From NCBI RefSeq assembly GCF_000195315.1, contig NC_015389.1, positions 434,001-498,000 of the forward strand: a DNA stretch of 64,000 bases. Direction: 5' to 3'. The position numbers and the translations under genes are program-made. This document shows, in pieces, positions 1 through 64,000 of the stretch (positions are counted from its first letter, which is position 1; every line of letters begins with the position of its first letter). Origin of the DNA: Coriobacterium glomerans PW2. Its GTDB lineage: Bacteria > Actinomycetota > Coriobacteriia > Coriobacteriales > Coriobacteriaceae. The notes under the pieces were generated by a model, which saw nothing but the letters and a program-made list of their open reading frames with translations, ran no database searches and was not told where the DNA came from.

Positions 1-980
1 TCCGCGCATGTTTTTGCTCCCGTCTTGTCGCGAATGGAGAGATCGTGTTCGATGACGGAGCGACACCGGTTGAAGCACACGAGGGCGCGCGGCAGCGTCA
101 GCGCCGTGATCTGAGCCATCATGATGAAGAACAATATGAGCATCGCGTACTCCACGCACGCCGAGATCGAGGCGATCTGCATGGCGTGCGCTCCCACGCG
201 GTTGGCGCCGACCCAGATGATAGCGACCTCGGCCAGATTCATGATCAGAAACGTCGAGCAATCGAGCGTCGCGAACAGCCAGTTCACGCGAATGGCGCTC
301 ATGGCGAATGTCATGAATGACTCGTCAAGACTCCTCTGCTCGGCGCGCTCCTTGCCAAAGGCTCGGATGACGCGCACGCCGGTGATGCTTTCGCGCAATC
401 GCACATTCATGCGATCGACAAAACCCTGCAGCTTCTGAAAGATGCGCGCGGCCCTGCTCGCGGTCAAGACGGCAAGGATGCCCACGACGACGATGAAGCA
501 GGCGAGCAGGGTTCCCAGATACGCGTCTATGCGCATGGCCAATGCGATGCCGATCACGGCGGCGAACGGAACCGGCAGCATCATCTGTATCGTCATGGTG
601 ATCGCCATCTGGATCACGTTCACGTCCCCCAGAGTTCGCGTGATCATGCTCCCGCATCCGAATTCCTCGAAGTCGCCGCCAGAGAACTCGAGGGAGCGAT
701 CGTATACCGCGTTGCGGATATCGCGACCGATCTTCGAGGAGAGATCGGCGCACAGATAGTTGCATGCGAATGCCGCCGCCCCAGAGATGATGGCGGAGGC
801 GAGCATCAGCGCGCCCTGTTCCATGATGGTGTCGAGGTCGCGTGTGGAGATACCGGCGTTTATCATGACCGATAGAAATGTCGGAACCAGCAGAACGCCC
901 GCGAGATTGATCGCTAGAGCGCACAGAACGGCAACGGATTCGAGACGGTAGGGTTTCAAAAGGCGCAGGAAGCATCGCAT
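1..980 (-). CDS. ABC exporter (fused membrane/ATPase subunit), N-terminal part, cut by window edge
   Basis: The minus-strand frame opens with ATG at 980 and stays open to base 1, so about 326 residues are visible and the rest lies outside the window. The visible part reads as the transmembrane domain of a type I ABC exporter: N-terminus MRCFLRLLKPYR, several hydrophobic helices, and the intracellular-loop segment RDIRNAVYDRSLEF followed by MITRTLGDVN, which is typical of MdlA/MdlB-type half transporters. Later come RESITGVRVIRAFGKE and the post-helix-6 linker ending SVIEHDLSIRD. The Walker motifs would lie beyond the edge. It follows the MarR gene on the same strand after a 66-base gap, so the two are probably co-transcribed. 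Substrate unknown; MarR-plus-two-half-exporter operons are commonly linked to drug or peptide export. Confidence 0.85.
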   Translation of the reverse strand, partial: MRCFLRLLKPYRLESVAVLCALAINLAGVLLVPTFLSVMINAGISTRDLDTIMEQGALMLASAIISGAAAFACNYLCADLSSKIGRDIRNAVYDRSLEFSGGDFEEFGCGSMITRTLGDVNVIQMAITMTIQMMLPVPFAAVIGIALAMRIDAYLGTLLACFIVVVGILAVLTASRAARIFQKLQGFVDRMNVRLRESITGVRVIRAFGKERAEQRSLDESFMTFAMSAIRVNWLFATLDCSTFLIMNLAEVAIIWVGANRVGAHAMQIASISACVEYAMLILFFIMMAQITALTLPRALVCFNRCRSVIEHDLSIRDKTGAKTCA

Positions 981-1046
981 AAGCGGGGTCCCCTCACAAG
1001 GTATTGTCGAGTCGTTCAAACAGATTGGGCGGCGAGGCGGAGCCGG

Positions 1047-1535
1047 CTACACGGCAGCCGGCTCCATGGGTCGCTTGGTCGGAGACATCGTCTCCTCGGT
1101 GAGACGGGAGACGTAGCGGGACAGCAGACGCACCAGCTGCTCGCGATCGGCAGGCGTCAGGCTTTCGAGGGCGCATCGCTCAAGCAGCATCGTCGGTTCG
1201 ACGTGATCGCGCAGGAATCGCTCACCGGCCTCTGTGAGCTCGATTACCTTGCTCCTGCGGTCTTCTGCTGCAGGCTCGAGTCGGATGAGCCGGCGCTCGA
1301 TGAGCATCTTGAGCGCGGAGCTGACGGTCTGCTTGGCGTAGCACCATCCCTCCACGAGACTTTTCTGCGAAAGCGGAGCAGCATGCTCGCCCAGGGCGTA
1401 CATGACCCAAAATGCGCAATCGGACAGTCCGGTCCGCTGCGCGAGCCGGTGATAGGTCCTGTCCATCTCGCTGAAGATGCGACTCACCTCTTGGCATTGC
1501 TCTGCGGTTCTCTCAAGCGTGTCCTGCTGGAACAT
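1047..1535 (-). CDS. MarR family transcriptional regulator
   Basis: A 162-residue protein with the MarR winged helix: an N-terminal dimerisation helix (ERTAEQCQEVSRIF), a recognition region around LVEGWCYAKQTVSSALKML, and a wing containing EPAAEDRRSKVIELTEAG. I start it at MFQQDTLE (1535), not at the upstream in-frame ATG at 1598, because AGGAGGTGAG lies six bases before it and the extra 21 residues resemble no MarR N-terminus. It is immediately upstream of the ABC exporter gene on the same strand. This order suggests that the regulator autoregulates and controls the exporter in response to a small ligand. Family assignment is secure; ligand and targets are inference. Confidence 0.88.
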   Translation of the reverse strand: MFQQDTLERTAEQCQEVSRIFSEMDRTYHRLAQRTGLSDCAFWVMYALGEHAAPLSQKSLVEGWCYAKQTVSSALKMLIERRLIRLEPAAEDRRSKVIELTEAGERFLRDHVEPTMLLERCALESLTPADREQLVRLLSRYVSRLTEETMSPTKRPMEPAAV

Positions 1536-1705
1536 TCGACGCTCACCTCCTGATCGATCGCGGTAGCACCATTCTGTCTGAAATCGGATCAATGTCAACC
1601 CCCATCTCCGCCACGCCCTCTCGGTGGCGGGTAGAATGACAGCGCGAATGATGTGGCGGATCGCGATTCGATGCGCTGGCAGAACATGGGATGAAAATGC
1701 TGCCG

Positions 1706-1714
1706 TGCTACAAT
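1706..1714 (+). promoter_or_regulatory. Candidate extended -10 promoter for the O-acetyltransferase gene
   Basis: TGCTACAAT fits an extended -10 (TG-N-TANNNT) about 140 bases upstream of the acetyltransferase start. Closely similar TGCTANNAT elements stand before the flavodiiron gene, the LexA-box gene and the PTS operon in this window. No good -35 is visible. Confidence 0.4.
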
Positions 1715-1852
1715 CAGGACCCTGCCGAACCGCTTCGGGGCGGTTGCGCTGCAGGATCGAGCAGCAGTCGATGACCAGCGCTCGTCATTGTGAAAGAACA
1801 GCGCCGAGTCGAAGTCTTCTCGGATAGCGACGACGTCGAAAGGATTGCCCGT

Positions 1853-2431
1853 ATGACGGAAGAGGAAAAGCGCGACCGAGGTCTGTGGTACGACGCCGCA
1901 TACGACCAAGCCCTCCATGATGAATGCATCATGGCGAAGGACCTGTGCTTCGAGTTCAATCAGATGCGTCCGAGCGATGGCGAGCGCAGAGCCGAGCTGC
2001 TCGATCAGCTGCTCGGCAGCATCGGCGAGTTCTCCCAGGTGCTGTCGCCGTTCCAAGTGGACTACGGCTGCAACGTCTCCATCGGAGAGGGAACCTTCCT
2101 GAACCACGGTGCCTATCTCATGGACGGAGCGCGCATCTCGATCGGTGATCATTGCTTCATCGGCCCGGGTCTGCAGGCTTATACGGCACTTCATCCGCTC
2201 GTCGCCGAGCAGCGTCTGCGCGGAATCGAGCGCGCCGAGCCCATCTGCATCGAGAGCGATGTCTGGATCGGCGGAAACGTAACCATTCTGCCCGGTGTCA
2301 TCATCAGGTCCGGCAGCGTTATCGGTGCCGGGAGCGTCGTGACCAAAAACATCCCCGCTGGAGTCATCGCCGCCGGCAATCCGTGCCGGGTCCTGCGTCC
2401 CATCACCGCGAAGGACGCCATCTCGGATTAG
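1853..2431 (+). CDS. Sugar O-acetyltransferase (maltose/galactoside acetyltransferase family)
   Basis: Acetyl-CoA-dependent O-acetyltransferase of the left-handed beta-helix type. The first 50 residues match the Maa/LacA N-terminal domain (MTEEEKRDRGLWYD, then a helical segment). Hexapeptide repeats follow (VSIGEG, ISIGDH, CIESDVWIGG, VIGAGSV) and the chain ends with the family's AAGNPCRVLRPI. The active-site histidine is expected in TALHPL near residue 114. I chose the start at 1853 because it gives the usual family N-terminus and length (192 residues) and GAAAGGA lies eight bases upstream; an in-frame GTG at 1790 would add 21 residues. It is a single gene, convergent with the isochorismatase gene. 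The natural acceptor sugar cannot be told from sequence. Confidence 0.85.
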   Translation: MTEEEKRDRGLWYDAAYDQALHDECIMAKDLCFEFNQMRPSDGERRAELLDQLLGSIGEFSQVLSPFQVDYGCNVSIGEGTFLNHGAYLMDGARISIGDHCFIGPGLQAYTALHPLVAEQRLRGIERAEPICIESDVWIGGNVTILPGVIIRSGSVIGAGSVVTKNIPAGVIAAGNPCRVLRPITAKDAISD

Positions 2432-2464
2432 ATCGGCAGATCAGCGGCAAAGCCGCTTCACGGC

Positions 2465-3013
2465 CTACCTATCGGCGTTTCTGATGAGAACCTGGCAGCT
2501 CTTCATGGTCTTGAGCGCTGCGGAATGCCCTTGGGGGTCGCTGCCCGCGCAACAGGACGCATCGACTGCGAGCGGTACTTCAGGAATCGTCGCTCTGAGA
2601 AGCAAGGCGCAGCTCACGACGCAGATATCGGTGCACAGACCGACGAGCTCCACAGCCGAGATGGGTCGCTTCGCATGCCTGTCACGCAGAGCGTCGGCCA
2701 AAGAGATCGAAGCGAACGTGGACTTTTCGAAGGCGTGGGCACGACGCTCCGAGAGCACCTTCATCAGTCGGTCCGGAACGCGCCATCCCTGCGTGCCCTT
2801 GATGCAGTGCTCGATGGGAAGCTGGGTGCCCTCATATGTCGAGAGGTAGTCTCTATCGTGCGTATCGAGCGTGTAGACGACATCACCCGGAAAGGTTGCC
2901 GCCAGCTCGCACACCCGCTCTAGGATGATCCGGGCCCGGGGCGTGCCGAGCGCGCCGGTGATGAAATCGTTTTGCATGTCCACTGCGACCAAGACGGAAT
3001 TCTCGTCAAACAT
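2465..3013 (-). CDS. Cysteine hydrolase of the isochorismatase/nicotinamidase family
   Basis: A 182-residue protein with the isochorismatase-like fold. The catalytic triad is visible: Asp12 in VDMQNDF, a lysine in the CIKGTQGW segment, and the nucleophilic cysteine in GLCTDICVV. The metal-site-like DTHDRDYL stretch and the conserved HCIKGTQGW are typical of nicotinamidase relatives that deamidate nicotinamide for NAD salvage, but the family also holds other amidases, so the substrate is not certain. AAGGAAGG stands before the ATG. A candidate extended -10 (TGATATGAT, minus strand) lies about 55 bases upstream. The gene converges with the acetyltransferase gene with 33 bases between the stops. 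Confidence 0.82.
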   Translation of the reverse strand: MFDENSVLVAVDMQNDFITGALGTPRARIILERVCELAATFPGDVVYTLDTHDRDYLSTYEGTQLPIEHCIKGTQGWRVPDRLMKVLSERRAHAFEKSTFASISLADALRDRHAKRPISAVELVGLCTDICVVSCALLLRATIPEVPLAVDASCCAGSDPQGHSAALKTMKSCQVLIRNADR

Positions 3014-3066
3014 GAGGCTGCCTTCCTTTGAGCGTCCGTGGAATCAAAGAGATGAGAATCGTATCC

Positions 3067-3075
3067 ATCATATCA
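3067..3075 (-). promoter_or_regulatory. Candidate extended -10 promoter for the isochorismatase-family gene
   Basis: On the minus strand this reads TGATATGAT, an extended -10 (TG-N-TATGAT), placing the transcript start about 50 bases before the hydrolase ATG. No clear -35 hexamer is present. Confidence 0.4.
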
Positions 3076-3137
3076 TCGCAATTGGCCCCGTTGTGCGCGA
3101 GGGAAACCCGAAGCGAGTGATTTGGGGCATCGGATAG

Positions 3138-3470
3138 GGCGTCATCGCTCATACTTCCTGGCTGATCCTATAGAATTATGTCAAAATTGTTAACGAATCC
3201 GCGATATTCCTCATTCTCAAAATGGATGAATAAATGATTTTGCGAACCCCCAAGTAGCATTTGTATTTTATTCCAGGTTGAACACGTGATGGCTTAGTTT
3301 AACTTGCCTTTTCTGACCCACGATTCGCTTTGATGTATGTATTTTTGTACATAATTTGGGCTTGCTTAAATCCCATCGCTTTTACGGGTTAAATGTCATT
3401 CACATGGTAGTATGAGGTCGCTTGCGAGTGAGCACATTATCCAACTTCGGCTCAGGGGAAGGGCTACGGC
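3138..3470 (+). other. AT-rich intergenic island with no gene
   Basis: The base composition is clearly lower in GC than the flanks and I see no convincing gene. It holds TTATGTCAAAATTGT (3176-3190), TTAGTTTAACT (3294-3304), the inverted repeat TATGTA/TACATA (3336-3353) and a possible extended -10 TGGTAGTAT (3405-3413) that could drive the orfA-like gene. The first two motifs recur in the AT-rich promoter region near 6.1 kb. Confidence 0.5.
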
Positions 3471-3866
3471 ATGACTGAAACAAGACATTCACGAACGTAC
3501 GCTGCAAAAGTTCGTCGGCATGCGGCGCAGATCCTTGCAGAGGGTCTTGGACATCGCGCTCTCGCTGGTCAGTTGAAGATTCCGGAGGCAACGGCGCGCC
3601 AATGGGCACGAGCATACGCGGTCGGTGGCGAAGGGGCCGTTCTCAATGCGGGCGCCCGGCATCGGGTTTATGACTACGAACTCAAACTTGCAGTCGTTTT
3701 GGACCGGCTTGAGCGCGGAAAGACCGTTCGAGAGGTCATGATCGAGTACGGTGTCCCCAGCGAGTCCTCTGTGAAGTCATGGTGTCGCCTGTATCGCACC
3801 GGTGGCAGGCAGGCGCTGATCAACAAGCCTCGGGGTCGCAAACCGCGGCTTCGAGCTGAATGCTGA
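3471..3866 (+). CDS. IS3/IS150-type transposase OrfA-like helix-turn-helix protein, orphan
   Basis: A 131-residue protein with two helix-turn-helix segments, an arrangement typical of IS3-family OrfA: one around LAGQLKIPEATARQWARAY and a second around REVMIEYGVPSESSVKSW, followed by CRLYRTGGRQALINKPRGR. An intact OrfA normally continues into a coiled coil and is followed in the -1 frame by OrfB with the DDE catalytic domain. Here the frame stops at 3866, and the next 300 bases contain no OrfB and no clear terminal inverted repeat. It is therefore either a truncated insertion element or a captured DNA-binding protein. GGGGAAGGG lies before the ATG. It sits beside an AT-rich island, which fits insertion of foreign DNA. 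Confidence 0.6.
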   Translation: MTETRHSRTYAAKVRRHAAQILAEGLGHRALAGQLKIPEATARQWARAYAVGGEGAVLNAGARHRVYDYELKLAVVLDRLERGKTVREVMIEYGVPSESSVKSWCRLYRTGGRQALINKPRGRKPRLRAEC

Positions 3867-4036
3867 GTCACGGCTCCCTACGCTCACGCGGCCAGACAAA
3901 CGGTTGTCGCAGACAGGTTGTTCAAAAGCTTCTTCCGTCTGCGGTGATCTCGGTAGCATTCGAGTCGCGCCTGTAACATGAGCAACCCGGACCTGTGTGT
4001 TCGCGATCGCACAAGAGCGAAATAAACCATAATGCA

Positions 4037-4079
4037 AGACCCGCGCATCGAGGGCCCTTTCGGTGCGCGGGTCTTTTTG
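4037..4079 (+). terminator. Rho-independent terminator
   Basis: A 12-base-pair stem (AAGACCCGCGCA pairing with TGCGCGGGTCTT) closes a 16-base loop and runs into five T residues. It ends transcription coming from the orfA-like gene, or a short untranslated transcript from 3867-4036, before the flavodiiron promoter. Confidence 0.85.
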
Positions 4080-4115
4080 TTCGGAGTCGCACCATGAGCA
4101 GATCTGCTATCAGGA

Positions 4116-4124
4116 TGCTATCAT
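4116..4124 (+). promoter_or_regulatory. Extended -10 promoter of the flavodiiron gene
   Basis: TGCTATCAT is an extended -10 located between the terminator and the flavodiiron start, giving a leader of about 45 bases. No strong -35 is present, as expected for an extended -10 promoter. Confidence 0.5.
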
Positions 4125-4174
4125 AGAGAAGTCTGATCTGGAGTCAGGCCGCAGCGCGGCAGAAGGGAACAACG

Positions 4175-5374
4175 ATGCTGAACGCTATCGAGATTTGCCC
4201 GAAGATCTGGTGGGTCGGCGGAATCGATTGGAATGAGCGATCGTTTCACGGATACACGACCGAGCAGGGCATCACCTATAACGCCTACCTCATCATGGAC
4301 GAGCGCGTCACGCTCATCGACACCGCCAAGGCGACATTCTCCGACGAGTTCATCCAGCGCATCTCGCAGATCGTCGATCCCGCGAAGATCGATGTCGTGA
4401 TCGCCAATCATGTGGAGATGGACCATTCCGGCAGCCTGCCCAGAATTCATGAGCTCGCGCCTGACGCCGCGATCTACGCGAGCGGGCCGGCCGGCGTGAA
4501 GGAGATCAAGGCGCACTTCGGCATCGACGTCAAGGGAGTCAAGACCGGCGATGCGCTTTCCATCGGCGAGCGCACGCTCACGTTCGTCCAGACCCCGATG
4601 GTCCACTGGCCGGACAACATGGTCACCTACTGTCCCGAAGAGCAGATCCTGTTTTCGAACGATGCGTTCGGCCAGCACTACGCCACGACGAAGCGCTTCG
4701 ATGATGAGAACGATCTGTGCGAGCTGTTCAAGCAGGCCAAGAAGTACTATGCGAACATCGTATGGCCCTACGGCGCTCAGGTTCAAAAGGCGCTCGGTGC
4801 GCTGAGGTATCTCGACATCAAGATGATCGCGCCTTCGCACGGCGTCATCTGGCGCAGTCATATCGCCGAGATCATGGCGCGCTACCAAGCGTGGAGCACG
4901 TACCAGACCGAGCGCAAGGCCGTCGTGGTCTACGATTCGATGTGGCACTCGACCGAGGCCATGGCGCGTGAGATCTGCGACGCCTTCATCAAGGATGGTG
5001 TGTGCGCCCAGCTCATCGATCTCAAGGCCACGCACATCTCTGACATCATGACCCACATGTGCGATGCGCGCTTCGTCGCTGTCGGCTCGCCGACGCTCAA
5101 CTCAAACATGCTGCCTACCGTGGCGGCGTTTCTCACCTATATGCGCGGGCTGTCCCCGAACAACTCGCAGCGCATCGGCATCGCATTCGGATCTTACGGA
5201 TGGGCGCCACTCGGCCCCAAGCAGGTCGAGGAGGCTCTCAGGAGCGCGAAGTTCGAGATGCCCGTGCCCGTGATCACCCAGCAGTGGATTCCCGATGAGA
5301 AAAAGCTCTGCGATATTCAAGCTGCGGTCTGCCAGATCATCGAAGATGATCAGGACCGATCGAATCGGAGCTGA
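4175..5374 (+). CDS. fprA: Flavodiiron protein (O2/NO reductase, FprA type)
   Basis: Cytoplasmic flavodiiron protein that reduces O2 to water (and/or NO to N2O), protecting anaerobes. The 399-residue chain has the standard two-domain build. An N-terminal metallo-beta-lactamase domain carries the di-iron ligands in the HxExDH motif HVEMDH, which falls at residues 79-84, the canonical position; a further ligand region is GPA/HFGID to VHWPDN, and APSHGVIWR supplies the last histidine. A C-terminal flavodoxin domain starts near residue 253 (KAVVVYDSMWHSTEAMA is the FMN phosphate loop). There is no C-terminal rubredoxin or flavin-reductase fusion, so electrons must come from a separate partner. 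AGAAGGGA precedes the ATG. Single-gene unit with its own promoter and a terminator at 5454. Whether O2 or NO is the main substrate cannot be read from sequence. Confidence 0.93.
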   Translation: MLNAIEICPKIWWVGGIDWNERSFHGYTTEQGITYNAYLIMDERVTLIDTAKATFSDEFIQRISQIVDPAKIDVVIANHVEMDHSGSLPRIHELAPDAAIYASGPAGVKEIKAHFGIDVKGVKTGDALSIGERTLTFVQTPMVHWPDNMVTYCPEEQILFSNDAFGQHYATTKRFDDENDLCELFKQAKKYYANIVWPYGAQVQKALGALRYLDIKMIAPSHGVIWRSHIAEIMARYQAWSTYQTERKAVVVYDSMWHSTEAMAREICDAFIKDGVCAQLIDLKATHISDIMTHMCDARFVAVGSPTLNSNMLPTVAAFLTYMRGLSPNNSQRIGIAFGSYGWAPLGPKQVEEALRSAKFEMPVPVITQQWIPDEKKLCDIQAAVCQIIEDDQDRSNRS

Positions 5375-5453
5375 CGGAGTTTCGGAACACCCGCTTGGAT
5401 TTCATGTCGTCTGGCGAGACCCGCAGCGCGCAGCCACTCGGCACCATGGCTTC

Positions 5454-5488
5454 GAGGGACCGGCGTCGGCTGGTCCCTCTTTCATTTT
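5454..5488 (+). terminator. Terminator downstream of the flavodiiron gene
   Basis: GAGGGACC and GGTCCCTC form an eight-base-pair stem around a ten-base loop, followed by TTTCATTTT. It is about 80 bases after the fprA stop. The bases from there to 5637 show nothing recognisable. Confidence 0.75.
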
Positions 5489-5637
5489 CGCGCATCGCTT
5501 CCTATCGCATGCAGCCCTGTGACACCTTGGCGCAAAGTGCAGGGGCTGCAGATATATCGCGTGAGTCTTCCGGAGATCGGACCGGGACGCGGGCCGCTGA
5601 CCGGGCCATGCGCCGGCTCATCTGCTCGGCCGTCTCC

Positions 5638-5970
5638 CTATTCGTCTTCGGTACCGACCGAGGCAACCAGCTCGTTGACGTAGGCCAGCCCCTTTCGGCC
5701 CCGTGCGATTGCCCGTCGGATGATCTCAGGGGTGAGCGGCTCGATCGCCGATATGAGCTCCAGGGCGCAGGGCACGTTGACGCCCGTGACCAGATGCACA
5801 TGGACATAGAAGGTCTGCCATATGGTCTCGCAGGGTACTCTCATATCTCTATTGTCGAGGCGATCGCGACTCAGATGGTCCCCTTCTGATCCGCAACCTC
5901 TAATCCCTTGTCGAGCAGATGGTATCCCTGAGGCGCAGGTGGCTGAGCATTCCCTTCGCCATGTTCGCAT
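5638..5970 (-). pseudogene. Remnant of a mannose-family PTS EIIA gene
   Basis: The in-frame minus-strand stretch ends with VHLVTGVNVPCALELIS, then LTPEIIRRAIARGRKGLAYVNEL. This closely follows the C-terminal half of mannose-family EIIA proteins (pattern V-TG-NLP-LLE-L followed by a helix with A-x-x-AGK-GI); compare VTGTNLPMLIELL in the intact EIIA at 36768. The upstream half has no EIIA character: the expected N-terminal strand with the phosphorylatable His is missing and the frame is broken. A strong AGGAGGAGG site at about 5983-5991 (minus strand) leads only into a 20-codon frame that stops. I read this as a decayed gene whose 3' half remains in frame. No other PTS gene adjoins it. Confidence 0.45.
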
Positions 5971-6102
5971 CCTCCTCCTGAGCTTCCTCTTGGCTGAAAT
6001 AACAACAAGGCGATCTCAGCAGTCTCATGCCCTTTTGCGAAAAGACTAAGAACCCTCGAATTCTGTGCTAACAGTTTAGTTTAACTAACGCATCAAAATG
6101 AC

Positions 6103-6131
6103 TTGAGTTATGTCACAATTTATGACATAAT
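6103..6131 (+). promoter_or_regulatory. Promoter of ABC module A with an operator between -35 and -10
   Basis: TTGAGT (6103-6108), a 17-base spacer and CATAAT (6126-6131) make a good sigma-70-type promoter. The 21-base inverted repeat TATGTCA-N7-TGACATA (6109-6129) fills the spacer exactly, so a bound regulator would sit between the two hexamers. A second palindrome, TTAGTT-T-AACTAA (6076-6088), lies just upstream. The cognate regulator is not identified. Confidence 0.6.
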
Positions 6132-6198
6132 ATGTCTGATCGAATTGATTCGATAGATCTTGCAAGAATAAAATGAAATCCTAATGAAGGGGCTAATC

Positions 6199-6243
6199 AT
6201 GCTTCTATCAGTCGGCGGCGTCTGGAGTCCCGATAGCGTCTGA
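6199..6243 (+). CDS. Tiny leader ORF before ABC module A (14 codons)
   Basis: ATG at 6199 is preceded by GAAGGGG with a six-base gap and encodes MLLSVGGVWSPDSV before a TGA. An in-frame ATG at 6184 would give 19 residues. It lies in the roughly 200-base leader between the promoter and the ABC ATPase and is followed by a strong hairpin at 6281-6313. The layout fits a leader peptide or a small secreted or signal peptide, but coding is supported only by the ribosome binding site and position. There is no homology I recognise. Confidence 0.35.
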   Translation: MLLSVGGVWSPDSV

Positions 6244-6280
6244 TCGTATGCGACGCGATAGGCAAATCGATCTCATTTAC

Positions 6281-6313
6281 AAGGCGAAGGCCGTCTCGGG
6301 CGGCCTTCGCCTT
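6281..6313 (+). promoter_or_regulatory. Strong hairpin in the leader of ABC module A
   Basis: AAGGCGAAGGCCG pairs perfectly with CGGCCTTCGCCTT over 13 base pairs around a seven-base loop. It ends nine bases before the ATG at 6322 and 33 before the preferred start at 6346. There is no U-tract beyond the final TT, so it may be an attenuator, a weak terminator or an mRNA stability element. Confidence 0.6.
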
Positions 6314-6345
6314 CAGGGCAGATGCTTCTCAAGCCGGGGGTACAG

Positions 6346-7002
6346 ATGTACATTGAAGTAGATTCATATTGCAAATCGATCAAGGGCGTCACCGTTCTCG
6401 AGAACATCTCGTGCGGTTTCGAGCGAGGTCGGGTGTACGGCTTGCGCGGAAAGAACGGATCGGGCAAGACGATGCTGCTGCGCGCCCTGTCCGGTCTGAT
6501 CTTTCCCACCTCTGGATGCGTGAGGATCGGCGGAAAGCGGTTGGGCAAGGACATGCCCTTTCCCGAGAGCATCGGCCTACTCATCGAGAATCCATCCTTT
6601 CTCGCGAAATACACCGGGGCCAAAAACCTTGAGCTCATAGCCGGTCTCAGAGGCGTCATCGGTCGAGAGGAGATCGCCCGGGCTATGCGCAGCGTCGGCC
6701 TCGATCCCGATGACAAGCGCCATTACCGGAAGTACTCCCTTGGCATGAAGCAGCGTCTTGGCATTGCCTGCGCCATCATGGAGAAACCAGATATCCTGCT
6801 GCTCGATGAGCCCATCAACGCGCTCGATCCAACCGGTGTGGCCCAGGTCGAGCAGGTGCTCGCCCGTGCTCGAGAGCGCGGTGCCGTCGCGATCGTTGCC
6901 TGCCACGACATGGAGGAGCTGCGCCTGCTCGCCGACGAGATTCTCACACTCGCCGAGGGGCGCATCACAGACAGTGAGGTTGTGTCCCATGAGCAAGCGT
7001 AG
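6346..7002 (+). CDS. ABC transporter ATP-binding protein (module A)
   Basis: A 218-residue ATPase of the bacitracin/lantibiotic-immunity type. Visible motifs are Walker A GKNGSGKT (residues 35-42), a Q-loop-like IGLLIENPSF, the signature region YSLGMKQRLGIA, Walker B DILLLDEP, and the switch histidine in IVACHDMEEL. The signature SLGMKQRL is the variant shared by BcrA/LanF-like ATPases. I start at MYIEVDSY (6346) because it aligns with the start of its paralogue at 27970; ATG 6322 would add eight residues. The stop overlaps the next gene by 14 bases. It should energise the two or three permeases that follow. The likely role is export or removal of a membrane-active peptide; this is inference from family. 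Confidence 0.88.
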   Translation: MYIEVDSYCKSIKGVTVLENISCGFERGRVYGLRGKNGSGKTMLLRALSGLIFPTSGCVRIGGKRLGKDMPFPESIGLLIENPSFLAKYTGAKNLELIAGLRGVIGREEIARAMRSVGLDPDDKRHYRKYSLGMKQRLGIACAIMEKPDILLLDEPINALDPTGVAQVEQVLARARERGAVAIVACHDMEELRLLADEILTLAEGRITDSEVVSHEQA

Positions 7003-7669
7003 ACCAAGACAGGCGAGGCATCTCATCTGCCTTATCGCCGCCCTTGTGACAATAGCTGCCTGCTATATGGTGGGGATGCGCGTTTCTCAGGTGAACACCG
7101 CTGTCACGCAACACCGCGTTCACACTCACGAGCTGCTCGATCCCGTTGCTCTCGTTGGCGGTCCGCAAGCTGCAACGGAGGCGGTCGACGGAGTCACCCT
7201 GACCGCGCTCGGGTGCGCTCTCGCCGATCAGAACGAAATGGGCAAGCTGCTTCCCGGCTACCGAGATGGCATGATTACCGCTGGCGCCGCATCCGATGTC
7301 AAGTTCCTCTTGGTTCGCCTCCGACTCGTCAATGGCTCCGATGAGAACAGAACGCCCGACCTCAACTCCCTGGCGGTGCAGGAGGGAGCTTGGCACAACG
7401 GGATCGACCCCGATCCGGCGATTTTCCGCGCGATGAATCCGCAGGCGTCGACCCTCGAGCTTCAACCCGGGCAGAGCAAAGAGGTGCTTGCTGTGTTCGA
7501 GGCCTATGATACGCAATTCGGGTTCAAGACCGCGGCATGGGACGGATTCGGGGGGCGCGGTCTGGAGCTCGTTCTGGCGACCTACCCGGACAAGGTATGT
7601 ATCACCTTAGGTCGCCCGGGCATCTTGGCGGAGCTCGAGAGCGCCGGCGGCAAAGGAGAGAATCAATGA
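6989..7669 (+). CDS. Membrane-anchored extracytoplasmic Ig-like protein (module A)
   Basis: A 226-residue protein with a short basic N-terminus, one hydrophobic anchor (HLICLIAALVTIAACYMVG, residues 11-29) and an exported domain. The domain carries LLVRLRLVN, a beta-strand with a conserved Asn, and later PGQSKEVLAVFEAYD. This spacing is typical of DUF4352-like immunoglobulin-type domains in lipoproteins. Three further proteins in this window share it (9332, 25555, 28617). The gene starts inside the ATPase gene and its stop overlaps the next permease start (ATGA), so it belongs to the transporter operon. It may be an extracytoplasmic sensor or substrate-capturing partner of the ABC complex. 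Function not known. Confidence 0.7.
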   Translation: MSKRRPRQARHLICLIAALVTIAACYMVGMRVSQVNTAVTQHRVHTHELLDPVALVGGPQAATEAVDGVTLTALGCALADQNEMGKLLPGYRDGMITAGAASDVKFLLVRLRLVNGSDENRTPDLNSLAVQEGAWHNGIDPDPAIFRAMNPQASTLELQPGQSKEVLAVFEAYDTQFGFKTAAWDGFGGRGLELVLATYPDKVCITLGRPGILAELESAGGKGENQ

Positions 7670-8493
7670 GAAGCATACTCGCTCTTGAACTCAAGCGAGC
7701 CTTCGGCGGTGCGCCGTTTGTTCTTGCGTTGATCATCGGCATTGGGTTGTCTGTGGCCAACATCGCACTTGTAGCGGCACCTTACGCCCTGTCGGAAATG
7801 TGGGCCGGCTGGCGCGACGGGGCCCAGGGCTGCCCGCCGTCGTTCTTTGGCACCTGGATGGGCCAGACACCCTTTACCATCACAACGTCGATATTCTACT
7901 ACGCGCTTCCGCTGCTGGCTTGCATCCCCTATGCGACGAGTCTGCACGCCGATCTTTCATCGCATTTCGCCACCCAGCTGCTGGTGCGAAAGGGCCGCGC
8001 GAACTACTTCGCTGCTAAGGCCTCGGCGACCTTTCTCGCCGCCGGGCTGGTGTCGATTCTCCCGCTCGTCGTCAACATCATAGGCGTCGCCTGTCTTGTT
8101 CCACAATACGCACCTGAGCCGACTGCGGGCATCTACGCGGTATCGGCAAGTTCGATGCTCGGAGAACTCTTCTACATATCTCCCTGGGTGCATATCTCGG
8201 TGTTTCTCATGCTGACGTTCATCATGGCGGGCCTGCTCGGGATGGTCTCGGTCGCGCTGTCCTTCTTTGTCCGCAACGGTTTCGCCGTGCTGCTCGCGCC
8301 GTTCGCTCTGTGCGTGGTCATCCAGCTTGTCGCGCAGAACACGGTCTTTGAGGGATTCTCTCCACTCAACATGATCATGCCTGCCCAACCGTTCCCGGCC
8401 GTGCTTTGGATCGTCGCGCTGGAGATGGGTATCTGTGCGGTCGCACTCGTCGTCGCTCTCGCTGTCCGGGGCTTCCGGTACGAGGAGCTGTGA
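7666..8493 (+). CDS. ABC transporter permease (module A, first)
   Basis: A 275-residue ABC-2-type membrane subunit of the lantibiotic-immunity class. It has about six hydrophobic segments: one near residues 15-36, a second at YYALPLLACIPYAT, and four more through the chain to the C-terminal MGICAVALVVALAVRG. The loop LHADLSSHFATQLLVRKGRANYFAAK after helix 2 is the cytoplasmic coupling region. It is clearly related to the permease at 26259, which shares LPLLA-P, LHA and the YxAAK motif. AAAGGAGAG precedes the ATG, which overlaps the previous stop. The next gene starts in its own stop codon (TGATG), so the two permeases are translationally coupled and probably form a heterodimer. Confidence 0.82.
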   Translation: MRSILALELKRAFGGAPFVLALIIGIGLSVANIALVAAPYALSEMWAGWRDGAQGCPPSFFGTWMGQTPFTITTSIFYYALPLLACIPYATSLHADLSSHFATQLLVRKGRANYFAAKASATFLAAGLVSILPLVVNIIGVACLVPQYAPEPTAGIYAVSASSMLGELFYISPWVHISVFLMLTFIMAGLLGMVSVALSFFVRNGFAVLLAPFALCVVIQLVAQNTVFEGFSPLNMIMPAQPFPAVLWIVALEMGICAVALVVALAVRGFRYEEL

Positions 8494-9335
8494 TGCGCCT
8501 CATCAGAGCGATACGCCATGAACTCGCTTTGACATGGAGCTCCAACGCATTTGCGCTCATTGCCTGCTTTCTCCTTCCGATCGCTCTGGAGGCCACCTTT
8601 CTCATCAGGGCGGTTCCTGAACTCGATGCGACGCGGAACCTTGATCATCTGAGGGGCTCCGACTCATTCACCGCTGGCGACATCATCGTATTTATCAACA
8701 AGGGCATGCCGCCTTTCGATCCAATCACGCGCAAGGTCTTCACCCTGGACATGATATGGGCGGCGCCTTATTTCCTGTTTGGATACCTGGCCTGTTCGGC
8801 GTTCTCGAAGGAGGCTGGTGCGCAGGCCTGTCAGATCGTCACGCGCATTCGCAGCCGCGGCGTCTGGATCGTGTCGAGGTGCGCGCGCGCGACGATCCTC
8901 GTGATGTGTTATCTCATGTGGGAGCTGCTGCTCGCGATGGCGCTCGGTGCCGTTTTCGGAGCCTCGCCGTCGCTGCAGCCGAGCGAGTGGAGCTCGGTGA
9001 TCTCCGACATCTCCGTGCGAGATCCCTCGTTCGCCGCTCTCACCCTCAGCTGCCTGTCTGTGCCCGCCACCGCGGTAGCCGCTGCGCTCGCCGTCACGGC
9101 GTTCTCGGCTGCCCTCGGTCCGCGCATCGCGTTTCTTTTGCTCATCGCGCTTGTGGTGACATCGGCGTATATCGCTGAGCCGCTTCTCTTCCTCGGTTCC
9201 TCGATGGAACTGCGCGGAATTGTGGCCACCGGTGAGTGGCCTGCCGCCTTGCGCGGGATCGGCGTTTGCTTTGCAGTGATCGCAGCATCTCTTCTATGCG
9301 CCCCCCTTATGGCGCGAAAGGCGGATTTCTTATGA
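8493..9335 (+). CDS. ABC transporter permease (module A, second)
   Basis: A 280-residue ABC-2-type membrane protein with about six predicted helices, for example ALIACFLLPIALEAT, YFLFGYLACSAF and the terminal GIGVCFAVIAASLLCAP. The large extracytoplasmic loop between helices 1 and 2 (about residues 35-85) and the cytoplasmic loop QIVTRIRSRGVWIVSRCAR match the layout of the permease at 27131, its module B counterpart. It is the second half of a likely heterodimeric channel with the 7666 product. Its start overlaps the previous stop by TGATG, and its own stop lies inside the start of the lipoprotein gene (ATGATG). Confidence 0.8.
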   Translation: MRLIRAIRHELALTWSSNAFALIACFLLPIALEATFLIRAVPELDATRNLDHLRGSDSFTAGDIIVFINKGMPPFDPITRKVFTLDMIWAAPYFLFGYLACSAFSKEAGAQACQIVTRIRSRGVWIVSRCARATILVMCYLMWELLLAMALGAVFGASPSLQPSEWSSVISDISVRDPSFAALTLSCLSVPATAVAAALAVTAFSAALGPRIAFLLLIALVVTSAYIAEPLLFLGSSMELRGIVATGEWPAALRGIGVCFAVIAASLLCAPLMARKADFL

Positions 9336-10069
9336 TGGCACATCTTGGAGGAAGATCTCGCTTGCGAGCCTTGCGCCCGACAGCATGGTGCTGTTCGGTT
9401 CTTGCCGTTCTCGCCGCGCTGCTCCTGGGCGCATGTTCGATGGGGGGGCACAACGCGACCGGCTCCTCGGGCGATGAGAGCGCGCTCGAGCAGAAAGCGG
9501 TGGGGGACTCTTTTCAGGTCAAGGCCACCGATGCGACCGACACCTCGAAGACGGTGACGGTCCAGGTGACGTTGACATCGTGCGAGAATGAAGGTGCCCA
9601 TCTGCCCGAGGGATACGGGATGATCGACCTCTCATATCTGTACGACGACGATCTGAAGACGTACAACAAGGAGAACGGTTACTGGTCGGTGGATGATGCC
9701 GGTGCCATCAGCGAAGGCTGGTGCCTGGTGGTCGCCAAGTTGCATTACAGCAATGACAGCGGCTCGGACTGTCGCGTCGATCTTGGCAACCTTCGCATCT
9801 CCCACCTTGATTCCGATCGAAACCTGGTTGGCGCCAATGAGGGGGAGAACTGGATCCTCGGAGGCATACAGACCAAGGAGGACTATTATCGCCCCCGGAT
9901 AGCAGCGCACTCGCAGGTGGAGTGCTCCGTCGGGTTCTTTATCCGGACGAAATCGATCTCGAAGAGCAATCTGCTGGTGATGGAGACCGCATCGGGGAAC
10001 TCGAGCGGTGCCAAGGTGTTCTCACTGGGTGAGCTTGGCACCCGCGAAGACGTTTCGTCGTCCAAGTAG
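9332..10069 (+). CDS. Lipoprotein with Ig-like domain (module A)
   Basis: A 245-residue protein with a type II signal peptide: basic start, hydrophobic core VLAVLAALL and lipobox LLGAC, with the cysteine near residue 34. A low-complexity Ser/Gly/Ala linker and an exported domain follow. The domain contains LVVAKLHYSN and AHSQVECSVGFFI, the same strand-Asn ... strand pattern as in the other anchored proteins of the ABC modules (DUF4352-like). It is expected to sit on the outer face of the membrane beside the transporter. The gene overlaps the permease upstream by four bases and is 18 bases before the third permease. Ligand unknown. Confidence 0.78.
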   Translation: MMAHLGGRSRLRALRPTAWCCSVLAVLAALLLGACSMGGHNATGSSGDESALEQKAVGDSFQVKATDATDTSKTVTVQVTLTSCENEGAHLPEGYGMIDLSYLYDDDLKTYNKENGYWSVDDAGAISEGWCLVVAKLHYSNDSGSDCRVDLGNLRISHLDSDRNLVGANEGENWILGGIQTKEDYYRPRIAAHSQVECSVGFFIRTKSISKSNLLVMETASGNSSGAKVFSLGELGTREDVSSSK

Positions 10070-10087
10070 GATCGAGGGCATGACATC

Positions 10088-10945
10088 ATGAGTCGAAAGC
10101 GCGTCACGCAGGATTCGATACGCTCGGCAGCGCGACTCGCCTCGCGCTGCGCGGGGCTGATCTGGCCGCTGATGGAGGGCACATGGCTGCCGCTTCTCGT
10201 AGCCTTTCCACTGCTCTCGTTTTGCTACCTGCGCGCAGTTCAGCTGAGCGGGGGTCGGCTGTCGATATTCGATCTGTATGTGAGCGCCTACAGCCCGAGC
10301 TACGGCATCCCCCTTCTCTGGCTCGTCTGCCCCATTGTCAGCATGGTCGCGCTCGCGCGCATCTGGAGGATTCGCGACATGTGCAGCATCACGGTCCGAT
10401 CGGGTGGTCGATGTCGCGTCTGGTTGGCACGGGTGGCCGATCTTTGTGTTCTATCCGGCGTGAGCGCGATGATCCTGCACCTTTCGCTGCTTCTCGTCGG
10501 CGCGATCTTCATTGGGAATCCCAGCGACGTCGGCGATGCTTCGAGCCGGTTCGCCGCGGCCACGGGTGGCGAGACCATCCCGGGTCTTTCATTTCCCGTG
10601 GCGTCGGCGATCATGCTGGCCTATTGTTTTCTTACGTTTCTGTTCCAGAACTCTGTGTTTCTCCTGCTGCGCAGCCTCCTCGGATCGCTTCCAGCGGCGA
10701 TCATCGTCGTCGTGCTGGCGTATCCGGAGGTTCACAAGGCACAAGCCTTTATAAGTGATTTCGTGGGTACCTTCGGCGGAGACGCTCTGGCTATCAACCC
10801 GCTTTCCTATCTCTTCGACACGGCGAGCGTCTACTACCCGAGCTGGCTTCCCTCCGGTGCGCACAACTTATGGTTTCTAGGGATCCTCATAGCCGTCGTC
10901 ATCGCTGCGGCACGTTTGGTCTGCAGAAGACGGGATCATCTCTGA
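10088..10945 (+). CDS. ABC-2-type membrane protein (module A, third permease-like)
   Basis: A 285-residue polytopic protein with about six hydrophobic stretches, including LLVAFPLLSFCYL, a helix pair around 75-95 and 130-150, and the terminal WFLGILIAVVIAAARLV. The positively charged loop ARIWRIRDMCSITVRSG resembles the coupling loop of ABC-2 permeases. It ends the module A operon. A third permease-like gene is unusual for a LanFEG-type transporter, which normally needs two; it could replace one partner or be an accessory membrane protein. The assignment to ABC-2 permeases rests on layout only. Confidence 0.65.
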   Translation: MSRKRVTQDSIRSAARLASRCAGLIWPLMEGTWLPLLVAFPLLSFCYLRAVQLSGGRLSIFDLYVSAYSPSYGIPLLWLVCPIVSMVALARIWRIRDMCSITVRSGGRCRVWLARVADLCVLSGVSAMILHLSLLLVGAIFIGNPSDVGDASSRFAAATGGETIPGLSFPVASAIMLAYCFLTFLFQNSVFLLLRSLLGSLPAAIIVVVLAYPEVHKAQAFISDFVGTFGGDALAINPLSYLFDTASVYYPSWLPSGAHNLWFLGILIAVVIAAARLVCRRRDHL

Positions 10946-10981
10946 GCGCGGCGGCCGGTCCGCCGCCCGGTTGACCGCCGA

Positions 10982-11002
10982 GCCGCAAATGCGCGGATTT
11001 TT
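10982..11002 (+). terminator. Weak terminator candidate after module A
   Basis: A short CCGC/GCGG stem with a six-base loop runs into ATTTTT about 40 bases after the last module A stop. A second GC-rich inverted repeat, GCGGCG-N7-CGCCGC (10948-10966), lies just upstream without a U-tract. The stem is short, so confidence is low. Confidence 0.35.
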
Positions 11003-11053
11003 ACCGCAATCAAGGGGGTCACTCAGGCTTTTCTATACCAGAACCGCGCTTTT

Positions 11054-11123
11054 GTGACGGTAACAGCCCCGCAGCGGCTGTAACCCCCCCCCTGTGACGA
11101 TAGCAGCTCGCGGCGGCTGCAAC
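11054..11123 (+). repeat. Two tandem imperfect hairpin units
   Basis: Two 30-base units, 40 bases apart start to start, share GTGACG-TA-CAGC and GCGGCTG-AAC, and each can fold on its CAGC/GCTG arms. Unit 1 is 11054-11083 and unit 2 is 11094-11123; a run of C separates them. They lie between the convergent module A operon and the TetR gene. Substitutions mostly avoid the pairing arms. Confidence 0.5.
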
Positions 11124-11172
11124 TCTCGATGACGATCTCCTCCGTCGAGCTCGAAGCCAACCGGCAAACCGA

Positions 11173-11730
11173 TCAGCTCACCGCGCTCGGTCGGACCATC
11201 TGGATGATAAGGTCGATGAACCCCTCGACCGGCATCCGATGCGTCTGCCCCGACCAGGTCGTGATCGCCGCGAGCAGGCCCGCCAGATAGAACTCCTCTA
11301 AAATGGCCCGCTGTTGCTCGGTGATGCCGGACTCAGGCATGATGAAGCCGACCAGAGGTTTCAGAATCGCCTTCAGGCGGTTGGAGAAGGAGCGACCACC
11401 GCGCTCGGTCAACAGGATGGTCATATAGCGCTCGTAGCGCTGCGTGAGATCGATGATAATGCCCATGTGCTGCGAGAAGTCAAGCCGATCCTCGCGCATG
11501 AGCCGCTCCTCGACAAGGGCGCGAACATTGACCAAGATGTCGCTCTCGATCTGCTCGAGCAGATCGTAGACATCGTGGAAGTACAGGTAGAACGTGGCGC
11601 GATTGTAGCCGGCCCGATCGGTGATCTCGCGAATCGTGATCTTTTCGATGGGTCGGCTCTCATAGAGCGACCAGAACGCCTCCCGCAGATCCGCGCGCGT
11701 CCTCGCTGTCGTCTCGGGGTGTTTTCTCAT
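11173..11730 (-). CDS. TetR/AcrR family transcriptional regulator
   Basis: A 185-residue TetR-type repressor. The N-terminal DNA-binding domain reads RTRADLREAFWSLYE, then IREITDRAGYNRATFYLYF, the classic TetR helix-turn-helix, followed by DVYDLLEQIE. The C-terminal ligand domain is helical and ends with MPVEGFIDLIIQMV, as in TetR proteins of the C-terminal TetR_C_7/C_8 kind. GAGGAGGT lies before the ATG at 11730; an in-frame start at 11769 would add 13 residues without a ribosome binding site. It is divergent from a MacB-type ATPase/FtsX permease pair, and copies of TGTCGAGC in the shared 160-base gap are candidate operators. It most likely represses that exporter; the inducer is unknown. 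Confidence 0.87.
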   Translation of the reverse strand: MRKHPETTARTRADLREAFWSLYESRPIEKITIREITDRAGYNRATFYLYFHDVYDLLEQIESDILVNVRALVEERLMREDRLDFSQHMGIIIDLTQRYERYMTILLTERGGRSFSNRLKAILKPLVGFIMPESGITEQQRAILEEFYLAGLLAAITTWSGQTHRMPVEGFIDLIIQMVRPSAVS

Positions 11731-11760
11731 GCGACCTCCTCGATGGATGATGCGTGAATC

Positions 11761-11848
11761 GCTCGACAATCGTCGGTGGCATGTCGAGCATCGATTCGGC
11801 TCGTTGGCTCTTCCAACTATACTTCTTGTAGACGACAGATTGTCGAGC
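11761..11848 (+). promoter_or_regulatory. Candidate TetR operators and promoter of the MacB/FtsX operon
   Basis: The octamer TGTCGAGC occurs three times: inverted at 11761-11768 (GCTCGACA), direct at 11782-11789 and direct at 11841-11848. The outer copies extend to matching arms (GCTCGACAATCGTC and GACGA..TTGTCGAGC). Between them TTCGGC (11795-11800), a 17-base spacer and TATACT (11818-11823) form a plausible promoter for the plus-strand operon. A repressor on these sites would cover both divergent promoters. Confidence 0.5.
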
Positions 11849-11889
11849 AGTCGCAGACGCGAAGAAGAGCGCTACGGAAAGCGGTGGAT

Positions 11890-12591
11890 GTGCCATACAT
11901 CGACGTTCATGACATCACGAAGGTCTACGGGACCGGATCGGGTGCGGTCCGCGCGCTCGATGGCGCGTCCTTTCATGTGGAGCGCGGGGAGCTCGCGATC
12001 ATCTTGGGTGCGTCCGGAGCCGGAAAGACCACGGCGCTGAACATCCTCGGCGGCATGGATTCTGCAAGCTCGGGCAAGGTTGAGGTTGATGGCCGCGATA
12101 TCTCTCGCGCCCGAGAGGCTGAGCTTGTCGAGTACCGCCGATCCGACGTGGGATTCGTGTTTCAGTTCTACAACCTCGTGCCGAGTCTGACCGCCCTCGA
12201 GAACGTCGAGCTCGCGTCTCAGATCTGTCCTGACAGTCTTGACGCTCGCAAGGCGCTGAGCGACGTCGGCCTGGGGGACCGCATGGGGAACTTTCCCGCT
12301 CAGCTTTCCGGCGGCGAACAGCAGCGCGTTGCCATCGCCCGCGCTCTGGCGAAGAACCCGAAGCTTCTGCTGTGCGACGAGCCGACCGGTGCGCTCGATG
12401 ATCAGACCGGAAGGCAGGTCCTCTCCCTGCTGCAGACAAGCTGCCGTCGTGACGGAATCACGGTGCTGCTCGTCACCCACAACTCCGTCCTCGCCCCGCT
12501 GGGCGATCGGCTCATCCGCTTCAAGAGCGGTCGCGTCGCATCGATGGAGACGCGCGCCCATCCGGTGCCCGTCGCCGATATCGAGTGGTAG
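11890..12591 (+). CDS. ABC transporter ATP-binding protein, MacB/LolD type
   Basis: A 233-residue ATPase of the MacB/LolD/YknY class that partners with FtsX-type permeases. It starts [15 protein letters not shown] and has Walker [10 protein letters not shown], the class-typical Q-loop [20 protein letters not shown], signature [15 protein letters not shown], Walker [13 protein letters not shown] and switch LLVTHN. I use the GTG at 11890, which gives the usual family N-terminus and has GGAAAG eight bases upstream; the ATG at 11776 would place the start before the promoter. It is followed by the FtsX gene after six bases. MacB-type pairs act on substrates in the outer leaflet by mechanical movement, not transport across the membrane. 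Confidence 0.88.
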
Positions 12592-12597
12592 CGCAAC

Positions 12598-15192
12598 GTG
12601 GCCGCCTCACGCGACAGCAGATCAAGACTGTGCGGGCACGTTCCGCATGCCCTCGCGACGGATATCCGACGCACGCTCACAGGCAGCCCGAAGCGCCTCA
12701 TCTCGCTGTTCGTCATCACCGCGCTCGGCGCGACCATGCTCGTGGGGCTGCGTGCGGCATGCGACGACCTCCTCGCCTCGGCTGACTCCTTCTTCGATGC
12801 GCAGGATCTCTATGATGTGTCCGTTCAGTCGACTCTGGGGCTCACGGACGCCGATATCGAGGCGCTGGGCTCTGTCGAGGGAGTGAGCGCGGCCGAAGGG
12901 GGCTACACCGAGCAGGCCTACACCGAGGTTTCCGGTGCAGCCGAGCGCGTCGATATCAAGGCGCTCTCCGCGCAGGGGATGAACAGACCTCGCGTGCTGT
13001 GCGGTGAGCTGCCGAACACGCCGGATGAGATCGCTGTCACCCAGAAATATGCCGATGCCGCGGGCGTCGGCATCGGTGACGTCGCGACATTCGATTCGGG
13101 TGCCCGAGACGCTCGACCCAGCGACTCTTCCGACCGATCGAGTGCGCCCGTCTCGTCGGGCGAAAAAACAGGAGAGGTCTTCGAGCGGCGAGCGTATCGC
13201 ATCACAGCTGTGGTGCTCGACCCCGCCGATGTGAACGCCGGGGGCGAAACGATGGCCTTCCGCGCCGCCGAGGGCGCTCGATACACGTTTTTCATGTCCC
13301 GCGCCGCCGTGCGTGATCCGAACGTCTACACCGTCGCCTACCTTTCGGTTCTCGGGGCACGGGATGTGCCGTGCTACTCGGATGCGTACGACTCGCTCAT
13401 CGATCGCGTGAAGCGGCGCGCCGAGGATATCCGGCCCCAGCGCGAGCAGGCGCGAAGCGAGGAGCTGAGAGCACTGATGCCCGCGCAGCTCGATGGCTCG
13501 ACACCCGATGGAGTTCATGGAGCCGCCTGGTACATCCAAGATCGCACGGCGCTCGCGGGCTATGCGAGCGTCGACGCCGATGCGGGATCCATACGCGCGA
13601 TCGCCACCGTCTTTCCGGTTATCTTCTTTGTCGTGGCGGTGCTCATCAGCCTGACGAGCGTCACGCGTCTGGTGGAGGAGCAGCGCGGCCTCATCGGTCT
13701 GTACAAGGCACTCGGGTACGGCAGATGGGCCATCGTATCCAAGTATATGATCTATGCGCTGTCGGCGAGTCTTGTCGGCGGAGTCATCGGCGATCTCATC
13801 GGCTTCGTCGCTCTTCCTGAGATCATGTTCACGATCTTTTCAAGCATGTACGCGCTGCCCGGATATGATCTGGGATTCAACGCACTCGATGCCGTGCTGG
13901 GGATCGCTCTGTTCGCTGCGGGCACAACCGGTGCCGCGTTGATCGTCTGTGATCACGAGCTGCGGGAAAACCCCTCTCAGCTCATGCGGCCCCGTGCGCC
14001 TCGCGCCGGCCGGCGCGTCATGTTGGAGCGCGTCGCACCTCTGTGGCGCAGGTTGAGCTTTCTCAACAAGGTGGCCGTTCGAAATCTGGTGCGCTACAAG
14101 CGCCGGTTCTTCATGACGGTTCTGGGCATCGCCGCCTGCATGGCGCTCATGGTCTGCGGACTGGGGATTCGCGATACGGTGGCCTCGCTCAAGTCGAGAC
14201 AGTACGGTCCCTCCGCGATCTCGCGCTACGATCTCATGGCGATCAGCGCCGACGCGGACTACGATCGGGCGCGCGAGCTGCTTGGCTCATCAAAGGGAGT
14301 TCGCGACATGATCGGTGCGCGCATCGACTCTTTGAGCGTCTCTGCACGCGATGCCAGCGAGAGCGCACAGCTCGTGGTCGTTCCCGATGGAGAGGATCTG
14401 GCAAGCTACATCAGACTGTCCGACATGGACGGCTGCGCCCAGAACCTGCCCGATGACGGTATCGGGGTGCTCATCACGAAGAACGCTCAGCAGGTGCTCG
14501 GATTTCACATCGGGGACAAGGTGGAGCTTCGAGACACCGCCCTGCGGCGAGCCGAGGTGCGCGTCGATGGCATCACCCTCAACTATCTGGGGAACTACGT
14601 GTTCATGAGCGAGGGGACCTACAAGCGGGCCTTTGGCTTCGACTGCGCGCCGAATGCGTTTCTCGCGCATCTGATTGGTCCATCGAGCGCTCAGATCGCG
14701 TTGGCGCGCGACCTTGGGCGCAACAGCGCGTTTCGGTCGGTCATGAGCACAGCTGAGGCGACCACCGATTTCTCCGAGAGCTTCAAGATCATCGACCTCG
14801 TCGTCGTGGTGGTGGGCACCATGGCCGGCGCTCTTGCGTTCGCCGTGGTGTTCACGCTCACGAATACGAATATATCGGAGCGGGAGCGAGAGCTGGCGAC
14901 TATCAAGGTGCTGGGATTTCGGCGCGGAGAGGTCAGGCGCTACATCAACAAGGAGACGATCATCATGACGCTCGCTGGCATAGCGCTCGGCTGCCCGTTC
15001 GGGTTCGCGATCACGCGTCTGCTCACGGTCGCGTTGAAGATGCCCTCTCTGTATTTCGATACCGTGGTGGCACCGCAGAGCTATCTGATCGCCGGTGCCG
15101 TTTCGCTTGCCTTCTCACTGATCGTGAGCGCTATGGCGATGCGCTCCCTGGATCGCGTGGACATGGTGGGCGCGCTCAAAAGCGCCGAATGA
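12598..15192 (+). CDS. FtsX-like permease of a MacB-type ABC system
   Basis: An 864-residue permease with two FtsX core domains. The first helix is LISLFVITALGATMLVGL (about residues 35-52), followed by a large extracytoplasmic domain up to about residue 335. Three helices follow (from AIATVFPVIFFVVAVLISL), with the conserved cytoplasmic EEQRGLIGLYKALGYGRW. A second unit starts near residue 490 (LNKVAVRNLVRYKRRFF) with another extracytoplasmic domain and three terminal helices containing ERERELATIKVLGF. This ten-helix layout is usual for Gram-positive antimicrobial-peptide resistance and lipoprotein-handling transporters. It starts with GTG six bases after the ATPase stop, so translation is coupled. 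Expected control by the divergent TetR protein. Confidence 0.85.
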   Translation: MAASRDSRSRLCGHVPHALATDIRRTLTGSPKRLISLFVITALGATMLVGLRAACDDLLASADSFFDAQDLYDVSVQSTLGLTDADIEALGSVEGVSAAEGGYTEQAYTEVSGAAERVDIKALSAQGMNRPRVLCGELPNTPDEIAVTQKYADAAGVGIGDVATFDSGARDARPSDSSDRSSAPVSSGEKTGEVFERRAYRITAVVLDPADVNAGGETMAFRAAEGARYTFFMSRAAVRDPNVYTVAYLSVLGARDVPCYSDAYDSLIDRVKRRAEDIRPQREQARSEELRALMPAQLDGSTPDGVHGAAWYIQDRTALAGYASVDADAGSIRAIATVFPVIFFVVAVLISLTSVTRLVEEQRGLIGLYKALGYGRWAIVSKYMIYALSASLVGGVIGDLIGFVALPEIMFTIFSSMYALPGYDLGFNALDAVLGIALFAAGTTGAALIVCDHELRENPSQLMRPRAPRAGRRVMLERVAPLWRRLSFLNKVAVRNLVRYKRRFFMTVLGIAACMALMVCGLGIRDTVASLKSRQYGPSAISRYDLMAISADADYDRARELLGSSKGVRDMIGARIDSLSVSARDASESAQLVVVPDGEDLASYIRLSDMDGCAQNLPDDGIGVLITKNAQQVLGFHIGDKVELRDTALRRAEVRVDGITLNYLGNYVFMSEGTYKRAFGFDCAPNAFLAHLIGPSSAQIALARDLGRNSAFRSVMSTAEATTDFSESFKIIDLVVVVVGTMAGALAFAVVFTLTNTNISERERELATIKVLGFRRGEVRRYINKETIIMTLAGIALGCPFGFAITRLLTVALKMPSLYFDTVVAPQSYLIAGAVSLAFSLIVSAMAMRSLDRVDMVGALKSAE

Positions 15193-15330
15193 ATCGTCGA
15201 TGCCGCTTTTGAGCTGCGCATCCCTGGGCCCTCTGCAGGCTCCGACCCGCACGCGCCTCCGCAGCGCTGGCCGTATCGCCTCGCTCGCCGCACGCTCGCT
15301 TCGTTCGCGATCCGGGCGCCGTCGATGCCT

Positions 15331-16341
15331 TTACACGACGGCGTCTCTGAGGTATCCGTAGCCGCGCGCATCCATGTCAGCCAGGGGGATGAACTCGAGT
15401 GCGGCTCCGTTGATGCAGTAGCGCAACCCACCCCGGTCGCGTGGTCCGTCATCGAATACGTGTCCCAGATGGGAGTCACCCACATCGCTTCTGACCTCGG
15501 TGCGGGCCATGCCGGGGATGCTGCTATCACGGTGCTCGGTCAAGACGCTCGTCGCGATGGGCTGCGAGAACGAGGGCCAGCCGCACCCTGCATCGAACTT
15601 GTCCCTCGAGGAGAACAGCGGCTCCCCCGTGACCCGATCGACATAGATCCCCGGATCGAAGACATGCTCGAGCGGACTGGAAAACGGTGGTTCGGTATCG
15701 GCGTTCTGCGTCACGCGAAAAGCGGTTTCATCCAATTCGCTTGCGATAGCGTCTGGCTGCGGACGCGTGTAGCCGCCCGCGACGATCTGGAAATCTCGGC
15801 GATGATCCTCGACGAATCTGCGCGCACCATCGAGATCGACATGGCAATACCCGCCGGGATGCTTGTCAAGATAATCCTGATGATAGTCCTCGGCGGGCCA
15901 GAAGCTGCCCAAGCGCGACGCCTGCACGGCGACGCGAGCCCCCGTGCGCGAGGATAGCTGCTCGCCGAGTTCGGACAGCGCGGCGCGAACCGTTTTCTCG
16001 TCATCGGGCCTCGTCCAGAAGATCGCCGTTCGGTACTGGCTTCCGGCATCTGCACCCTGTCGATCGACGCTGGTGGGGTCGATGGTGGTGAAGTACGCCC
16101 TGAGCAGAAGGCTCAAGCTGATGACACGGCGATCGTATATGACGCGCACGGTCTCTGCACAGCCCGTCGCGCCCCCGCATACCTGCTCATATGTTGGGCG
16201 CTCGATGCTGGTCGATCCGCTCGCGTAGCCGACCTCGCACTCGACAACCCCCGGGAGGCGCTTCATAAAGGCCTGCGTGCCCCAAAAGCAGCCTCCGGCC
16301 AGATAGATCTCGCTCAGTGTCTCTGATTCATCTTCTTGCAT
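15331..16341 (-). CDS. msrAB: Bifunctional peptide methionine sulfoxide reductase MsrA/MsrB
   Basis: Repairs both S- and R-methionine sulfoxide in oxidised proteins. The 336-residue fusion has an MsrA domain first (GCFWGTQ near residue 18 holds the catalytic cysteine; [15 protein letters not shown] is the conserved MsrA C-terminal motif with a resolving cysteine). The MsrB domain is second ([15 protein letters not shown], then [11 protein letters not shown] and the catalytic RYCIN). The zinc-binding CxxC pairs seen in some MsrB proteins are absent, so it is the metal-free form. GGAGGTG precedes the ATG, which lies three bases after the pirin stop, so the two form an operon. No signal peptide, so it acts in the cytoplasm. 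Confidence 0.95.
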
Positions 16342-16344
16342 GCG

Positions 16345-17196
16345 TCACACCTCCGCGTAGTCAATCGTATCACGAAGAAACTTGCCCCTTCTCAACTCCG
16401 CGAACGCCTGATCGAGCTCGCTTTGCGTGTTCATCACGATGGGCCCGCCCCAGGCGACGTGCTCTTTGAGCGGAAGCGAGCTTATGAAGAGCAACTGCGC
16501 CGGCATCGCCTGCGTTGCGGCGACCGTCGCGAAATGCCCCCCGGACAGCTTCACCGCCGTCCTCTCGGCGACGCTCGTGCCGCAGATGATGGCGTCGCCC
16601 TCGAGTGCCAGAACGGCGACGGAGCGCTCCGAGTCCACCGGGATGGCGAGCCGAGCTCCGGGCTCCAGAGAAATATGGTACAAATCGAGCGGCAGGTGCG
16701 CTCCCCGGTGGCCGCGAGCGTTCAGATAGGTGCCGGCGAGCAGCCTGACCGAGCCTCCGGTGAACGGCAGCGTCTTCATGTCGCGCGTATGGATACAGCG
16801 AAACTCGGGCCGTGCCATCTTTTCTTGCTGCGGCAGGTTGAGCCAGATCTGGATGCCGAGGTGGCGTTCGGTGCTCGGGATGCGCTCCTCATGCATGATG
16901 CCCGACCCCGCGCACATCCATGCGAGATCGCCATCGCCCATCTCGGTCTTCAGTCCCAGGCTGTCGCGATGGAGAAGTCTGCCGCGCATCACGTAGCTGA
17001 TGCACTCGATTCCGCGATGCGGATGCAGGGGGAACCCGGCTGTGTACTCTTCCGAGTCGGTGCTGTCAAACAGATCGAGCACCAAAATGGGGTCGAAGAG
17101 CTGAACGGTATGAAATCCGAGATAGCGGTTGAGAAGGACGCCTGCACCATCGATGGTCGGCGTACCTGTGACTTCTCTCATTACCTGTCGCTCCAT
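16345..17196 (-). CDS. Pirin family protein
   Basis: A 283-residue bicupin of the pirin family. The first cupin has the metal-binding motif HPHRGIE and, further on, the conserved SGIMHEE; GDLAWMCAGSG lies between them. A C-terminal pirin domain follows (EHVAWGGPIVMNTQSE is the conserved ending). Bacterial pirins bind iron and several act as quercetinases or redox-linked regulators; which applies here is not visible. I start at MERQVMREV (17196), behind GGGAGAG; an in-frame ATG at 17211 lacks a ribosome binding site. It is the first gene of a two-gene operon with msrAB, which links it to the oxidative-stress response. Confidence 0.88.
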   Translation of the reverse strand: MERQVMREVTGTPTIDGAGVLLNRYLGFHTVQLFDPILVLDLFDSTDSEEYTAGFPLHPHRGIECISYVMRGRLLHRDSLGLKTEMGDGDLAWMCAGSGIMHEERIPSTERHLGIQIWLNLPQQEKMARPEFRCIHTRDMKTLPFTGGSVRLLAGTYLNARGHRGAHLPLDLYHISLEPGARLAIPVDSERSVAVLALEGDAIICGTSVAERTAVKLSGGHFATVAATQAMPAQLLFISSLPLKEHVAWGGPIVMNTQSELDQAFAELRRGKFLRDTIDYAEV

Positions 17197-17556
17197 CGCC
17201 GTCTCTCCCATCGGGCGTGATCTCAGTCGCTCAACATTGTTCCCTGCCCTCGAAATTCTAACGGGAGGTGAAATAATTACGACTTAACCTTTCGCTTCAA
17301 GTGATAAAAGGAAAACGAGGAGTCTAATTGATTAAATTGTAGCAAAATAAGAAAAGCAATAGGGGATGATTAAAAATGATAGGTTAATCAGATTCAACAT
17401 CTTTCCGTGTGAACAAGAGCACCACCGTGTCGGACTTCGTCGCTTCGCGGCAAGGGTCGCCTTGAAGCTCCTGGTTGATCAGACGATGTCAGCCGGATCC
17501 CCGCGCGGTCTTTCGGCGCATCGGGGGAAACCGGTGCTCAAAGCGATCGGCTCTCT
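17197..17556 (-). other. AT-rich intergenic stretch, no gene
   Basis: Between the pirin start and the phosphofructokinase 3' end. Bases 17240-17400 are markedly AT-rich. I see no gene; the minus-strand TTAGAAT near 17250-17260 could be a -10 for pirin-msrAB. No clear terminator for the phosphofructokinase gene was found. Confidence 0.4.
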
Positions 17557-18637
17557 CTATTCGTCACCGAAGCTGACACCGAGAAGCTTCGCCTCGCGTA
17601 CGAGATCGCTCTTCGTGTCGACGTACTTGAGCCTGCCTGCCACCTCATCGAGCGATGCATGACACATAGATCCATCCCGCTGCGCTATCATGATACCGAA
17701 CTTGCCGTTGAGATAGGCTCTCGCCGCCTCGACGCCGCACTGGGTCGCGAAGATGCGATCCTGAGCGTCGGGGACCCCCCCCGCGTTGCGTATGGCCCGG
17801 GATCGCCACGCGCGTCTCCCGTCCCGTCGTCTTCTCGATCTCGGCTGCGATGTCGTAGACGATCGAAGGGGATGTGCGCTCCTGCAGCCGACGCCGATAC
17901 TCCTTTCGGGACATGCCTGCCTCCTGCTTGGAGATCGCGCCCTCCGCCACGACGATGATCGTGAATCGCGCGCCCAGGCTCATCCGCCTCTCGATGGTGC
18001 TGACTATGTTTTTCATCTCATAGGGGATCTCGGGGATCAGGATCGCATCCGCCCCGCCGGCGATGCCCGCGTACAGGGGAATCCAACCCACTTTGTGGCC
18101 CATGATCTCGATGACGAAGACGCGTCCATGCGAGCTGGCCGTCGTGTGGATGTCATCGATGCAGCGCGTCGCCACCTCGACCGCGCTCGTGAAACCGAAG
18201 GTGAGATCGGTACCCCAGGTGTCGTTGTCGATCGTCTTCGGAAGCGCGATGATGTTCAGACCTTCCTTCGAGAGGCGGTTCGCGGTCTTGGTCGATCCGT
18301 TTCCTCCGAGCATGAACAGACAGTCCAGTTTGAGCTGGTTGTAAGTTTTCTTCATGGCGGGAACTTTTTGGACGCCGTCTTGGCCGGGTATGTCAAGCAG
18401 TTTGAACGGTGTGCGACTCGTGCCCAGAATCGTTCCTCCGCGGGTGAGGATGCCGCTGAAGTCCATGGGCTCCATCGTTCGGTATCGGCCGTAGATGAGC
18501 CCTTGGTACCCGTCTTCGAATCCGAAGATCTCGACGGGGTCGCTGCAGCTGTTCATCAGCGTCTTGACGATGCCGCGCATCGTCGCGTTGAGAGCTTGGC
18601 AATCTCCGCCGCTTGTGAGCAAGCCGATCTTTGGCAT
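17557..18637 (-). CDS. pfkA: 6-phosphofructokinase, interrupted by a frameshift
   Basis: Phosphorylates fructose-6-P to fructose-1,6-bisP in glycolysis. Visible motifs are GLLTSGGDCQALNA at the start, GGTILGTSRT, the nucleotide site GGNGSTKT, the catalytic PKTIDND and GHTQRGG. The Gly in GGNGS favours ATP over PPi, while Lys in PKTIDND is shared with PPi enzymes, so the donor is uncertain. After GHTQRGG a run of eight C (17775-17782; G on the coding strand) shifts the frame. The uninterrupted frame ends at 17645 with an unrelated tail. In the shifted frame PDAQDRIFATQCGV continues normally through LLGVSFGDE to the stop at 17557. Removing one base restores a full 360-residue enzyme. This is either a sequencing error, a true mutation or slippage. 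The start is ATG 18637 after AAAGG. Confidence 0.85.
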
Positions 18638-18701
18638 GTGCAATCCTTTCGAGGGAAGAGTCTTCGAAGAGTATACCTCAGGATTCGTCTTCTCGGGTGC
18701 G

Positions 18702-19640
18702 CTAGCGGCTCACAACGTTGCGGATCGGCTCGCCGTGCTCGAGACGACATATGTTTTCCGCTGCGATGTCGACGACGCCATCCATGACGAGCGGGAGGTG
18801 AAATCCGCCGGCGACGTGAGGTGTGATCAAGATGTTGGGGGCGTTCCAGAGCCGATGGTCGGATGGCAGTGGCTCCGGATCGGTCACATCGAGCGCGGCG
18901 CCGCCGAGATGGGCGGACTCCAGCGCGCGGATGAGGTCGTCGTTCGCGACCAGATCGCCCCTGCCCGCGTTCGCGAACAGCGCGCCCGGTTTCATGGCTG
19001 CGAAGAAGGTCGCATCTGCGAGCCGTCGCGTCGCCTTCGAACTCGGGAGAAACGATGCGACGACATCGGCGGAACCGAGCTGCGCGAACAGCGCGTCCTG
19101 TGTGAACACGGACTCGAAGCCATCGGGCGTCTCCGCTGCGGTATGTCGCCGGATGCCCGTGGCGCGGCCGCCGAGGGCGCGCACGAGTCGGGCGAAGTGC
19201 GAACCGATATCGCCGGTGCCGAGCACCAGTGCGCGCGCCCCGCGCATCGTTGCGACCGGGCCCTCGTCGACCCATTCATGCATGCGTTGATCGTCACGGT
19301 ATTGCGGCAGTCGCTTCATCTGAGAAAGCACCATGGCGAGCGCGTGCTCCGATACCGCCTGTCCATAGGCGCCGACGGCGGTGGCGATCAACGTATCTTC
19401 ACGCAGCTGCGACGTCTCGATGTAGCGGTCGTATCCGGCGGAGCCGAGCTGGAGCAGCCTGAGGCACCGGGCATCGCTCAGCCGTTCCGGCTCGATGTTT
19501 CCGATGATGATTTCCGCAGTTGATAGGTCATTATTTGCAAGTGAATCTTCCCGCGCGTAGACAAAGCGCGCGTCCGGCGCGGCGGCTTCCAGTCGTGCCC
19601 GCTGCTCTGAATCAAGTGAAATCAGTACCAACACGTTCAT
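18702..19640 (-). CDS. D-isomer-specific 2-hydroxyacid dehydrogenase
   Basis: A 312-residue NAD(P)-dependent dehydrogenase that reduces 2-oxoacids or oxidises D-2-hydroxyacids. The nucleotide-binding domain carries GTGDIGSHFA (GxGxxG) after residue 140. The active-site residues are present: Arg in NAGRGDLV, Glu in TDPEPLP and His in ITPHVAGG. The N-terminal half is the usual lid domain (LLQLGSAGYDRY, TAVGAYGQAVSEHALAM). It resembles the phosphoglycerate dehydrogenase/glyoxylate reductase group, but the physiological substrate cannot be fixed. It is transcribed in the same direction as, and 64 bases upstream of, the phosphofructokinase gene. Confidence 0.85.
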   Translation of the reverse strand: MNVLVLISLDSEQRARLEAAAPDARFVYAREDSLANNDLSTAEIIIGNIEPERLSDARCLRLLQLGSAGYDRYIETSQLREDTLIATAVGAYGQAVSEHALAMVLSQMKRLPQYRDDQRMHEWVDEGPVATMRGARALVLGTGDIGSHFARLVRALGGRATGIRRHTAAETPDGFESVFTQDALFAQLGSADVVASFLPSSKATRRLADATFFAAMKPGALFANAGRGDLVANDDLIRALESAHLGGAALDVTDPEPLPSDHRLWNAPNILITPHVAGGFHLPLVMDGVVDIAAENICRLEHGEPIRNVVSR

Positions 19641-19809
19641 GAGCGCTCCCTCTCATCGGTGGTCGCCCTCGCCGAGCGCGAGCCGTACCTCCATTGTGAC
19701 ATAGATACCCAACTGTTCCGATAAGGCTACAAGGGGTGGGCGCGCCTTTCGCCACATAGCTGTCCGTGTCCGCCGGCACGGGAAAAGAGGCCGTTCATAT
19801 AGAAAAACA

Positions 19810-19847
19810 GAACATATGTTCGTACACGGACAGGGACGTGCTATGAT
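19810..19847 (+). promoter_or_regulatory. LexA-like box overlapping an extended -10 promoter
   Basis: The perfect palindrome GAACATATGTTC (19810-19821), followed by G, matches the Gram-positive/actinobacterial SOS box pattern GAAC-N4-GTTC. Eighteen bases on stands TGCTATGAT (19839-19847), a strong extended -10, so the box covers the -35 position. The downstream gene at 19879 would be SOS-controlled if LexA binds here. Confidence 0.55.
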
Positions 19848-19878
19848 GGGCCAGTCAATAGAACTCAAGGGGGGTCGT

Positions 19879-20226
19879 ATGCTTGATGCAAAATCCGGTA
19901 CCGTGCTGTTCCGAAGTGGACCGGACGAGGAATATCTGGTCATCGAATGCTGCGATCTCGAAGACGGTCGGATACGGATCGAGCAGAGGAGCTCAGGGGA
20001 GCTCACGCGGTGGTGCTTCGATGGGTCGCCGCATACCATCGAGATCATGATCAAGGCGAAAGGAGTGCGGCGGCTCTGCGATTACTTTGACGTCAGCTCC
20101 TCCAGGCAGGTCGTCTCGCAACTGGCAGCGACCTATGCGAGCTGCGCATGCATCGAGAAGATCTGCAGTCTGCTGGATTGGCTGAGCGTCGGCTATGTGA
20201 TGAGCGAGCAGCCGCCCAGCAGATGA
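19879..20226 (+). CDS. Hypothetical protein behind a LexA-like box
   Basis: A 115-residue soluble protein I do not recognise. The first half looks beta-rich (GTVLFRSGPDEEYLVIEC, RIRIEQRSSGELTRW). The second half is helical with four cysteines (CDYFDVSSSRQVVSQLAATY, then CACIEKICSLLDWL). No membrane segment or signal peptide. I start at the ATG at 19879 because AAGGGGGG lies just before it; upstream in-frame ATGs would place the start on or before the promoter. It is a single-gene unit between a divergent dehydrogenase gene and the tRNA-Arg. The only clue to its role is the GAAC-N4-GTTC palindrome in its promoter, which suggests DNA-damage induction. Confidence 0.7.
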   Translation: MLDAKSGTVLFRSGPDEEYLVIECCDLEDGRIRIEQRSSGELTRWCFDGSPHTIEIMIKAKGVRRLCDYFDVSSSRQVVSQLAATYASCACIEKICSLLDWLSVGYVMSEQPPSR

Positions 20227-20326
20227 GCGCGTCGCCGCGCAAAGATGGGAGGCCCCTGGCTGGTCGCGGCGTCAAGGAGACCGATGCCCGAGCGCCGGAG
20301 GCCGAGATACTTTTTCAGAAATCTGC

Positions 20327-20355
20327 TTGACTGATCTGGCTCGAGATGCCATGAT
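20327..20355 (+). promoter_or_regulatory. Promoter of the tRNA-Arg gene
   Basis: TTGACT (20327-20332), a 17-base spacer and CATGAT (20350-20355) lie just upstream of the tRNA, with the expected start site within a few bases of its 5' end. Confidence 0.55.
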
Positions 20356-20366
20356 ATCCCTTGCAC

Positions 20367-20443
20367 GCGGCGTTACCTCAGCTGGATAGAGGGTCTGACT
20401 ACGAATCAGAACGTCATAGGTTCGAATCCTATACGCCGCACCA
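20367..20443 (+). tRNA. tRNA-Arg (anticodon ACG)
   Basis: A full cloverleaf can be drawn: acceptor arms GCGGCGT/ACGCCGC, a D-arm with AGCTGGATAGAG, an anticodon loop CTACGAA with anticodon ACG, and the T-arm GTTCGAATC. The discriminator A is followed by an encoded CCA. A34 would be converted to inosine to read CGU, CGC and CGA. Confidence 0.95.
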
Positions 20444-20456
20444 TAGATCAAGATGA

Positions 20457-20478
20457 GGTGCCCACGGGCACCTTTTTT
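20457..20478 (+). terminator. Terminator of the tRNA-Arg gene
   Basis: GGTGCCC and GGGCACC form a seven-base-pair stem with a two-base nominal loop (in practice one or two pairs open), followed at once by six T residues, 14 bases after the tRNA. Confidence 0.85.
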
Positions 20479-20646
20479 GTCAGGGGGCGGAGGCGAGAGT
20501 TCGCGCGGCTCTGAGCCGGAGGTTTCACGAGAGCATCAGAAGCCCGTGTCTCTGCAGAGCGATCCCGAAAGAACGCGCTGCCCAGCTTCTGAAAAACCTT
20601 TTCACCCCTATTTCACCGCTGTAGACATCCTATCAACTTACCGGCA

Positions 20647-20680
20647 TGAAAGAAGGTCAGAGACGATATAGTCTCTGACC
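20647..20680 (-). terminator. Terminator of the tRNA-Thr gene
   Basis: GGTCAGAGAC and GTCTCTGACC form a perfect ten-base-pair stem with a six-base loop. On the minus strand it is followed by TTCTTTC, as expected for a terminator 12 bases downstream of the tRNA. Confidence 0.75.
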
Positions 20681-20691
20681 TGGTGATTCAA

Positions 20692-20767
20692 TGGAGCCAG
20701 CAATCGGACTCGAACCGATGACCCCCGCTTTACGAGAGCGGTGCTCTACCAACTGAGCTATGCTGGC
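20692..20767 (-). tRNA. tRNA-Thr (anticodon CGT)
   Basis: On the minus strand the acceptor arms GCCAGCA/TGCTGGC, the D-arm AGCTCAGTTGGTAGAGC, the anticodon arm CCGCT-CTCGTAA-AGCGG and the T-arm GTTCGAGTCC form a standard cloverleaf. The anticodon CGT reads ACG. The discriminator base is T and CCA is encoded. Confidence 0.95.
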
Positions 20768-21293
20768 GATCCTGCGTGCGGACCGTTCGTTGCAAGCGGT
20801 ACGCGCTCCGACGGTCGATAATGATACGGCCTCAGCGCTGTTCGCGCAAGACGCGCGCATGGAAATGCAAAACTTTCAGAGCGCTGGTCGCTGGTTGCAG
20901 CAACGCGCGCGCTCGCTGACGATTTCGGATCAATCTCATCCGGTGAGGTCGGCTGCGCGCGGAGTCGATAGACGCGCAGCATGATCAACATGCCGCCATG
21001 GGAAAGACGCGATCGATGTCTCTCCACATTCTGGATGAGGTGCCCTATCGCAAAATTTTTCCATGTCAAGACAGGTATTCGCGCCGGTGGGCACGCCAAC
21101 GGCGTACCGCGCGGCAATCTGTGCCGATCCCAAGACGTCGACTGCAGAAATGAAGAGAGGGTTTGTGAAGCACTGCAGCTAGCGTAAAGTGATACGGATG
21201 ATGACCGGTGTCGAGAGGGCGCGGACCGCAAGACGGATGCGCTCGATGGCACAGACGGGCGGTGCGCCCGCCTGTGCGCGAAGGATTCGGGTG
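20768..21293 (+). other. Intergenic stretch, no gene recognised
   Basis: Several open frames cross this region on both strands but none shows family motifs, a good ribosome binding site or consistent codon use. It must hold the tRNA-Thr promoter (minus strand) and the promoter of the C39-like gene, neither of which I can place with confidence. Confidence 0.4.
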
Positions 21294-22457
21294 ATGGCGA
21301 TTCACGAGAACAGATATGAGGCAAGAGGGGTCCCGGGTCCGCGCGAGCGAGGTTTCTCGCGATATCACCGGGGAGGCGAGGCTCGGGATCGGGTTTCGGG
21401 CAGAGAGCATGGGTGGATTGGCACGCCCCGGACGCGATCAGCTTCTGACTACTCAGGTGCCCGCTCGATTTCGGAGCGCTATGAGCGCAGCCGGGCGGAG
21501 GCGGATCGCACGGGCCGTCGCGGCGGCTCGCGCGACCGCGATGCGCACAGGAGACACCGGGAGGGCGGACTCTCTTCCCGGTCTGCTGGGAGAGGCCGCT
21601 CGACGCGGTCCGGTGGCACAGCGAGATCGCGCGCCGCCCTATCATATGGATCGTCCCGCCCGCAAGGGCGCTCGCCCGCGCCATCTTCTCGCCGGGGGGA
21701 AGATCGAGCGCGCGCGACGCGCAGCAGGAAGCCGTTGCTGGTCGCAGTCCTGCTGTGCGCGCTGGCATTCATCATCCTCCGCTTCGCCTTGCCGGCTCAC
21801 GCCTTCGGGGGCGTGACCGATCTGCTCGGAATCACGCGAAGCGGCTCGATCGCCGTAGAGCCGATGTCGCAGCTGCCCGAGCTCCCCAATGGCTGCGAGA
21901 TCACCTCGCTGGCCGTCTGCCTGCGCGACCGAGGATTCAATGTGGACAACACAAAGCTCGCCGAAACCTACCTGCGCCGTGTTCCCATCACGGTGAAGGG
22001 CACTACCCGCTACGGCCCCGACCCAGAGGACGCCTACGCCGGGGATCCGCGCAGCAAGCGAGACGCCTACTACTGCTTCACCAAGCCCATAACCCAAGCT
22101 GCCAACGCCTATCTGCGCGATCAGGGTTCGGATCTGAGTGCGCACGACATGAGCGGCTGCAGCCTCGATGATATAGAGCGTCGGATCGACGAGGGCGTGC
22201 CCGTCATGGTCTGGACGACGCTGGATGCTTCGACGCCTCCGACTCACAGCTCGGTATCCTGGACCATATCGTCGAGCGGCAGTGCGTATTACCCGTATGT
22301 CAACCTGCACTGCATGGTCGTGGCAGGCTACGACGAAGGGCGCCGCACCCTGACGATGTGCAATCCGCTCGATGCCTCCGAGCCCATCGATTACGATATC
22401 GACGACTTCACCCCGACGTTCGAGGCGCTCGGCAGCCGCGCCGTCGCGATCTGGTAG
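21294..22457 (+). CDS. Membrane-anchored C39-like peptidase-family protein
   Basis: A 387-residue protein in three parts. Residues 1-150 are highly basic and Arg/Ser/Gly-rich (low complexity, probably disordered, cytoplasmic). One transmembrane helix follows (LLVAVLLCALAFIILRFAL, about 154-172). The rest is an extracytoplasmic papain-like domain of the Peptidase_C39_2 kind: ELPNGCEITSLAV holds the candidate nucleophilic cysteine, NLHCMVVAGYDE the histidine, and MCNPLDA the Asn/Asp. Proteins of this kind occur in many Gram-positives; their substrates are mostly unknown. I start at ATG 21294 behind GAAGGA, although upstream in-frame starts exist. It stands directly before the LuxR/ABC region, so a role in processing a peptide handled by those transporters is possible but unproven. 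Confidence 0.75.
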   Translation: MAIHENRYEARGVPGPRERGFSRYHRGGEARDRVSGREHGWIGTPRTRSASDYSGARSISERYERSRAEADRTGRRGGSRDRDAHRRHREGGLSSRSAGRGRSTRSGGTARSRAALSYGSSRPQGRSPAPSSRRGEDRARATRSRKPLLVAVLLCALAFIILRFALPAHAFGGVTDLLGITRSGSIAVEPMSQLPELPNGCEITSLAVCLRDRGFNVDNTKLAETYLRRVPITVKGTTRYGPDPEDAYAGDPRSKRDAYYCFTKPITQAANAYLRDQGSDLSAHDMSGCSLDDIERRIDEGVPVMVWTTLDASTPPTHSSVSWTISSSGSAYYPYVNLHCMVVAGYDEGRRTLTMCNPLDASEPIDYDIDDFTPTFEALGSRAVAIW

Positions 22458-22517
22458 GATGCGACCCGCAGCCCTTCTCCTTCCGCAGGCGCCCGACGGG
22501 GGGGCGTCGCGCGCTTG

Positions 22518-22526
22518 TGATACCAT
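22518..22526 (+). promoter_or_regulatory. Candidate extended -10 promoter of the double-HTH LuxR gene
   Basis: TGATACCAT is an extended -10 about 195 bases upstream of the LuxR-type gene. The remaining leader is very GC-rich and can form several stem-loops. Confidence 0.35.
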
Positions 22527-22721
22527 GTGCCCGCAAAGGCCATAGGGCCGGACGCGAGACGCCGTCCGGGCGCGTCCGCTCGCGGGCGCGTCGCGCTCCG
22601 GTCGAAAGATGGCACCGCCAGAGAGTGGTTCGCATGCAGACGGACAGATCATATCAACACGTAGGGCGCGCCATTCTCAACGCCCGGGCCTCGGAGTTCC
22701 AAACCTTTCTCAGGCGACGTG

Positions 22722-25442
22722 ATGGCTGACGCGGCCGCGGCGGTGAATGGGCCGGAACCGTCGCTCTCACGGCGCATACGGTGCTCTCCGCAGATGGTGT
22801 GGCTCATCCTGCTTTTGGGTGCCCCGATTCAGATCGGCCTCGCGTTGGGTGCCCCCCGTCTCGACGTTCTGACTCGCTTCGTCGCGGCGGGTTCGCTTGC
22901 AGGCATCGCGGCGGCTGTGGCCCTGCTCCATGATGCAGCCGCGCCGCGCTCTGTCTTGGCTCCGCTACGAGATCGGAAGCTGCGCTGCGCGCTGTGCAGG
23001 GCAGCCTGTCTGCTCGTCGCCGGTATTGAGAGCGTGTCGATCGTCGCGATCCTCGCTGGCGCGACGGGGCAGATGTGGCTCGCCGAACCGTCTATTGCAA
23101 TCGCGAACGGGCTGAGCGGCATACTGCCGTGGGCGAGCGCGGCGGCAAGCGCGCTGTGCGCGTGCACGGTGCTGCTTGCTTGCGCTGCGGATCTCGTTGC
23201 GCCAGAGTGCGGCTCGGCGATCTCGGGCGATGAGGGTCACCGCGGCCGAGCTGCGCCGCTGCGGGCTGTGCCGTATGCGTTCGCGCTCATCGGCGCTATG
23301 ATGCGCATCGCATGGACGCTTTCCGCCGACCTTTTGGTGCCGTCTGACTTCGCGGCGCTGCTCGGTTTGATCGCGGTCGAGTTGTGTGCCGCGGCGCTGC
23401 TGCTCATGGATATTCGCCTTGTCTGCGTGCGCGTGATCGGTGCTGCGGCATCGGACGTCTTCTGCATTGCGCTCGGCGCGCACGCTGCGGGATCGCTGCT
23501 GGGCTCCCTGCTGCTCCGCTCGGTGCTCCACCTGCATGCCGTGCCCGCCGGCATCGCGATGGGAGCGGCGGCAACCATGTTCGCCATGTTGCTCGGCTTG
23601 TATGCGCTGATGCATCGCGCTGCACGTCGGCCCCCGGTCGAGACGCCGCCGGATGATGGCGTCCAAGACGAGGGGGATGCGCGGATCGCCCGCATCCGGC
23701 GCATGCTATCCGAGCGAGGGCTGGCGCTTCGCGAATCCGAGGTCGCCGCGTTCACCGCCGCCGGACAGAACTCCGAGCAGGTCGGCGTCCGTCTCGGCAT
23801 CAAGGCGTCGAGCGTCCGCGCGACGCTGCATCGCGTCTATCGAAAGCTCGACGTGCACGGAGCGAAGGATCTGCGGGCGCTCTGCGCCGCGTTCCCGTCC
23901 GCGCCGGCAGCCGCCGAGGGCGCCCCGGCGCGCGGGCCGGCGCCGGCGTCACCCTCAGCTCAGGCGCGACCCGCCGCGACCGCCGACGGCCGGGTCGCGT
24001 CGTTGGTGCTCGCGATACGTCAGCTGAGCGGTTGCGTGCTGCTGTTGCTGCTGTTCACGCCGCTCTCGCAGCGATATGCCCTCTGGGGGTTCGGGAGAAT
24101 GACGGTGCTGGGCTGCGCGACGGGCGGGACGCTGTTCGGTCTCCGGCAGCTGCATCGGCGCTGGTGCGTTCGCTCAGGTGCCTCGGCGCCCGAGGGCGGT
24201 GTGCTCCACCGTTCATTGAAGCGCATGCCGCAGCCGATGCGCTCAATACTGATCGGCGCAGTTGTCACGCTTGCGTGCACGGCTGCCGGCGCGGCGAGCC
24301 TCATGCGCTGGTATTCGTCTTCGCTCAAACCGAGCACCTGGTCGGCGTTCGAATTCGCATCCTATCTGCTGTGCACCATCGCGCTGCTCTCGTGGTGCCG
24401 CTGCCGCACCGACGCTTCCACGCAGCGCGCCGCATCTGCGCGCTCGGCCGCGGCCGCGGTGCCGCTCTCGCTGCTCGCCCTCCATCTCACCTCCGACGAC
24501 CTAGTCTATCTCGGGACGATCGCACTCGCAGCGATCCTGCTGGCAGCGACGTCGATGGCGATGCGGGCGGGCGGTGCCGAAGAGGGCCGGGCCGATGTCG
24601 CGTCCGCAGCGTTCTCATTCGCGGCGGCCGCGTCATGTCTGATCACCTTCGCCGCAGGGGTGGCCTGGGAGGAGCTCTGGCGCTCGCTGGCCATGTATTC
24701 GGGAGCCCTGTCCGTTCTTCCCTTCACGGCGCTGCTGTTCGGCGGCGCTCTCTGGCTTCGGATGCAGGACGCCGACTCCAGGGACTTCAGGGAGCTGTGC
24801 CCGACGCTGCTCGCGTTCGCTCTGTTCACAGGCGTGTATGCGCTGCTTTTCGGGTACGGCTGGCTGCGCGACGTTCTCATCCTGCTTGCCACGGCCGGAT
24901 CGCTCTGCGTCATCATCGGACGGGCGCGGCTGCAGAGCGCTTCGGATCCGCGCGCGCCGGCATGGATGGCGCTGTCGGCTGCCGGCGGGGTGCTCGGGAG
25001 CTATCTGATCATGAATCGCGTCAGCCGCATCACGCCGGACATCTTCAACGGCGCGCCGCTCGCCCCGGAGCAGCTGAGCGCGATGGCGCTGGTCACGCTT
25101 GCCTTCTCGGTGTTCTTCCTCGGCGCGGGGCTCGCGGCCCTGGGGCTGTGTCGCAGCATCGTCGGCTCGGAGCGCGCCGCGGCGCTGGTCGCTTCCAGCA
25201 AGCTTGATGAGGCGGAGCTTCGGCACCGACTTCGGGCGTGCTTCGTCTCCCGCGGGGCGAACGACACGCAGGCGCTCGTCTTGGCCGAGATCGCCTGCGG
25301 GCGTCAGGCCGCCGAGATCTGCGATCGGCTGCATGTCTCGCTCGGAACCGTCAACACGGCGAGAAGCGCCGGCTACCGTCTGCTCGGCGTCCACGACCGG
25401 CTGGGGCTGCATTCGCTGGTCTCCCAGCTCATCACCGCGTAA
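22722..25442 (+). CDS. Membrane LuxR-type regulator with two HTH domains
   Basis: A 906-residue protein that reads as two membrane-LuxR units in one chain. Residues 1-310 hold about nine hydrophobic segments. Residues 326-391 form a first LuxR-type helix-turn-helix (LRESEVAAFTAAGQNSEQ, then IKASSVRATLHRVYRKLDV). A Pro/Ala-rich linker (about 392-428) leads to a second block of about ten helices (430-825). The chain ends with a second helix-turn-helix (DTQALVLAEIACGRQ, HVSLGTVNTARSAGYRLLGVHDR). Membrane LuxR proteins with one C-terminal HTH are common in Coriobacteriia; a tandem form with both HTH domains kept is unusual. I prefer ATG 22722 to GTG 22719 for spacing from AGGCG. The next gene, on the same strand, begins ABC module B, the probable target. 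The signal is unknown. Confidence 0.8.
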   Translation: MADAAAAVNGPEPSLSRRIRCSPQMVWLILLLGAPIQIGLALGAPRLDVLTRFVAAGSLAGIAAAVALLHDAAAPRSVLAPLRDRKLRCALCRAACLLVAGIESVSIVAILAGATGQMWLAEPSIAIANGLSGILPWASAAASALCACTVLLACAADLVAPECGSAISGDEGHRGRAAPLRAVPYAFALIGAMMRIAWTLSADLLVPSDFAALLGLIAVELCAAALLLMDIRLVCVRVIGAAASDVFCIALGAHAAGSLLGSLLLRSVLHLHAVPAGIAMGAAATMFAMLLGLYALMHRAARRPPVETPPDDGVQDEGDARIARIRRMLSERGLALRESEVAAFTAAGQNSEQVGVRLGIKASSVRATLHRVYRKLDVHGAKDLRALCAAFPSAPAAAEGAPARGPAPASPSAQARPAATADGRVASLVLAIRQLSGCVLLLLLFTPLSQRYALWGFGRMTVLGCATGGTLFGLRQLHRRWCVRSGASAPEGGVLHRSLKRMPQPMRSILIGAVVTLACTAAGAASLMRWYSSSLKPSTWSAFEFASYLLCTIALLSWCRCRTDASTQRAASARSAAAAVPLSLLALHLTSDDLVYLGTIALAAILLAATSMAMRAGGAEEGRADVASAAFSFAAAASCLITFAAGVAWEELWRSLAMYSGALSVLPFTALLFGGALWLRMQDADSRDFRELCPTLLAFALFTGVYALLFGYGWLRDVLILLATAGSLCVIIGRARLQSASDPRAPAWMALSAAGGVLGSYLIMNRVSRITPDIFNGAPLAPEQLSAMALVTLAFSVFFLGAGLAALGLCRSIVGSERAAALVASSKLDEAELRHRLRACFVSRGANDTQALVLAEIACGRQAAEICDRLHVSLGTVNTARSAGYRLLGVHDRLGLHSLVSQLITA

Positions 25443-25472
25443 ACGCTCAATCTATCAAGTTCATAAGCGTTG
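25443..25472 (+). promoter_or_regulatory. Inverted repeat before ABC module B
   Basis: AACGCT (25443-25448) and AGCGTT (25467-25472) form an inverted repeat with an 18-base spacer directly after the LuxR stop and 83 bases before the first gene of module B. It could be a regulator site or a weak RNA stem. The evidence is position and symmetry only. Confidence 0.3.
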
Positions 25473-25554
25473 TTTACAGACAGCAGGGCATCTTCTGTGC
25501 CATGGTGCGATGCGTGCTGAAACGCATCGGTACAACCAACGGAGGGGAGCATCC

Positions 25555-26262
25555 ATGGCATTGGCGCGCAGAGAGGCGCGGTTCATCAAGTTCATCATCG
25601 CGACTGCGGTTGTCATCGCGATAGTCGCAGCCGGCTGGCTCGGCTATCGCCATCTTCAGGACCAGAAGACTGAGCGCGAGAAGCAGGCGTTCAACACCGT
25701 ATACGATCCTGGGCAGACCGCCGAGCTGGATGCTGCCAAAGATGAATCCTGCGTGCTCCCGAGCTCGAAGGAACCATATGCCGCCGGGCTCGGGTTCGTC
25801 TGGACGGGAACGCTGGAGGTGGCCGTGGAAAATGCGGAGATCTACGACAGCTTCAAGGCGAGTGGGCTTGCAGCCAGCCATGCCGGCGATTCGTTTCGCA
25901 GCGACAAACAGCATCCGTTTCTCGTGTGCAAGGTGCATATCAAGAACAAAAATGCCGTCCCGCAAGACGAATCGTCACGGACAAAGCAGAAATGCTTCAA
26001 CATATCGTTTTTGAACCTCATGCCTGCAGGCGAGGTGGCGTATTTCGATGGAACGATGGAAGGAGCCTCCGAACAGGAGCGTTGGGACTTCAAGCTCGCA
26101 CCCGGCGCCGAGCAGACCTACACGGTCGGTTTCGCGCTTGAAGGATCTCGCTCGATCCAGCTCAAAGATATACGGCTCACAGCGGCCATCAGCCCCGACG
26201 CCTATGGAAAGTACAGCTTCACATTGAACATAACCGATCATCGGACGAAGGAGCGCGCATGA
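25555..26262 (+). CDS. Membrane-anchored Ig-like protein (module B, first)
   Basis: A 235-residue protein with a basic N-terminus, one anchor helix (FIIATAVVIAIVAAGWLGY, residues 13-31) and an exported domain. The domain contains FLVCKVHIKN and PGAEQTYTVGFALEG, matching the strand-Asn and PG-strand pattern of the other anchored proteins in the ABC modules (DUF4352-like Ig fold). GGAGGGGAG precedes the ATG. Its stop overlaps the start of the permease gene (ATGA), so the protein is made together with the transporter. It probably senses or holds an extracellular ligand next to the permeases. No enzyme motif is visible. Confidence 0.72.
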   Translation: MALARREARFIKFIIATAVVIAIVAAGWLGYRHLQDQKTEREKQAFNTVYDPGQTAELDAAKDESCVLPSSKEPYAAGLGFVWTGTLEVAVENAEIYDSFKASGLAASHAGDSFRSDKQHPFLVCKVHIKNKNAVPQDESSRTKQKCFNISFLNLMPAGEVAYFDGTMEGASEQERWDFKLAPGAEQTYTVGFALEGSRSIQLKDIRLTAAISPDAYGKYSFTLNITDHRTKERA

Positions 26263-27134
26263 GATCGCTCATCGTCATGGAGCTCGACAAGGCGCTGCGC
26301 AACCGCTGGTTCATCGTCGCCGTCTCCATCGGGGTCATCTTGGGCGCTGCCGCCGCGATCGAGTGCGCGGCGAAGATCGCCATATGGGATGCCGCAAAGC
26401 TGGAATTCGGCTACGGCATCGGTCTGGACTCTCCGAACGCGCTGTTTCTCACGAGCAGGGGCAGCTACGGCAACTGGGTGCTCGTCAACGCGAGCGATGC
26501 GCTGTCCGGCCTCATCTACGTCTACCTGCTCCCGCTGCTCGCGCTCGTGCCCTTCGCCTGGTCCTACGCCTCCGAGCTGCATGCCGGCTACCTTATCCAG
26601 GTGTGCACCCGCGCCGATCGGCGATCCTATCTCGCGGCGAAGGGTGCCGCGGTGTTCGTCTCGGCCGCGCTGGTGGCGCTGATACCGCTGGCGGTCAACT
26701 TCATCGTGCTGTCCTGCCTGCTGCCTGGCTATGTTCCCACCTATCTCGACAATCAATACGTCGGGCTGTTCGACAACAACCTGCTCTCGGGGCTGTTCTA
26801 CCGTGCCCCGATGCTGTTCGTCGTCTGCCGCAGCCTCATCGACGCGCTGGTGTGCGGCGTGTGGGCGACGCTCGTCTACGCGATCTCGCTGCGGGTCGCG
26901 AACCGCGTCGCCATCATGGTCGTCCCCTACCTGGTCGTGCTGGCCTCCCGGTACGCGAACTCCTGGGTGTTCGGATGGTTCCATACGATCGGTCCGGAGA
27001 TCAACATCATCGCCGCGCTGAAGGATGCGTCGAACGCCCCGCTCGATCCGCTTTGGTTCTCCGCGTGCTTGGTGGCCATGGCGGCGGTTGCGGCGGGGCT
27101 GCTTGCGGCCGAGACCAGACGGGACCTGCTATGA
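26259..27134 (+). CDS. ABC transporter permease (module B, first)
   Basis: A 291-residue ABC-2-type permease of the lantibiotic-immunity kind and a clear paralogue of the 7666 product. Both have a first helix after a short basic N-terminus (MRSLIVMELDKAL here, MRSILALELKRAF there), a large extracytoplasmic loop, LPLLAL-P, a coupling loop starting SELHAGY and the YLAAKGA segment. About six helices are expected. The start overlaps the anchored-protein stop and the stop overlaps the start of the second permease. The two permeases probably form the heterodimeric membrane part of one transporter. Confidence 0.82.
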   Translation: MRSLIVMELDKALRNRWFIVAVSIGVILGAAAAIECAAKIAIWDAAKLEFGYGIGLDSPNALFLTSRGSYGNWVLVNASDALSGLIYVYLLPLLALVPFAWSYASELHAGYLIQVCTRADRRSYLAAKGAAVFVSAALVALIPLAVNFIVLSCLLPGYVPTYLDNQYVGLFDNNLLSGLFYRAPMLFVVCRSLIDALVCGVWATLVYAISLRVANRVAIMVVPYLVVLASRYANSWVFGWFHTIGPEINIIAALKDASNAPLDPLWFSACLVAMAAVAAGLLAAETRRDLL

Positions 27135-27970
27135 GCATCATCCGTCTGTACTGGTTCGACCTGCGTGTGTCCCGGCGGATGGTTCTCGCGTCGCTTGCCG
27201 CCGTGCTGGTCTTGGCCGGCCTCATCATGGCGAACGCGGCGCTCATGGCGTCGTTCTACGAGCAGCGCGCCGCGGCTTTCTCGTGGGGGGACTTCATCGC
27301 GAGCTGCTTTTCAGGCGCGCAGTCCTATGAGGTCACCCAGGGCTCTCAGTTCAAGCCCCCCGTGGGCTGGCTGCTGATATGCCTGCTGCTCGCCTACGCG
27401 ACCCTGCTCTTTCCGTACCGCGATCTCATGGGCGCGGGTCGCGCGGCGCTCGTGGCCGGCGGCGGAAGGATCTCATGGTGGGTCGCCATGTGCCTGTGGG
27501 TGATCACCGTGGTGTGCCTGTGCTGGGTGGCTGTCGCCGCGGCCGCTGCGGTGGCGACGCTCATCTGCGGAGGCCCGCTCACGCTCGAGATCCACCGCTC
27601 GATGCTGCTCGTCTGCGAGGTCAGCGCCGATCACATCTTCGCCGATGCGGTCGATGGGACCCCGTTTCTGCTGGTCGCCCTGCTGATGAGTGCGGCGCTC
27701 GGCATAGCCCAGCTGGCGGCCTCGCTCGTGTTGCGCCCCACCTTCGCGTTCGCCGCCGCAGTGGCGCTGCTGCTCGCCTCGGCGTTTCTCACGAGCCCGC
27801 TGCTCGTGGGCAGCTTCCTCATGGCCGATCGCTGGGGCGGCATGGTCAGTTCCGGGCTCGGTTCCGATGCCGGCGCGCTCGTCGGATGCGCTCTGCTCTT
27901 TGCCGGGGCCCTCGCGGGGGGTTTGTTGTTCAGGCGCTTCGATGTGCTCGATAAGGAGATGAATGTCTGA
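27131..27970 (+). CDS. ABC transporter permease (module B, second)
   Basis: A 279-residue ABC-2-type permease, paralogous to the 8493 product. It has a first helix at LASLAAVLVLAGLIMANA, a loop with WGDFIASCFSGAQ, a second helix at GWLLICLLLAYATLLF and four more helices to GCALLFAGALAGGLLF. Two in-frame starts compete; I use the ATG at 27131 because it overlaps the upstream stop by four bases, as elsewhere in this operon. The stop shares its A with the start of the ATPase gene (TGATG). It is expected to pair with the 26259 product. Confidence 0.8.
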   Translation: MSIIRLYWFDLRVSRRMVLASLAAVLVLAGLIMANAALMASFYEQRAAAFSWGDFIASCFSGAQSYEVTQGSQFKPPVGWLLICLLLAYATLLFPYRDLMGAGRAALVAGGGRISWWVAMCLWVITVVCLCWVAVAAAAAVATLICGGPLTLEIHRSMLLVCEVSADHIFADAVDGTPFLLVALLMSAALGIAQLAASLVLRPTFAFAAAVALLLASAFLTSPLLVGSFLMADRWGGMVSSGLGSDAGALVGCALLFAGALAGGLLFRRFDVLDKEMNV

Positions 27971-28620
27971 TGCTGGAGATGAGTTGCGTATCGAAGACCA
28001 TCAAGGGGGTCGAGGTCGTCCGCGATGTCAGCCTGAGCGCGGCTCCGGGCCGCGTGGTCGGCCTGTCGGGCGTGAACGGCTCGGGCAAGACGATGCTCAT
28101 GCGCATGGCGTGCGGCCTGATCCGCCCGAGTGCGGGAGAGGTCGCCGTGGACGGCAAACGGCTCTGGCGCGACATCGCGTTCCCGCCCTCGGTGGGGCTG
28201 CTCATCGAGGGGCCGGCGTTTCTCGACAACCGCTCCGGGACGGCCAACCTCGAGCTGCTGGCCTCCATCAGGCGCTCCGTCGACGCGGCGGGGGTGCGCG
28301 CGGCCATCGCGCGCGTGGGGCTCGACCCTCAGGATCGCCGGCGCTACCGCAAGTACTCGCTCGGCATGAAGCAGCGGCTGGGCATCGCCGCCGCCATCAT
28401 GGAGGCGCCCGACCTGCTGGTGCTCGACGAGCCGACCAACGCGCTGGACGTCGCCGGCGTCGAGATGCTCAAGCGCATCGTCGCGCAGGAGCGCTCACGC
28501 GGCGCCTGCGTGCTCGTCTCCTGCCATGACGCAGGCGTGCTGCGCGAGATGTCCGACGAGGTCATCTACCTGGCGGAGGGCGCCGTCGAGCGCCGCGAGA
28601 CGATCGCGGTGCGATCGTGA
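27970..28620 (+). CDS. ABC transporter ATP-binding protein (module B)
   Basis: A 216-residue ATPase, clearly paralogous to the one at 6346: MLEMSCVSKTIKGV against MYIEVDSYCKSIKGV at the start, Walker A GVNGSGKT, the segment VGLLIEGPAFLDN, signature YSLGMKQRLGIA, Walker B LLVLDEPTNALD and switch VSCHD. It belongs to the BcrA/LanF-like group. Here it follows the permeases, whereas in module A it precedes them, so gene order has been rearranged between the two copies. It shares a base with the upstream stop and overlaps the next gene by GTGA. Confidence 0.88.
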   Translation: MLEMSCVSKTIKGVEVVRDVSLSAAPGRVVGLSGVNGSGKTMLMRMACGLIRPSAGEVAVDGKRLWRDIAFPPSVGLLIEGPAFLDNRSGTANLELLASIRRSVDAAGVRAAIARVGLDPQDRRRYRKYSLGMKQRLGIAAAIMEAPDLLVLDEPTNALDVAGVEMLKRIVAQERSRGACVLVSCHDAGVLREMSDEVIYLAEGAVERRETIAVRS

Positions 28621-29255
28621 GCGCCCCCGCGCGCCGAGGCGCGCTTCGCATCGTCGCCATGCTCGCCTGCGCGGTCGCCGTGGCGCTGATCGCCGGGCGC
28701 ATCTGGTGGGTCAACGAGCAGGCGATCAAGATTCCGGTCGAGCACGTCGCGCAGGGCAGCTGGCTCGCACTCGACGGCGCCTTCGCCGGAAGCGATGAGG
28801 AACAGACGAAGGGCTACGAGTTCAGAGTCGAGAAGACCGAGGTCGTGACCCCTGATGAGTATCTGAGCCGCTACGGAAAAGACGGCGTCGCCTCGACCGA
28901 GGACGGCGCGCGGCGCTCCGTTCTGGCCGTGACGCTCACCATGCGCAACACCTCGACCGAGGGCGGCGGCATCATGTCGTTTCTCTGGGAGGTCATCCCG
29001 GAATCGAAGAACACGGATTACTCGGTCGACGAGGACCTGTGGGCGCATGTCGCCAAGATGGACCCCAGCATGTTCAGCGTGCCACCCGGCAAGACGCTCA
29101 AAACGGTCGTGCCGTTCGTCGGATTCTCGAATCCGCCGTATTTCGGATCGGACGAGGCATCCTTTCGGCCGCCGATCGAGGGGAGCTCGTTTGAGCTCGT
29201 GATGTCGAACCTGCCGGTCCGCAAGATTCTCGACCTGCGCGTGGACGCCTCATGA
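28617..29255 (+). CDS. Membrane-anchored Ig-like protein (module B, second)
   Basis: A 212-residue protein with an N-terminal anchor helix (IVAMLACAVAVALIAGRIW, about residues 12-30) and an exported domain. The domain carries VLAVTLTMRN and PGKTLKTVVPFVGF, again the DUF4352-like pattern found in the three other anchored proteins of the ABC modules. The segment YEFRVEKTEVVTPDEYLS resembles DUF5028-type proteins found with such transporters; I cannot confirm this. It starts with GTG inside the ATPase stop (GTGA) and is 42 bases before the FtsX gene. It may serve the first or the second transporter, since it lies between them. Confidence 0.7.
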   Translation: MSAPARRGALRIVAMLACAVAVALIAGRIWWVNEQAIKIPVEHVAQGSWLALDGAFAGSDEEQTKGYEFRVEKTEVVTPDEYLSRYGKDGVASTEDGARRSVLAVTLTMRNTSTEGGGIMSFLWEVIPESKNTDYSVDEDLWAHVAKMDPSMFSVPPGKTLKTVVPFVGFSNPPYFGSDEASFRPPIEGSSFELVMSNLPVRKILDLRVDAS

Positions 29256-29297
29256 TCGCGGCGGCGCGCCCGCGCGGCGGCGACGGGGGGCGCTGAG

Positions 29298-32231
29298 ATG
29301 GGTGTCATGGATTCCTACGCGCTGCGCTCCATGCGGCGCGCCCGGGCGCGCACGATCGTGTGCGCAGCCGGCATCGCCTTGTCCTGCGCGCTCATCATCG
29401 CGATCCTCACCACGGCGCTCTCCTTGGATCAGGCCCTGTGCCAGGCGGCCGAGCGAACCCAGGGATCCTGGCAGGTCGAGTTTCGCGATCTTGACGCCAA
29501 GCAGGTCGAGCGCGTCAGGAGCGACCCGCGCACCGAGCGAGTTGTGCTCGTGCGCGAGTACGGCACCGCCGTGCTGCCGCAGGCCGGCCGCTACGAACGG
29601 GGAGCGCACCTGGGGCTCGCGTCGGTGCCGGGGGCGCAGGAGGCGGCCGGCCTCATCGCGTTGCCCGAGATGGACCAGGGTCGGCTGCCGGAGGGCCCAG
29701 GTGAGATTGCACTGCCCGCAGAGCTCGCCGGCGAGAGGCTCTCAGGGGACGCCCAAAGCGAGGTCACCTCGGACGGGAGGCTCGCGCTCGGCGGCGCGCT
29801 GAGCGTGCCTCTGGGGCGCCGTGTCACCGACGAGGCCGCCGGCGGCGTCCGCGCTCTCGGCTTCAGCGAGCAGGCCCCCGAGGGGGAGGACGGCGCGCCC
29901 GTCGAGCGGCTCGCAGACGTGAAGCGCTTGGACTTTACGATTGTGGGCTTCTACCGGACAAGCCCGAACTGGATGCTCGGAGATGCCGGCTCCCTCGCGC
30001 TGACCGGCTGCGGCGCTATCGACGAGCCGGTCGGAACCTGCGTGTACGCCACCTCGACGGGATTCTCCTCGCGCGCCGCCGTCGAGTCCTACGCGGGCAT
30101 GTTCGCTCGGCACGGCGCCGGCGCCGGTGTGATGCACGAGGAGCTTCTGAGCCTTCGCGGCCTCGGCGCCCCCGGCCCCCTCATGACCTCGATCGCCGCG
30201 ATCGCCGCCGTGCTGGCCGTGGTGGTCGTGGTCGCCTCGGTCTCGCTCGTGCGGACCGGCTTCTCCGTCTCGGTGTCCGAGCGCACCCGGGAGCTGGGGC
30301 TGCTCTGCTCGCTGGGAGCGACGCCCCGTCAGATCCGACGCGTGGTCCGCGTCGAGGCGGCCCTGCTCGCAGCGGCGGCAGTGCCCGCCGGGGTGCTTGT
30401 CGGCCTGGGTGCGACGTGGGCGCTCTTTCGGACCGTCGGCGCCGATCTCGCCTCGATGCTGGACGATCAGGGCGCTGGGCTCGCGGTCGCGGTGTCGCCC
30501 TGGGCGATCGGGATCGCGGCGCTGATCTCGCTGGTCGTTATCGCCGCGAGCGCGCTCAGGCCGGCCCGCAGCGCCGCGCGCATCTCGGCCATGGAGGCGC
30601 TGCGCTCGACGCGCGACGTCCGGCTCAGCGGCGCGGAGCGCAGACGGGCCGCGCGTCGGGCAACTCGTCGCGGCCGACGGCGGACGGTCGCATCGCGCTC
30701 GGGCTCGGTCGCCGATCGGATGCGCCTCCGGCTTGTCGGCGTGGCCGGCGTGATCGCGCACCGCAACCTCACCCGATCCGGCCGAGCCGCCCGCATCGTG
30801 GCCGTCTCGCTGGCGGTCTCGGTCGCACTGCTCATCTCCTGCGGGTCGCTCGCGACCTACGCGGGCCTGGGTGCGTCGATCACCGCTGAGACCTTCGACG
30901 GGGATCTCGTCGTGAGTCTCACGCAGACAAAGGAGCAGCCCGGCGACCTCGATTCGAGACTGGCGTGCGCCGAGCGGCTGAACCGGGCGCTCGGCGCGAT
31001 CGACGGCGTGACCCCCATCGGGTACGGGACACAGCTCAGCCTTGTGTGCCGGACTCCCCCCGGCATACTGCGCCACATCGAGCGGCAACAGGGCGAAGAG
31101 ATCTTCGAGGCCGCCGACGGCTCGGCCTGCCCGGCGGTCGACGTCATGTTCCTCGATGACGCGTCGTGGGCCGACTACGTGCGCGAGCTCGGCCTGCCCG
31201 AAGCGGACTTCGTTTATCCCTCCCATCTGCGGGCGATCGCATTCAACCTCATTCTGGCGGCGAGGGACGCGGAGAACTACACCCGGTTGAAGCCCTTCGA
31301 GCGCACCGGGACCGTGACGCTGTTCACGCGGTTCTGCCACGACGACGGCTGGGGCTTCACCAGAGCGGTGCGCGCCGGCGCCGACGGCGAGCCGTGCGCG
31401 GTCTACGAGTCCGACAGCGGAGGCGAGCAGCGTCTGGTGCCGCTGGGGCGGGCCGCCTGCGCCACGGTCGACGTCGAGATCGCCGCGCTCGCGCAGACGC
31501 CGCCGGCGAGCCGCTCAAGTCTGCTGCGCTCGACGACGCCGACGCTGCTGCTGCCGCTGGGCAGTCTGCGGGTGATGGCGGCGGCGAGCTATCCCGGAGG
31601 CGGGGACGTCGCCGACGCGACCTATCTCGGCGATCCCCTTCTCATCGGCTCGGGTGGCGCAAGCGATTTCGAGACGCAGCTCTCGTTTCTCGCGCGCGAC
31701 AGCGGGGCGGCGGCCAGCGCGATGCGCCGGATCGTCAGCGAGAGCTTCACCGGCGTACCCGGCAGAGTCGTGTCGATCTACGACAACGCCGATGACGCTC
31801 ACAGGGAGCGGATCGCCTCGACGGCCATCCGGGTGTTCGCGTCGGCGTTTTGCGCCGCCGTCGGCCTGGTCGCCGTCGCGAACGTGTTCAACACGATGTC
31901 GACCTCGATCGCCATGCGCCGGCGCGAGTTCGCCGTCCTGAGGTCGGTCGGCATGAGCGGCCGGCAGTTTCGCCGCATGATCGCGCTTGAGTGTGCGAGC
32001 TGCGCCGTCCGCGGCTTGGCGGGCGGGCTGGCTGTGGGCTGTGCGGCGAACTACGCCCTGTACCGCGCGCTCTCCCTGTCGGTGAGCGGGATCGAGCTGC
32101 AGCTGCCCGCCGGCTGGCTGGCCGCGGCGGCCGCGACCGTCGTCGGCGCGCTGGCGATCTCGGTCGCATACGGGCTCGGGCGGTCCCGCGCCGCCAGCGT
32201 GATCGACGCCGTGCGCGGCGGCGTCGGGTGA
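29298..32231 (+). CDS. FtsX-like permease, first of two tandem paralogues
   Basis: A 977-residue permease with two FtsX units. The first helix is VCAAGIALSCALIIAILTTAL after SYALRSMRRARART. A large extracytoplasmic domain runs to about residue 290. Three helices follow, with the cytoplasmic SERTRELGLLCSLGATPRQIRR between them. The linker near 440-475 is Arg-rich, the second unit starts at VIAHRNLTRSGRAAR, and the last three helices carry RRREFAVLRSVGMS. Its N-terminus and these loops are nearly the same as in the 33114 protein, so the pair arose by duplication. It shares the operon with module B and likely uses the ATPase at 32435. Confidence 0.85.
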   Translation: MGVMDSYALRSMRRARARTIVCAAGIALSCALIIAILTTALSLDQALCQAAERTQGSWQVEFRDLDAKQVERVRSDPRTERVVLVREYGTAVLPQAGRYERGAHLGLASVPGAQEAAGLIALPEMDQGRLPEGPGEIALPAELAGERLSGDAQSEVTSDGRLALGGALSVPLGRRVTDEAAGGVRALGFSEQAPEGEDGAPVERLADVKRLDFTIVGFYRTSPNWMLGDAGSLALTGCGAIDEPVGTCVYATSTGFSSRAAVESYAGMFARHGAGAGVMHEELLSLRGLGAPGPLMTSIAAIAAVLAVVVVVASVSLVRTGFSVSVSERTRELGLLCSLGATPRQIRRVVRVEAALLAAAAVPAGVLVGLGATWALFRTVGADLASMLDDQGAGLAVAVSPWAIGIAALISLVVIAASALRPARSAARISAMEALRSTRDVRLSGAERRRAARRATRRGRRRTVASRSGSVADRMRLRLVGVAGVIAHRNLTRSGRAARIVAVSLAVSVALLISCGSLATYAGLGASITAETFDGDLVVSLTQTKEQPGDLDSRLACAERLNRALGAIDGVTPIGYGTQLSLVCRTPPGILRHIERQQGEEIFEAADGSACPAVDVMFLDDASWADYVRELGLPEADFVYPSHLRAIAFNLILAARDAENYTRLKPFERTGTVTLFTRFCHDDGWGFTRAVRAGADGEPCAVYESDSGGEQRLVPLGRAACATVDVEIAALAQTPPASRSSLLRSTTPTLLLPLGSLRVMAAASYPGGGDVADATYLGDPLLIGSGGASDFETQLSFLARDSGAAASAMRRIVSESFTGVPGRVVSIYDNADDAHRERIASTAIRVFASAFCAAVGLVAVANVFNTMSTSIAMRRREFAVLRSVGMSGRQFRRMIALECASCAVRGLAGGLAVGCAANYALYRALSLSVSGIELQLPAGWLAAAAATVVGALAISVAYGLGRSRAASVIDAVRGGVG

Positions 32232-32434
32232 GCACGCTGGCCGCGGCCGGCGCCGGGCTGACGTCTCGGCCGCTCATCCGACGCGGTCTTACGCGCGCGT
32301 GACGGATCTGTCACGCACTCGTCACCTTCGCGCAAGCAATCCGTGCGACCATAGATGGCGGACATCATACAGAGGGACCGACCGCGCTGAGCGACTCCAG
32401 CCCGGCCGGTCCCGCCGACGGGAGGGAGACCCCC

Positions 32435-33112
32435 ATGGCACTGCTCTCAGTCGAGCACCTCTCCAAGATCTACGGCTCAGGCGCGACCGCCGTGCGCGCC
32501 CTGGACGACATCAGCCTCGAGATCGAGGCGGGCGACTTCGTCGCCATCATCGGCTCGTCGGGCTCGGGCAAGTCCACCCTTTTGCACCTCATGGGCGGCG
32601 TCGACCGACCGAGCTCGGGCACAGTGCGCCTCGAGGGCAGCGACGTCTACGCGCGCTCAGACGAGCAGCTCGCGGTGTTCCGCCGCCGGGAGGTGGGTCT
32701 GGTCTACCAGTTCTACAACCTCATCCCGGTGCTCGACGTCGTCGAGAACATGACGCTGCCGGTGCGCATGGACGGCCGCGAGCCGGACGCCGCGCGGCTC
32801 GAGGAGCTCATCTCGGCTCTGGGGCTCTCCGGCAAGCAGGGCTGCCTGCCCAATCAGCTCTCGGGGGGCCAGCAGCAGCGCGTCGCCATCGGCCGCGCCC
32901 TCATGGCCGCGCCGGCGATCGTGCTGGCCGACGAGCCGACCGGCAACGTCGACTCGAGGAACTCGGCCGCCATCATGCAGATCCTGCGCGCGTCGAACCG
33001 CGATCTCGGGCAGACGCTCGTGGTCATCACCCACGACGAGGACATCGCCTTGATGGCCGACCGGGTCCTCGCCATCGAGGACGGCCGGATCGTCCGCGAC
33101 GAGAGGCGCTGA
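32435..33112 (+). CDS. ABC transporter ATP-binding protein, MacB/LolD type
   Basis: A 225-residue ATPase with LSVEHLSKIYGSGATAVRAL at the start, Walker A GSSGSGKST, the FtsX-partner Q-loop GLVYQFYNLIPVLDVVENM, signature LSGGQQQRVAIGRAL, Walker B VLADEPTGNVD and switch VITHDED. GGGAGGGAG precedes the ATG. It stands between two paralogous FtsX genes: 203 bases after the first and one base before the second. One ATPase probably serves both permeases, as one heterodimer or as alternative homodimers. The upstream gap may carry a further promoter; CATAGAT near 32350 is the best -10-like sequence but is weak. Confidence 0.9.
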   Translation: MALLSVEHLSKIYGSGATAVRALDDISLEIEAGDFVAIIGSSGSGKSTLLHLMGGVDRPSSGTVRLEGSDVYARSDEQLAVFRRREVGLVYQFYNLIPVLDVVENMTLPVRMDGREPDAARLEELISALGLSGKQGCLPNQLSGGQQQRVAIGRALMAAPAIVLADEPTGNVDSRNSAAIMQILRASNRDLGQTLVVITHDEDIALMADRVLAIEDGRIVRDERR

Positions 33113-33113
33113 G

Positions 33114-36074
33114 ATGGGCGTCATGGGCTCCTACGCGCTGCGCTCGCTGCGCCGCGCCCGCGCGCGCACGGTCGTGTGCGTCGCTGGCATCGCCTTGTCC
33201 TGCGCTCTCATCACAGCCATCCTCACCACGGCGCTCTCCCTGTGCTCGATGATGTATGAGAGCACCGAGCAGATCGAGGGGTCCTGGGAGGTCGGCCTCA
33301 GCGGTCTGTCCGACAGCGACGTGGACAGACTCAAGGCTGACGGCCGAACAGCCGACACCGTGGTCATGCGGGAATATGGCGTCGCGCAGCTGCCCTCCGC
33401 AGAGCAGAGGGGCCATATGGAGCGCCTGGCTGTCGAGTCCTCGCCCTCGGCCTCGACGGCCCAAGGCATAGTCGTGCCGCCACAGATCGATAGCGGCAGG
33501 ATGCCCGAGAACAGCCACGAGCTGCTTATGCCGGTCGCGCTTCGCGGTGAGCTCCTCGCAGGCGACGGTCGGCTCGAGGCGCGAAGCCAGGGAAAGATCG
33601 CACTCGACTGTCCTGTCACGCTCCCGCTTGGCGAGCGGGTGGCGAAAGATTCCGCAGGAGCGAAGACACATAGGCTCACGATGAGCGATAGTCCGGTCTA
33701 TGGCGAGGGCTCGGGTCTGAGTGAGAGCATCGAGGGGCCCGCGCCCGCTGAGTTCACCGTCGTGGGCTTCTATCTGCCCGGCTCCGCTTGGCAATTGAAC
33801 AATGGTGTGATGAACCTTGCGCTGACCTGCGATGACGGCGCGCTGGCCTATCGAGGGAGCACGGTTTGGGCGACGACGACCGGACTCGTCTCACTTGATG
33901 ACTTCAAGGCCTACGCGCAGGCGTTCTCCCGCGATAGTCAGGAAGGCGAAAGGGGCGCCTCATACGTCCCTGACAGTCTCGAGCAATCGCTTCATCTCTC
34001 CTTGCTGCGCTACCGTGGCATCACAGGGGAAGAGCAGATATGGGTCACGGTCGCGGCGATCCTGGGGATTCTCAGCGGTGTGGTCATCGTCGCCTCGGTG
34101 TCGCTCATCCACACCGGTTTCGCCATCTCGGTGTCCGAGCGCACCCGCGAGCTGGGGCTGCTCTCCTCGCTCGGGGCGTCTCGACGTCAGATCAGGTGCA
34201 GTATCTGCATCGAGGCGCTCGTCCTCGCGGCAGTCGGCGTTCCCTCGGGCCTCATCATCGGCCTGACTGGGACCTGGGTTGTCTTCCAGCTCACCGGTGA
34301 GGGACTCGCCCTGTTCATGCGCGTCTCCGGCCATGCTCCAGAGGTCGTCATCTCCGTGTGGGTGCTCGGCGTCGCGGCGCTGCTTTCGCTTGTTACGATC
34401 GCTCTGAGCGCGCTTTTGCCCGCGGTGCGTGCCGGTCGCGCCTCCGCGATCGATGCTCTGCGCTCTGCCGGCTTCGTCCACCTGAGTCGCGCCGAGCGGC
34501 GTCGGCAGCGCCGTGCCTCTCGCCGGGCGCGCCGCCGTGCCGTTCGGCTCGAAGGGAGCGGCGCACGTGCGGGCGGCGCGCTGGATCGGCTGCGTCTGCA
34601 CCTCTCGGGCGTGCCCGGTTATCTGGCGCATCGCAACCTCACGCGCGCGAGCTCGAAGTCGCACGTCGCCGTCGCCTCGATCGCCGTCTCCGTCGCGCTG
34701 CTCGTCATCATCGGCTCGTTCGTTCAGGATATGGACATGCTGTCCAGAGTCGCTGGCAGCACAGCCGAAGGCGATGTTCGGGTGTCACTCACGGTGGACC
34801 CTCGGGATGGCGCGACACTTGCCGGCACGCTCGATGTCGTCGACGGTCTGGATGCGGAGCTGCTCAAGATCGATGGTGTGAGCTCCAACGGATACAGGGC
34901 GACCACATACATCGAGGGCCTCGTTCCCTCTGAGATGATCGCCTCGTCTGACATGAAGTCAGCCGCGGACGGCACCGCGTGCGCTTCGTTCATGGTTCAC
35001 TTCATAGACGATGCGTCGTGGAGAGCATACGTTCGCGACCTGGGACTCTCTGAAGCGGACTACGCAGATGCGACGCATCCGAGGGCTATCGCCCTCAACC
35101 GGGTGATCGATTCGGACGGGTCATCCTACCGCTATAGCGCACCTATCAACCACGTCGGGACCGTCGAGCTGCTCACGGAGTTCGTCAGTCGTCCGGAGGC
35201 GAGCAGCCCCTCGATCGAGGTCGATGAGAATGGGAATCTTGTCGCGACGTACTACACACGGTCAAGTGCTGAGAAGCTGCAGGTCGCTTTGACGGATGCG
35301 ACCGTTGCCAGCGCCCGCGTCGAGATCGGAGCCCTCGCCCAGAGCGCGCCCGCGGGCATGTCGACCCTTATGCGCACGCAGCAGCCGAGCTTGGTTCTGC
35401 CTGAGAGCGCGCTGCGCTCTATAGGCGCCGATGCGCTGTCCGCTCTCGCAGCGCGCGCGCCGGGAACCAAGGGCACGGGACCTGTGCCCCTCATCGAGCC
35501 CGGCAGCTCGCTCATAGTGGACCTGTCGTATCTCACCAAGGACAGCGCGCGAGCGAGCGAGAAGATGAGGCGGACCGCGAGTGATCAGCTCGCAGAGATC
35601 GGCGGCGTGTCGCTGAGTGTGAGCGACAACGCATCGGCCGCCCGGGAGAGCCGCTTGATGTACGGCGCACTGCAGATCTTCGCCGGGGCGTTTGCCATCA
35701 TCATCGGCCTCATCGCGGTGGCGAACGTCTTCAACACGCTCTCGACCTCGTTCATGCTCAGGCGCCGCGAGTTCGCCGTATTGAGATCGCTGGGCATGGG
35801 ACCCCATTCGTTTCGTCGCATGATCGCGCTGGAGTGCGCGAGCTACGCGGTGCGCGGTCTGGCGATCGGACTCGCGCTCGCCTCCGCGGTGGGTTATGCG
35901 CTGTACAGCGCTATCAGCATGTCGATCAGCGGTCTTCCCTTCGGCCTGCCGCTGTTCTGGGTTGCCTTCGCGATCGGTCTGGCTCTGTTCGTGCTCGCCG
36001 TCTCGGTCGCCTACGGGCTCAGGCGCTGTCGCGCGGACAGCGTCGTCGAGGCGCTGCATGAGGACGTGCTCTAG
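33114..36074 (+). CDS. FtsX-like permease, second of two tandem paralogues
   Basis: A 986-residue permease with the same plan as the one at 29298: SYALRSLRRARARTVVC at the N-terminus, a first helix with GIALSCALITAILTTAL, and an extracytoplasmic domain to about residue 300. The coupling loop SERTRELGLLSSLGASRRQIR comes next, then an Arg-rich linker, the second unit from YLAHRNLTRASSKSH and the ending RRREFAVLRSLGMG. The cytoplasmic and membrane parts are strongly conserved between the two copies; the extracytoplasmic domains have diverged. The start is one base after the ATPase stop. It is the last gene of the module B region; no clear terminator follows. Confidence 0.85.
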   Translation: MGVMGSYALRSLRRARARTVVCVAGIALSCALITAILTTALSLCSMMYESTEQIEGSWEVGLSGLSDSDVDRLKADGRTADTVVMREYGVAQLPSAEQRGHMERLAVESSPSASTAQGIVVPPQIDSGRMPENSHELLMPVALRGELLAGDGRLEARSQGKIALDCPVTLPLGERVAKDSAGAKTHRLTMSDSPVYGEGSGLSESIEGPAPAEFTVVGFYLPGSAWQLNNGVMNLALTCDDGALAYRGSTVWATTTGLVSLDDFKAYAQAFSRDSQEGERGASYVPDSLEQSLHLSLLRYRGITGEEQIWVTVAAILGILSGVVIVASVSLIHTGFAISVSERTRELGLLSSLGASRRQIRCSICIEALVLAAVGVPSGLIIGLTGTWVVFQLTGEGLALFMRVSGHAPEVVISVWVLGVAALLSLVTIALSALLPAVRAGRASAIDALRSAGFVHLSRAERRRQRRASRRARRRAVRLEGSGARAGGALDRLRLHLSGVPGYLAHRNLTRASSKSHVAVASIAVSVALLVIIGSFVQDMDMLSRVAGSTAEGDVRVSLTVDPRDGATLAGTLDVVDGLDAELLKIDGVSSNGYRATTYIEGLVPSEMIASSDMKSAADGTACASFMVHFIDDASWRAYVRDLGLSEADYADATHPRAIALNRVIDSDGSSYRYSAPINHVGTVELLTEFVSRPEASSPSIEVDENGNLVATYYTRSSAEKLQVALTDATVASARVEIGALAQSAPAGMSTLMRTQQPSLVLPESALRSIGADALSALAARAPGTKGTGPVPLIEPGSSLIVDLSYLTKDSARASEKMRRTASDQLAEIGGVSLSVSDNASAARESRLMYGALQIFAGAFAIIIGLIAVANVFNTLSTSFMLRRREFAVLRSLGMGPHSFRRMIALECASYAVRGLAIGLALASAVGYALYSAISMSISGLPFGLPLFWVAFAIGLALFVLAVSVAYGLRRCRADSVVEALHEDVL

Positions 36075-36519
36075 GGACCAGTCCCGCGATGCGAAGAGGC
36101 CGGGGCGAGCGGGTAGCGTCTTGCGTCGTTCTCCCCATGCGCTTGCACCCGAGGCGGGGTGGAGGATGCGAATGATTCACGTCCATGACGCGCCGTTCAC
36201 GGATGATCCCCAGCCGCTGGGCGATCTATAGGTAAGCAGGCGATCGCATGGTGGGATCCACTAACTATCATCCGGGCGGATGCGCGTATCGATACGAGCC
36301 TCTGTCAAATGCGTACCTCTTCATAAACTTATGATAAAACCTGCAGCTGAAAGTCATATGCATCGAAATTGGCGTGGTCTGTATATCCAAGAACAGATCA
36401 AGCCGGGGTTGAATCACGAAGTCACTCAACTTAATAAATTCTAGTTTAGCTGGAGAAATCATCCAGTAAACGGTTGTTTTTGCGCTTCAGGCGGTTGCAC
36501 TGAACCATGGGAGCATTAT
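36075..36519 (+). other. Intergenic stretch, no gene recognised
   Basis: Separates the FtsX operon from the PTS operon. Bases 36290-36480 are AT-rich and different in composition from the flanks. A 64-codon minus-strand frame (36268-36462) lacks a ribosome binding site and any motif. No terminator with a U-tract is evident. Confidence 0.4.
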
Positions 36520-36576
36520 TTGACTGCGCGGCCGATGATGCTATGATGTAAAAAAGTCGTTATGTGGTTACTACCA
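36520..36576 (+). promoter_or_regulatory. Promoter of the GalNAc-type PTS operon with a candidate GntR operator
   Basis: TTGACT (36520-36525), a 16-base spacer and TATGAT (36542-36547, with an upstream TG) form the best promoter in the window. Eleven bases after the expected start site lies TGGT-N4-ACCA (36565-36576), the half-site arrangement typical of GntR/HutC regulators of amino-sugar operons. The GntR protein at 40180 is the likely ligand-controlled repressor. Confidence 0.6.
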
Positions 36577-36767
36577 GTTATGGACGTCCTCGAACGTCGT
36601 TGCGCTTGTTCCAAGATCAGTTTGGACCCGCCCATGCGGGCGGTTGAAATTGCGGTCGGGTGCTGCTTTCGAGGCAACAGGGGTACATGTAGGCACATGG
36701 GGTGATTCGAGATCCAGCAGCTCTGGTGCGCGGCACCGGAAACGAAATCAGGCGAAAGGGGTACAGA

Positions 36768-37208
36768 ATGGTCGGTTTCGTACTTACGGGCCATGGGAAG
36801 TTCGCAAGCGGGCTCGGCAGCGCGATCGATATGGTGGCGGGAGACCAGCCCGCCTTCCGGATCGTTCCCTTCGAGGTCTCCGCGGCGGCTACATATGGGA
36901 GCGATCTGCGATCGGCCATCGCGGAAATGCGTGCCGAGTGCGAGGGCGTCATCGTATTCGTTGATCTGCTCGGGGGCACCCCCTTCAATCAGGCGATGAT
37001 GATCTCGCAGGACATCGCCGATGTCGAGATCGTCACGGGGACGAACCTGCCGATGCTCATCGAACTTCTGCTCACACGAGGCAGCGGCTCGCCGATTGGC
37101 GAGCTTGTGGCGCAGGCCCTCGCCGTGGGAAAGGCCGGCATCGACCACAAGCAGATCACCGCCGACTCCGACGGGGACGGATTCGATGAGGACGAGGACG
37201 GTATCTAG
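36768..37208 (+). CDS. PTS mannose/GalNAc-family EIIA component
   Basis: Takes phosphate from HPr and passes it to EIIB. The 146-residue protein begins MVGFVLTGHGKFASG with the phosphorylated His9, and keeps VIVFVDLLGGTPFNQA and VTGTNLPMLIELLLTR. The C-terminus after residue 130 is an acidic tail (SDGDGFDEDED), not part of the usual fold. AAAGGGG lies before the ATG at 36768; an earlier in-frame ATG would add 22 residues. First gene of the operon, with a leader of about 210 bases containing a CCGCC/GGCGG stem. The downstream genes point to N-acetylgalactosamine or galactosamine as the sugar. Confidence 0.9.
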   Translation: MVGFVLTGHGKFASGLGSAIDMVAGDQPAFRIVPFEVSAAATYGSDLRSAIAEMRAECEGVIVFVDLLGGTPFNQAMMISQDIADVEIVTGTNLPMLIELLLTRGSGSPIGELVAQALAVGKAGIDHKQITADSDGDGFDEDEDGI

Positions 37209-37210
37209 AT

Positions 37211-37498
37211 ATGGGCGATTTCGGCCAGAGCATCTTGAGTTCCTCCATTGCGCTGCTGGCGCTGCTCGTGATCATGGGCATCGCCTACACCGTATGGTCG
37301 CAGGTGGCGATGAGAAAGAAACGCGCCTACTTCGAGAAGCTGCATGCCGAGCTTGCGACCGGTCAGCAGATCATCTTCTGCGGTGGCATCTACGGCACCG
37401 TCGAGGCGGTGCGAGGCGATCGCGTGAGCGTGAAGGTGAGCTCCGGCGCGATCATGGACGTATCGCGCTACGCCGTTCAGCAGATCGCGGGCCATTGA
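37211..37498 (+). CDS. YajC-like small membrane protein in a PTS operon
   Basis: A 95-residue protein with one N-terminal helix (SSIALLALLVIMGIAYTVW, about residues 10-28), a basic stretch (MRKKRAYFEKLHAEL) and a small beta domain (GGIYGTVEAVRGDRVSVKV, then VSRYAVQQI). This is the layout of YajC, the accessory subunit of the Sec translocase. YajC-like genes are found inside mannose-family PTS operons of several Gram-positives, where the role is not settled; assisting EIIC/EIID insertion is a plausible guess. It begins two bases after the EIIA stop. It need not be the cell's only yajC. Confidence 0.75.
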   Translation: MGDFGQSILSSSIALLALLVIMGIAYTVWSQVAMRKKRAYFEKLHAELATGQQIIFCGGIYGTVEAVRGDRVSVKVSSGAIMDVSRYAVQQIAGH

Positions 37499-37587
37499 GG
37501 CGCCGCCCGCTGACCAGCTGATGGCAGCGATAATGCAAGATCAGGTACAACGCCGAAAGGCATGACGGGAAAGGGAGCGGTGCAGCT

Positions 37588-38070
37588 ATGGCAGAACCGA
37601 ATATCCTGCTCACCAGGATCGACAACAGACTGATCCACGGGCAGGTCGCCACGCAGTGGAATTCAACCTTGGGAGCCAATCTCATCTTGGTCGCCAACGA
37701 TGAGGTTTCCAGTGACACGATGCGTCAGAACCTCATGAAGATGGCGGCGCCCACCGGCGTGCAGACCAGGTTCTTTTCGGTCCAGAAGACCATCGACATC
37801 ATCAGCAAGGCATCTCCCAGACAGAAGATCTTCATCGTTGCCGAGACCCCGCAGGACGTGCTCAAGCTCGTCCAAGGTGGGGTTCCTATAAAAAAGGTCA
37901 ATGTCGGCAACATGCACATGTCCGAGGGAAAGCGGCAGGTCGCCACAACCGTGGCGGTCGATGACGATGATGTCGCCGCTTTCAAGAAGATGCAGGAACT
38001 GGGGGTGGAGCTGGAGATCAGGCGTGTACCGAGCACGTCGGTGGAGGATACGAACAAGCTGTTCGCATAA
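37588..38070 (+). CDS. PTS mannose/GalNAc-family EIIB component
   Basis: A 160-residue EIIB of the mannose family. The phosphorylated His17 lies in RIDNRLIHGQVATQW. The rest matches the family (VANDEVSSDTMRQNLMKMA, GVPIKKVNVGNMHMSEGK). The wording is closest to the AgaV/AgaB group that transfers phosphate to GalNAc or galactosamine. GGGAAAGGGAGCGG lies before the ATG. It stands between the YajC-like gene and EIIC, in the usual order A-B-C-D. Confidence 0.92.
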   Translation: MAEPNILLTRIDNRLIHGQVATQWNSTLGANLILVANDEVSSDTMRQNLMKMAAPTGVQTRFFSVQKTIDIISKASPRQKIFIVAETPQDVLKLVQGGVPIKKVNVGNMHMSEGKRQVATTVAVDDDDVAAFKKMQELGVELEIRRVPSTSVEDTNKLFA

Positions 38071-38164
38071 GCGCTTGCTCGCATCTGTTCGGCCGGGTCG
38101 GATCCGGCAGCTTTCCGGTGAGTCCTCGGGATTCACAACATTTCTCGAAAGGAGGAGCAACAAG

Positions 38165-38968
38165 ATGGAGTATTCGATCATACAGATCGCTTTGGTGTTC
38201 ATCTGGACATTCATCTGTGCAATCGATCAGTTCGACTTCCTCGAGTCGCTGTACCAGCCGATCGTATCAGGTTTGGTCATCGGTCTGATCCTTGGTGATC
38301 CCAATACCGGCCTCGTCGTCGGCGGCACCTACCAGCTCCTGACGATCGGCAACATGCCGATCGGCGGCGCGCAGCCGCCTAATGCGGTTATCGGCGGCAT
38401 CATGGCAGCGGTGCTGGCTATCGCTCTCAAGACCACTATCGATTACAACACGGCAGCGGCCCTCGCCATTCCGTTCGCGTTGCTCGGTCAGATCGGTGTC
38501 ACAATTGTCTTTACACTCATGTCGCCTCTCATGTCGGCTGCCGACAGGATGGCGCATAATGCAGATGTCAAGGGCATCGTTCATCTGAACTATTTCGCTA
38601 TGGGTCTGCTGGGACTGATCTTTGCTGTCGTCGTGACGCTGTTCTTCATCGCCGGCGCCACCATCGGACAGACTGTTGCCGCAGCGATTCCTCAGTGGTT
38701 GCAGGATGGCCTCAGCGCCGCCGGCGGCATGATGAAGTTCGTCGGCTTCGCGATCCTTCTGAAGGTCATGATGTCACGCGATATGTGGGGCTTCTTCTTC
38801 ATGGGCTTCGCTTTGGCTATCATCACCGTCGCCAACGAATCGCTGGCGACCCCGGCACTGCTCATTTTGTCCCTGATCGGTTTCGGTATCGCATTCTGGG
38901 ACTACCAGCAGCGCACCGAGCTGGCTGGTTCTATCGCTGACGGAGGTGACATGGAAGATGGCATCTAA
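38165..38968 (+). CDS. PTS mannose/GalNAc-family EIIC component
   Basis: A 267-residue membrane subunit that forms the sugar channel together with EIID. Typical features: an N-terminal helix (IIQIALVFIWTFICAIDQ), GLILGDPNTGLVVGGTYQLL with the conserved gating motif, GNMPIGGAQPPNAVIGG, and several helices to the C-terminal FWDYQQR. AGGAGGAG precedes the ATG. The end of the gene overlaps the EIID start by 11 bases. A short stem (GCCGG-N7-CCGGC) lies in the gap before it. Substrate specificity for GalNAc is inferred from the operon. Confidence 0.92.
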   Translation: MEYSIIQIALVFIWTFICAIDQFDFLESLYQPIVSGLVIGLILGDPNTGLVVGGTYQLLTIGNMPIGGAQPPNAVIGGIMAAVLAIALKTTIDYNTAAALAIPFALLGQIGVTIVFTLMSPLMSAADRMAHNADVKGIVHLNYFAMGLLGLIFAVVVTLFFIAGATIGQTVAAAIPQWLQDGLSAAGGMMKFVGFAILLKVMMSRDMWGFFFMGFALAIITVANESLATPALLILSLIGFGIAFWDYQQRTELAGSIADGGDMEDGI

Positions 38969-40031
38969 TGACTACGTGATCCCTGATCGCTACGAGGATC
39001 AGACGCCTGCCGCGCAGCTCGATAAGAAGACGCTCAACAAGATGGCATGGCGCTCCTGCTTTTTGCAGGCATCGTTCAACTATGAGCGGATGCAGGCGGG
39101 CGGCTGGCTCTACGGCATCCTTCCGGGTCTCGAGAAGATCCATACCAACAAGAACGATCTCGCGGCGTCGATGAGCCACAATCTGGAGTTCTTCAACACG
39201 CACCCGTTTCTCGTGACGTTCGTCATGGGCATCGTGCTGTCTCTTGAGCAGAACAAACTCGACATCCCGACCATCCGCGCCGTCCGCGTCGCGGCGATGG
39301 GGCCGCTCGGCGGCATCGGCGACGCCATCTTCTGGCTGACGCTCGTGCCGATCACGGCCGGCATCACGTCGAACATGGCGATCTCCGGAAACATGCTCGC
39401 ACCGTTCATCTTCTTGGCCATCTTCAACGTCGTGCAGTTCCTGTTGCGCTTCGGTCTCATGAAATGGTCCTACAAGATGGGCACGAGCGCGATCGATGCG
39501 CTCACCTCGCAGATGCAGGCGTTCACGCGTGCCGCTTCGATCATGGGTGTCTTTGTCGTCGGCTGCCTGACGGTCACGATGGGCGCCACCCAGATCAATC
39601 TCAAGATCCCGAATGGGACCTCGATGGGCTACAGCGCGACCACGGCTGTCGTATCAAACGATGACGCCGAGAATTTCAATCAGGAGATTTCTTCTGATGC
39701 GAAGGCGGGCACGATCGGCACGAAGGGTGCCGACGGCAAGCCGATCACGATCAAGAACGCTGACGGAACCGAGACCACCACGGGTATCACCGATCTCGGA
39801 AACGGCATGAGCTCGGTCACCTATGCGACCGTTACGCAGACGCCGGTCAACTTCAGCGTCGCGGACACGCTCAACACGGTTATCCCGAAACTGATCCCGC
39901 TCGCACTCGTGATGGTTCTCTATTACATGTTCGCGAAGCGCAGCTGGACCCCGATCAAGGGCATCGTCTTGATGTTCGTCTTGGGAATCCTGGGCGCCGG
40001 TCCGTTCGGTCTGTGGGGAAGCATCTGGTAG
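38958..40031 (+). CDS. PTS mannose/GalNAc-family EIID component
   Basis: A 357-residue membrane subunit. The N-terminus matches the family (LDKKTLNKMAWRSCFLQASFN, GWLYGILPGLEKIH, FFNTHPFLVTFVMG, AAMGPLGGIGDAIFW). It is longer than most EIID proteins (about 270-305): residues about 220-310 form a Thr/Asn/Gly/Asp-rich stretch (VVSNDDAENFNQEISSDA, then GADGKPITIKNADGTETT) between two helices, probably an extended external loop. GGAGGTGAC lies before the ATG at 38958. Last of the PTS genes; a terminator follows at 40103. Confidence 0.92.
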   Translation: MASNDYVIPDRYEDQTPAAQLDKKTLNKMAWRSCFLQASFNYERMQAGGWLYGILPGLEKIHTNKNDLAASMSHNLEFFNTHPFLVTFVMGIVLSLEQNKLDIPTIRAVRVAAMGPLGGIGDAIFWLTLVPITAGITSNMAISGNMLAPFIFLAIFNVVQFLLRFGLMKWSYKMGTSAIDALTSQMQAFTRAASIMGVFVVGCLTVTMGATQINLKIPNGTSMGYSATTAVVSNDDAENFNQEISSDAKAGTIGTKGADGKPITIKNADGTETTTGITDLGNGMSSVTYATVTQTPVNFSVADTLNTVIPKLIPLALVMVLYYMFAKRSWTPIKGIVLMFVLGILGAGPFGLWGSIW

Positions 40032-40102
40032 AGATCGGTTTGTCGGGGTTTCCCGCCGCCTGTTTGCAGGCGACGTCGCTCCGGTTCTGATCTTCAATCG
40101 GG

Positions 40103-40142
40103 AAGGCCGCGTCCCTTGGGTCCAAAGGGGTGCGGCCTTTCT
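40103..40142 (+). terminator. Terminator after the PTS genes
   Basis: AAGGCCGC and GCGGCCTT, extended by CCC/GGG after a short internal mismatch, form a long stem with about a 12-base loop, followed by TCTCG with few T residues. It separates the PTS genes from gntR. Confidence 0.7.
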
Positions 40143-40179
40143 CGAACACTGATCCTGTCGATAAAGGAGGCGAGAGCTC

Positions 40180-40911
40180 ATGGCACTCGGCGCACGCAAA
40201 CAGCCGCTCTATGATCAGCTCGTCGGCATCCTGAGCGATAAGATCGACAATGAGTATCGCCCCGGCGATCTCATCCCCTCCGAGCGGCTGCTCGCCGAGC
40301 GCTACGGGCTGTCGCGCACGACCGTCCGGCTGGCGCTTCAGGACTTGGAGCGTCAGGGTCTGGTTATCAGGCAACATGGTCGCGGGACGTTCGTCGCCGA
40401 CCGCTCCGCCCAGACCACGAATCTCATGCACTCCTACAGCTTCACCGAACAGATGCGCGCCTTGGGGCGCTCTCCCAAGACGACGATTTTGGAATTCAGA
40501 GAGATGGAAGCTGACAAGAACCTCGCTGCGCACATGGGGGCGCGCATCGGGGATCGGCTCTTCAAGCTGAAGCGCCTGCGCGCCGCCGACGGGATGCCCA
40601 TGATGGTCGAGAGAACCTATCTGCCGATGCGCAGATTCATGACGCTCAAGCGTCCCCTCGTCGAACGACGGCCTCTCTATGAGATCATCGAACACGACTA
40701 CCATGAGAAGATTCGCGTTGCCGAGGAGGAGTTCTTCGCAAGCATCGCGCGTCCCGCAGACGCGCACCTGCTCGACATCGCTGATGGATCTCCTGTGCTC
40801 GATCTCGCGCGCACCACCTATGACACCGGCAACGAGATCATCGAGTATACCCTCTCGGTCGCCCGTGCCGATCAATTCAAATACAAAGTCTTCCACTACA
40901 GGAACGATTGA
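40180..40911 (+). CDS. GntR/HutC family regulator of the amino-sugar operon
   Basis: A 243-residue regulator with an N-terminal GntR winged helix (LYDQLVGILSDKI, PSERLLAERYGLSRTTVRLAL, GRGTFV) and a C-terminal UTRA ligand domain (VERTYLPMRRFM, LDIADGSPVLDLART, EYTLSVARADQFKYKV). UTRA regulators such as NagR/DasR and AgaR2 bind phosphorylated amino sugars and leave DNA on binding. AAAGGAGG precedes the ATG. It lies between the PTS genes and the catabolic genes, and a TGGT-N4-ACCA site in the PTS promoter is its likely operator. The effector is probably GalNAc-6-P or galactosamine-6-P. Confidence 0.9.
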   Translation: MALGARKQPLYDQLVGILSDKIDNEYRPGDLIPSERLLAERYGLSRTTVRLALQDLERQGLVIRQHGRGTFVADRSAQTTNLMHSYSFTEQMRALGRSPKTTILEFREMEADKNLAAHMGARIGDRLFKLKRLRAADGMPMMVERTYLPMRRFMTLKRPLVERRPLYEIIEHDYHEKIRVAEEEFFASIARPADAHLLDIADGSPVLDLARTTYDTGNEIIEYTLSVARADQFKYKVFHYRND

Positions 40912-40921
40912 AATAAAGAAG

Positions 40922-40954
40922 ACCGCCGGGGTGAGGATCACGATCCCGGGCGGT
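40922..40954 (+). promoter_or_regulatory. Hairpin between gntR and agaS
   Basis: ACCGCCGGGG and CCCGGGCGGT pair with one bulge around a 12-base loop, 11 bases after the gntR stop and 29 before the agaS start. No U-tract follows, so it may tune read-through or protect the downstream message. Confidence 0.5.
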
Positions 40955-40983
40955 GCTATGCACGAACTGAAAAGGAGAACGCG

Positions 40984-42150
40984 ATGTTTGAAAAGAGTTG
41001 CGACGACCTCGAGAAGCTGGGCGCTCGGAACACGACGACCGAGATCATGCAGGAGCCCGCCCTGTGGCGCGAGACCGTCAGGATCTACAGGGAGAACAAA
41101 ACGGCTATCGAGGCGTTTCTCGCCGAGGCGGCTGCCATGGCCGACGGTCGCACGACGGTGGTGCTCGCTGGGGCCGGCTCCTCGGACTATGTGAGCGATA
41201 CCGTCGCACCCTATCTGCGCCGCTGCGGAGACACGGACACCTTTGATTTCAAACCCATCGCCACGACCGATCTCGTCTCGGCGCCGCTCGATTTCATTCG
41301 CCCCGCAGACCCCACGATCGTCGTGTCCTTCGCGCGCTCTGGCAACAGTCCCGAGAGCTTGGCTGCCGTGCGCGTGCTGGGCAAGCTGATCGACAACGTC
41401 AGATTTCTGAATATCACCTGTGCGCCCGATGGCAGGCTCAAGACCGAGTTCGATGGAGATCCGCATGCGCTGACGATCCTTCTGCCGGGTGCCAACGACA
41501 AGGGCTTCGCCATGACGGGGAGCTACACCTGCATGCAGCTGCTGTGCGCGCTCATCTTCGACACGTCCGATATCGAGAAGAAGGCCGCATGGGTCGAGGC
41601 GGCAGCCGATATGGGTGAGGAGGTCATCTCACGCGAGTCCGAGATCGCGCGCTATCTGTCCGGCGACTTCAATCGGGTGACCTATCTGGGATCGGGCGGT
41701 CTCTCCGGCCTCGCGCAGGAGGCCCAGCTCAAGATCTTGGAGCTCGCCCACGGTCTGGTGGCCACCTCATGGGATTCGGCTATGGGATACCGCCATGGCC
41801 CCAAGAGCTTCGTGGATGACAAGACGCTCGTGTTCGTCTTCGTGAGCAACGATCCCTACACGCGCCAATACGATCTCGATATCCTGAATGAGATCTCCGG
41901 CGACGACATCGCGCAGCGCACGGTAGCCGTTCAGCAGGATGCCGGGACGGTCTTCGAGCACGAATCGTTTACATTCCAAGGTCGCGAGCCACTGCCTGAG
42001 GCGTATCTGTCTCTGCCCTTCGCTATGGTGGCGCAGACCATCGGCGTGCTGAACTCGGTGCGCGTGGGCAACACGCCCGACACGCCCAATCCGACCGGTA
42101 CCGTGAATCGCGTCGTCAAAGGCGTGACGATTCACCCTTGGGAGGCGTGA
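40984..42150 (+). CDS. agaS: Galactosamine-6-phosphate deaminase/isomerase (AgaS family)
   Basis: Converts galactosamine-6-P to tagatose-6-P with release of ammonia. The 388-residue protein has two SIS domains: the first around VVLAGAGSSDYVSDTVAPYL and VVSFARSGNSPESLAA (about residues 60-190), the second around VTYLGSGGLSGLAQEA and SWDSAMGYRHGPKSF (about 230-370). This arrangement and EMLEL-like helix LKILELAHGLVATSWD are characteristic of AgaS. GAAAAGGAG precedes the ATG. Downstream nagA/agaA, a LacX-like gene and lacC complete the pathway. Confidence 0.9.
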   Translation: MFEKSCDDLEKLGARNTTTEIMQEPALWRETVRIYRENKTAIEAFLAEAAAMADGRTTVVLAGAGSSDYVSDTVAPYLRRCGDTDTFDFKPIATTDLVSAPLDFIRPADPTIVVSFARSGNSPESLAAVRVLGKLIDNVRFLNITCAPDGRLKTEFDGDPHALTILLPGANDKGFAMTGSYTCMQLLCALIFDTSDIEKKAAWVEAAADMGEEVISRESEIARYLSGDFNRVTYLGSGGLSGLAQEAQLKILELAHGLVATSWDSAMGYRHGPKSFVDDKTLVFVFVSNDPYTRQYDLDILNEISGDDIAQRTVAVQQDAGTVFEHESFTFQGREPLPEAYLSLPFAMVAQTIGVLNSVRVGNTPDTPNPTGTVNRVVKGVTIHPWEA

Positions 42151-42155
42151 GGACC

Positions 42156-43307
42156 GTGGGCAGATATGCGGTGCTCGCGGACCGCTTCTATTTCCCGACG
42201 CACACCCTCGACGGGGGCTATCTTCTGGTTGAAGACGGGATGTTCGGCGAGCATGTCGAGAAGGAGCCCGACTGCGAGATTCTCGACCGGCGCGGCTGCC
42301 ATGTCGCGCCGGGCTTCGTCGACACGCATATCCACGGCTATGGCGATTGCGATGTCATGGACGGAACCTGGGACAGCGTCCACACGATCGCGAAGCGCAT
42401 CCTCGAAAACGGGGTCACCTCATGGCTGCCGACGACGCTGACCGCGACGGCCGAGCAGCTCGATGCCGCCTGTCACGGAGTCGCCGACCGCATCGACGAG
42501 AACACCGGAGCGCGCATCCAGGGTATCTTTTTGGAGGGTCCGTTTTTCACCGAGAAGCATAAAGGGGCGCAGAACCCCGCGTATCTGAGCGCACCGGCTA
42601 TCGAGAAGCTCAAACGCTGGCAGAGCTCGGCGAAGGGCCTGGTGAAAAAGATCGCGATCGCGGCCGAGTTCCCGGACAGTCCGGCGTTCATCCGCGCGGC
42701 CCGCGAGATGGGCGTCGTCGTGGCGCTCGGGCATTCCGACGCCGGGGTGAGCGATGCGCTGCACTGTCTGGACGCCGGCGCGCGCGTGTTCGTTCACACG
42801 TACAACGGCATGAGCCCGCTGCATCATCGCGAGCCGGGCATGGTCGGAGCGGCGTTGTATTCGGGGCACCGGACCTATTCCGAACTCATCTGCGACGGTC
42901 ATCATGTGAATCCGATCGCTGCGTCGATCGTCATGCAGTGCAAGGGACATGATCATTGCGTCCTCATCACCGACTGCATGCGCGCGGGCGGCATGCCCGA
43001 TGGCGACTACCTGCTCGGCGAGCTGCCGGTCGTCGTCGCCGGGGGCACGGCGCGCCTCAAGGACGCCGGCTCGCTCGCCGGCTCGATCCTGCGTCTCAAC
43101 GACGCAGTCAAACATGTCGTCGCATGGGGGATCGCGACGCCGGCGCAGGCCATCGACATGGCGACCCGCGTGGCAGCCGAGGCCAACGAGATCGGCGATG
43201 TATGCGGATCGATTCAGGCCGGGCGCGCGGCCGACTTCGTCGTGCTCGAGCCCGACCTGACGCTGAGCGAGACGTTTCTGGGAGGCAAGTCCGTCTATCG
43301 GCGCTGA
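42156..43307 (+). CDS. nagA: N-acetylglucosamine/N-acetylgalactosamine-6-phosphate deacetylase
   Basis: Removes acetate from the imported amino-sugar phosphate. The 383-residue amidohydrolase keeps the metal motif DTHIHGYG, the metal-bridging Glu in LEGPFF, His residues in LGHSDAG and FVHTYNGMSPLHHREPG, and the catalytic Asp in LITDCMRAGG. The start is uncertain: GTG 42156 follows GAGGA; GTG 42147 or TTG 42138, which overlaps agaS, are alternatives. In this context (AgaS, LacC, GatY) GalNAc-6-P is the likelier substrate, in which case agaA would be the better name; sequence alone does not separate the two. Confidence 0.88.
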   Translation: MGRYAVLADRFYFPTHTLDGGYLLVEDGMFGEHVEKEPDCEILDRRGCHVAPGFVDTHIHGYGDCDVMDGTWDSVHTIAKRILENGVTSWLPTTLTATAEQLDAACHGVADRIDENTGARIQGIFLEGPFFTEKHKGAQNPAYLSAPAIEKLKRWQSSAKGLVKKIAIAAEFPDSPAFIRAAREMGVVVALGHSDAGVSDALHCLDAGARVFVHTYNGMSPLHHREPGMVGAALYSGHRTYSELICDGHHVNPIAASIVMQCKGHDHCVLITDCMRAGGMPDGDYLLGELPVVVAGGTARLKDAGSLAGSILRLNDAVKHVVAWGIATPAQAIDMATRVAAEANEIGDVCGSIQAGRAADFVVLEPDLTLSETFLGGKSVYRR

Positions 43308-43387
43308 TCGTCTGGTGTCCATGTGCGCATCTCGCTCGGGCGAGCCGCAGCCGCGCTCGCCCCGGTGCGCTGAAGAAGGGAAGAGAT

Positions 43388-44269
43388 ATGGAACATGTGC
43401 TGACCGACGGCGAGCTGTCCGTCACGCTGAGCACGACGGGCGGCTCTCTGACATCGATCAAGGCCGCGGGCCGCGAGTATCTGTGGCAGGCCGATCCGCG
43501 TGTATGGAGCGGACAGGCGCCGATCTGCTTTCCCATCTGCGGCGGGTTGCGCGAGGGCCGCGCCGAGACGACGGACGGCTCGCGCATCGAGCTCAGCCGG
43601 CACGGCTTCACGCGCGGGCGGGAGTTCGCCCTGGTCGATGCCCGGGACGCGATGGCGGCGATGCGGCTCACGAGCACGCCGGAGCTGCTCTCGCAATATC
43701 CGTTCCCGTTCGAGTTCGTCGCGCGCTACACGCTCGGCCGCGTCGCAGGCGCACTCGACGTGTCCTATGAGATCACGAATGTCGGCGAGCGCGATATGCC
43801 CTTCTTCGTCGGCGGACATCCGGCGTTTCGCTGCCCCCTCAGCTGTGAGGAGGATTTTACCGACTACCTGATTCGCTTCGACGAGCCCGAAGTCGAGACG
43901 GTGCCGCGCGCTGAGGTCGACACCGGCCTCATCGACGTCTCCGATCGCAGCGAGGGACCGCAGAGAGGTCGCGACCTGCCGCTGTCGCATGAGCTGTTCG
44001 CGGTGTCCGAGACGATATACGACCGGTTGGCGAGCCGCGGCGCGACGCTGCTCAGTCGTCGCGGAACCCATGGCGTCCGGCTCACCTTCCCCGACATGCC
44101 CTACCTCATCGTATGGAGCAAGCCCGCAGGCGACTTCGTGGCCATCGAGCCGTGGGGCGGTCTGTCGACCTGTTCAGACGAGGACGATATCTTCGAGCAC
44201 AAGCGCGGCTGCCTGATCGCCCGTCCGGGTGAGACCGTGACGCGCGGCTTTACCATCGAGGTGTTCTAG
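43388..44269 (+). CDS. Aldose 1-epimerase family protein (LacX-like)
   Basis: A 293-residue protein of the galactose-mutarotase fold. The catalytic residues are expected at HGFTRG, VGGHPAFRCPL and the Glu in VAIEPWGGLST. Proteins of this branch (LacX) accompany tagatose-6-P pathway genes in lactic acid bacteria, where they are thought to interconvert anomers. GAAGAAGGG precedes the ATG. It lies between the deacetylase and lacC genes in the same orientation, so it belongs to the operon. Exact substrate unknown. Confidence 0.82.
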   Translation: MEHVLTDGELSVTLSTTGGSLTSIKAAGREYLWQADPRVWSGQAPICFPICGGLREGRAETTDGSRIELSRHGFTRGREFALVDARDAMAAMRLTSTPELLSQYPFPFEFVARYTLGRVAGALDVSYEITNVGERDMPFFVGGHPAFRCPLSCEEDFTDYLIRFDEPEVETVPRAEVDTGLIDVSDRSEGPQRGRDLPLSHELFAVSETIYDRLASRGATLLSRRGTHGVRLTFPDMPYLIVWSKPAGDFVAIEPWGGLSTCSDEDDIFEHKRGCLIARPGETVTRGFTIEVF

Positions 44270-44306
44270 CGCCCATGCGCGCGAGCGACCAAGACAAGGA
44301 GTATCG

Positions 44307-45242
44307 ATGATTCTCACCGTAACCATGAACCCGTCCATCGACACGCGCTACCAGCTCAGCGAGCTCATCGTGGATGACGTCAACCGGGTGCAGCCCATGA
44401 AGACCGCCGGCGGCAAGGGCCTGAACGTCTCGCGCGTGCTCATGCAGCTCGGCGACGAGGTGCTCGCGACCGGCCTGCTCGGCGGCCATATGGGTGCCTA
44501 CATGGAAGAGCTCATGGATCGCGACGGCATACCGCACAGCTTCACGCCCATCGCCGGGGAGACGCGGATCTGCCTCAACATCTTGCATGAGGGCAACCAG
44601 ACCGAGCTGCTCGAGGGAGGCCCTGAGATCTCGACAGCGGAGCTCGGCGCCTTCGAGACGGCATATGCTGCGCTCGTGGGGCGCGCCTCGTGCGTGACCA
44701 TATCGGGCAGCCTTCCCGCAGGCGTGCCGGCGGACTGCTATGCCAAGCTGGTTCGGGTGGCCCGCAGCGCGGGCGTGCCGGTGCTGTTGGACAGCTCGGG
44801 CGCGCCCCTGGATGCGGCTCTCGAATCACGTGCGCGGCCCACGCTCGTGAAGCCGAATCTCACCGAGATCAACGGACTGCTCGGCACCTCCTTCACCACC
44901 GATCAGCTCGACGAGCTGCAGCAGGCGCTCCGATCCGACAAGCGCTTCGAGGACATCTCGTGGGTCGTCGTGAGCGCCGGCGCGGCCGGATCCATCGCAT
45001 TTCGGGGAGAGCGCACCTATCGCGTGACGCAACCCCCGATCCCCGCGGTGAACGCCACCGGATCCGGCGACGCGACGATCGCCGGATTCGCGCACGCGAT
45101 CGTTGGCGGAAATGACGACGAGACGGTGCTGCGCATCGCGAACACGTGCGGGAAGCTCAACGCGATGGATCCGCAGACCGGCCATCTCGCTATGGAGCAC
45201 TGGGACGAGGTGTACGGCGCCGTAAAGGTCACAGAGCTCTGA
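44307..45242 (+). CDS. lacC: Tagatose-6-phosphate kinase (PfkB family)
   Basis: Phosphorylates tagatose-6-P to tagatose-1,6-bisP. The 311-residue protein has the PfkB-family signatures: TMNPSIDTRYQL at the start, the substrate site AGGKGLNVSRVL, SGSLPAG, VKPNLTEI and the catalytic NATGSGDATIAGF. LacC and FruK (1-phosphofructokinase) are hard to tell apart; the flanking agaS, lacX-like and gat genes favour LacC. AAGGAG lies before the ATG and a terminator stands about 90 bases after the stop. It is the only kinase in the window able to serve both the amino-sugar and galactitol routes. Confidence 0.85.
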   Translation: MILTVTMNPSIDTRYQLSELIVDDVNRVQPMKTAGGKGLNVSRVLMQLGDEVLATGLLGGHMGAYMEELMDRDGIPHSFTPIAGETRICLNILHEGNQTELLEGGPEISTAELGAFETAYAALVGRASCVTISGSLPAGVPADCYAKLVRVARSAGVPVLLDSSGAPLDAALESRARPTLVKPNLTEINGLLGTSFTTDQLDELQQALRSDKRFEDISWVVVSAGAAGSIAFRGERTYRVTQPPIPAVNATGSGDATIAGFAHAIVGGNDDETVLRIANTCGKLNAMDPQTGHLAMEHWDEVYGAVKVTEL

Positions 45243-45328
45243 GCCTGTCGCGGAAAAACAGGTGCCTCGGTCGACGAGTGCATATTCCGAACCTCTGCGG
45301 CCTGCTATCAATAGCAAATCGAATCTTG

Positions 45329-45364
45329 GAAGCCCTCGGTTCCGTGCGGCCGAGGGCTTCTTTC
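45329..45364 (+). terminator. Terminator of the amino-sugar operon
   Basis: GAAGCCCTCGG and CCGAGGGCTTC form a perfect 11-base-pair stem with a ten-base loop, followed by TTTCGGTT. It ends the agaS-lacC operon before the galactitol operon. Confidence 0.85.
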
Positions 45365-45441
45365 GGTTCGTGTCGCCGAATTCGATCAATTCGGTAGGAC
45401 GATCGAGAAAATAGATGCAACTCACAACCAAAAAGTGACCG

Positions 45442-45499
45442 TTTGCCAATAATTGCAAAGGTTTGTATTGCAAAGTGCCAAGTAACTTGCCACTATCAT
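45442..45499 (+). promoter_or_regulatory. Promoter/operator region of the galactitol operon
   Basis: Two related elements, TTTGC-N8-GCAAAG (45442-45460) and TTTG-TATT-GCAAAG (45462-45475), are inverted repeats and share TTGCAAAG. TGCCA recurs at 45445, 45476 and 45489. TATCAT (45494-45499) is a plausible -10. The cluster just upstream of a DeoR gene is typical of autoregulated DeoR operons. Confidence 0.45.
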
Positions 45500-45522
45500 G
45501 TTACGAGCTGGAGAAAGGCGAG

Positions 45523-46302
45523 ATGGACATGACCGAGGTTCGAAAATCCAAGATCTTGGAGACACTGCGCGCAAAGCGGTCCGTTCGCATCATGGATCTG
45601 AGCAAGCAGCTGCGCGTCTCGCGTGAGACCATCCGGAAGGACCTCGCCGAAATGGAACAGGAAGGTTTGCTTCGAAAGACTTACGGCGGAGCCGTTTTAG
45701 ACGAGGCGAACGTGGAAACCGATTACGATCGGCGTCGAGGTGAGAGCGATGCGGCAAAGAAGGCGATCGCCCAGCGTGCCGTGAAATTCATCGAACCCGG
45801 TGACACGATCTATCTCGATTATGGGACGACGACGTACGCGCTGGCCGAACAGCTTGCGAACTCGACCGGTCTCACGGTCGTCACGAATACGATTCCCATC
45901 GTGAATCGCCTGATCCACTCTCCAGGCATCGAACTCATCATCTTGGGTGGAAATGTTCGCAAGAACGAGGACTCGCTCTTCGGCAGCCTCGGGCTCAACA
46001 GCGCCAGCGACATCTTCGTTGACATCGGGTTCTTCGGATGTGCCGGCATCACCCCGCAAGCCGGCCCCACGAACTATCACATGGGCGAGATCGAGATCTC
46101 CAAGCTCATGGTTGCGCACAGCCGCACGTCGATTCTGCTTGCGGACGCATCGAAGATCGGCAGATCCGCTTTATATCGGACATCGGAGATCGCCGATATC
46201 GACATCTTCATCACAGATGATATCGACGATTCCGCGATGGAGACGGAATTCACCGAAGCAAATGTGGAGGTTATCAAGATCGATAGGAGCAAAGATGAGT
46301 GA
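45523..46302 (+). CDS. DeoR family regulator of the galactitol operon
   Basis: A 259-residue DeoR/GlpR-type protein: an N-terminal helix-turn-helix (RKSKILETLRAKRSVRIMDLS, LRVSRETIRKDLAEMEQEG, YGGAVL) and a C-terminal DeoR sensor domain (TIYLDYGTTTYALAEQL, VVTNTIPIVNRL, GGNVRKNEDSLFG, LADASKIG) which binds sugar phosphates. I start at ATG 45523, three bases after GAGAAAGGC; ATG 45529 is also possible. It is the first gene before gatA and overlaps it by eight bases, so it is co-expressed with the PTS it most likely controls. The effector could be galactitol-1-P or tagatose-6-P. Confidence 0.86.
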   Translation: MDMTEVRKSKILETLRAKRSVRIMDLSKQLRVSRETIRKDLAEMEQEGLLRKTYGGAVLDEANVETDYDRRRGESDAAKKAIAQRAVKFIEPGDTIYLDYGTTTYALAEQLANSTGLTVVTNTIPIVNRLIHSPGIELIILGGNVRKNEDSLFGSLGLNSASDIFVDIGFFGCAGITPQAGPTNYHMGEIEISKLMVAHSRTSILLADASKIGRSALYRTSEIADIDIFITDDIDDSAMETEFTEANVEVIKIDRSKDE

Positions 46303-46804
46303 TCTTGCAAGCCCGCGCACAGAACCCGTGCCGACCGACCCTTCAAAGCGCGATCCGGCAGAAGTTGAGTGGCTGTACCTGCATGGGACTGATTTCGCAG
46401 ATCAACCGGACCTGTTCCATGGTGTGAGCACCTATCTTCTCGATCACGGGTATGTGCGCCCGGGGTTCGAGCAGGCGCTCGCCAAACGGGAGCGCTCGTT
46501 TCCGACCGGTCTTCCCACGCAGCCAGCGGTGGCGATCCCGCATACCGATGGCGAGCATGTACTCAGAGAAGCCATCGCGTGCATAGTCAACAAGCGTCCG
46601 ATCGAGTTCGTCGAGATGTGCGGCGAGGCGGATGACATCGTCTGCCCCAGCGTGTTCTTCATCCTCGTCATGCGTGAGGGCAAGACGCATCTTGACGTGC
46701 TTTCGAGCTTGATAGAGCGAATCCAACAGGGAGGGCTCGTATCGCGCATCATGAGAGCAGCAGATGAAGCCGAACTCAGGGAGGTGATCGCGAGCGTGTG
46801 GTAG
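46295..46804 (+). CDS. gatA: PTS galactitol-family EIIA component
   Basis: A 169-residue EIIA of the fructose/mannitol-type fold (PTS_EIIA_2). The phosphorylated His is in VAIPHTDGEHV; further family features are FPTGLPT and HLDVLSSLIERIQ. The first 25 residues are Pro/charged and probably flexible. TAGGAGC precedes the ATG, which overlaps the regulator gene. It passes phosphate to GatB at 46863. Family assignment is firm; galactitol as the substrate is inferred from the EIIC type and the neighbouring dehydrogenase. Confidence 0.87.
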   Translation: MSDLASPRTEPVPTDPSKRDPAEVEWLYLHGTDFADQPDLFHGVSTYLLDHGYVRPGFEQALAKRERSFPTGLPTQPAVAIPHTDGEHVLREAIACIVNKRPIEFVEMCGEADDIVCPSVFFILVMREGKTHLDVLSSLIERIQQGGLVSRIMRAADEAELREVIASVW

Positions 46805-46862
46805 AGCGCGGCTCAGATACAGCGTCGGCAGACGCGCCGGCGAGAGGGAAGGGAGCAAGACC

Positions 46863-47150
46863 ATGGCAGTGAAGCGAATCATCGTCGCATGCGGAGGTGC
46901 GATCGCGACCTCGACGGTTGCAGCGAACAAAATCCGGGAGATATGCGACAGAAACGGCATCGACGCCGATGTCACTCAGGCTCGCATCACGGAGCTGGAA
47001 TCGATGAAGGATCAAGCGGATCTGATCGTGACGACCGCAAAGGTTCGTCGCGATTACGGCGTTCCCGTGATCCACGGCGTCGCATTCATCTCGGGCATCG
47101 GAATCGAAGCCACCGAGCGCAAGATCTTGGATGCCCTTCAGAGCACGTGA
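46863..47150 (+). CDS. gatB: PTS galactitol-family EIIB component
   Basis: A 95-residue EIIB with the phosphorylated Cys10 in the loop ACGGAIATSTVAANKI, which resembles that of low-molecular-weight tyrosine phosphatases, followed by TQARITELESM and VIHGVAFISGIG. This is typical of GatB. AAGGGAG precedes the ATG. A structured gap of about 130 bases separates it from gatC. Confidence 0.9.
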   Translation: MAVKRIIVACGGAIATSTVAANKIREICDRNGIDADVTQARITELESMKDQADLIVTTAKVRRDYGVPVIHGVAFISGIGIEATERKILDALQST

Positions 47151-47152
47151 GA

Positions 47153-47227
47153 GGCTGCGGAAAAAAACGGACCGCGAGAGAAAGCGCGGGGCTCCGCCCA
47201 CCGGAACCCCGCAAACGCCTCGCAGCC
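47153..47227 (+). promoter_or_regulatory. Nested stem-loops between gatB and gatC
   Basis: An outer stem GGCTGCG/CGCAGCC (47153-47159 and 47221-47227) encloses an inner stem GCGGGG/CCCCGC (47186-47191 and 47207-47212). No U-tract follows. It may set relative expression or act as an mRNA processing/stability element between the soluble and membrane PTS genes. Confidence 0.45.
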
Positions 47228-47281
47228 CCGTGTGATGTGACCCGTACAGGAAACCTCAGTGGGTAAGAAAGCGAGAACGCA

Positions 47282-48694
47282 ATGAACATCATATTCGAAG
47301 CGCTTCAGTATGTCGTCAACCTGGGTTCGACGTTCATGCTTCCGGTCATCATCTTCATAATCGGGCTGTGCCTGAGACTCGGCATCGGAAAATCTCTGCG
47401 CGCCGGTCTGACCGTCGGCATCGGGTTCGTCGGTGTGAACCTCGTCGTGAGTCTCATGACGGGAGATCTCGGCTCGGCTGCAAAGGCCATGGCCGAGAAT
47501 TTCAATCTCAATCTGTCGATCATCGATCTCGGCTGGCCAGGGACCTCTCCCATGGCATGGGCCTCTGATGTGGGTATCATCGCGATTCCCGTGGCGATCG
47601 GCGTTAACATCCTCATGCTCTGCGTGCGTGCGACTCGCGTCGTCAACGTGGATATCTGGAACGTCTGGCATATGGCATTCACGGGCGCGATCGTAGAGAT
47701 GGCGACGGGAAACTTCGCGATCGCTCTCGTCTGCGTCGCGATCCATGCGGCCATCGCCTACAAGCTCGGAGACATGTTCGTTCCGGTTACCGACGGGTAC
47801 TTCGAGCTCGAGGGCATGGCGATGCCTCACGGCACATCTGCATACATGGGAGTCTTCGCCGCTCCTGTAGACGATCTGCTTGATCGCATCCCGCTGATCA
47901 ATCGCATCAACATCACACCGGAGACCGTCGAGGAGAAGCTCGGCGTACTCGGACAACCTATGATCATCGGATTTTTTCTCGGTTTCCTGATCGGTCTGCT
48001 CGCGGGATACGATGTGGGCCGTGCCGGCACCCTCGCTGTCGAGATGGCCGCGGTCATGAAGCTCATGCCGCTCGTGGTGAAGTTCATCATGGAGGGGCTC
48101 ATGCCAATCTCAGAGGCAGCGCGCGAAATGCTGAATAAGCACTTCAAAGGCGGCGACTTCCGTATCGGTCTCGATTGTGCTCTCATGCTCGGCGACCCGG
48201 CCGTCGTGGCGTCCTCCATGCTGTTCGTGCCGCTGACATTGCTCATCGCCGTCATCATGCCCGGCAATCGAATTCTGCCGTTCGGGGACCTTGCCACCAT
48301 AGGATTCTTCGTGGCAATCGCCGTGGGCGTTCATAAGGGAAACGTGTTTCGCACGCTTTTCTCCGGCGCGCTGATCATGTCGATCACCCTGTGGATCGCC
48401 AACCAGATGGCCGGTCTGCAACAGGCGCTCGGCCGCTCGGTTGGGCTCGTCAAGGCGGGGGAGCAGATATCCTCGCTCGATCAATCCGGTTCACCCATCA
48501 CATTTCTGCTGACCAGAGCGACGACGACAGATCTTGGCATCGGGTTCATCGTCATCGCTGCTCTATGGATCGGTGCGTTCGCCTATACCTATATATGCTA
48601 CAAACGCGGGCGGTTGTTCAAGTCGAGGAACGCTGCCGAGCGATCTGCCGAGCATGACGCGAGCCGAGAGGCCGGCAAGGTGGAGATCGCCTAG
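47282..48694 (+). CDS. gatC: PTS galactitol-family EIIC component
   Basis: A 470-residue membrane permease of the EIIC-GAT family with about ten helices (for example MLPVIIFIIGLCLRLGIG, GIIAIPVAIGVNILMLCV, FFLGFLIGLLAGYDV). It carries the family landmarks NVDIWNVWHMAFTGA, DCALMLGDPAVVASSML and PGNRILPFGDLATIGF. The start follows a modest AGCGAGA site. It imports and, with GatA/GatB, phosphorylates galactitol to galactitol-1-P. The gene ends with a charged cytoplasmic tail (RNAAERSAEHDASREAG). Confidence 0.92.
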   Translation: MNIIFEALQYVVNLGSTFMLPVIIFIIGLCLRLGIGKSLRAGLTVGIGFVGVNLVVSLMTGDLGSAAKAMAENFNLNLSIIDLGWPGTSPMAWASDVGIIAIPVAIGVNILMLCVRATRVVNVDIWNVWHMAFTGAIVEMATGNFAIALVCVAIHAAIAYKLGDMFVPVTDGYFELEGMAMPHGTSAYMGVFAAPVDDLLDRIPLINRINITPETVEEKLGVLGQPMIIGFFLGFLIGLLAGYDVGRAGTLAVEMAAVMKLMPLVVKFIMEGLMPISEAAREMLNKHFKGGDFRIGLDCALMLGDPAVVASSMLFVPLTLLIAVIMPGNRILPFGDLATIGFFVAIAVGVHKGNVFRTLFSGALIMSITLWIANQMAGLQQALGRSVGLVKAGEQISSLDQSGSPITFLLTRATTTDLGIGFIVIAALWIGAFAYTYICYKRGRLFKSRNAAERSAEHDASREAGKVEIA

Positions 48695-48807
48695 CTCTCA
48701 TGTGAGCGATCCGGCGGCTGCGCCCGCTGAAGTCTCAACGTCGGCGAGGTCGCAGCGGTCCGTCCGAAACGGAATGCTATTCAAACATAGAATCGAGGGA
48801 GCGCCTT

Positions 48808-49845
48808 ATGAAAGCGCTTGCGATCACGGCTAGCAAGAATATGGAACTCGTCGACATAGAGGTGCCGAGCCCCGGCCCCGATGAGGTCTTGATCCGGGTC
48901 TCTTATGTCGGCGTTTGCGGATCAGACCTTCCGAGGTACTTCGAAGGAGGGGTTCATCAATATCCGCAGGTGCTCGGCCACGAATTCTCGGGCGTGATCG
49001 AGCGAACGGGTGAGGGGGTATGCGGTTTGACTCCCGGCACCGCGGTCGTCGTCGCGCCGCTCGTGCCGTGCGGTACGTGCGATCAGTGCCAGCAGGGCAA
49101 CCCGCAGCTCTGTGAAAACTACAGCTTCATCGGTTCGCGTCGTCCAGGTGCGATGGCGGAATATGTCACGGCGCCCGCCAAGAACTGCTTGAAGGTTCCA
49201 GATGCTCTTCCACTCGATATCGCCTCGACCATCGAACCGCTTACGGTCGCCTTGCACGGCATGGAGCGGGTCAGAATTCGACCGGGCGCTCGCGCCCTCA
49301 TCTTGGGTGCGGGAACGATCGGTCTCATGGCGGTACTGGCGCTGCGGGCGCTCGGCATCGGCGAGATCACCGTCGTCGACATCAACGAGAGCAGGCTCGG
49401 AGTGGCGCGCGAGGTTGGGGCGGACCGCACGATAAATCCCGCGCGCGTCGACCTCGATGATCACTTCGGTAGATACGGGCTCGGTGAGGTCGTCTTCGAG
49501 ACAGCCGGAAACCATGTGACGCAGGTTCAGGCGATCAGGTACGCCGATCGGTGCGGCAAGGTCGTATTCATCGGAACGTGCACCCAACCGATAGATTTCG
49601 ATCCGGAGACCTTTGAGCTGATCTTGCGCCGCGAGCTCGAGCTGACAGGCTCATGGATGTCCTACTCCGCTCCATTTCCCGGATATGTATGGAACGCGGC
49701 GCTGCGCTATCTGGCGACCGGTGAGATCGACACCTCTGCGCTCATCACGAGCACCTGGTCGCTTGAGGATGCTGCGGAGCCGTTTGAGCGGATGCGCGCA
49801 CCCGGATCATCTGAGGTGAAGGTGCTCTATCGCATCGGCGGATGA
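48808..49845 (+). CDS. gatD: Zinc-dependent polyol-phosphate dehydrogenase (GatD type)
   Basis: A 345-residue medium-chain dehydrogenase. The catalytic zinc ligands lie in GVCGSDLPRY and GHEFSG; the structural zinc site is CGTCDQCQQGNPQLC; the NAD motif is GAGTIGLMAVLALRALG. Directly after gatC it is best read as galactitol-1-phosphate 5-dehydrogenase, giving tagatose-6-P. GAGGGAG precedes the ATG. Its stop lies nine bases from the stop of the convergent DeoR gene. Other polyol substrates cannot be excluded. Confidence 0.85.
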   Translation: MKALAITASKNMELVDIEVPSPGPDEVLIRVSYVGVCGSDLPRYFEGGVHQYPQVLGHEFSGVIERTGEGVCGLTPGTAVVVAPLVPCGTCDQCQQGNPQLCENYSFIGSRRPGAMAEYVTAPAKNCLKVPDALPLDIASTIEPLTVALHGMERVRIRPGARALILGAGTIGLMAVLALRALGIGEITVVDINESRLGVAREVGADRTINPARVDLDDHFGRYGLGEVVFETAGNHVTQVQAIRYADRCGKVVFIGTCTQPIDFDPETFELILRRELELTGSWMSYSAPFPGYVWNAALRYLATGEIDTSALITSTWSLEDAAEPFERMRAPGSSEVKVLYRIGG

Positions 49846-49854
49846 GGCAGCCGG

Positions 49855-50667
49855 TCAGCTCGTAGCGTCAGCGATCAGAAGGCGGCATCTCGAAGCGGAT
49901 GTCTCCATTGCCGTGCGGATGTCGGCTTCGATGAGTCCATCGGGATCGGCATCCACGACCACGGCATCGACGTCTTCGAGCCCACCGAAGCGCATGAGCC
50001 CCGAGCTTCCGATCTTGGTTGCGTCCATCAGGACGATGCACTCGTCGGCTGCGGCGAGAAATGCAGCTTTGACCTCAGCCATCTGGGCGTAGCCGGTCAT
50101 GAGGCCGCGGCCCGGAACATAGGAGGTGGGGCAAATCACCGCTTTGTCGGGATGGAGCACCTCAAGCGAGCGGAGGACGAGCGGGCCCGTGAGGTAGCGG
50201 TGACCTTGGCGAAGCGCGCCGCCGAGCAACATGACGTCAACGGAGGGCATGCTCTCGTCTATGAGATCGGCGATGGTGACGTCCGCGGTGATCACGGTGA
50301 GGCTCTGGTAGACACCGAGCATGCGGACGAATTCGAGCGCGGTGGTCCCGGAGTCCACGAGCAGGGCATCGCCGTCGGAGATCAGCGACAGCGAAGCCTG
50401 AGCGATTCTGCGCTTGGCTTCCACATTCACGTTGACGCGCCGGTCTTGAATGGAGACCGTGAGCGAGCGGTGCAGTGAGACGGCTCCGCCATGCGTGCGG
50501 CGCAGCTTGCCGGCGCGCTCAAGAGCGTCAAGATCTCCGCGGATGGTTACAGCTGAGACCGAGAACGCGCGGGCGAGACCGGATACCTGCACCGATGCCG
50601 AGCGATCGAGAACGGCCAAGATCGAAGCCCTGCGCTCGTCGGCATACAGAGGTTTTTTGCAGGACAT
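49855..50667 (-). CDS. DeoR family transcriptional regulator
   Basis: A 270-residue DeoR-type repressor. The N-terminal helix-turn-helix reads ERRASILAVLDRSASVQVSG, FSVSAVTIRGDLDALERAG, THGGAV. The sensor domain carries DALLVDSGTTALEFVRML, ITADVTIADLI, LLGGALRQGHRYLTGPL and LMDATKIGSSGLMRFG. AAAGGAG precedes the ATG. It is divergent from gatY across a 496-base gap that contains an inverted repeat GTTTTCGT/ACGAAAAC, and the same half-site overlaps the gatY promoter, so it probably controls gatY and itself. It is a different branch from the DeoR protein at 45523. Confidence 0.87.
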   Translation of the reverse strand: MSCKKPLYADERRASILAVLDRSASVQVSGLARAFSVSAVTIRGDLDALERAGKLRRTHGGAVSLHRSLTVSIQDRRVNVNVEAKRRIAQASLSLISDGDALLVDSGTTALEFVRMLGVYQSLTVITADVTIADLIDESMPSVDVMLLGGALRQGHRYLTGPLVLRSLEVLHPDKAVICPTSYVPGRGLMTGYAQMAEVKAAFLAAADECIVLMDATKIGSSGLMRFGGLEDVDAVVVDADPDGLIEADIRTAMETSASRCRLLIADATS

Positions 50668-50776
50668 GGAGAGCTCCTTTCAGATGCTGTGCGGGCGAGC
50701 CGGAAAAGCCGTCTGCGGTCGTGTGCTGCCGCAGCCCGGCCCATCCGGCTCGGCACTCTCGGATTGTGCAGATTGT

Positions 50777-50997
50777 GTTTTCGTTACTTTTGATATACGA
50801 AAACATCTGCGTTGCGTTTGCTTGCGTTCGATAGTATAGCAAAATCGGGTATGGTAGCTCCGATGATGTTTGCATCTAGAAAGGGTAATGCAACGAGTGC
50901 GGCTATCATCGAGTCAAGCGCGACATGCGTTTGCTTTCGGCAGCACCCGGGCTTCGTTCAATCGCGCTGCGACCCGGTATTTGCGATTTCGTATAAT
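50777..50997 (+). promoter_or_regulatory. DeoR-type operators and gatY promoter
   Basis: GTTTTCGT-N12-ACGAAAAC (50777-50804) is an inverted repeat near the divergent deoR start. Its half-site TTTCGTATA (reverse strand at 50795-50803) recurs at 50987-50995, overlapping TATAAT (50992-50997), the best -10 for gatY. A second possible -10 is TATAGC at 50835. The rest of the gap to 51163 shows no gene. Confidence 0.5.
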
Positions 50998-51163
50998 GCC
51001 AGCAGCAATCGAAGGCTTTCCGGTAGGAGCTGGTTTGCGCGGAGCCTGATCGGGTCGCCGCGCCGAGTCAAGATAAGTCGCTCCGGGACCCCTTCGAGTA
51101 TCCAATCCGGTCGCATGTGGTTGCGGCCGTCCGGCTGAAGCCGGAGAGAGAGGAGTGTGCGCT

Positions 51164-52018
51164 ATGGCACTGGTCACCACCAAGGAGATGCTGCTCGAGG
51201 CTAAGAAGGGCCACTATGGGATCGGGGCGTTCAACGTCGAGAACCTCGAGTTCGTCATGGCGGTGCTCGCCGCCGCCGAGCAGACCGGGTCCCCGGTCAT
51301 CATGCAGACCACGCCGGGAACGGTCAAGTACGCCGGTCTCGACTATTTTCACGCGCTCGTGAAATGCGCCGCTGAGCGGGCGAGCGTGCCGGTGGCGCTC
51401 CACCTCGACCACGGTGACGGGTACGACCGCTGCCTGCAGGCCTTGCACGTGGGCTACACCTCCGTCATGATCGACGGCAGCCACGTGCCCTTCGAGCAGA
51501 ACATCGAGATCACCGCGCCGGTCGCGCGCGCGGGCAGAGCCATCGGCGTGCCGGTCGAGGCGGAGCTCGGCAAGGTCGGCGGCAAGGAGGATGACGGCCC
51601 GGCCGTCGCCGGCGAGAACCCCTATACCGATCCGGACGAGGCCGTCGAGTTCGTCGAGCGCACGGGGTGCACCTCGCTTGCCATCGGCGTGGGCACGGCG
51701 CACGGCGTCTATCACGGCACGCCGCACATCCAGCAGGACATCGTCCAGGCGATCGCCGCGCGTCTCGATATCCCGCTCGTCTTGCACGGGACCTCCGGCG
51801 TGCCCGATGAGCAGGTCGCCGAGGCGATCAAGAACGGTATCTCCAAGATCAACTACGCCACCGAGCTGCGGCAGGCCTACACGCGCGGCTTCATGGGCTA
51901 CATGGCGGAGAACCCGGGTAATTTCGATCCCAAGAAGCCCGCGATTCAAGGCATGGCAGAGATCACGAAGGTCGTGAGCGAGCACATGCAGAATCTGGGG
52001 TCTGCGGGGCGGGCGTAA
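51164..52018 (+). CDS. gatY: Class II aldolase, tagatose/fructose-bisphosphate type
   Basis: Cleaves tagatose-1,6-bisP (or fructose-1,6-bisP) to dihydroxyacetone-P and glyceraldehyde-3-P. The 284-residue zinc enzyme shows GIGAFNVENLEF at the start, the catalytic/zinc region HLDHGDGYD, MIDGSHVPFE, EAELGKVGG, GTAHGVYHG and VLHGTSGVPD. The GatY/KbaY reading follows from its neighbours: lacC and two routes to tagatose-6-P. No gatZ/kbaZ-like helper subunit is present, so it may act alone or be a dual-use fructose-bisphosphate aldolase. GAGAGAGGAG lies before the ATG at 51164. A terminator follows. Confidence 0.85.
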   Translation: MALVTTKEMLLEAKKGHYGIGAFNVENLEFVMAVLAAAEQTGSPVIMQTTPGTVKYAGLDYFHALVKCAAERASVPVALHLDHGDGYDRCLQALHVGYTSVMIDGSHVPFEQNIEITAPVARAGRAIGVPVEAELGKVGGKEDDGPAVAGENPYTDPDEAVEFVERTGCTSLAIGVGTAHGVYHGTPHIQQDIVQAIAARLDIPLVLHGTSGVPDEQVAEAIKNGISKINYATELRQAYTRGFMGYMAENPGNFDPKKPAIQGMAEITKVVSEHMQNLGSAGRA

Positions 52019-52050
52019 AAAACCTTCTTTTTCGAATCTGATCGAGGGTT

Positions 52051-52084
52051 GCACCCCCGCGCCGTCGCTGCGGGGGTGCTTTCA
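52051..52084 (+). terminator. Terminator of gatY
   Basis: GCACCCCCGC and GCGGGGGTGC form a ten-base-pair stem with a nine-base loop followed by TTTC, 32 bases after the stop. Confidence 0.85.
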
Positions 52085-52215
52085 TTGACGGCGACACTTC
52101 TCGTTCCTACGCTCGGATCGCCTGCTGGCGATGCGTGAGTAAAAACTTGTCCCCACGCATCGCTATACTGAAGCTACCTGATGGAACCGGGTAGGCCGAC
52201 GGCGGGGTGGTGTCG

Positions 52216-55200
52216 ATGAGCGAGACTGGCGGAGAGCTGACGTGCTCGAAGCGTGCGCGATCACTATGGGCGAAGTCTGATCGTGACGAAGGGCGATCCT
52301 GGCTGCCGCTGGTCACGCATGCGCAAGATGCCGTCAGCGTGGCGAGAAGACTTTGGGACACGTGGGTGCCACGTAGCACGCGCGGAGCCATCAGCAGCGC
52401 ATACTGCGAGAATGAGGCGCTGGCGCAGCGTCTCGTCTGCTTTCTGGCCGGCGTGCACGATATCGGCAAAGCGACACCCTTGTTTCAGGCTCGCCGCGTT
52501 TTGTTTGATACCGAGGCGGAGGAGGCCTATCTTACATGGAAACCGCAATCCGCCGGCCTGCCCTTCACTTCTGTTTTCGATTGCGCCACCCGACCGAGCC
52601 ATGCCATCGCGGGCCAGGTGATCCTGAAAGCGTATCTCGAGGACGAACATCACTGGGAAGCAGGGATCGCCGGCTCGCTCACCTGCATCATCGGAGCGCA
52701 TCACGGTCGCCCTCCGCGGCAGAAGGATCTCGGCGATGCTGTGCGGACGCGCCAGAGGGAGCTGGGTTGGGATGCTTCATGCGGAAGTGCCTGGAGAGAT
52801 GTTCAGCGTGAGCTCATCGAACACGCGTTGCGCCTTTCGGAGATCACCCGAGCCGATCTGACACTGATGAGCGGCCGATTCGTCGAGCCTCAGATCGCGA
52901 GCCTGCTCACCGGTCTTATCATCATGGTTGATTGGATCGTGAGCAATCAGGCGTTTTTCCCGCTCGTACCTCTGCACCACTCCGATCAGCCGAGCACGGT
53001 CGCTCTCTGTGCGCGGCACGCCGCGCAGCAGCTCTCTGCGCGTTCGGCAAAGGCGTGGGATGCTGCTCGCATCCTTCCCGCCTGGCGTGAGGATGCATGC
53101 GATCTCCCCGACATGGAAACGCTCTATGGGGAGCGGTTCGGTTTCACCGGCGGTACGCGTCCTCGGCCGATACAGATTGCAAGCGATCAGGTGGCGCGCA
53201 CGACTGAAGATCCCGGCATCATCATTCTCGAGGCGCCGATGGGCGAAGGCAAAACCGAGGCGGCGCTGGCAGCTGCGGAGATCCTTGCCTCCCGTTCCGG
53301 CTGCGGGGGCATAGCCGTGGCGCTTCCCACGATGGCGACGACGGATGCCATGTTCGGGCGCGTGCACGCGTGGCTGAAGCGGCTTCCGGAGCACAACGAA
53401 AACGAACGAAGCATCTATCTGGCACACGGCAAGGCGCGACTGAATGAGGAGTTTCAAGGCATCGTCACGGCGTCGCGCTCCAAGCAGAGATATAAAGTTC
53501 TCGGAGAGGATCTCGAAGCTGGCGAGCTATCTGACAGCGTTGTCGCATCGGACTGGATGAACGGCAGAAAAAAAGGAGTTCTGTCCAACTTTTTGATTTG
53601 CACGGTCGATCAGGTGCTCATGGGAGCTCTCCAGATGAAGCACCTTGCGCTGCGGCATCTGGCGCTGGCTAACAAAGTGGTCGTGATCGACGAATGCCAC
53701 GCCTACGACATCTACATGCAGCAGTATCTCACACGTGTGCTGGAATGGCTCGGCAGCTGGCGAACGCCGGTCGTCTTGCTTTCGGCAACCCTGCCGCCGG
53801 CGCTGAGAGCTCAGCTGATCGAAGCCTACCTGAAAGGACGCCGGACGGTCGGCCAGCCGCACAGGGCAACAGGCAACTGGAGAGAGACGGCAAGACGAGC
53901 GCAATCTTGGCGGCGTGCTGAGCTTGTATCGAGTGCTCCCGCTTCGATAGCGAGCAGCAAAGAAAGCGGTAAGGAACCGTCGGATGTCGCCGCCGCATAT
54001 CCGCTGATCACCTACAGCGAAGGCGAAAAGATGAGATCACGGGGGATTCCCGCTTCAAGCCGTCGCTGGAACGTAACCGTCAAAATCATGAGCGACGACA
54101 ACGATTCCCTGATTGAGCTGCTGCGCGAGCGGCTATCTGGAGGCGGGTGCGCGGGCATCGTGTGTGACACCGTCACAAGAGCTCAGCAGACGGCCGCCGC
54201 CCTCTCCGATCAGTTCGGATCCGAATCGATCATGTTGACGCACGCGCGGTTTGTCGACTTCGACCGCATGGCGAACGAACGGATGCTGAGAGCGATGCTG
54301 GGACCCGAAGCGAACGTCGATGCTGGCACAAGACCGTATCTGAAGATAATCGTTGGAACGCAGGTCCTTGAGCAGTCGCTGGATATCGATTTCGATGTCT
54401 TGGTCTCAGATGTGGCTCCGATCGATCTCATCATGCAGCGGCTCGGGAGGGTCCACCGTCATCGGCGCGGGACGGCCGAGTCGGAACGGCCAGGCAAACT
54501 GAGAGGCGCAACGTGCTATCTGCGCGGCATCGAGCATTGGGGGGAGGGAGAAGCGCCTTCATTTCCCCAAGACGTCGAGCGCGTCTACGATCGCGCGTCA
54601 CTTCTGGAATCGTTAGCTGTCCTTGAGCTGTCAGAGCACCATCCGGAATCGGAGTTCGAGCTTCCCGACGATGTGGCGAGGACGGTGCGGGCAGGGTATG
54701 GAAGCGACGTTTCGTCGAGGATACCGGAGGCATGGAAGGGCATCTACGCAGATGCCGTCAGGAAGCGATCGGACGTCCATGACAAAAAGAAGCGCCGCGC
54801 GCGCCCGTGCCTGCTTAAATCAGTGGATTTTCTGCACAGCAATGATGCCACGTTAGTCGACCTGTTCGCTTCAGGTGCAGTTTCCGAATCGAATGCAAGA
54901 CGGGGGGCTGATGATGATTGGGGTCCGCGGGCCGTTCGCGACACGCAAGAGACCGTTGAGGTTCTGCTGCTTTGGCGGCAGCATGACGAGCTCAGACTTC
55001 TGCCATGGGTCGGGGATCCGAAACGAGCTGTCGAGTACGGCGCTGCAGTTCCCATGGATCAGGAGCCGTCCCCCGCACTGTCCCAGTTCATCATGCAGTC
55101 TGCCGTGCGACTGCCGCTGAGCATGTGCGCGATAGGAAAGATCGATTCGCTCATCGAGAAGCTCGAAACTTTGACTCAGAGTTGGATTGGGGCATGGCAG

Positions 55201-55356
55201 GATTCGCCATGGTTGGCTGGCAGCCTCGTATTGATTCTTGAAGAGAGAGGAGGTACGGAATTGGTTGTCGATATTGATAACTGGGAAGTTTCATATTCTC
55301 GAGAGGCTGGTCTTTCTGAAAATGTAAAAAGGAGTGAAAATCATCTTTCCAGTTAG
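52216..55356 (+). CDS. cas3: CRISPR-associated helicase/nuclease Cas3 (type I-E)
   Basis: Recruited by Cascade to unwind and degrade target DNA. The 1046-residue protein has an N-terminal HD nuclease domain (His in VTHAQDAV, metal-binding HDIGK near residue 87, further His in IIGAHHGR). The superfamily 2 helicase follows: Walker A APMGEGKTEAAL (about 338-350), DECH box VVIDECHAYD (about 489), SAT motif LLSATLPP (about 520) and motif VI MQRLGRVHRH near 740. The C-terminal domain runs to the stop. I start at ATG 52216 behind GGCGGGGTGG; GTG codons at 52207 and 52210 are alternatives. TATACT at 52164 is a possible -10. It is transcribed in the same direction as the Cascade genes but separated from them by 269 bases. 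Confidence 0.95.
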   Translation: MSETGGELTCSKRARSLWAKSDRDEGRSWLPLVTHAQDAVSVARRLWDTWVPRSTRGAISSAYCENEALAQRLVCFLAGVHDIGKATPLFQARRVLFDTEAEEAYLTWKPQSAGLPFTSVFDCATRPSHAIAGQVILKAYLEDEHHWEAGIAGSLTCIIGAHHGRPPRQKDLGDAVRTRQRELGWDASCGSAWRDVQRELIEHALRLSEITRADLTLMSGRFVEPQIASLLTGLIIMVDWIVSNQAFFPLVPLHHSDQPSTVALCARHAAQQLSARSAKAWDAARILPAWREDACDLPDMETLYGERFGFTGGTRPRPIQIASDQVARTTEDPGIIILEAPMGEGKTEAALAAAEILASRSGCGGIAVALPTMATTDAMFGRVHAWLKRLPEHNENERSIYLAHGKARLNEEFQGIVTASRSKQRYKVLGEDLEAGELSDSVVASDWMNGRKKGVLSNFLICTVDQVLMGALQMKHLALRHLALANKVVVIDECHAYDIYMQQYLTRVLEWLGSWRTPVVLLSATLPPALRAQLIEAYLKGRRTVGQPHRATGNWRETARRAQSWRRAELVSSAPASIASSKESGKEPSDVAAAYPLITYSEGEKMRSRGIPASSRRWNVTVKIMSDDNDSLIELLRERLSGGGCAGIVCDTVTRAQQTAAALSDQFGSESIMLTHARFVDFDRMANERMLRAMLGPEANVDAGTRPYLKIIVGTQVLEQSLDIDFDVLVSDVAPIDLIMQRLGRVHRHRRGTAESERPGKLRGATCYLRGIEHWGEGEAPSFPQDVERVYDRASLLESLAVLELSEHHPESEFELPDDVARTVRAGYGSDVSSRIPEAWKGIYADAVRKRSDVHDKKKRRARPCLLKSVDFLHSNDATLVDLFASGAVSESNARRGADDDWGPRAVRDTQETVEVLLLWRQHDELRLLPWVGDPKRAVEYGAAVPMDQEPSPALSQFIMQSAVRLPLSMCAIGKIDSLIEKLETLTQSWIGAWQDSPWLAGSLVLILEERGGTELVVDIDNWEVSYSREAGLSENVKRSENHLSS

Positions 55357-55386
55357 TTTTACTATATTTGCCAGTGGGAGGACGTG

Positions 55387-55473
55387 ATGAGGATTTCATC
55401 AGGGGTTACGCGAGGGATAATTATGTCAGGACCTAATTTTGAAAATCCTCTGCACGGGTGGGATGATTCGTAA
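55387..55473 (+). CDS. Possible small ORF between cas3 and casA (28 codons)
   Basis: ATG at 55387 is preceded by GGGAGGAC at a good distance. The frame encodes MRISSGVTRGIIMSGP, then NFENPLHGWDDS, and ends at TAA 55473. It lies 30 bases after the cas3 stop and well upstream of the Cascade promoter candidate, so it would be on the cas3 transcript. There is no recognisable family. Support is limited to the strong ribosome binding site and the non-random look of the C-terminus. Confidence 0.35.
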   Translation: MRISSGVTRGIIMSGPNFENPLHGWDDS

Positions 55474-55533
55474 GCGATGGCTTTTCGGTAATGCTTTCAG
55501 CAGCGTCCACTATAACGATTGGACTTTCTTTTT

Positions 55534-55539
55534 TATAAT
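55534..55539 (+). promoter_or_regulatory. Candidate -10 of the Cascade operon
   Basis: TATAAT stands in a T-rich stretch 87 bases upstream of casA; TTGGAC (55519-55524) is nearby but too close to serve as an ideal -35. A separate promoter for casABCDE-cas1-cas2 downstream of cas3 is known in other type I-E loci. Confidence 0.4.
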
Positions 55540-55625
55540 CGTGCAGTTGCGGTAGCAATAGATCTTCAGCCGGATGCACAGAGAGGAGTGAAGGTTTTTG
55601 AAAGCGCAATTAGAATGGAGAACAG

Positions 55626-57353
55626 ATGATGAAAGACGATATAAACAGTGATCCAACCTTCAATCTCGTGACTGAGCCTTGGATCCCGGTTACTTATACA
55701 GACGAGCATAAAGCCGATGTCTCACTGAGTACCGTTTTCAAGGATGCAGACCAGATCCAAGAGATCTCGGATGAGTTTCCTCAGTTTCGCATCGTTCTGC
55801 TGAGATTTCTCATCGCGATCCTGCTACGAGCGTATTCGAGTCAAGCGCTGAGCAAACGAGACGCCCTGGCATTATGGTCGGATCTTTGGACTCAGCGGCA
55901 CTTTGATTCGGAATACGTGGACGAGTACTTGGAGCACTTCAAAGATCGGTTCGACATCCTGTCTCCAGTCACTCCTTTTTATCAGGTCGCGGATCTCACC
56001 TATTCAGACGAGAAAAAGGAATACGACTGGATAAGCGAGCTGGTCCCTGATATTCCAAAGCCCGACAAATACCTGTTTGCAATGAAAGAGCGTTCAAGTA
56101 GCCCGCCGTGTATCAAATTGTCGGAAGCAGCGCGATACTTGATCCTAGCGCAGGCGTTCGATTTTGCTGGGATAAAAAGCCCTGTTGAAGGAAACACTCA
56201 AGTAAAACGAGGGCATGTTTACGCCCCTCATGGGGTTGTGCAAACGGGCTTTGTCGGGGCGATCGGCGGAGTCTATGTGCGAGGCCGCACATTATACGAA
56301 ACCTTGCTGTTCAATATGGTTCTGTACGATTCACGGGCTTCGAATAGCGATAAAGAGTCTGACGTGGATCTTCCTCCTTGGGAGAGAAGTTTACCAAGTT
56401 GCGACATCGTTTTCCGTGAACCGAACGGTCCGGTCGATTTGCTTACTTGGCAGAGCAGAAGAATCAGACTCATCTTCGACGGTGAAAAGAATTCAGCGAT
56501 CGGCGTAGTGATCTGCTATGGAGATGCGACGGTTTCTTACGATAAGCACCCATATGAGTGGATGACGGCCTGGCGATCTGACGGTGGTCTACAAAAGAAG
56601 CTCGGTCTTTCTCATACACCTTGGGTGCCTTTGAAACACGATCCAAGTAAAACGATATGGGAGGGCTTGTCCGCGCTGCTTGCCGCCCGAAACGAAGAAG
56701 GGGCTGATGTAAGACCAGGAGTGATCAGATGGAACGAAACACTCGGTGAAGCCGACATTGCTCTTCCAAAATCGGGGCTAATAGTCTCAATCTGCGCCCA
56801 AGGTATCGTGTACAACATAAAAAAGGGTAGCTCGGCCATTATTGATAGCATCGATGATCATTTCGATCTCGATGTATCGATGATGAGACACGATGCTCAA
56901 GCGGCAGCAGCTTCGATCGATCTTGTTTCTCGCACCGATCAGGCAGTACTCAGCTTAATGCGATACGTGCGCAACATGGAATCTTCCGCAGGCTATATGC
57001 GTCAGAACTCAACCATGGAAAATGATATCCGCGAGTGTGCCTACAGTGAGCTTAACACGATATTTCGCAAACGGCTTTCCGGCTTTACTCCTGATCAGGA
57101 TATCGACTCGTATTCCAATGACTGGAAAGAAGAGGTACGCAGCGTCCTTCTCGATCTCGGCAAATCATATGCTTCTGCGGCAAGTTCGAGTGCGTTCTCC
57201 GTGCACAGAGTGAAATTCGGAAAGAAGGAAGAGCTGATGACATCAGGGAAGGCACAGATACTTTTTTATCGAGGACTCACGAAGGCACTGGGCTCTCCAA
57301 CGTTTAATTCCGGTTCACGGATAGAGGAGGACAGCCATGTCGAACACCTATGA
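55626..57353 (+). CDS. casA: Cascade large subunit Cas8e (Cse1/CasA)
   Basis: Recognises the PAM and helps recruit Cas3. The 575-residue protein begins, after a short lead, NLVTEPWIPVTY, the hallmark of Cse1. It continues with LLRFLIAILLRAY, the FDILSPVTPFYQV region and GHVYAPHGVVQTGFVG, and ends with a helical bundle (about 430-575) that contacts Cse2. Protein length is slightly above that of the E. coli subunit (502). The start ATG 55626 has GGAGAAC just before it; a second ATG follows at once. Codon use is less GC-rich than in the sugar genes. The last 17 bases overlap casB. Confidence 0.93.
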   Translation: MMKDDINSDPTFNLVTEPWIPVTYTDEHKADVSLSTVFKDADQIQEISDEFPQFRIVLLRFLIAILLRAYSSQALSKRDALALWSDLWTQRHFDSEYVDEYLEHFKDRFDILSPVTPFYQVADLTYSDEKKEYDWISELVPDIPKPDKYLFAMKERSSSPPCIKLSEAARYLILAQAFDFAGIKSPVEGNTQVKRGHVYAPHGVVQTGFVGAIGGVYVRGRTLYETLLFNMVLYDSRASNSDKESDVDLPPWERSLPSCDIVFREPNGPVDLLTWQSRRIRLIFDGEKNSAIGVVICYGDATVSYDKHPYEWMTAWRSDGGLQKKLGLSHTPWVPLKHDPSKTIWEGLSALLAARNEEGADVRPGVIRWNETLGEADIALPKSGLIVSICAQGIVYNIKKGSSAIIDSIDDHFDLDVSMMRHDAQAAAASIDLVSRTDQAVLSLMRYVRNMESSAGYMRQNSTMENDIRECAYSELNTIFRKRLSGFTPDQDIDSYSNDWKEEVRSVLLDLGKSYASAASSSAFSVHRVKFGKKEELMTSGKAQILFYRGLTKALGSPTFNSGSRIEEDSHVEHL

Positions 57354-57996
57354 AGTCGCAGGCAAGCTCGGTGCTTTTGCTGCTCGAAAGATTCAGATAC
57401 TACAACGAGACTATCTCGGCTCCGGATCGCGGGCGGCACATGCGCGTTCCGTCCTTGCTCAGTTGCGCCGCCTGCATGAACCGGGATCCTCCACTTGGAT
57501 CATGGCAGGGCGGGAGCTGTTTGAGAATTGGCCAGAATTGGATCTCGGGCCGTCCGAGGAAACCCGTGCGCTTCGAGCCGTTGCGACGTCCTTTAAGTTT
57601 TATGCGATCCATCAGCAATCGAATACGGTCGGGATGTCCATGCCCCATAAAAAGAAAGACGGTGCGCAGGTGCCGAGGCGCAATCCCTATTCGTTCGGTC
57701 AAGCGTGTCGCCAGATAGATCCCGATATCGACAGATCGGGCGCCATCAGGAGACGCTTGGCGTCGATAGAGGCAGCATATGATTTTGAAGGCATCGCCTA
57801 TCATATGCGCGGTCTGATCAAGTTGATGAGCAGCAAACAGATTGGATTGGATTACTTCTCTCTGATTAAGGATCTCTATCTTGTTCAGTGCGACGGCCTA
57901 AAAGACCGAGTGCTCATCGATTGGAGCCGAGCGTATTTCGGTTCACTGGAAACCGAACCTCAGAAAGCGGCAGCGATCGAGATAGAGAAGGCGTAG
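57337..57996 (+). CDS. casB: Cascade small subunit Cse2 (CasB)
   Basis: A 219-residue, all-helical protein present in two copies in Cascade, where it stabilises the R-loop. Family features include SRAAHARSVLAQLRRLHEPG, WPELDLG, FKFYAIHQQ, NPYSFGQACRQI and the C-terminal LKDRVLIDWSRAYFG. GAGGAGGACAG lies before the ATG, which is inside the end of casA, so translation is coupled. 27 bases separate it from cas7e. Confidence 0.92.
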   Translation: MSNTYEVAGKLGAFAARKIQILQRDYLGSGSRAAHARSVLAQLRRLHEPGSSTWIMAGRELFENWPELDLGPSEETRALRAVATSFKFYAIHQQSNTVGMSMPHKKKDGAQVPRRNPYSFGQACRQIDPDIDRSGAIRRRLASIEAAYDFEGIAYHMRGLIKLMSSKQIGLDYFSLIKDLYLVQCDGLKDRVLIDWSRAYFGSLETEPQKAAAIEIEKA

Positions 57997-58023
57997 GAAA
58001 TTATCACATCGAAAGGAACCAAC

Positions 58024-59157
58024 ATGTTTGTTGATATCTGCGTCATCCAAAATGTACCGTCAAACAACATCAACCGAGACGATACCGGCAGTCCTAAAAC
58101 CGCACTCTACGGAGGCGCCCGGAGGGCGCGCGTCTCAAGCCAGGCCTGGAAGCGTGCAATGAGGAAGATGTTTCCTGCGTACCTGCCGAAAGGATCTTTG
58201 GGCGTCCGGACGAAATATGCGGTAAGGCTCATCAAGGATCGAATAGTGGCTGCTTGTCCAGATCTGGAAAGCGAAGGGCAGGAGCTGGCAGAAGCCGCTC
58301 TCAAAGCCTTGGGTTTGAAGCTCAAGAAGTCTAGGCGCGCCGGCTCCGACAGCGGTGAGCAGGAAACCGGTTATCTCCTTTTCCTTGCTCCGCCGGAAAT
58401 CGATGGCTTGGCGCAGCTGATGATAGATTGGCACAATACAAAACGCAATATCAATAAACTGACCAAGTCGATGAAAAAGGAAGCCGCCGCCGTCTTTCAA
58501 GATCTCAGAGCCATCGATATCGCGCTGTTCGGTCGCATGCTCACCGAGGCCTCGAAGCTGAATACGGATGCTTCAGCTCAGGTCGCCCATGCGATCTCGG
58601 TCGATCGCGTCGTGCAGGAGTACGATTACTTCGCCGCTGTCGACGACTGCGCGTCAGCAGATAATACCGGTGCCAGCATGCTCGAAACGGCCGGATACAA
58701 CTCTTCGACTTTGTATCGCTACGCGACCGTGAACTTGGATTCACTGTTCGAGCAGCTCCAAGATATCGAAGGAACGGCAAAGGGCACTGCTGTGTTCGTT
58801 GAGACCTTCGTTCGGTCGATGCCCACCGGCAAGCAGAACACCTTTGCGAACAGGACGCTTCCGAGTACTGTTTCCGTTGCCTTCCGCTCACGACAGCCTA
58901 TCAACCCAGTGTCAGCGTTCGAAATCCCCGTATCTGCCAAGGAGGATCGATCCATCTCGCAACAGGCGGCCGAGCTGCTGGAAAAAAGGGTCGCGGAGAT
59001 CGAGGGGCTCTTTGATGAGCCCGCTGATCGCGCTTGGTGCGCGACGATCGATCTCCCCGCTACTCCAAACGGAGCACTGGGCGAGAGAATTGACTTCAAG
59101 ACGTTGCTTGGCGAGGTTCAGCGTGAAGCAGAACGTGTACTGAGGACGAGGAGCTGA
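58024..59157 (+). CDS. casC: Cascade backbone subunit Cas7e (Cse4/CasC)
   Basis: Six copies of this RAMP protein form the crRNA-binding backbone. The 377-residue chain begins with the classic Cas7e sequence: VIQNVPSNNINRDDTG, then KTALYGGARRARVSSQAWKR. Further features are a middle helical insertion (NKLTKSMKKEAAAVF), VAHAISVDRVVQEYDYF and FVRSMPTGKQNTFANRTLP. GAAAGGAACC lies before the ATG. Intact and of normal length. Confidence 0.95.
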   Translation: MFVDICVIQNVPSNNINRDDTGSPKTALYGGARRARVSSQAWKRAMRKMFPAYLPKGSLGVRTKYAVRLIKDRIVAACPDLESEGQELAEAALKALGLKLKKSRRAGSDSGEQETGYLLFLAPPEIDGLAQLMIDWHNTKRNINKLTKSMKKEAAAVFQDLRAIDIALFGRMLTEASKLNTDASAQVAHAISVDRVVQEYDYFAAVDDCASADNTGASMLETAGYNSSTLYRYATVNLDSLFEQLQDIEGTAKGTAVFVETFVRSMPTGKQNTFANRTLPSTVSVAFRSRQPINPVSAFEIPVSAKEDRSISQQAAELLEKRVAEIEGLFDEPADRAWCATIDLPATPNGALGERIDFKTLLGEVQREAERVLRTRS

Positions 59158-59159
59158 TC

Positions 59160-59864
59160 ATGGCGGTGCTGCTGCTTCGCCTCTCGGGTCCCCTGCAGTC
59201 GTGGGGGGACTCCTCTCGTTTTACTAGGAGAGCCACTAGGAGAGAGCCAACGAAAAGCGGGGTCATCGGATTGCTGGCATCCGCTCTTGGGAGAACGCGG
59301 GAAGAATCGCTGAACGATCTTGCGAAATTAGAATTTGGCGTTCGTATCGACCAACAGGGCAATATGCTTCGAGATTTTCAGACCGAGCGGTCGCTCGACG
59401 GCAAAACCACGATGCCGCTTTCCAACAGGTATTATCTCGCTGATGCGATATTTCTTGCGGCTCTCCATGGGAAGCTTGATGTTCTTCATAAGCTTGACGA
59501 GGCAATCCAAAACCCTCGATGGCCTTTATATCTCGGACGACGATCCTGTCCACCGGATCCTCCGATCTCGTTGGGCGTGCATGAAGAGTACAAAGATGTG
59601 CGCCAAGCTCTTCAACAGATGAACTGGATCGCATCCTCCCGGTGCAAACGCCGATTAGCGCAGCACCGGCAACTCGAAATAGCCTGCGATGCGCGAGAGG
59701 GAGAACCGTATTCCCGACAAGCTGATCTTCCACTGAGCTTCAGCAAGTCGGGGCGCACGTACGAGGACCGCAGAGTATATCGAGCTTGGATCGACAATCC
59801 CGATTGGGGTCAAGAGGATATAGCCAAAATAGCGTCTAATCATGATCCCCTTTGCGCATGTTAG
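59160..59864 (+). CDS. casD: Cascade subunit Cas5e (CasD)
   Basis: A 234-residue RAMP protein that caps the 5' handle of crRNA. It opens with VLLLRLSGPLQSWGDSSRF, the standard Cas5 start, followed by PTKSGVIGLLASALGRTREES and FGVRIDQQG. The later segments SNRYYLADAIFLAAL and LYLGRRSCPPDPPISLG are also family-typical. GAGGAG lies before the ATG, two bases after the casC stop. Confidence 0.94.
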   Translation: MAVLLLRLSGPLQSWGDSSRFTRRATRREPTKSGVIGLLASALGRTREESLNDLAKLEFGVRIDQQGNMLRDFQTERSLDGKTTMPLSNRYYLADAIFLAALHGKLDVLHKLDEAIQNPRWPLYLGRRSCPPDPPISLGVHEEYKDVRQALQQMNWIASSRCKRRLAQHRQLEIACDAREGEPYSRQADLPLSFSKSGRTYEDRRVYRAWIDNPDWGQEDIAKIASNHDPLCAC

Positions 59865-59872
59865 GAGGTTCC

Positions 59873-60562
59873 ATGTACATATCTAAAGTGCCACTAAATA
59901 TGGCTAGACCGGATACGATACGGTTCATCAGCTCCCCGTACAAGGTGCATGCGGCCGTCGAGCAATCGTTCTCGCCGCTCGCCAAACGAGCAGGCGATGA
60001 CTGTCGTATTTTGTGGAGGCTCGACTCCATGCCGAAGGCGATCAAGACGCTTTGGTTGTACGTCGTCAGCCCCGATAAGCCCGATTTTACACATGTTGTT
60101 GAGCAGGCAGGCTGGACGGATTCGAAACGCTGGCAGACGAAAAGCTACCTCCCGCTGCTCGACTCGCTGGAGCAGGGGCAGGTATGGAGCTTTCGCATAA
60201 AGGCGAATCCGGTGCGAAAGGTTTTCAAGGATCAAGGACAGAGCCCCAGAGAGGGTATCGTCGGAACCGTTCAAGGGCATGTGACTGCTGAGCAGCAGAA
60301 GCGCTGGATGCTTTCCCGAACTGCAGCCCATGGCTTCAGTGTCCGGCAAAGTCAGAACGGCGAACCTGCCCTTATCGTGTCGCAGAGCACAAAAGAGAGC
60401 TTTTCTCGCGGACAAAGCACGGTCACGTTGGCAACCGCCTTTTTTGACGGGCTTCTCGAGATCACAGATGTCGTGGAATTTCGAAAGGTGCTCTGCTCGG
60501 GAATCGGCCGTGCGAAAAGCTTCGGATGTGGGTTGCTCACGATCGTGAAGCCTGCCGTATAG
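59873..60562 (+). CDS. casE: CRISPR RNA endonuclease Cas6e (CasE)
   Basis: Cuts the pre-crRNA at the base of each repeat hairpin and stays bound to the 3' handle. The 229-residue protein starts MYISKVPLNMARPD. The catalytic histidine is expected in PYKVHAAVEQSF, and the Gly-rich loop GIGRAKSFGCGLLTI closes the protein. I start at ATG 59873, directly after TTAGGAGG; an earlier in-frame ATG would overlap casD. Its RNA substrate is the CCCCGC/GCGGGG stem of the array at 62094. Confidence 0.94.
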   Translation: MYISKVPLNMARPDTIRFISSPYKVHAAVEQSFSPLAKRAGDDCRILWRLDSMPKAIKTLWLYVVSPDKPDFTHVVEQAGWTDSKRWQTKSYLPLLDSLEQGQVWSFRIKANPVRKVFKDQGQSPREGIVGTVQGHVTAEQQKRWMLSRTAAHGFSVRQSQNGEPALIVSQSTKESFSRGQSTVTLATAFFDGLLEITDVVEFRKVLCSGIGRAKSFGCGLLTIVKPAV

Positions 60563-60580
60563 TCGCTATCTGTTATTTAT

Positions 60581-60621
60581 GAGAGCCCCGGATCCATACA
60601 GAAACGGGATGCGGGGCTCTC
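60581..60621 (+). promoter_or_regulatory. Strong hairpin between cas6e and cas1
   Basis: GAGAGCCCCG and CGGGGCTCTC form a perfect ten-base-pair stem around 21 bases, in the 96-base gap between casE and cas1; TTTATTCTTT follows 7 bases after the stem. It could end part of the Cascade transcripts before the adaptation genes, or mark a processing site. Confidence 0.6.
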
Positions 60622-60658
60622 GCGCCCGTTTATTCTTTCGGTACGAATCGAGATCGAT

Positions 60659-61654
60659 ATGGTTGCTTCAGATGAGTCCAACGGAAACAAACCCAAATCG
60701 AAAAGGATGGGAGCGCCTCCTCCCAATCTCTCTGACCTGTCTCGCGTGGAAGACAGAATCTCGTTTCTCTATTTCGAGCACTGTGCTATCAACAGGGAAA
60801 GCAATGCCATAACCGTGGCCGACGACGAAGGGACCATTCATGTGCCGTCCGCATCGTTGAATGTGATGCTTTTAGGGCCGGGCACCACGGTGACACACAG
60901 GGCTATGACCGCTATTGGTGAAAACGGCGCAACGGTTCTGTGGGTGGGGGAGCGGGGCGTTAGAATGTACGCCTCCGGCAAACCGCTTACTCACTCCTCG
61001 GCTTTGCTGCAGCGTCAGGCAAAACTGGTCTCAAACACGCACGCTCGGCTCAATGTTGCTCGCCGGATGTATCAGATGAGGTTTCCCCAAGAGGACGTGA
61101 GTCATTTCACCATGCAGCAACTCCGCGGGAGGGAGGGTATCCGGATACGACGCGTGTACAGAACCTGGTCCGAAAAAACGAAGGTCATCTGGGATAAGCG
61201 AACTTACAATCCCGAGGACTTTGAAGATGCCTCGCCCATAAATCAGGCATTGTCAGCAGCGCATTTCTGTTTATATGGTATCGCCCATGCTGTGATTATC
61301 GCACTGGGAGTCTCTCCCGGGCTGGGGTTTGTTCATACCGGTCATGAAAAATCCTTTGTATATGATGTTGCCGACCTTTATAAGGCAGAGCTGTCGATCC
61401 CCGTCGCATTCGCTACAGTGGCCGAATCTCCGGAGGATGTCGGCTCAGCGACACGGAGAAATTTCCGCGACGCGGTTTATGATCTCGCGCTCATGAAGCG
61501 TATGGTACGTGATATCAAGGCACTGCTTTCGGTGGATGGATCTGATTCTTGCGAAAAAATGGATGACCACGTCGGTCTTTGGGACGGGGCGAAGGGTGAA
61601 GTCGCCGCAGGGCGATCATATGGAGACGAAGAAATGATTGAGGTACAAGAATGA
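60659..61654 (+). CDS. cas1: CRISPR integrase Cas1 (type I-E)
   Basis: Metal-dependent integrase that inserts new spacers together with Cas2. The 331-residue protein has the N-terminal beta domain (ISFLYFEHCAINRESN, VMLLGPGTTVTHRA, VLWVGERGVRMYA). In the helical catalytic domain I can place the conserved Glu in LRGREGIRI, the His in FVHTGHEKSF and the Asp in YDVADLYK. The first 25 residues are charged and probably flexible; ATG 60707 would remove 16 of them. No strong ribosome binding site is visible at 60659. The stop overlaps cas2 by ATGA. Confidence 0.94.
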   Translation: MVASDESNGNKPKSKRMGAPPPNLSDLSRVEDRISFLYFEHCAINRESNAITVADDEGTIHVPSASLNVMLLGPGTTVTHRAMTAIGENGATVLWVGERGVRMYASGKPLTHSSALLQRQAKLVSNTHARLNVARRMYQMRFPQEDVSHFTMQQLRGREGIRIRRVYRTWSEKTKVIWDKRTYNPEDFEDASPINQALSAAHFCLYGIAHAVIIALGVSPGLGFVHTGHEKSFVYDVADLYKAELSIPVAFATVAESPEDVGSATRRNFRDAVYDLALMKRMVRDIKALLSVDGSDSCEKMDDHVGLWDGAKGEVAAGRSYGDEEMIEVQE

Positions 61655-62013
61655 CGATCTTTGTTCTTACACGATGTCCGATCGGGCTTAGGGGAGATCT
61701 GACGCGCTGGTTGCTTGAGATTGCTCCTGGTGTATTTGTTGGCTGCATCTCGGCGCGAGTCCGCGAGGGGATTTGGGGGCGCGTTCTTGCTGCCGTGAAG
61801 GAGGGTCGTGCAATCATGGTTCAAGCTGCTCAAAATGAACAGCACCTTAAGTTTAGCGTACATCAAGCGGATTGGCAGCCTTTCGATTGCGATGGAGCCC
61901 TACTGATAAAAAAGCCCTATGGAACCGAGGATTCAACATTGGTTGGACCAGTTGCAAAAGGATGGAGCAACGCAAGTAAGTATCGAAAAATGAAAAAGTT
62001 TGGGAACCAATGA
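61651..62013 (+). CDS. cas2: CRISPR adaptation protein Cas2 (type I-E, CasB/Cas2e)
   Basis: A 120-residue protein of the type I-E Cas2 group: MTIFVLTRCPIGLRGDLTRW, VFVGCISARVREGIWGRV and MVQAAQNEQHLKF. It forms the dimer at the centre of the Cas1-Cas2 complex. The C-terminal 25 residues (DSTLVGPVAKGWSNASKY) extend beyond the core ferredoxin-like fold, as in other Cas2e proteins. The start overlaps the cas1 stop, and the array leader begins directly after it. Confidence 0.93.
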   Translation: MTIFVLTRCPIGLRGDLTRWLLEIAPGVFVGCISARVREGIWGRVLAAVKEGRAIMVQAAQNEQHLKFSVHQADWQPFDCDGALLIKKPYGTEDSTLVGPVAKGWSNASKYRKMKKFGNQ

Positions 62014-62093
62014 AACTGTGTGCTGCGGATGTAAAGCACTTTTGCTTTAATAAAAACAGCTACAAAGATGGGTTTCATACCAGATAATTAAGT
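62014..62093 (+). promoter_or_regulatory. CRISPR leader
   Basis: An 80-base AT-rich stretch between cas2 and the first repeat, with A/T runs (TTTTGCTTTAATAAAAAC) and TAATTAAGT adjoining the repeat. It lies on the side of the array where repeats are most uniform, as expected for the spacer-acquisition end, and should contain the array promoter. Confidence 0.7.
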
Positions 62094-62988
62094 GTGCTCC
62101 CCGCGCATGCGGGGATGATCCCAGCAATTGGTCAGATGATCATTACGATGATGATGTGCTCCCCGCGCATGCGGGGATGATCCCCCCGACGGCTCATCGG
62201 CAGAGACCATCTCTCGCGTGCTCCCCGCGCATGCGGGGATGATCCTGGTACGACACGCATCCCACGACATCCGCCACGGGTGCTCCCCGCGCATGCGGGG
62301 ATGATCCCCCGGACTGACACCGACGTGTCCGCAGGTGAGCCGTGCTCCCCGCGCATGCGGGGATGATCCCACTTCGGAGTCACCACCGAGGCCGCGCAGG
62401 AGAGTGCTCCCCGCGCATGCGGGGATGATCCCATATCGGTGCGCGCCGGCGACGACGCGCTCAAGGTGCTCCCCGCGCATGCGGGGATGATCCTGTGTTG
62501 GCCCGCAGTCGCTTGGCCTTCTCGATCGTGCTCCCCGCGCATGCGGGGATGATCCCGCCAAGGACCTAAAGGCGCTCGACCAGATTGACGTGCTCTCCGC
62601 GCATGCGGGGATGATCCCCTTTGAGGCAGACGCGCGTTTAGAAGAGCCCTTGTGCTCCCCGCGCATGCGGGGATGATCCCTCCAACGGAGAGTACCATTC
62701 GAGCTGCGTCGAGTGCTCCCCACGCATGCGGGGATGATCCTATCAATATATACGGCACTGCTGGGAACGGGATAGTGCTTCCCGCGCATGCGGGGATGAT
62801 CCGGTCGCGTTGCCCTGCGTGGCCGACATGGCCCAGGTGCTCCCCGCGCATGCGGGGATGATCCCTCGACGAGTGGGCTGCGCCTGTCGAAGTACATCGT
62901 GCTCCCCGCATGTGCGGGGATGATCCCGACAGGATCGCGACCACCGCCAGTGTTGTCAGCGTGCTCCCCGCACATGCGGGGATGATCC
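62094..62988 (+). CRISPR. Type I-E CRISPR array, 15 repeats and 14 spacers
   Basis: Fifteen 28-base repeats start GTGCTCCCCGC, have a central CCCCGC-GCAT-GCGGGG hairpin and end GGGATGATCC. They begin at 62094, 62156, 62218, 62280, 62342, 62404, 62466, 62528, 62590, 62652, 62713, 62775, 62837, 62899 and 62961. The period is 62 bases except once (61), so spacers are 34 bases (33 if a 29th repeat base is counted); the spacer at 62680-62712 is one shorter. Transcription runs away from cas2 on the plus strand. Repeats at 62590, 62713, 62775, 62899 and 62961 carry substitutions. None of the spacers appears to match other parts of this window. Confidence 0.98.
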
Positions 62989-63469
62989 TTTCGAGCTGAA
63001 GCTGCCGGATGCCCCCCCCCGCATACGAACAGCTAATTCTTTTTACGCAAAGATTTAATGAGGTGACATCAACGTAGTTACAGAAAGGGAATGACCTACG
63101 CTCAGTACATTGCAGAGTTCATTTTGCCTTCTGCAGTTTATTGGCATTTGCAGTGATCTATCAGAATTTCTCTTAGTAGATGCGTAAATCTGATGCATAA
63201 AAAAGTATCTTCAATTTCCATAGGAGAAGTTTTCTCTTTCATCCCATTCAAAATTCCGATCATGATAACACTTAAATATATCACCATGGTTCCGCTCATT
63301 GTAACAGGGCGACTTATGATCTCACGATCGTCATCTGGGTAAGATACCCCCATTTGACATGGACGTGTATACTGTGTGGCTTGGTAGCGCCATGTTGAGG
63401 CTGGACCCGCGCCTGCGCGCGCAGCGGAGGTTGAGCCACAGCGTCACATGATGTAGGTGAGGAGTTTTC
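62989..63469 (+). other. Region between the CRISPR array and the topoisomerase gene, no gene
   Basis: After the last repeat a 21-base spacer-like stub runs into a run of C and GCATACG (63010-63027), which may be a decayed repeat. AT-rich DNA without a convincing gene follows. TATACT (63368-63373) is a possible -10 for the topoisomerase gene, preceded by TTGACA (63354-63359) at too short a distance. TGTGGCT (63375-63381) and AGCCACA (63434-63440) could pair in the leader. Confidence 0.4.
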
Positions 63470-64000
63470 TTGGTACTCGTAATCGCTGAGAAGAACATCG
63501 CGGCGAAAAAGATCGCGCAGCTGCTTGCAGACGGCGCGCCGAAAACCGACAAGGTCTACAGCACGCAGGTCTACCGTTTCTCGGTGGACGGCGAGGAGTG
63601 GGTCTCCATGGGGCTCGCCGGACACATCCTGGCTCCGGACTTCCCTGAAGCCATCCTGTTCGACGCCGAGCGCGGCTGGTACTCGCTCACAGACGACGGT
63701 GAGATCCTGCCCGCCGACGTGCCCGACGGCCTCGCGCGGCCGCCCTATGACTCCAAGCGTCGTCCCTATCTGCCCGACGGCATCAACATCAAGAGCTGGA
63801 AAGTCGATAGCCTGCCCTATCTCACGTGGGCACCCGTCGTGAAGCATCCCGCGGAGAAGGAGATCATCCGCGTTCTCAAGAACCTCGCGAAGAAGGCCGA
63901 CTCCATCATCATCGCGACCGACTTCGATCGCGAGGGCGAGCTGATTGGTGCCGACGCCCTCTCGCAGGTGCGCGAGGTCGCCCCTGACGTGCCGGTCGCG
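63470..64000 (+). CDS. topA: Type IA DNA topoisomerase, N-terminal part, cut by window edge
   Basis: Relaxes negative supercoils. The open frame runs from TTG 63470, behind TGAGGAG, to the end of the window (177 codons, no stop). The TOPRIM domain is visible: LVLVIAEKNIAAKKIAQLL at the start and the acidic motif IIIATDFDREGELIG near residues 155-169. Between them SMGLAGHILAPDFP and WAPVVKHPAEKEIIRVL are typical of type IA enzymes. DFDREGE, in place of the DPDREGE usual for bacterial TopA, and the start resemble archaeal-type topoisomerase I/III, so the exact subgroup is open. The catalytic tyrosine lies outside the window. Confidence 0.88.
   Translation, partial: MVLVIAEKNIAAKKIAQLLADGAPKTDKVYSTQVYRFSVDGEEWVSMGLAGHILAPDFPEAILFDAERGWYSLTDDGEILPADVPDGLARPPYDSKRRPYLPDGINIKSWKVDSLPYLTWAPVVKHPAEKEIIRVLKNLAKKADSIIIATDFDREGELIGADALSQVREVAPDVPVA

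Follow-up and report, generated by a model that had tools for sequence, protein, structure and literature searches.

A gene at positions 19879–20226 on the plus strand of the stretch of DNA that we analysed, which we call gene X, is very probably a member of the SOS regulon of Coriobacterium glomerans PW2, with its repression and its induction both predicted. We are equally confident, from sequence comparison, that it is a core LexA-controlled gene of the family Coriobacteriaceae and of a second family in the order Coriobacteriales. The stretch analysed (the window) is 64,000 nucleotides long and corresponds to positions 434001–498000 of a single-contig genome of 2,115,681 nt. Gene X codes for an acidic protein of 115 residues, probably a lineage-specific effector under LexA control that belongs to a protein family without a name in Pfam or NCBIfam. 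The account that best explains the data as a whole, and which we favour with moderate confidence, is that X is a core LexA-regulon gene whose product is a stoichiometric binder; this mode of action, taken by itself, is put forward tentatively.

Reading the sequence directly, we found a candidate LexA (SOS) box, GAACATATGTTC, at 19810–19821 (a palindrome, with no strand assigned) and an extended -10 element, TGCTATGAT, at 19839–19847 on the plus strand. A -35 hexamer at 17-nt spacing from TGCTATGAT would reach into the right end of the box, and this reading confirms the claim of an earlier note on this DNA that a LexA-like box overlaps the -35 region of an extended -10 promoter. The gene also has the ribosome binding site of its own that the note described: the Shine-Dalgarno sequence AAGGGGGG at 19867–19874 (plus strand) ends four bases ahead of the ATG at 19879, and the reading frame closes with a TGA that ends at 20226. 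Longer in-frame versions could begin at ATG codons at 19816, 19843 or 19846, but we took 19879 as the start because the Shine-Dalgarno sequence precedes it and the homologues begin at the corresponding place. Besides the open reading frame itself, the homologues, a structural model and dN/dS values bear on X as a gene. The next feature on its 3' side is a tRNA-Arg (ACG) gene found by tRNA scan at 20367–20443 on the plus strand, which supports the description of X as a single-gene unit, and its upstream neighbor in the list of open reading frames is divergent (18702–19640, minus strand), with a translation that reads as a D-2-hydroxyacid dehydrogenase. A tRNA-Arg (ACG) gene lies near X in 20 of 25 homologue loci scanned, and the order serS–X–tRNA-Arg was seen in several loci of both families; serS is not adjacent to X in C. 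glomerans itself.

The box upstream of X is of the same GAAC-N4-GTTC type as those that C. glomerans has at lexA and recA, with which the earlier note had suggested comparing it. Upstream of lexA there are two perfect boxes, GAACGAATGTTC and GAACAGTTGTTC, and a third copy with one mismatch, while recA has one box (GAACAGCTGTTC, 41 nt before its start). A further box, GAACATCTGTTC, lies about 48 nt before a gene that we named ruvC from our reading of the locus, and the arrangement recurs in two relatives, where RuvC was confirmed by Pfam. The exact sequence GAACATATGTTC occurs three times in the genome: before X, before polY (Pfam IMS), and upstream of rpoB. In all of 30 chosen genomes of the order we found a box with at most one mismatch upstream of lexA, a count made without a control pattern; perfect boxes were present in 14 of the 30 (8/8 Coriobacteriaceae, 6/6 members of family f2, and 0/16 members of the second X-containing family). 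This type of box agrees with the LexA motif of Streptomyces venezuelae, given as tCGAAC-N4-GNNCGa in the part of PMC9380542 available to us. The 2.12-Mb genome contains 27 perfect palindromes, and most of them fall within coding sequence and are probably not operators. We also observed fewer perfect copies of GAACNNNNGTTC than of the reversed pattern, both here (27 versus 48) and in two other genomes (26 versus 94 in G037, and 21 versus 79 in G042), possibly through avoidance of stray LexA sites.

Homologs of X were found mainly in two families. By searching with the single protein, we obtained matches in 55 of 98 genomes, which comprised 55 of the 59 Coriobacteriaceae (C. glomerans included) and none of the 39 genomes from other families. 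A profile built from 12 Coriobacteriaceae sequences matched 68 of 396 genomes of the class, adding to 58 Coriobacteriaceae ten members of the second family, which is probably Atopobiaceae. The two groups of proteins are homologous to each other (hhalign probability 98.8, E = 1.3e-16 over 111 columns), and a profile of 27 sequences from both matched 169 of 395 genomes of the order: 60 Coriobacteriaceae, 108 of the second family, and a single member of family f10 (G074, E = 8.8e-5). Five Coriobacteriaceae genomes are listed without a match, so X is present in 60 of 65. In a sample of the phylum the X profile matched 20 of 396 genomes, 13 of them Coriobacteriaceae and 7 from the second family. 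Relatives of X at 29 named loci come from Collinsella, Enorma, Candidatus Coprousia and other Coriobacteriaceae. One genome of the second family, G240, carries two identical copies (L169 and L170) on its single contig. Among the X-less genomes tested, we found no co-loss of X with lexA or polY: LexA is kept in all 16 (5 Coriobacteriaceae and 11 of the second family), and polY in all 5 of the Coriobacteriaceae. The loss of X is thus independent of the loss of either gene, which suggests that X is dispensable and does not point to a partner or target.

The box travels with the gene. We searched up to 150 nt upstream of the chosen X start at 58 Coriobacteriaceae loci and 30 loci of the second family, and found a box with at most one mismatch at 87 of the 88. 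It is perfect in 55 of the 58 Coriobacteriaceae loci and within one mismatch in all of them; in the second family the corresponding numbers are 24 and 29 of 30. By comparison, each of six scrambled palindromes was found at no more than 5 of the 58 and 3 of the 30 loci. Many of the Coriobacteriaceae loci come from close Collinsella relatives, so these counts are not of independent events, and the second family provides the stronger test since those of its proteins that we compared are only 15–29% identical to X of C. glomerans. When 20 loci of the second family were fetched after the pattern had been fixed, all 20 had the box (18 perfect) and none had the control palindrome CAAGN4CTTG. At the named loci a box with at most one mismatch was present in 29 of 29. 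The sole failure, L090, is a divergent copy from the second family, in a genome that has another X match. Several X loci have two boxes 15–16 nt apart, and in 66 of 87 loci the best -10-like hexamer lies 9–12 or 20–22 nt after the box. Conversely, in four X-less Coriobacteriaceae genomes the tRNA-Arg region contains neither X nor, within 1.5 kb, a box even when one mismatch is allowed; in two of these, the tRNA gene comes immediately after serS. That lexA and recA have this box too, and that it is retained upstream of homologs in two families, together strongly support the earlier proposal that X is an SOS gene, as far as sequence can speak to regulation. Many of the loci L006–L034 have in addition a GTGCGGACA-like element some 15–40 nt before the LexA box.

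The protein itself changes quickly. X of C. glomerans is 33–36% identical to its homologs in three other Coriobacteriaceae genomes, while LexA is 81–86% identical in the same comparison, and the median dN/dS is 0.084 among the closer Coriobacteriaceae homologs (201 of 1653 pairs, many of them from one species cluster). Acidity is common to all the sets tested (pI 4.2–6.3, net charge -1 to -16; pI 5.0 for X of C. glomerans). The absence of a membrane segment, as stated in the earlier note, was borne out by a best 19-residue Kyte-Doolittle window of 1.21, and 61 of 63 proteins are below 1.6. Across the alignment of both families only G40 is invariant, with G30 nearly so, and no polar residue is invariant.

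Searches for a known family agreed with the earlier note, which had recognised none. The best Pfam match of the C. glomerans protein has an E-value of 0.2, NCBIfam gave no match up to E = 1, and nothing fell below E = 0.01 in Pfam, NCBIfam, PHROGs, PADLOC, phage records or the sequences of solved structures; we regard the single weak matches (DUF7700, DUF2387, DsrB, RpfC and similar) as chance. Structure prediction, another check suggested in the note, gave confident AlphaFold2 models for X and for a Collinsella homolog (pLDDT 89.2 and 90.2, pTM 0.81 and 0.82), and the two models agree on the order beta-beta-beta-alpha-beta-alpha-alpha-alpha-beta. Foldseek found no match with E ≤ 0.001 among solved or viral structures. 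Among the matches listed by VIA-align, the top results for the two models were heads of the SAS-6/XRCC4/CCDC61 type, with PUR/Whirly domains lower down, and all had Z-scores below 8, the tool's stated background, so we did not count these likenesses as evidence. On the models, the fold of X would be neither assigned nor established as new.

Our preferred account has a regulatory and a biochemical part. LexA bound to GAACATATGTTC would cover the -35 region and hold X off, and after damage RecA filaments would trigger the self-cleavage of LexA, allowing transcription to start at the gene's own promoter and translation at its own ribosome binding site. The product would then act, as we suggest more hesitantly, by binding to a protein of the damage response and adjusting it stoichiometrically rather than as an enzyme; candidate targets are the RecA filament, a repair or translesion enzyme, and RNA polymerase. 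We read X as a binder because it is acidic, soluble and fast-changing and because the two families have no invariant polar residue in common; the points that we counted were its acidity, the invariance of G40 only, the confidently predicted fold, and the low identity between species. DinI, an acidic modulator of RecA, is a small, soluble, SOS-induced alpha/beta protein that acts by binding to RecA. X would resemble DinI in being small, acidic, soluble, alpha/beta and, by prediction, SOS-induced, but it is longer and has no DinI match in Pfam. Its mode of action might be closer to that of DinI than to that of YneA. A bolder version, which we consider doubtful, takes X as the founder of a separate family of SOS effectors that was already present in the ancestor of the two Coriobacteriales families. 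Its fold would be an unrecognised one, and once DNA is damaged it would hold back or redirect RNA polymerase, RecA, or an enzyme of repair or translesion synthesis, through a mechanism not seen in other SOS regulons.

Two other roles for the product are unlikely. One is that X is an SOS inhibitor of cell division, as the earlier note suggested: made after damage, it would attach in the cytosol to FtsZ, or to some other protein of the divisome, and delay division as SulA does. SOS units that are lineage-restricted and fast-changing are typical of such inhibitors. SulA of Enterobacteria is, like X, soluble, poorly conserved and LexA-controlled (by prediction in the case of X), and the portion of PMC6851548 that we could consult describes SulA as soluble and poorly conserved outside Enterobacteriaceae; X, however, has no SulA match in Pfam up to E = 10. 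X also shares with the Gram-positive SOS division inhibitors YneA, ChiZ, SosA and DivS its small size, its restriction to a lineage and its predicted control by LexA. These proteins have one membrane segment and mostly a LysM domain, and their genes are commonly beside lexA, in a layout divergent from or adjacent to it in the YneA/ChiZ type, according to the same excerpts (PMC6851548). X, by contrast, is soluble, has no LysM domain in Pfam, and is separated from lexA by about 667 kb (positions 453879 and 1121416 of the genome).

The C. glomerans genome does have a gene of the YneA/ChiZ type beside lexA. It lies at L047:2460–2933 (minus strand) and points away from lexA, the box cluster occupying the space between them; the protein it encodes has one strong hydrophobic segment (hydropathy window 2.49) as well as a LysM domain recognised by Pfam (E = 3e-5). 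A similar gene is located beside lexA in 11 of 15 other genomes, with and without X: 6 of 6 Coriobacteriaceae (3 with X and 3 without), 5 of 7 members of the second family, and neither of 2 from family f2. The LysM domain was confirmed by Pfam in all 4 such genes tested, and the rest were judged from their sequences. This protein is likely to be the SOS division inhibitor of these bacteria, and with that role apparently filled X more likely serves another. The idea of X as a division inhibitor, disfavoured by the presence of this gene and by the lack of both a membrane segment and a LysM domain in X itself, draws some support from the second-family genome G268, where X is present but we saw no LysM gene next to lexA; the other exception in that family, G091, lacks X as well.

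The other unlikely role is that of a repair factor that binds DNA or DNA ends through a PUR/Whirly-like or XRCC4-head-like domain. The models may share with Pur-alpha/Whirly domains and with SAS-6/XRCC4 heads a strand-rich sheet with helices, and the alignments give Z = 5.1 over 94–95 residues for the SAS-6 head, 4.4 over 92 for an XRCC4-fusion head (rmsd about 4–5 for heads of these two kinds) and 4.5–4.6 over 59–62 for Borrelia Pur-alpha, with a range of 3.4–4.6 for Pur-alpha/Whirly among the matches listed. All of these are weak likenesses at background level, with low sequence identity and without a Foldseek counterpart, and the acidity of every member tested would be unusual for a DNA-binding protein.

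We think it most unlikely that X is a toxin-like SOS factor, another proposal of the earlier note, or an enzymatic one, such as a nuclease or growth inhibitor. Several residues are invariant within Coriobacteriaceae (E18, Q36, T43, C46, H52, E110 and R115) and others within the second family (D90 and D93); because each family has invariant polar residues of its own, an activity that rests on family-specific residues is conceivable. But C46 and H52 are not kept in the second family, nor D90 and D93 in Coriobacteriaceae, and PADLOC and phage records gave no match. Nor is X organized like a type II toxin-antitoxin system, since it is not a two-gene unit: a tRNA gene lies downstream and a divergent gene upstream, no antitoxin gene is beside it, and it is usually a single chromosomal gene, with one copy in 164 of the 169 matching genomes. 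The toxin idea is left unsupported by these results, and they speak neither for nor against a nuclease inhibitor, the remaining suggestion of the note. Finally, it is extremely improbable that X is not an SOS gene and its palindrome a chance occurrence or a target of some other regulator, since although the 64-kb window contains 1 such palindrome against 0.90 expected, a chance level that makes the comparison between genomes the sole basis for its significance, the box also occurs at lexA and recA and is kept upstream of X far more often than its scrambled counterparts.

We conclude that gene X, as a LexA-controlled gene whose product may be a stoichiometric binder, is probably a real, uncharacterised part of the damage response. 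A conserved operator in front of a core gene with a diverging product suggests that a branch of this response has gone unrecorded in a group with common gut bacteria among its members, and a small, foldable protein is well suited to direct tests. We found no description of the SOS regulon of Coriobacteriia in the literature searched, from which subscription journals were mostly absent, and the main text of one gut study (PMC3998124), in the form available to us, contains neither the word Collinsella nor the word hypothetical.

We also noted LexA-type boxes at several other genes. The perfect box upstream of rpoB in C. glomerans (G000:C1:1557246–1557257, L054:3001) has counterparts in its family: a perfect box lies 251–363 nt before the first conserved domain of rpoB in 12 of 12 Coriobacteriaceae (L218–L221, L223–L227, L229, L230 and L233), in 0 of 10 genomes of the second family and in 0 of 3 of family f2, and a control palindrome was found in none of the 25. 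It is possible that RNA polymerase genes are under SOS control in Coriobacteriaceae. In C. glomerans, GAACAAAAGTTC (G000:C1:336180–336191, L039:3001) is 63 nt before a gene for a PRD/PTS transcription regulator. Two genomes of the genus Collinsella (g3) have LexA boxes at genes for GyrI-like proteins (L197:1870–2505, and L206:1043–1786 on the minus strand), and boxes are also present at a gyrB/parE-like gene (L202) and at a DEAD-box helicase gene (L210). Lastly, a LexA box stands immediately before a short C. glomerans gene, L055:2001–2335, whose product has no Pfam match and presumably resembles DUF6504.

Follow-up and report, generated by a model that had tools for sequence, protein, structure and literature searches.

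We found that one gene in a 64,000-nucleotide stretch of Coriobacterium glomerans PW2 (contig NC_015389.1; hereafter, the window) encodes a membrane protein in which a single chain contains two LuxR-type helix-turn-helix (HTH) domains of different kinds, and that proteins with these two domains in the same order recur across Coriobacteriales. LuxR/NarL-type regulators are dimers with one HTH per chain. From sequence comparisons, we consider it likely that this protein is a membrane one-component activator with two unlike HTHs, each placed on its own half of one operator whose halves also differ. The gene and the regions of its product are as follows:

22722-25442, forward strand: double-HTH membrane regulator gene, 906 aa; ATG start with an alternative GTG at 22719; stop-free frame
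22797-23615, forward strand: membrane block 1, residues 26-298; 8-10 predicted helices
23694-23894, forward strand: HTH type A, residues 325-391; GerE 34 bits; NarL fold
23895-23993, forward strand: Pro/Ala-rich linker, residues 392-424, from the translation; no structure predicted
24006-25145, forward strand: membrane block 2, residues 429-808; 12 predicted helices (AF2, hydropathy)
25218-25436, forward strand: HTH type B, residues 833-905; GerE 24.6 bits; RcsB/NarL fold

The original prediction, made from the letters of the sequence, had read two complete LuxR-type HTHs in one membrane chain, and this reading held. The GerE model (PF00196) matched two stretches of the full protein with 48.8 bits (Pfam cut-off 23.5); scored singly, the middle HTH reached 34 bits, giving it HMM support of its own, and the C-terminal HTH reached 24.6 bits, both above the cut-off of 23.5. 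With the type-A profile, itself partly built from HTH A, this domain scored 98 bits at residues 325-396, and with the type-B profile, likewise partly built from HTH B, the second scored 103 bits at residues 833-905. Searching the PDB with the profile of HTH A relatives matched DesR, GerE, FixJ, and NarL, and the profile of HTH B relatives matched SsrB and EsrB. The AF2 model gave pLDDT values of about 75-84 for residues 320-390 and 57-86 for residues 826-906. Structure comparison of this model superposed residues 328-392 on the NarL-DNA structure 1je8 (Z 10.2, 1.5 Å, 63 residues) and residues 839-904 on NarL/RcsB (Z about 10); both HTHs are thus predicted to have the four-helix NarL-like fold.

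In this single-contig, complete 2.1-Mb genome, the frame at 22722-25442 runs through 906 codons with no internal stop, as expected of a single gene, and the predicted Pro/Ala-rich linker between the units is present at about residues 392-424. Nine or ten helices had been expected ahead of each HTH; this roughly stands for HTH A, which is preceded by 8 helices (AF2 secondary structure, low confidence) to 10 (hydropathy), but 12 are predicted between the HTHs. Since 12 is an even number, both HTHs would lie on the same side of the membrane. The membrane parts were modeled poorly by AF2, run with eight sequences (pLDDT about 40; mean 45). The two HTHs are homologous to each other (hhalign 98%, 1.4 × 10−13), in keeping with the proposed fusion of two single units, but alignment detected no homology between the two membrane blocks, and the A+B pair appears to be old. 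Duplication of a whole TM-HTH unit within the protein was rejected, the membrane blocks aligning at 0.2% probability.

A search for other proteins of this order had been suggested alongside the original prediction. We performed it with separate A and B HTH profiles, searching 299 Coriobacteriales genomes with the B profile and classifying every frame at the loci found. This resulted in about 90 proteins with both HTHs, in which type A was always ahead of type B; both profiles were made from the same proteins, and the exact count depends on that while the ordering does not. Wherever a clear type-B HTH was found in these genomes (B profile score of at least 60 bits), a type-A HTH preceded it in the same chain, bar one truncated frame (L100), and B ahead of A was never seen across the 299 genomes. 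Ordinary single-HTH LuxRs scored nearly equally with both profiles and were easily told from double ones. Across 396 genomes of the phylum, type-B matches at E ≤ 1 × 10−15 all fell inside Coriobacteriales. Used as a query for related loci, the full window protein returned no relative, whereas a narrow HTH-A alignment returned five named loci, from uncultured Coriobacteriaceae, Collinsella sp., and Candidatus Limicola. Full-length relatives of the window protein in the same family are 650-930 aa long and 25-30% identical, and each has two GerE stretches.

We then built a tree from the A and B domains (90 each) together with 29 single HTHs, in which labels changed once for A and three times for B, versus about 68 changes for shuffled labels; the tree rests on few columns and its deep branches are weakly supported, though the A/B separation is plain. 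Because the A domains group apart from the B domains, the ordered pair probably arose once. Over the 90 proteins, type A keeps an RE pair and K60, with R at column 56 in 93%, and lacks a histidine present in 89% of single LuxRs. Type B has TQ or LQ in place of RE, N or K at column 51, and R54 in 90%, and is often missing K60. These differences fall at positions expected to contact DNA or a partner.

The distance from A to B ranges from 10 to about 500 residues across the family. The shortest group of spacers, at 10-20 residues, comprises 12 proteins, and the others lie at about 145-170, about 200-260, and about 270-508 residues. By hydropathy, modal helix numbers in the spacers are 0, 4, 6, 10, and 12, and the count between A and B is even in 63 of the 78 proteins with spacers longer than 100 residues, so both HTHs can be cytoplasmic. 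Where A and B are adjacent, the membrane segments come after B. One such adjacent-pair protein, L048 (9326-11968), ends in a PASTA domain; others with membrane segments after B are L105, L104, L110, and L112. By these comparisons, A and B form an ancient unit that has been conserved while the membrane parts around it changed.

This bears on the possibility that the window protein is a local oddity, produced by recent fusion of a pair of ordinary 12-TM LuxR genes or by a lost stop that joined two genes. Its second half does look like a 12-TM + HTH unit, and single units are plentiful in Coriobacteriia (PMC9734109), but about 90 examples in many species with a constant A-then-B order, A and B clades separate from single HTHs, and membrane blocks without homology make such an origin extremely improbable.

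Downstream of the regulator gene, after a gap of 112 bp, lies a tightly packed operon:

25555-26262, forward strand: operon gene 1, membrane-anchored protein, DUF5027-like; SD GGAGGGG; weak Pfam match of 11.4 bits, below cut-off
26259-27134, forward strand: permease 1; no Pfam match; position kept in L040, L041, L042, L044, and L046
27131-27970, forward strand: permease 2; no Pfam match; position conserved; overlapping starts
27970-28620, forward strand: ABC ATPase; best NCBIfam model TIGR03740 (lantibiotic protection), 154.7 bits
28617-29255, forward strand: operon last gene, DUF5028-like membrane-anchored protein; relatives at the same place

The same gene order is found behind a double-HTH gene at L040, L041, L042, L044, and L046, and in part at L039 and L043. 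At the first five of these loci, ATPases that are 48-59% identical occupy the same place, and at L044 the relatives of the first and last operon genes match DUF5027 at 16.0 bits, below cut-off, and DUF5028 at 26.8 bits against a cut-off of 29.9. Over 89 loci, ABC ATPases cluster 1.5-4.5 kb downstream, with 26 on the same strand versus 0 on the opposite strand and a handful in other bins. LanFEG (TIGR03740) is nearest to the window ATPase and likewise has two permeases and membrane-anchored accessory proteins; however, the window ATPase scores 154.7 bits, below the TIGR03740 cut-off of 309.75, and its permeases have no Pfam match. Conserved synteny and the candidate site described below support the downstream ABC operon as a putative target of the regulator. 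The neighboring ABC module and a C39-like protein had been named as the obvious targets; the former is supported, whereas the upstream C39-like gene was rejected as a conserved partner, with no relative at the homologous loci examined.

Several other arrangements were observed around these genes. A region of about 100 bp separates two divergently transcribed, different double-HTH regulator genes at L041 (G010:C22; 4909-7518 and 7620-9800) and also at L042 (G015:C61); the second regulator gene heads the same ABC operon. Directly 3′ of the window operon, at 29298-36074, MacB/FtsX-type permeases of 977 and 986 aa with near-identical N-termini surround an ATPase. A second ABC module at window 6758-10069, with a permease related to those of double-HTH-associated operons in other species, has no double-HTH gene adjoining it. 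Further away in the window, genes at 52207-62013 resemble, by eye, a type I-E CRISPR-Cas operon.

The gap after the regulator gene contains two overlapping candidate elements:

25461-25483, forward strand: candidate bipartite operator TCATAAGCGTTGTTTACAGACAG (KCAT-N11-ACAGAC), from anchored alignment and site statistics
25477-25506, forward strand: candidate promoter, with -35-like CAGACA at 25477-25482, 18 bp, and weak -10-like CATGGT at 25501-25506

The 11-mer GTTTACAGACA occurs exactly once in the genome, in this gap. TACAGAC was found in 13 of 90 downstream gaps, in one orientation only, with 0.58 expected, and it lies 32-34 bp past the stop in nine of these 13 loci. Anchored alignment of 11 gaps placed a CAT part about 14 bp 5′ of ACAGAC. 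In the promoter alignment of the same number of gaps, 10 of 11 have A at +26 and T at +30, with the window one base longer; given this -10-like spacing, we read CAGACA as a -35-like hexamer. The candidate promoter is weak, and a simple sigma-70 scan of the region yielded no promoter. The site matrix was made from 11 sites only, all of one architecture and including the window site, and other clusters were held out. In these held-out clusters, 10 of the 24 ACAGAC copies close to a double-HTH gene had CAT exactly 14 bp to their 5′ side, as against 2 of 171 copies distant from such genes (p = 6.5 × 10−9), and no other CAT-ACAGAC offset was enriched. The strict full site was found at 22 of the 90 double-HTH genes (16 of 65 clusters), whereas the surroundings of 29 single-HTH LuxR genes gave one ACAGAC and 0 full sites. 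Full sites come from all architectures, including the adjacent pair L126, and L108 has a TACATAC variant. The consensus, KCATMNC-NNNTG-NYKACAGACR, is asymmetric and spans 22 bp; dyad symmetry was tested and none was clear.

Related sequences occur elsewhere. The window's genome (G000:C1) matches the loose pattern CAT-N10-KACAGAC at 12 places and the reversed pattern at 3; the 12 matches, of which CATTGCATGTTTCTACAGAC at 1898247 is an example, are possible further candidate targets. The double-HTH genes of about 455 aa at L089-L107 (g18, family f5) often have a related but different site about 15-80 bp upstream (for example, GCATAGCGTCCACGACATGACG at L102), which suggests self-regulation through a site with a changed right half.

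ACAGAC overlaps the -35-like hexamer, and some of the loci have homologous operons, as would be seen if the conserved site belonged to another regulator or were a plain conserved promoter inherited with a homologous transporter operon. We consider this unlikely, since held-out sites adjoin double-HTH genes of other architectures and with other neighbors, conserved bases run 15 bp beyond the -35 on its 5′ side, the 29 single-HTH LuxR genes examined have 0 sites, and at L057, where an ABC operon diverges from the regulator gene, the site falls in the region between the two and points toward the operon.

It is also doubtful, if less so, that DNA binding falls to one HTH alone, acting in a two-chain homodimer, leaving the other as a relic or protein-contact domain. 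B has neither the helix-1 RE pair nor the lysine that follows the recognition helix, and A is without the histidine common among single LuxRs, both of which would fit such a division of labor; however, the recognition helices are conserved by type over the 90 proteins (R at column 56 of A and column 54 of B), a relic would not persist in every member, and the common site is asymmetric with no dyad. Two different DNA-binding domains might instead sit at separate promoters, so that one membrane sensor serves two operons, as the original prediction had offered as one option. We found no evidence for this, and regard it as very unlikely: the A-B gap is 10-20 residues in a dozen members, and the same half-sites recur at one fixed spacing. 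The other option offered, a monomer on two half-sites, gains indirect support from the asymmetric bipartite site beside genes across architectures, while pairing within a monomer is inferred only.

Thus, we favor the two unlike HTHs acting together on one operator. The polytopic membrane part would sense a signal. Given the ABC transporter encoded alongside, this signal is probably a membrane-active compound or peptide that the transporter handles. HTH A and HTH B, both predicted to be cytoplasmic, would form a built-in heterotypic pair that sits on one 22-bp asymmetric operator, KCAT-N11-ACAGAC, overlapping the transporter operon's -35 some 30 bp past the end of the regulator gene. Two equal HTHs would fit a dyad, whereas unlike HTHs sitting next to each other would fit an asymmetric site with two parts at a constant spacing, and since the site is unchanged whether the A-B gap is 10 or 400 residues, the HTHs would meet on DNA regardless of the linker. 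The predicted A-B pair probably clamps this shared site and turns on the adjoining transporter genes. The regulator may do so as class II activators do, which fits a site over the -35 with a weak -10. Counting against the explanation as a whole are the window promoter, with its weak -10 and the 18-bp spacer that it needs, the poor model of the membrane parts, and the presence of the strict site at only 22 of 90 double-HTH genes. We infer binding of the protein to the site, the assignment of each HTH to a half, pairing within a chain, the positive direction of control, and the signal; A of one chain could also pair with B of another.

The closest described proteins are the 10-12-TM LuxRs, including DadR, HcdR, and CadR, which are 12-TM LuxRs of Coriobacteriia and activators (PMC9734109). 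Like the window protein, they are one-component regulators of the same class with a polytopic block followed by a LuxR-type HTH, and their genes adjoin their targets; they differ in having a single C-terminal HTH and in that their described targets are metabolic enzymes rather than ABC operons (PMC9734109). The window protein, with two HTHs, falls outside this single-HTH definition, single-HTH domains group apart from A and B in our tree, and the helix counts compare as 8-10 before A and 12 before B, both approximate. A term search of that paper returned no operator motif (PMC9734109). TTRs also join a DNA-binding domain to membrane segments in one chain and are enriched in Coriobacteriia, but are mostly single-pass, with up to 22 TM regions in the survey; a term search of its text returned neither LuxR nor a pair of HTHs (PMC10269533). 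A survey of actinobacterial LuxRs names proteins with a single LuxR domain and others in which it is fused to different domains; Coriobacteria are not mentioned (PMC3466318).

The NarL/FixJ/RcsB and LuxR/TraR domains (PF00196) share the fold of both HTHs, and their operators are about 20 bp, but they act as two-chain dimers with one HTH each and usually on dyad sites, whereas here unlike HTHs share one chain and the site is asymmetric. In Streptomyces, BldM and WhiI reportedly form a heterodimer whose LuxR-type HTHs, unlike each other, work together at a single promoter; BldM and WhiI are separate soluble proteins, not one membrane chain. We found no published account of two LuxR HTHs in one chain in the open-access literature. 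The folds and the sensing mode are known, and the arrangement and the candidate operator are, judged by open-access text, undescribed. The window protein has the features of the proposed double-HTH A/B family, namely A then B and KCAT-N11-ACAGAC adjoining the gene, its own site being part of the training set.

More broadly, though with less assurance than for the window protein itself, we lean toward the view that Coriobacteriales evolved a single time, and then diversified, membrane regulators carrying their own heterodimer, in which unlike HTHs in fixed order would jointly read one asymmetric operator while the sensor parts (0, 4, 6, 10, or 12 helices, PASTA, or other tails) were freely exchanged. 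If true, two different HTHs hard-wired into one membrane chain and reading a lopsided site would represent a regulator design of its own, one that bears on how a membrane-fixed DNA-binding protein finds and holds its promoter. The concrete candidate operator would let the targets of poorly understood regulators of gut Coriobacteriales, in Collinsella-like bacteria and other families of the order, be predicted.
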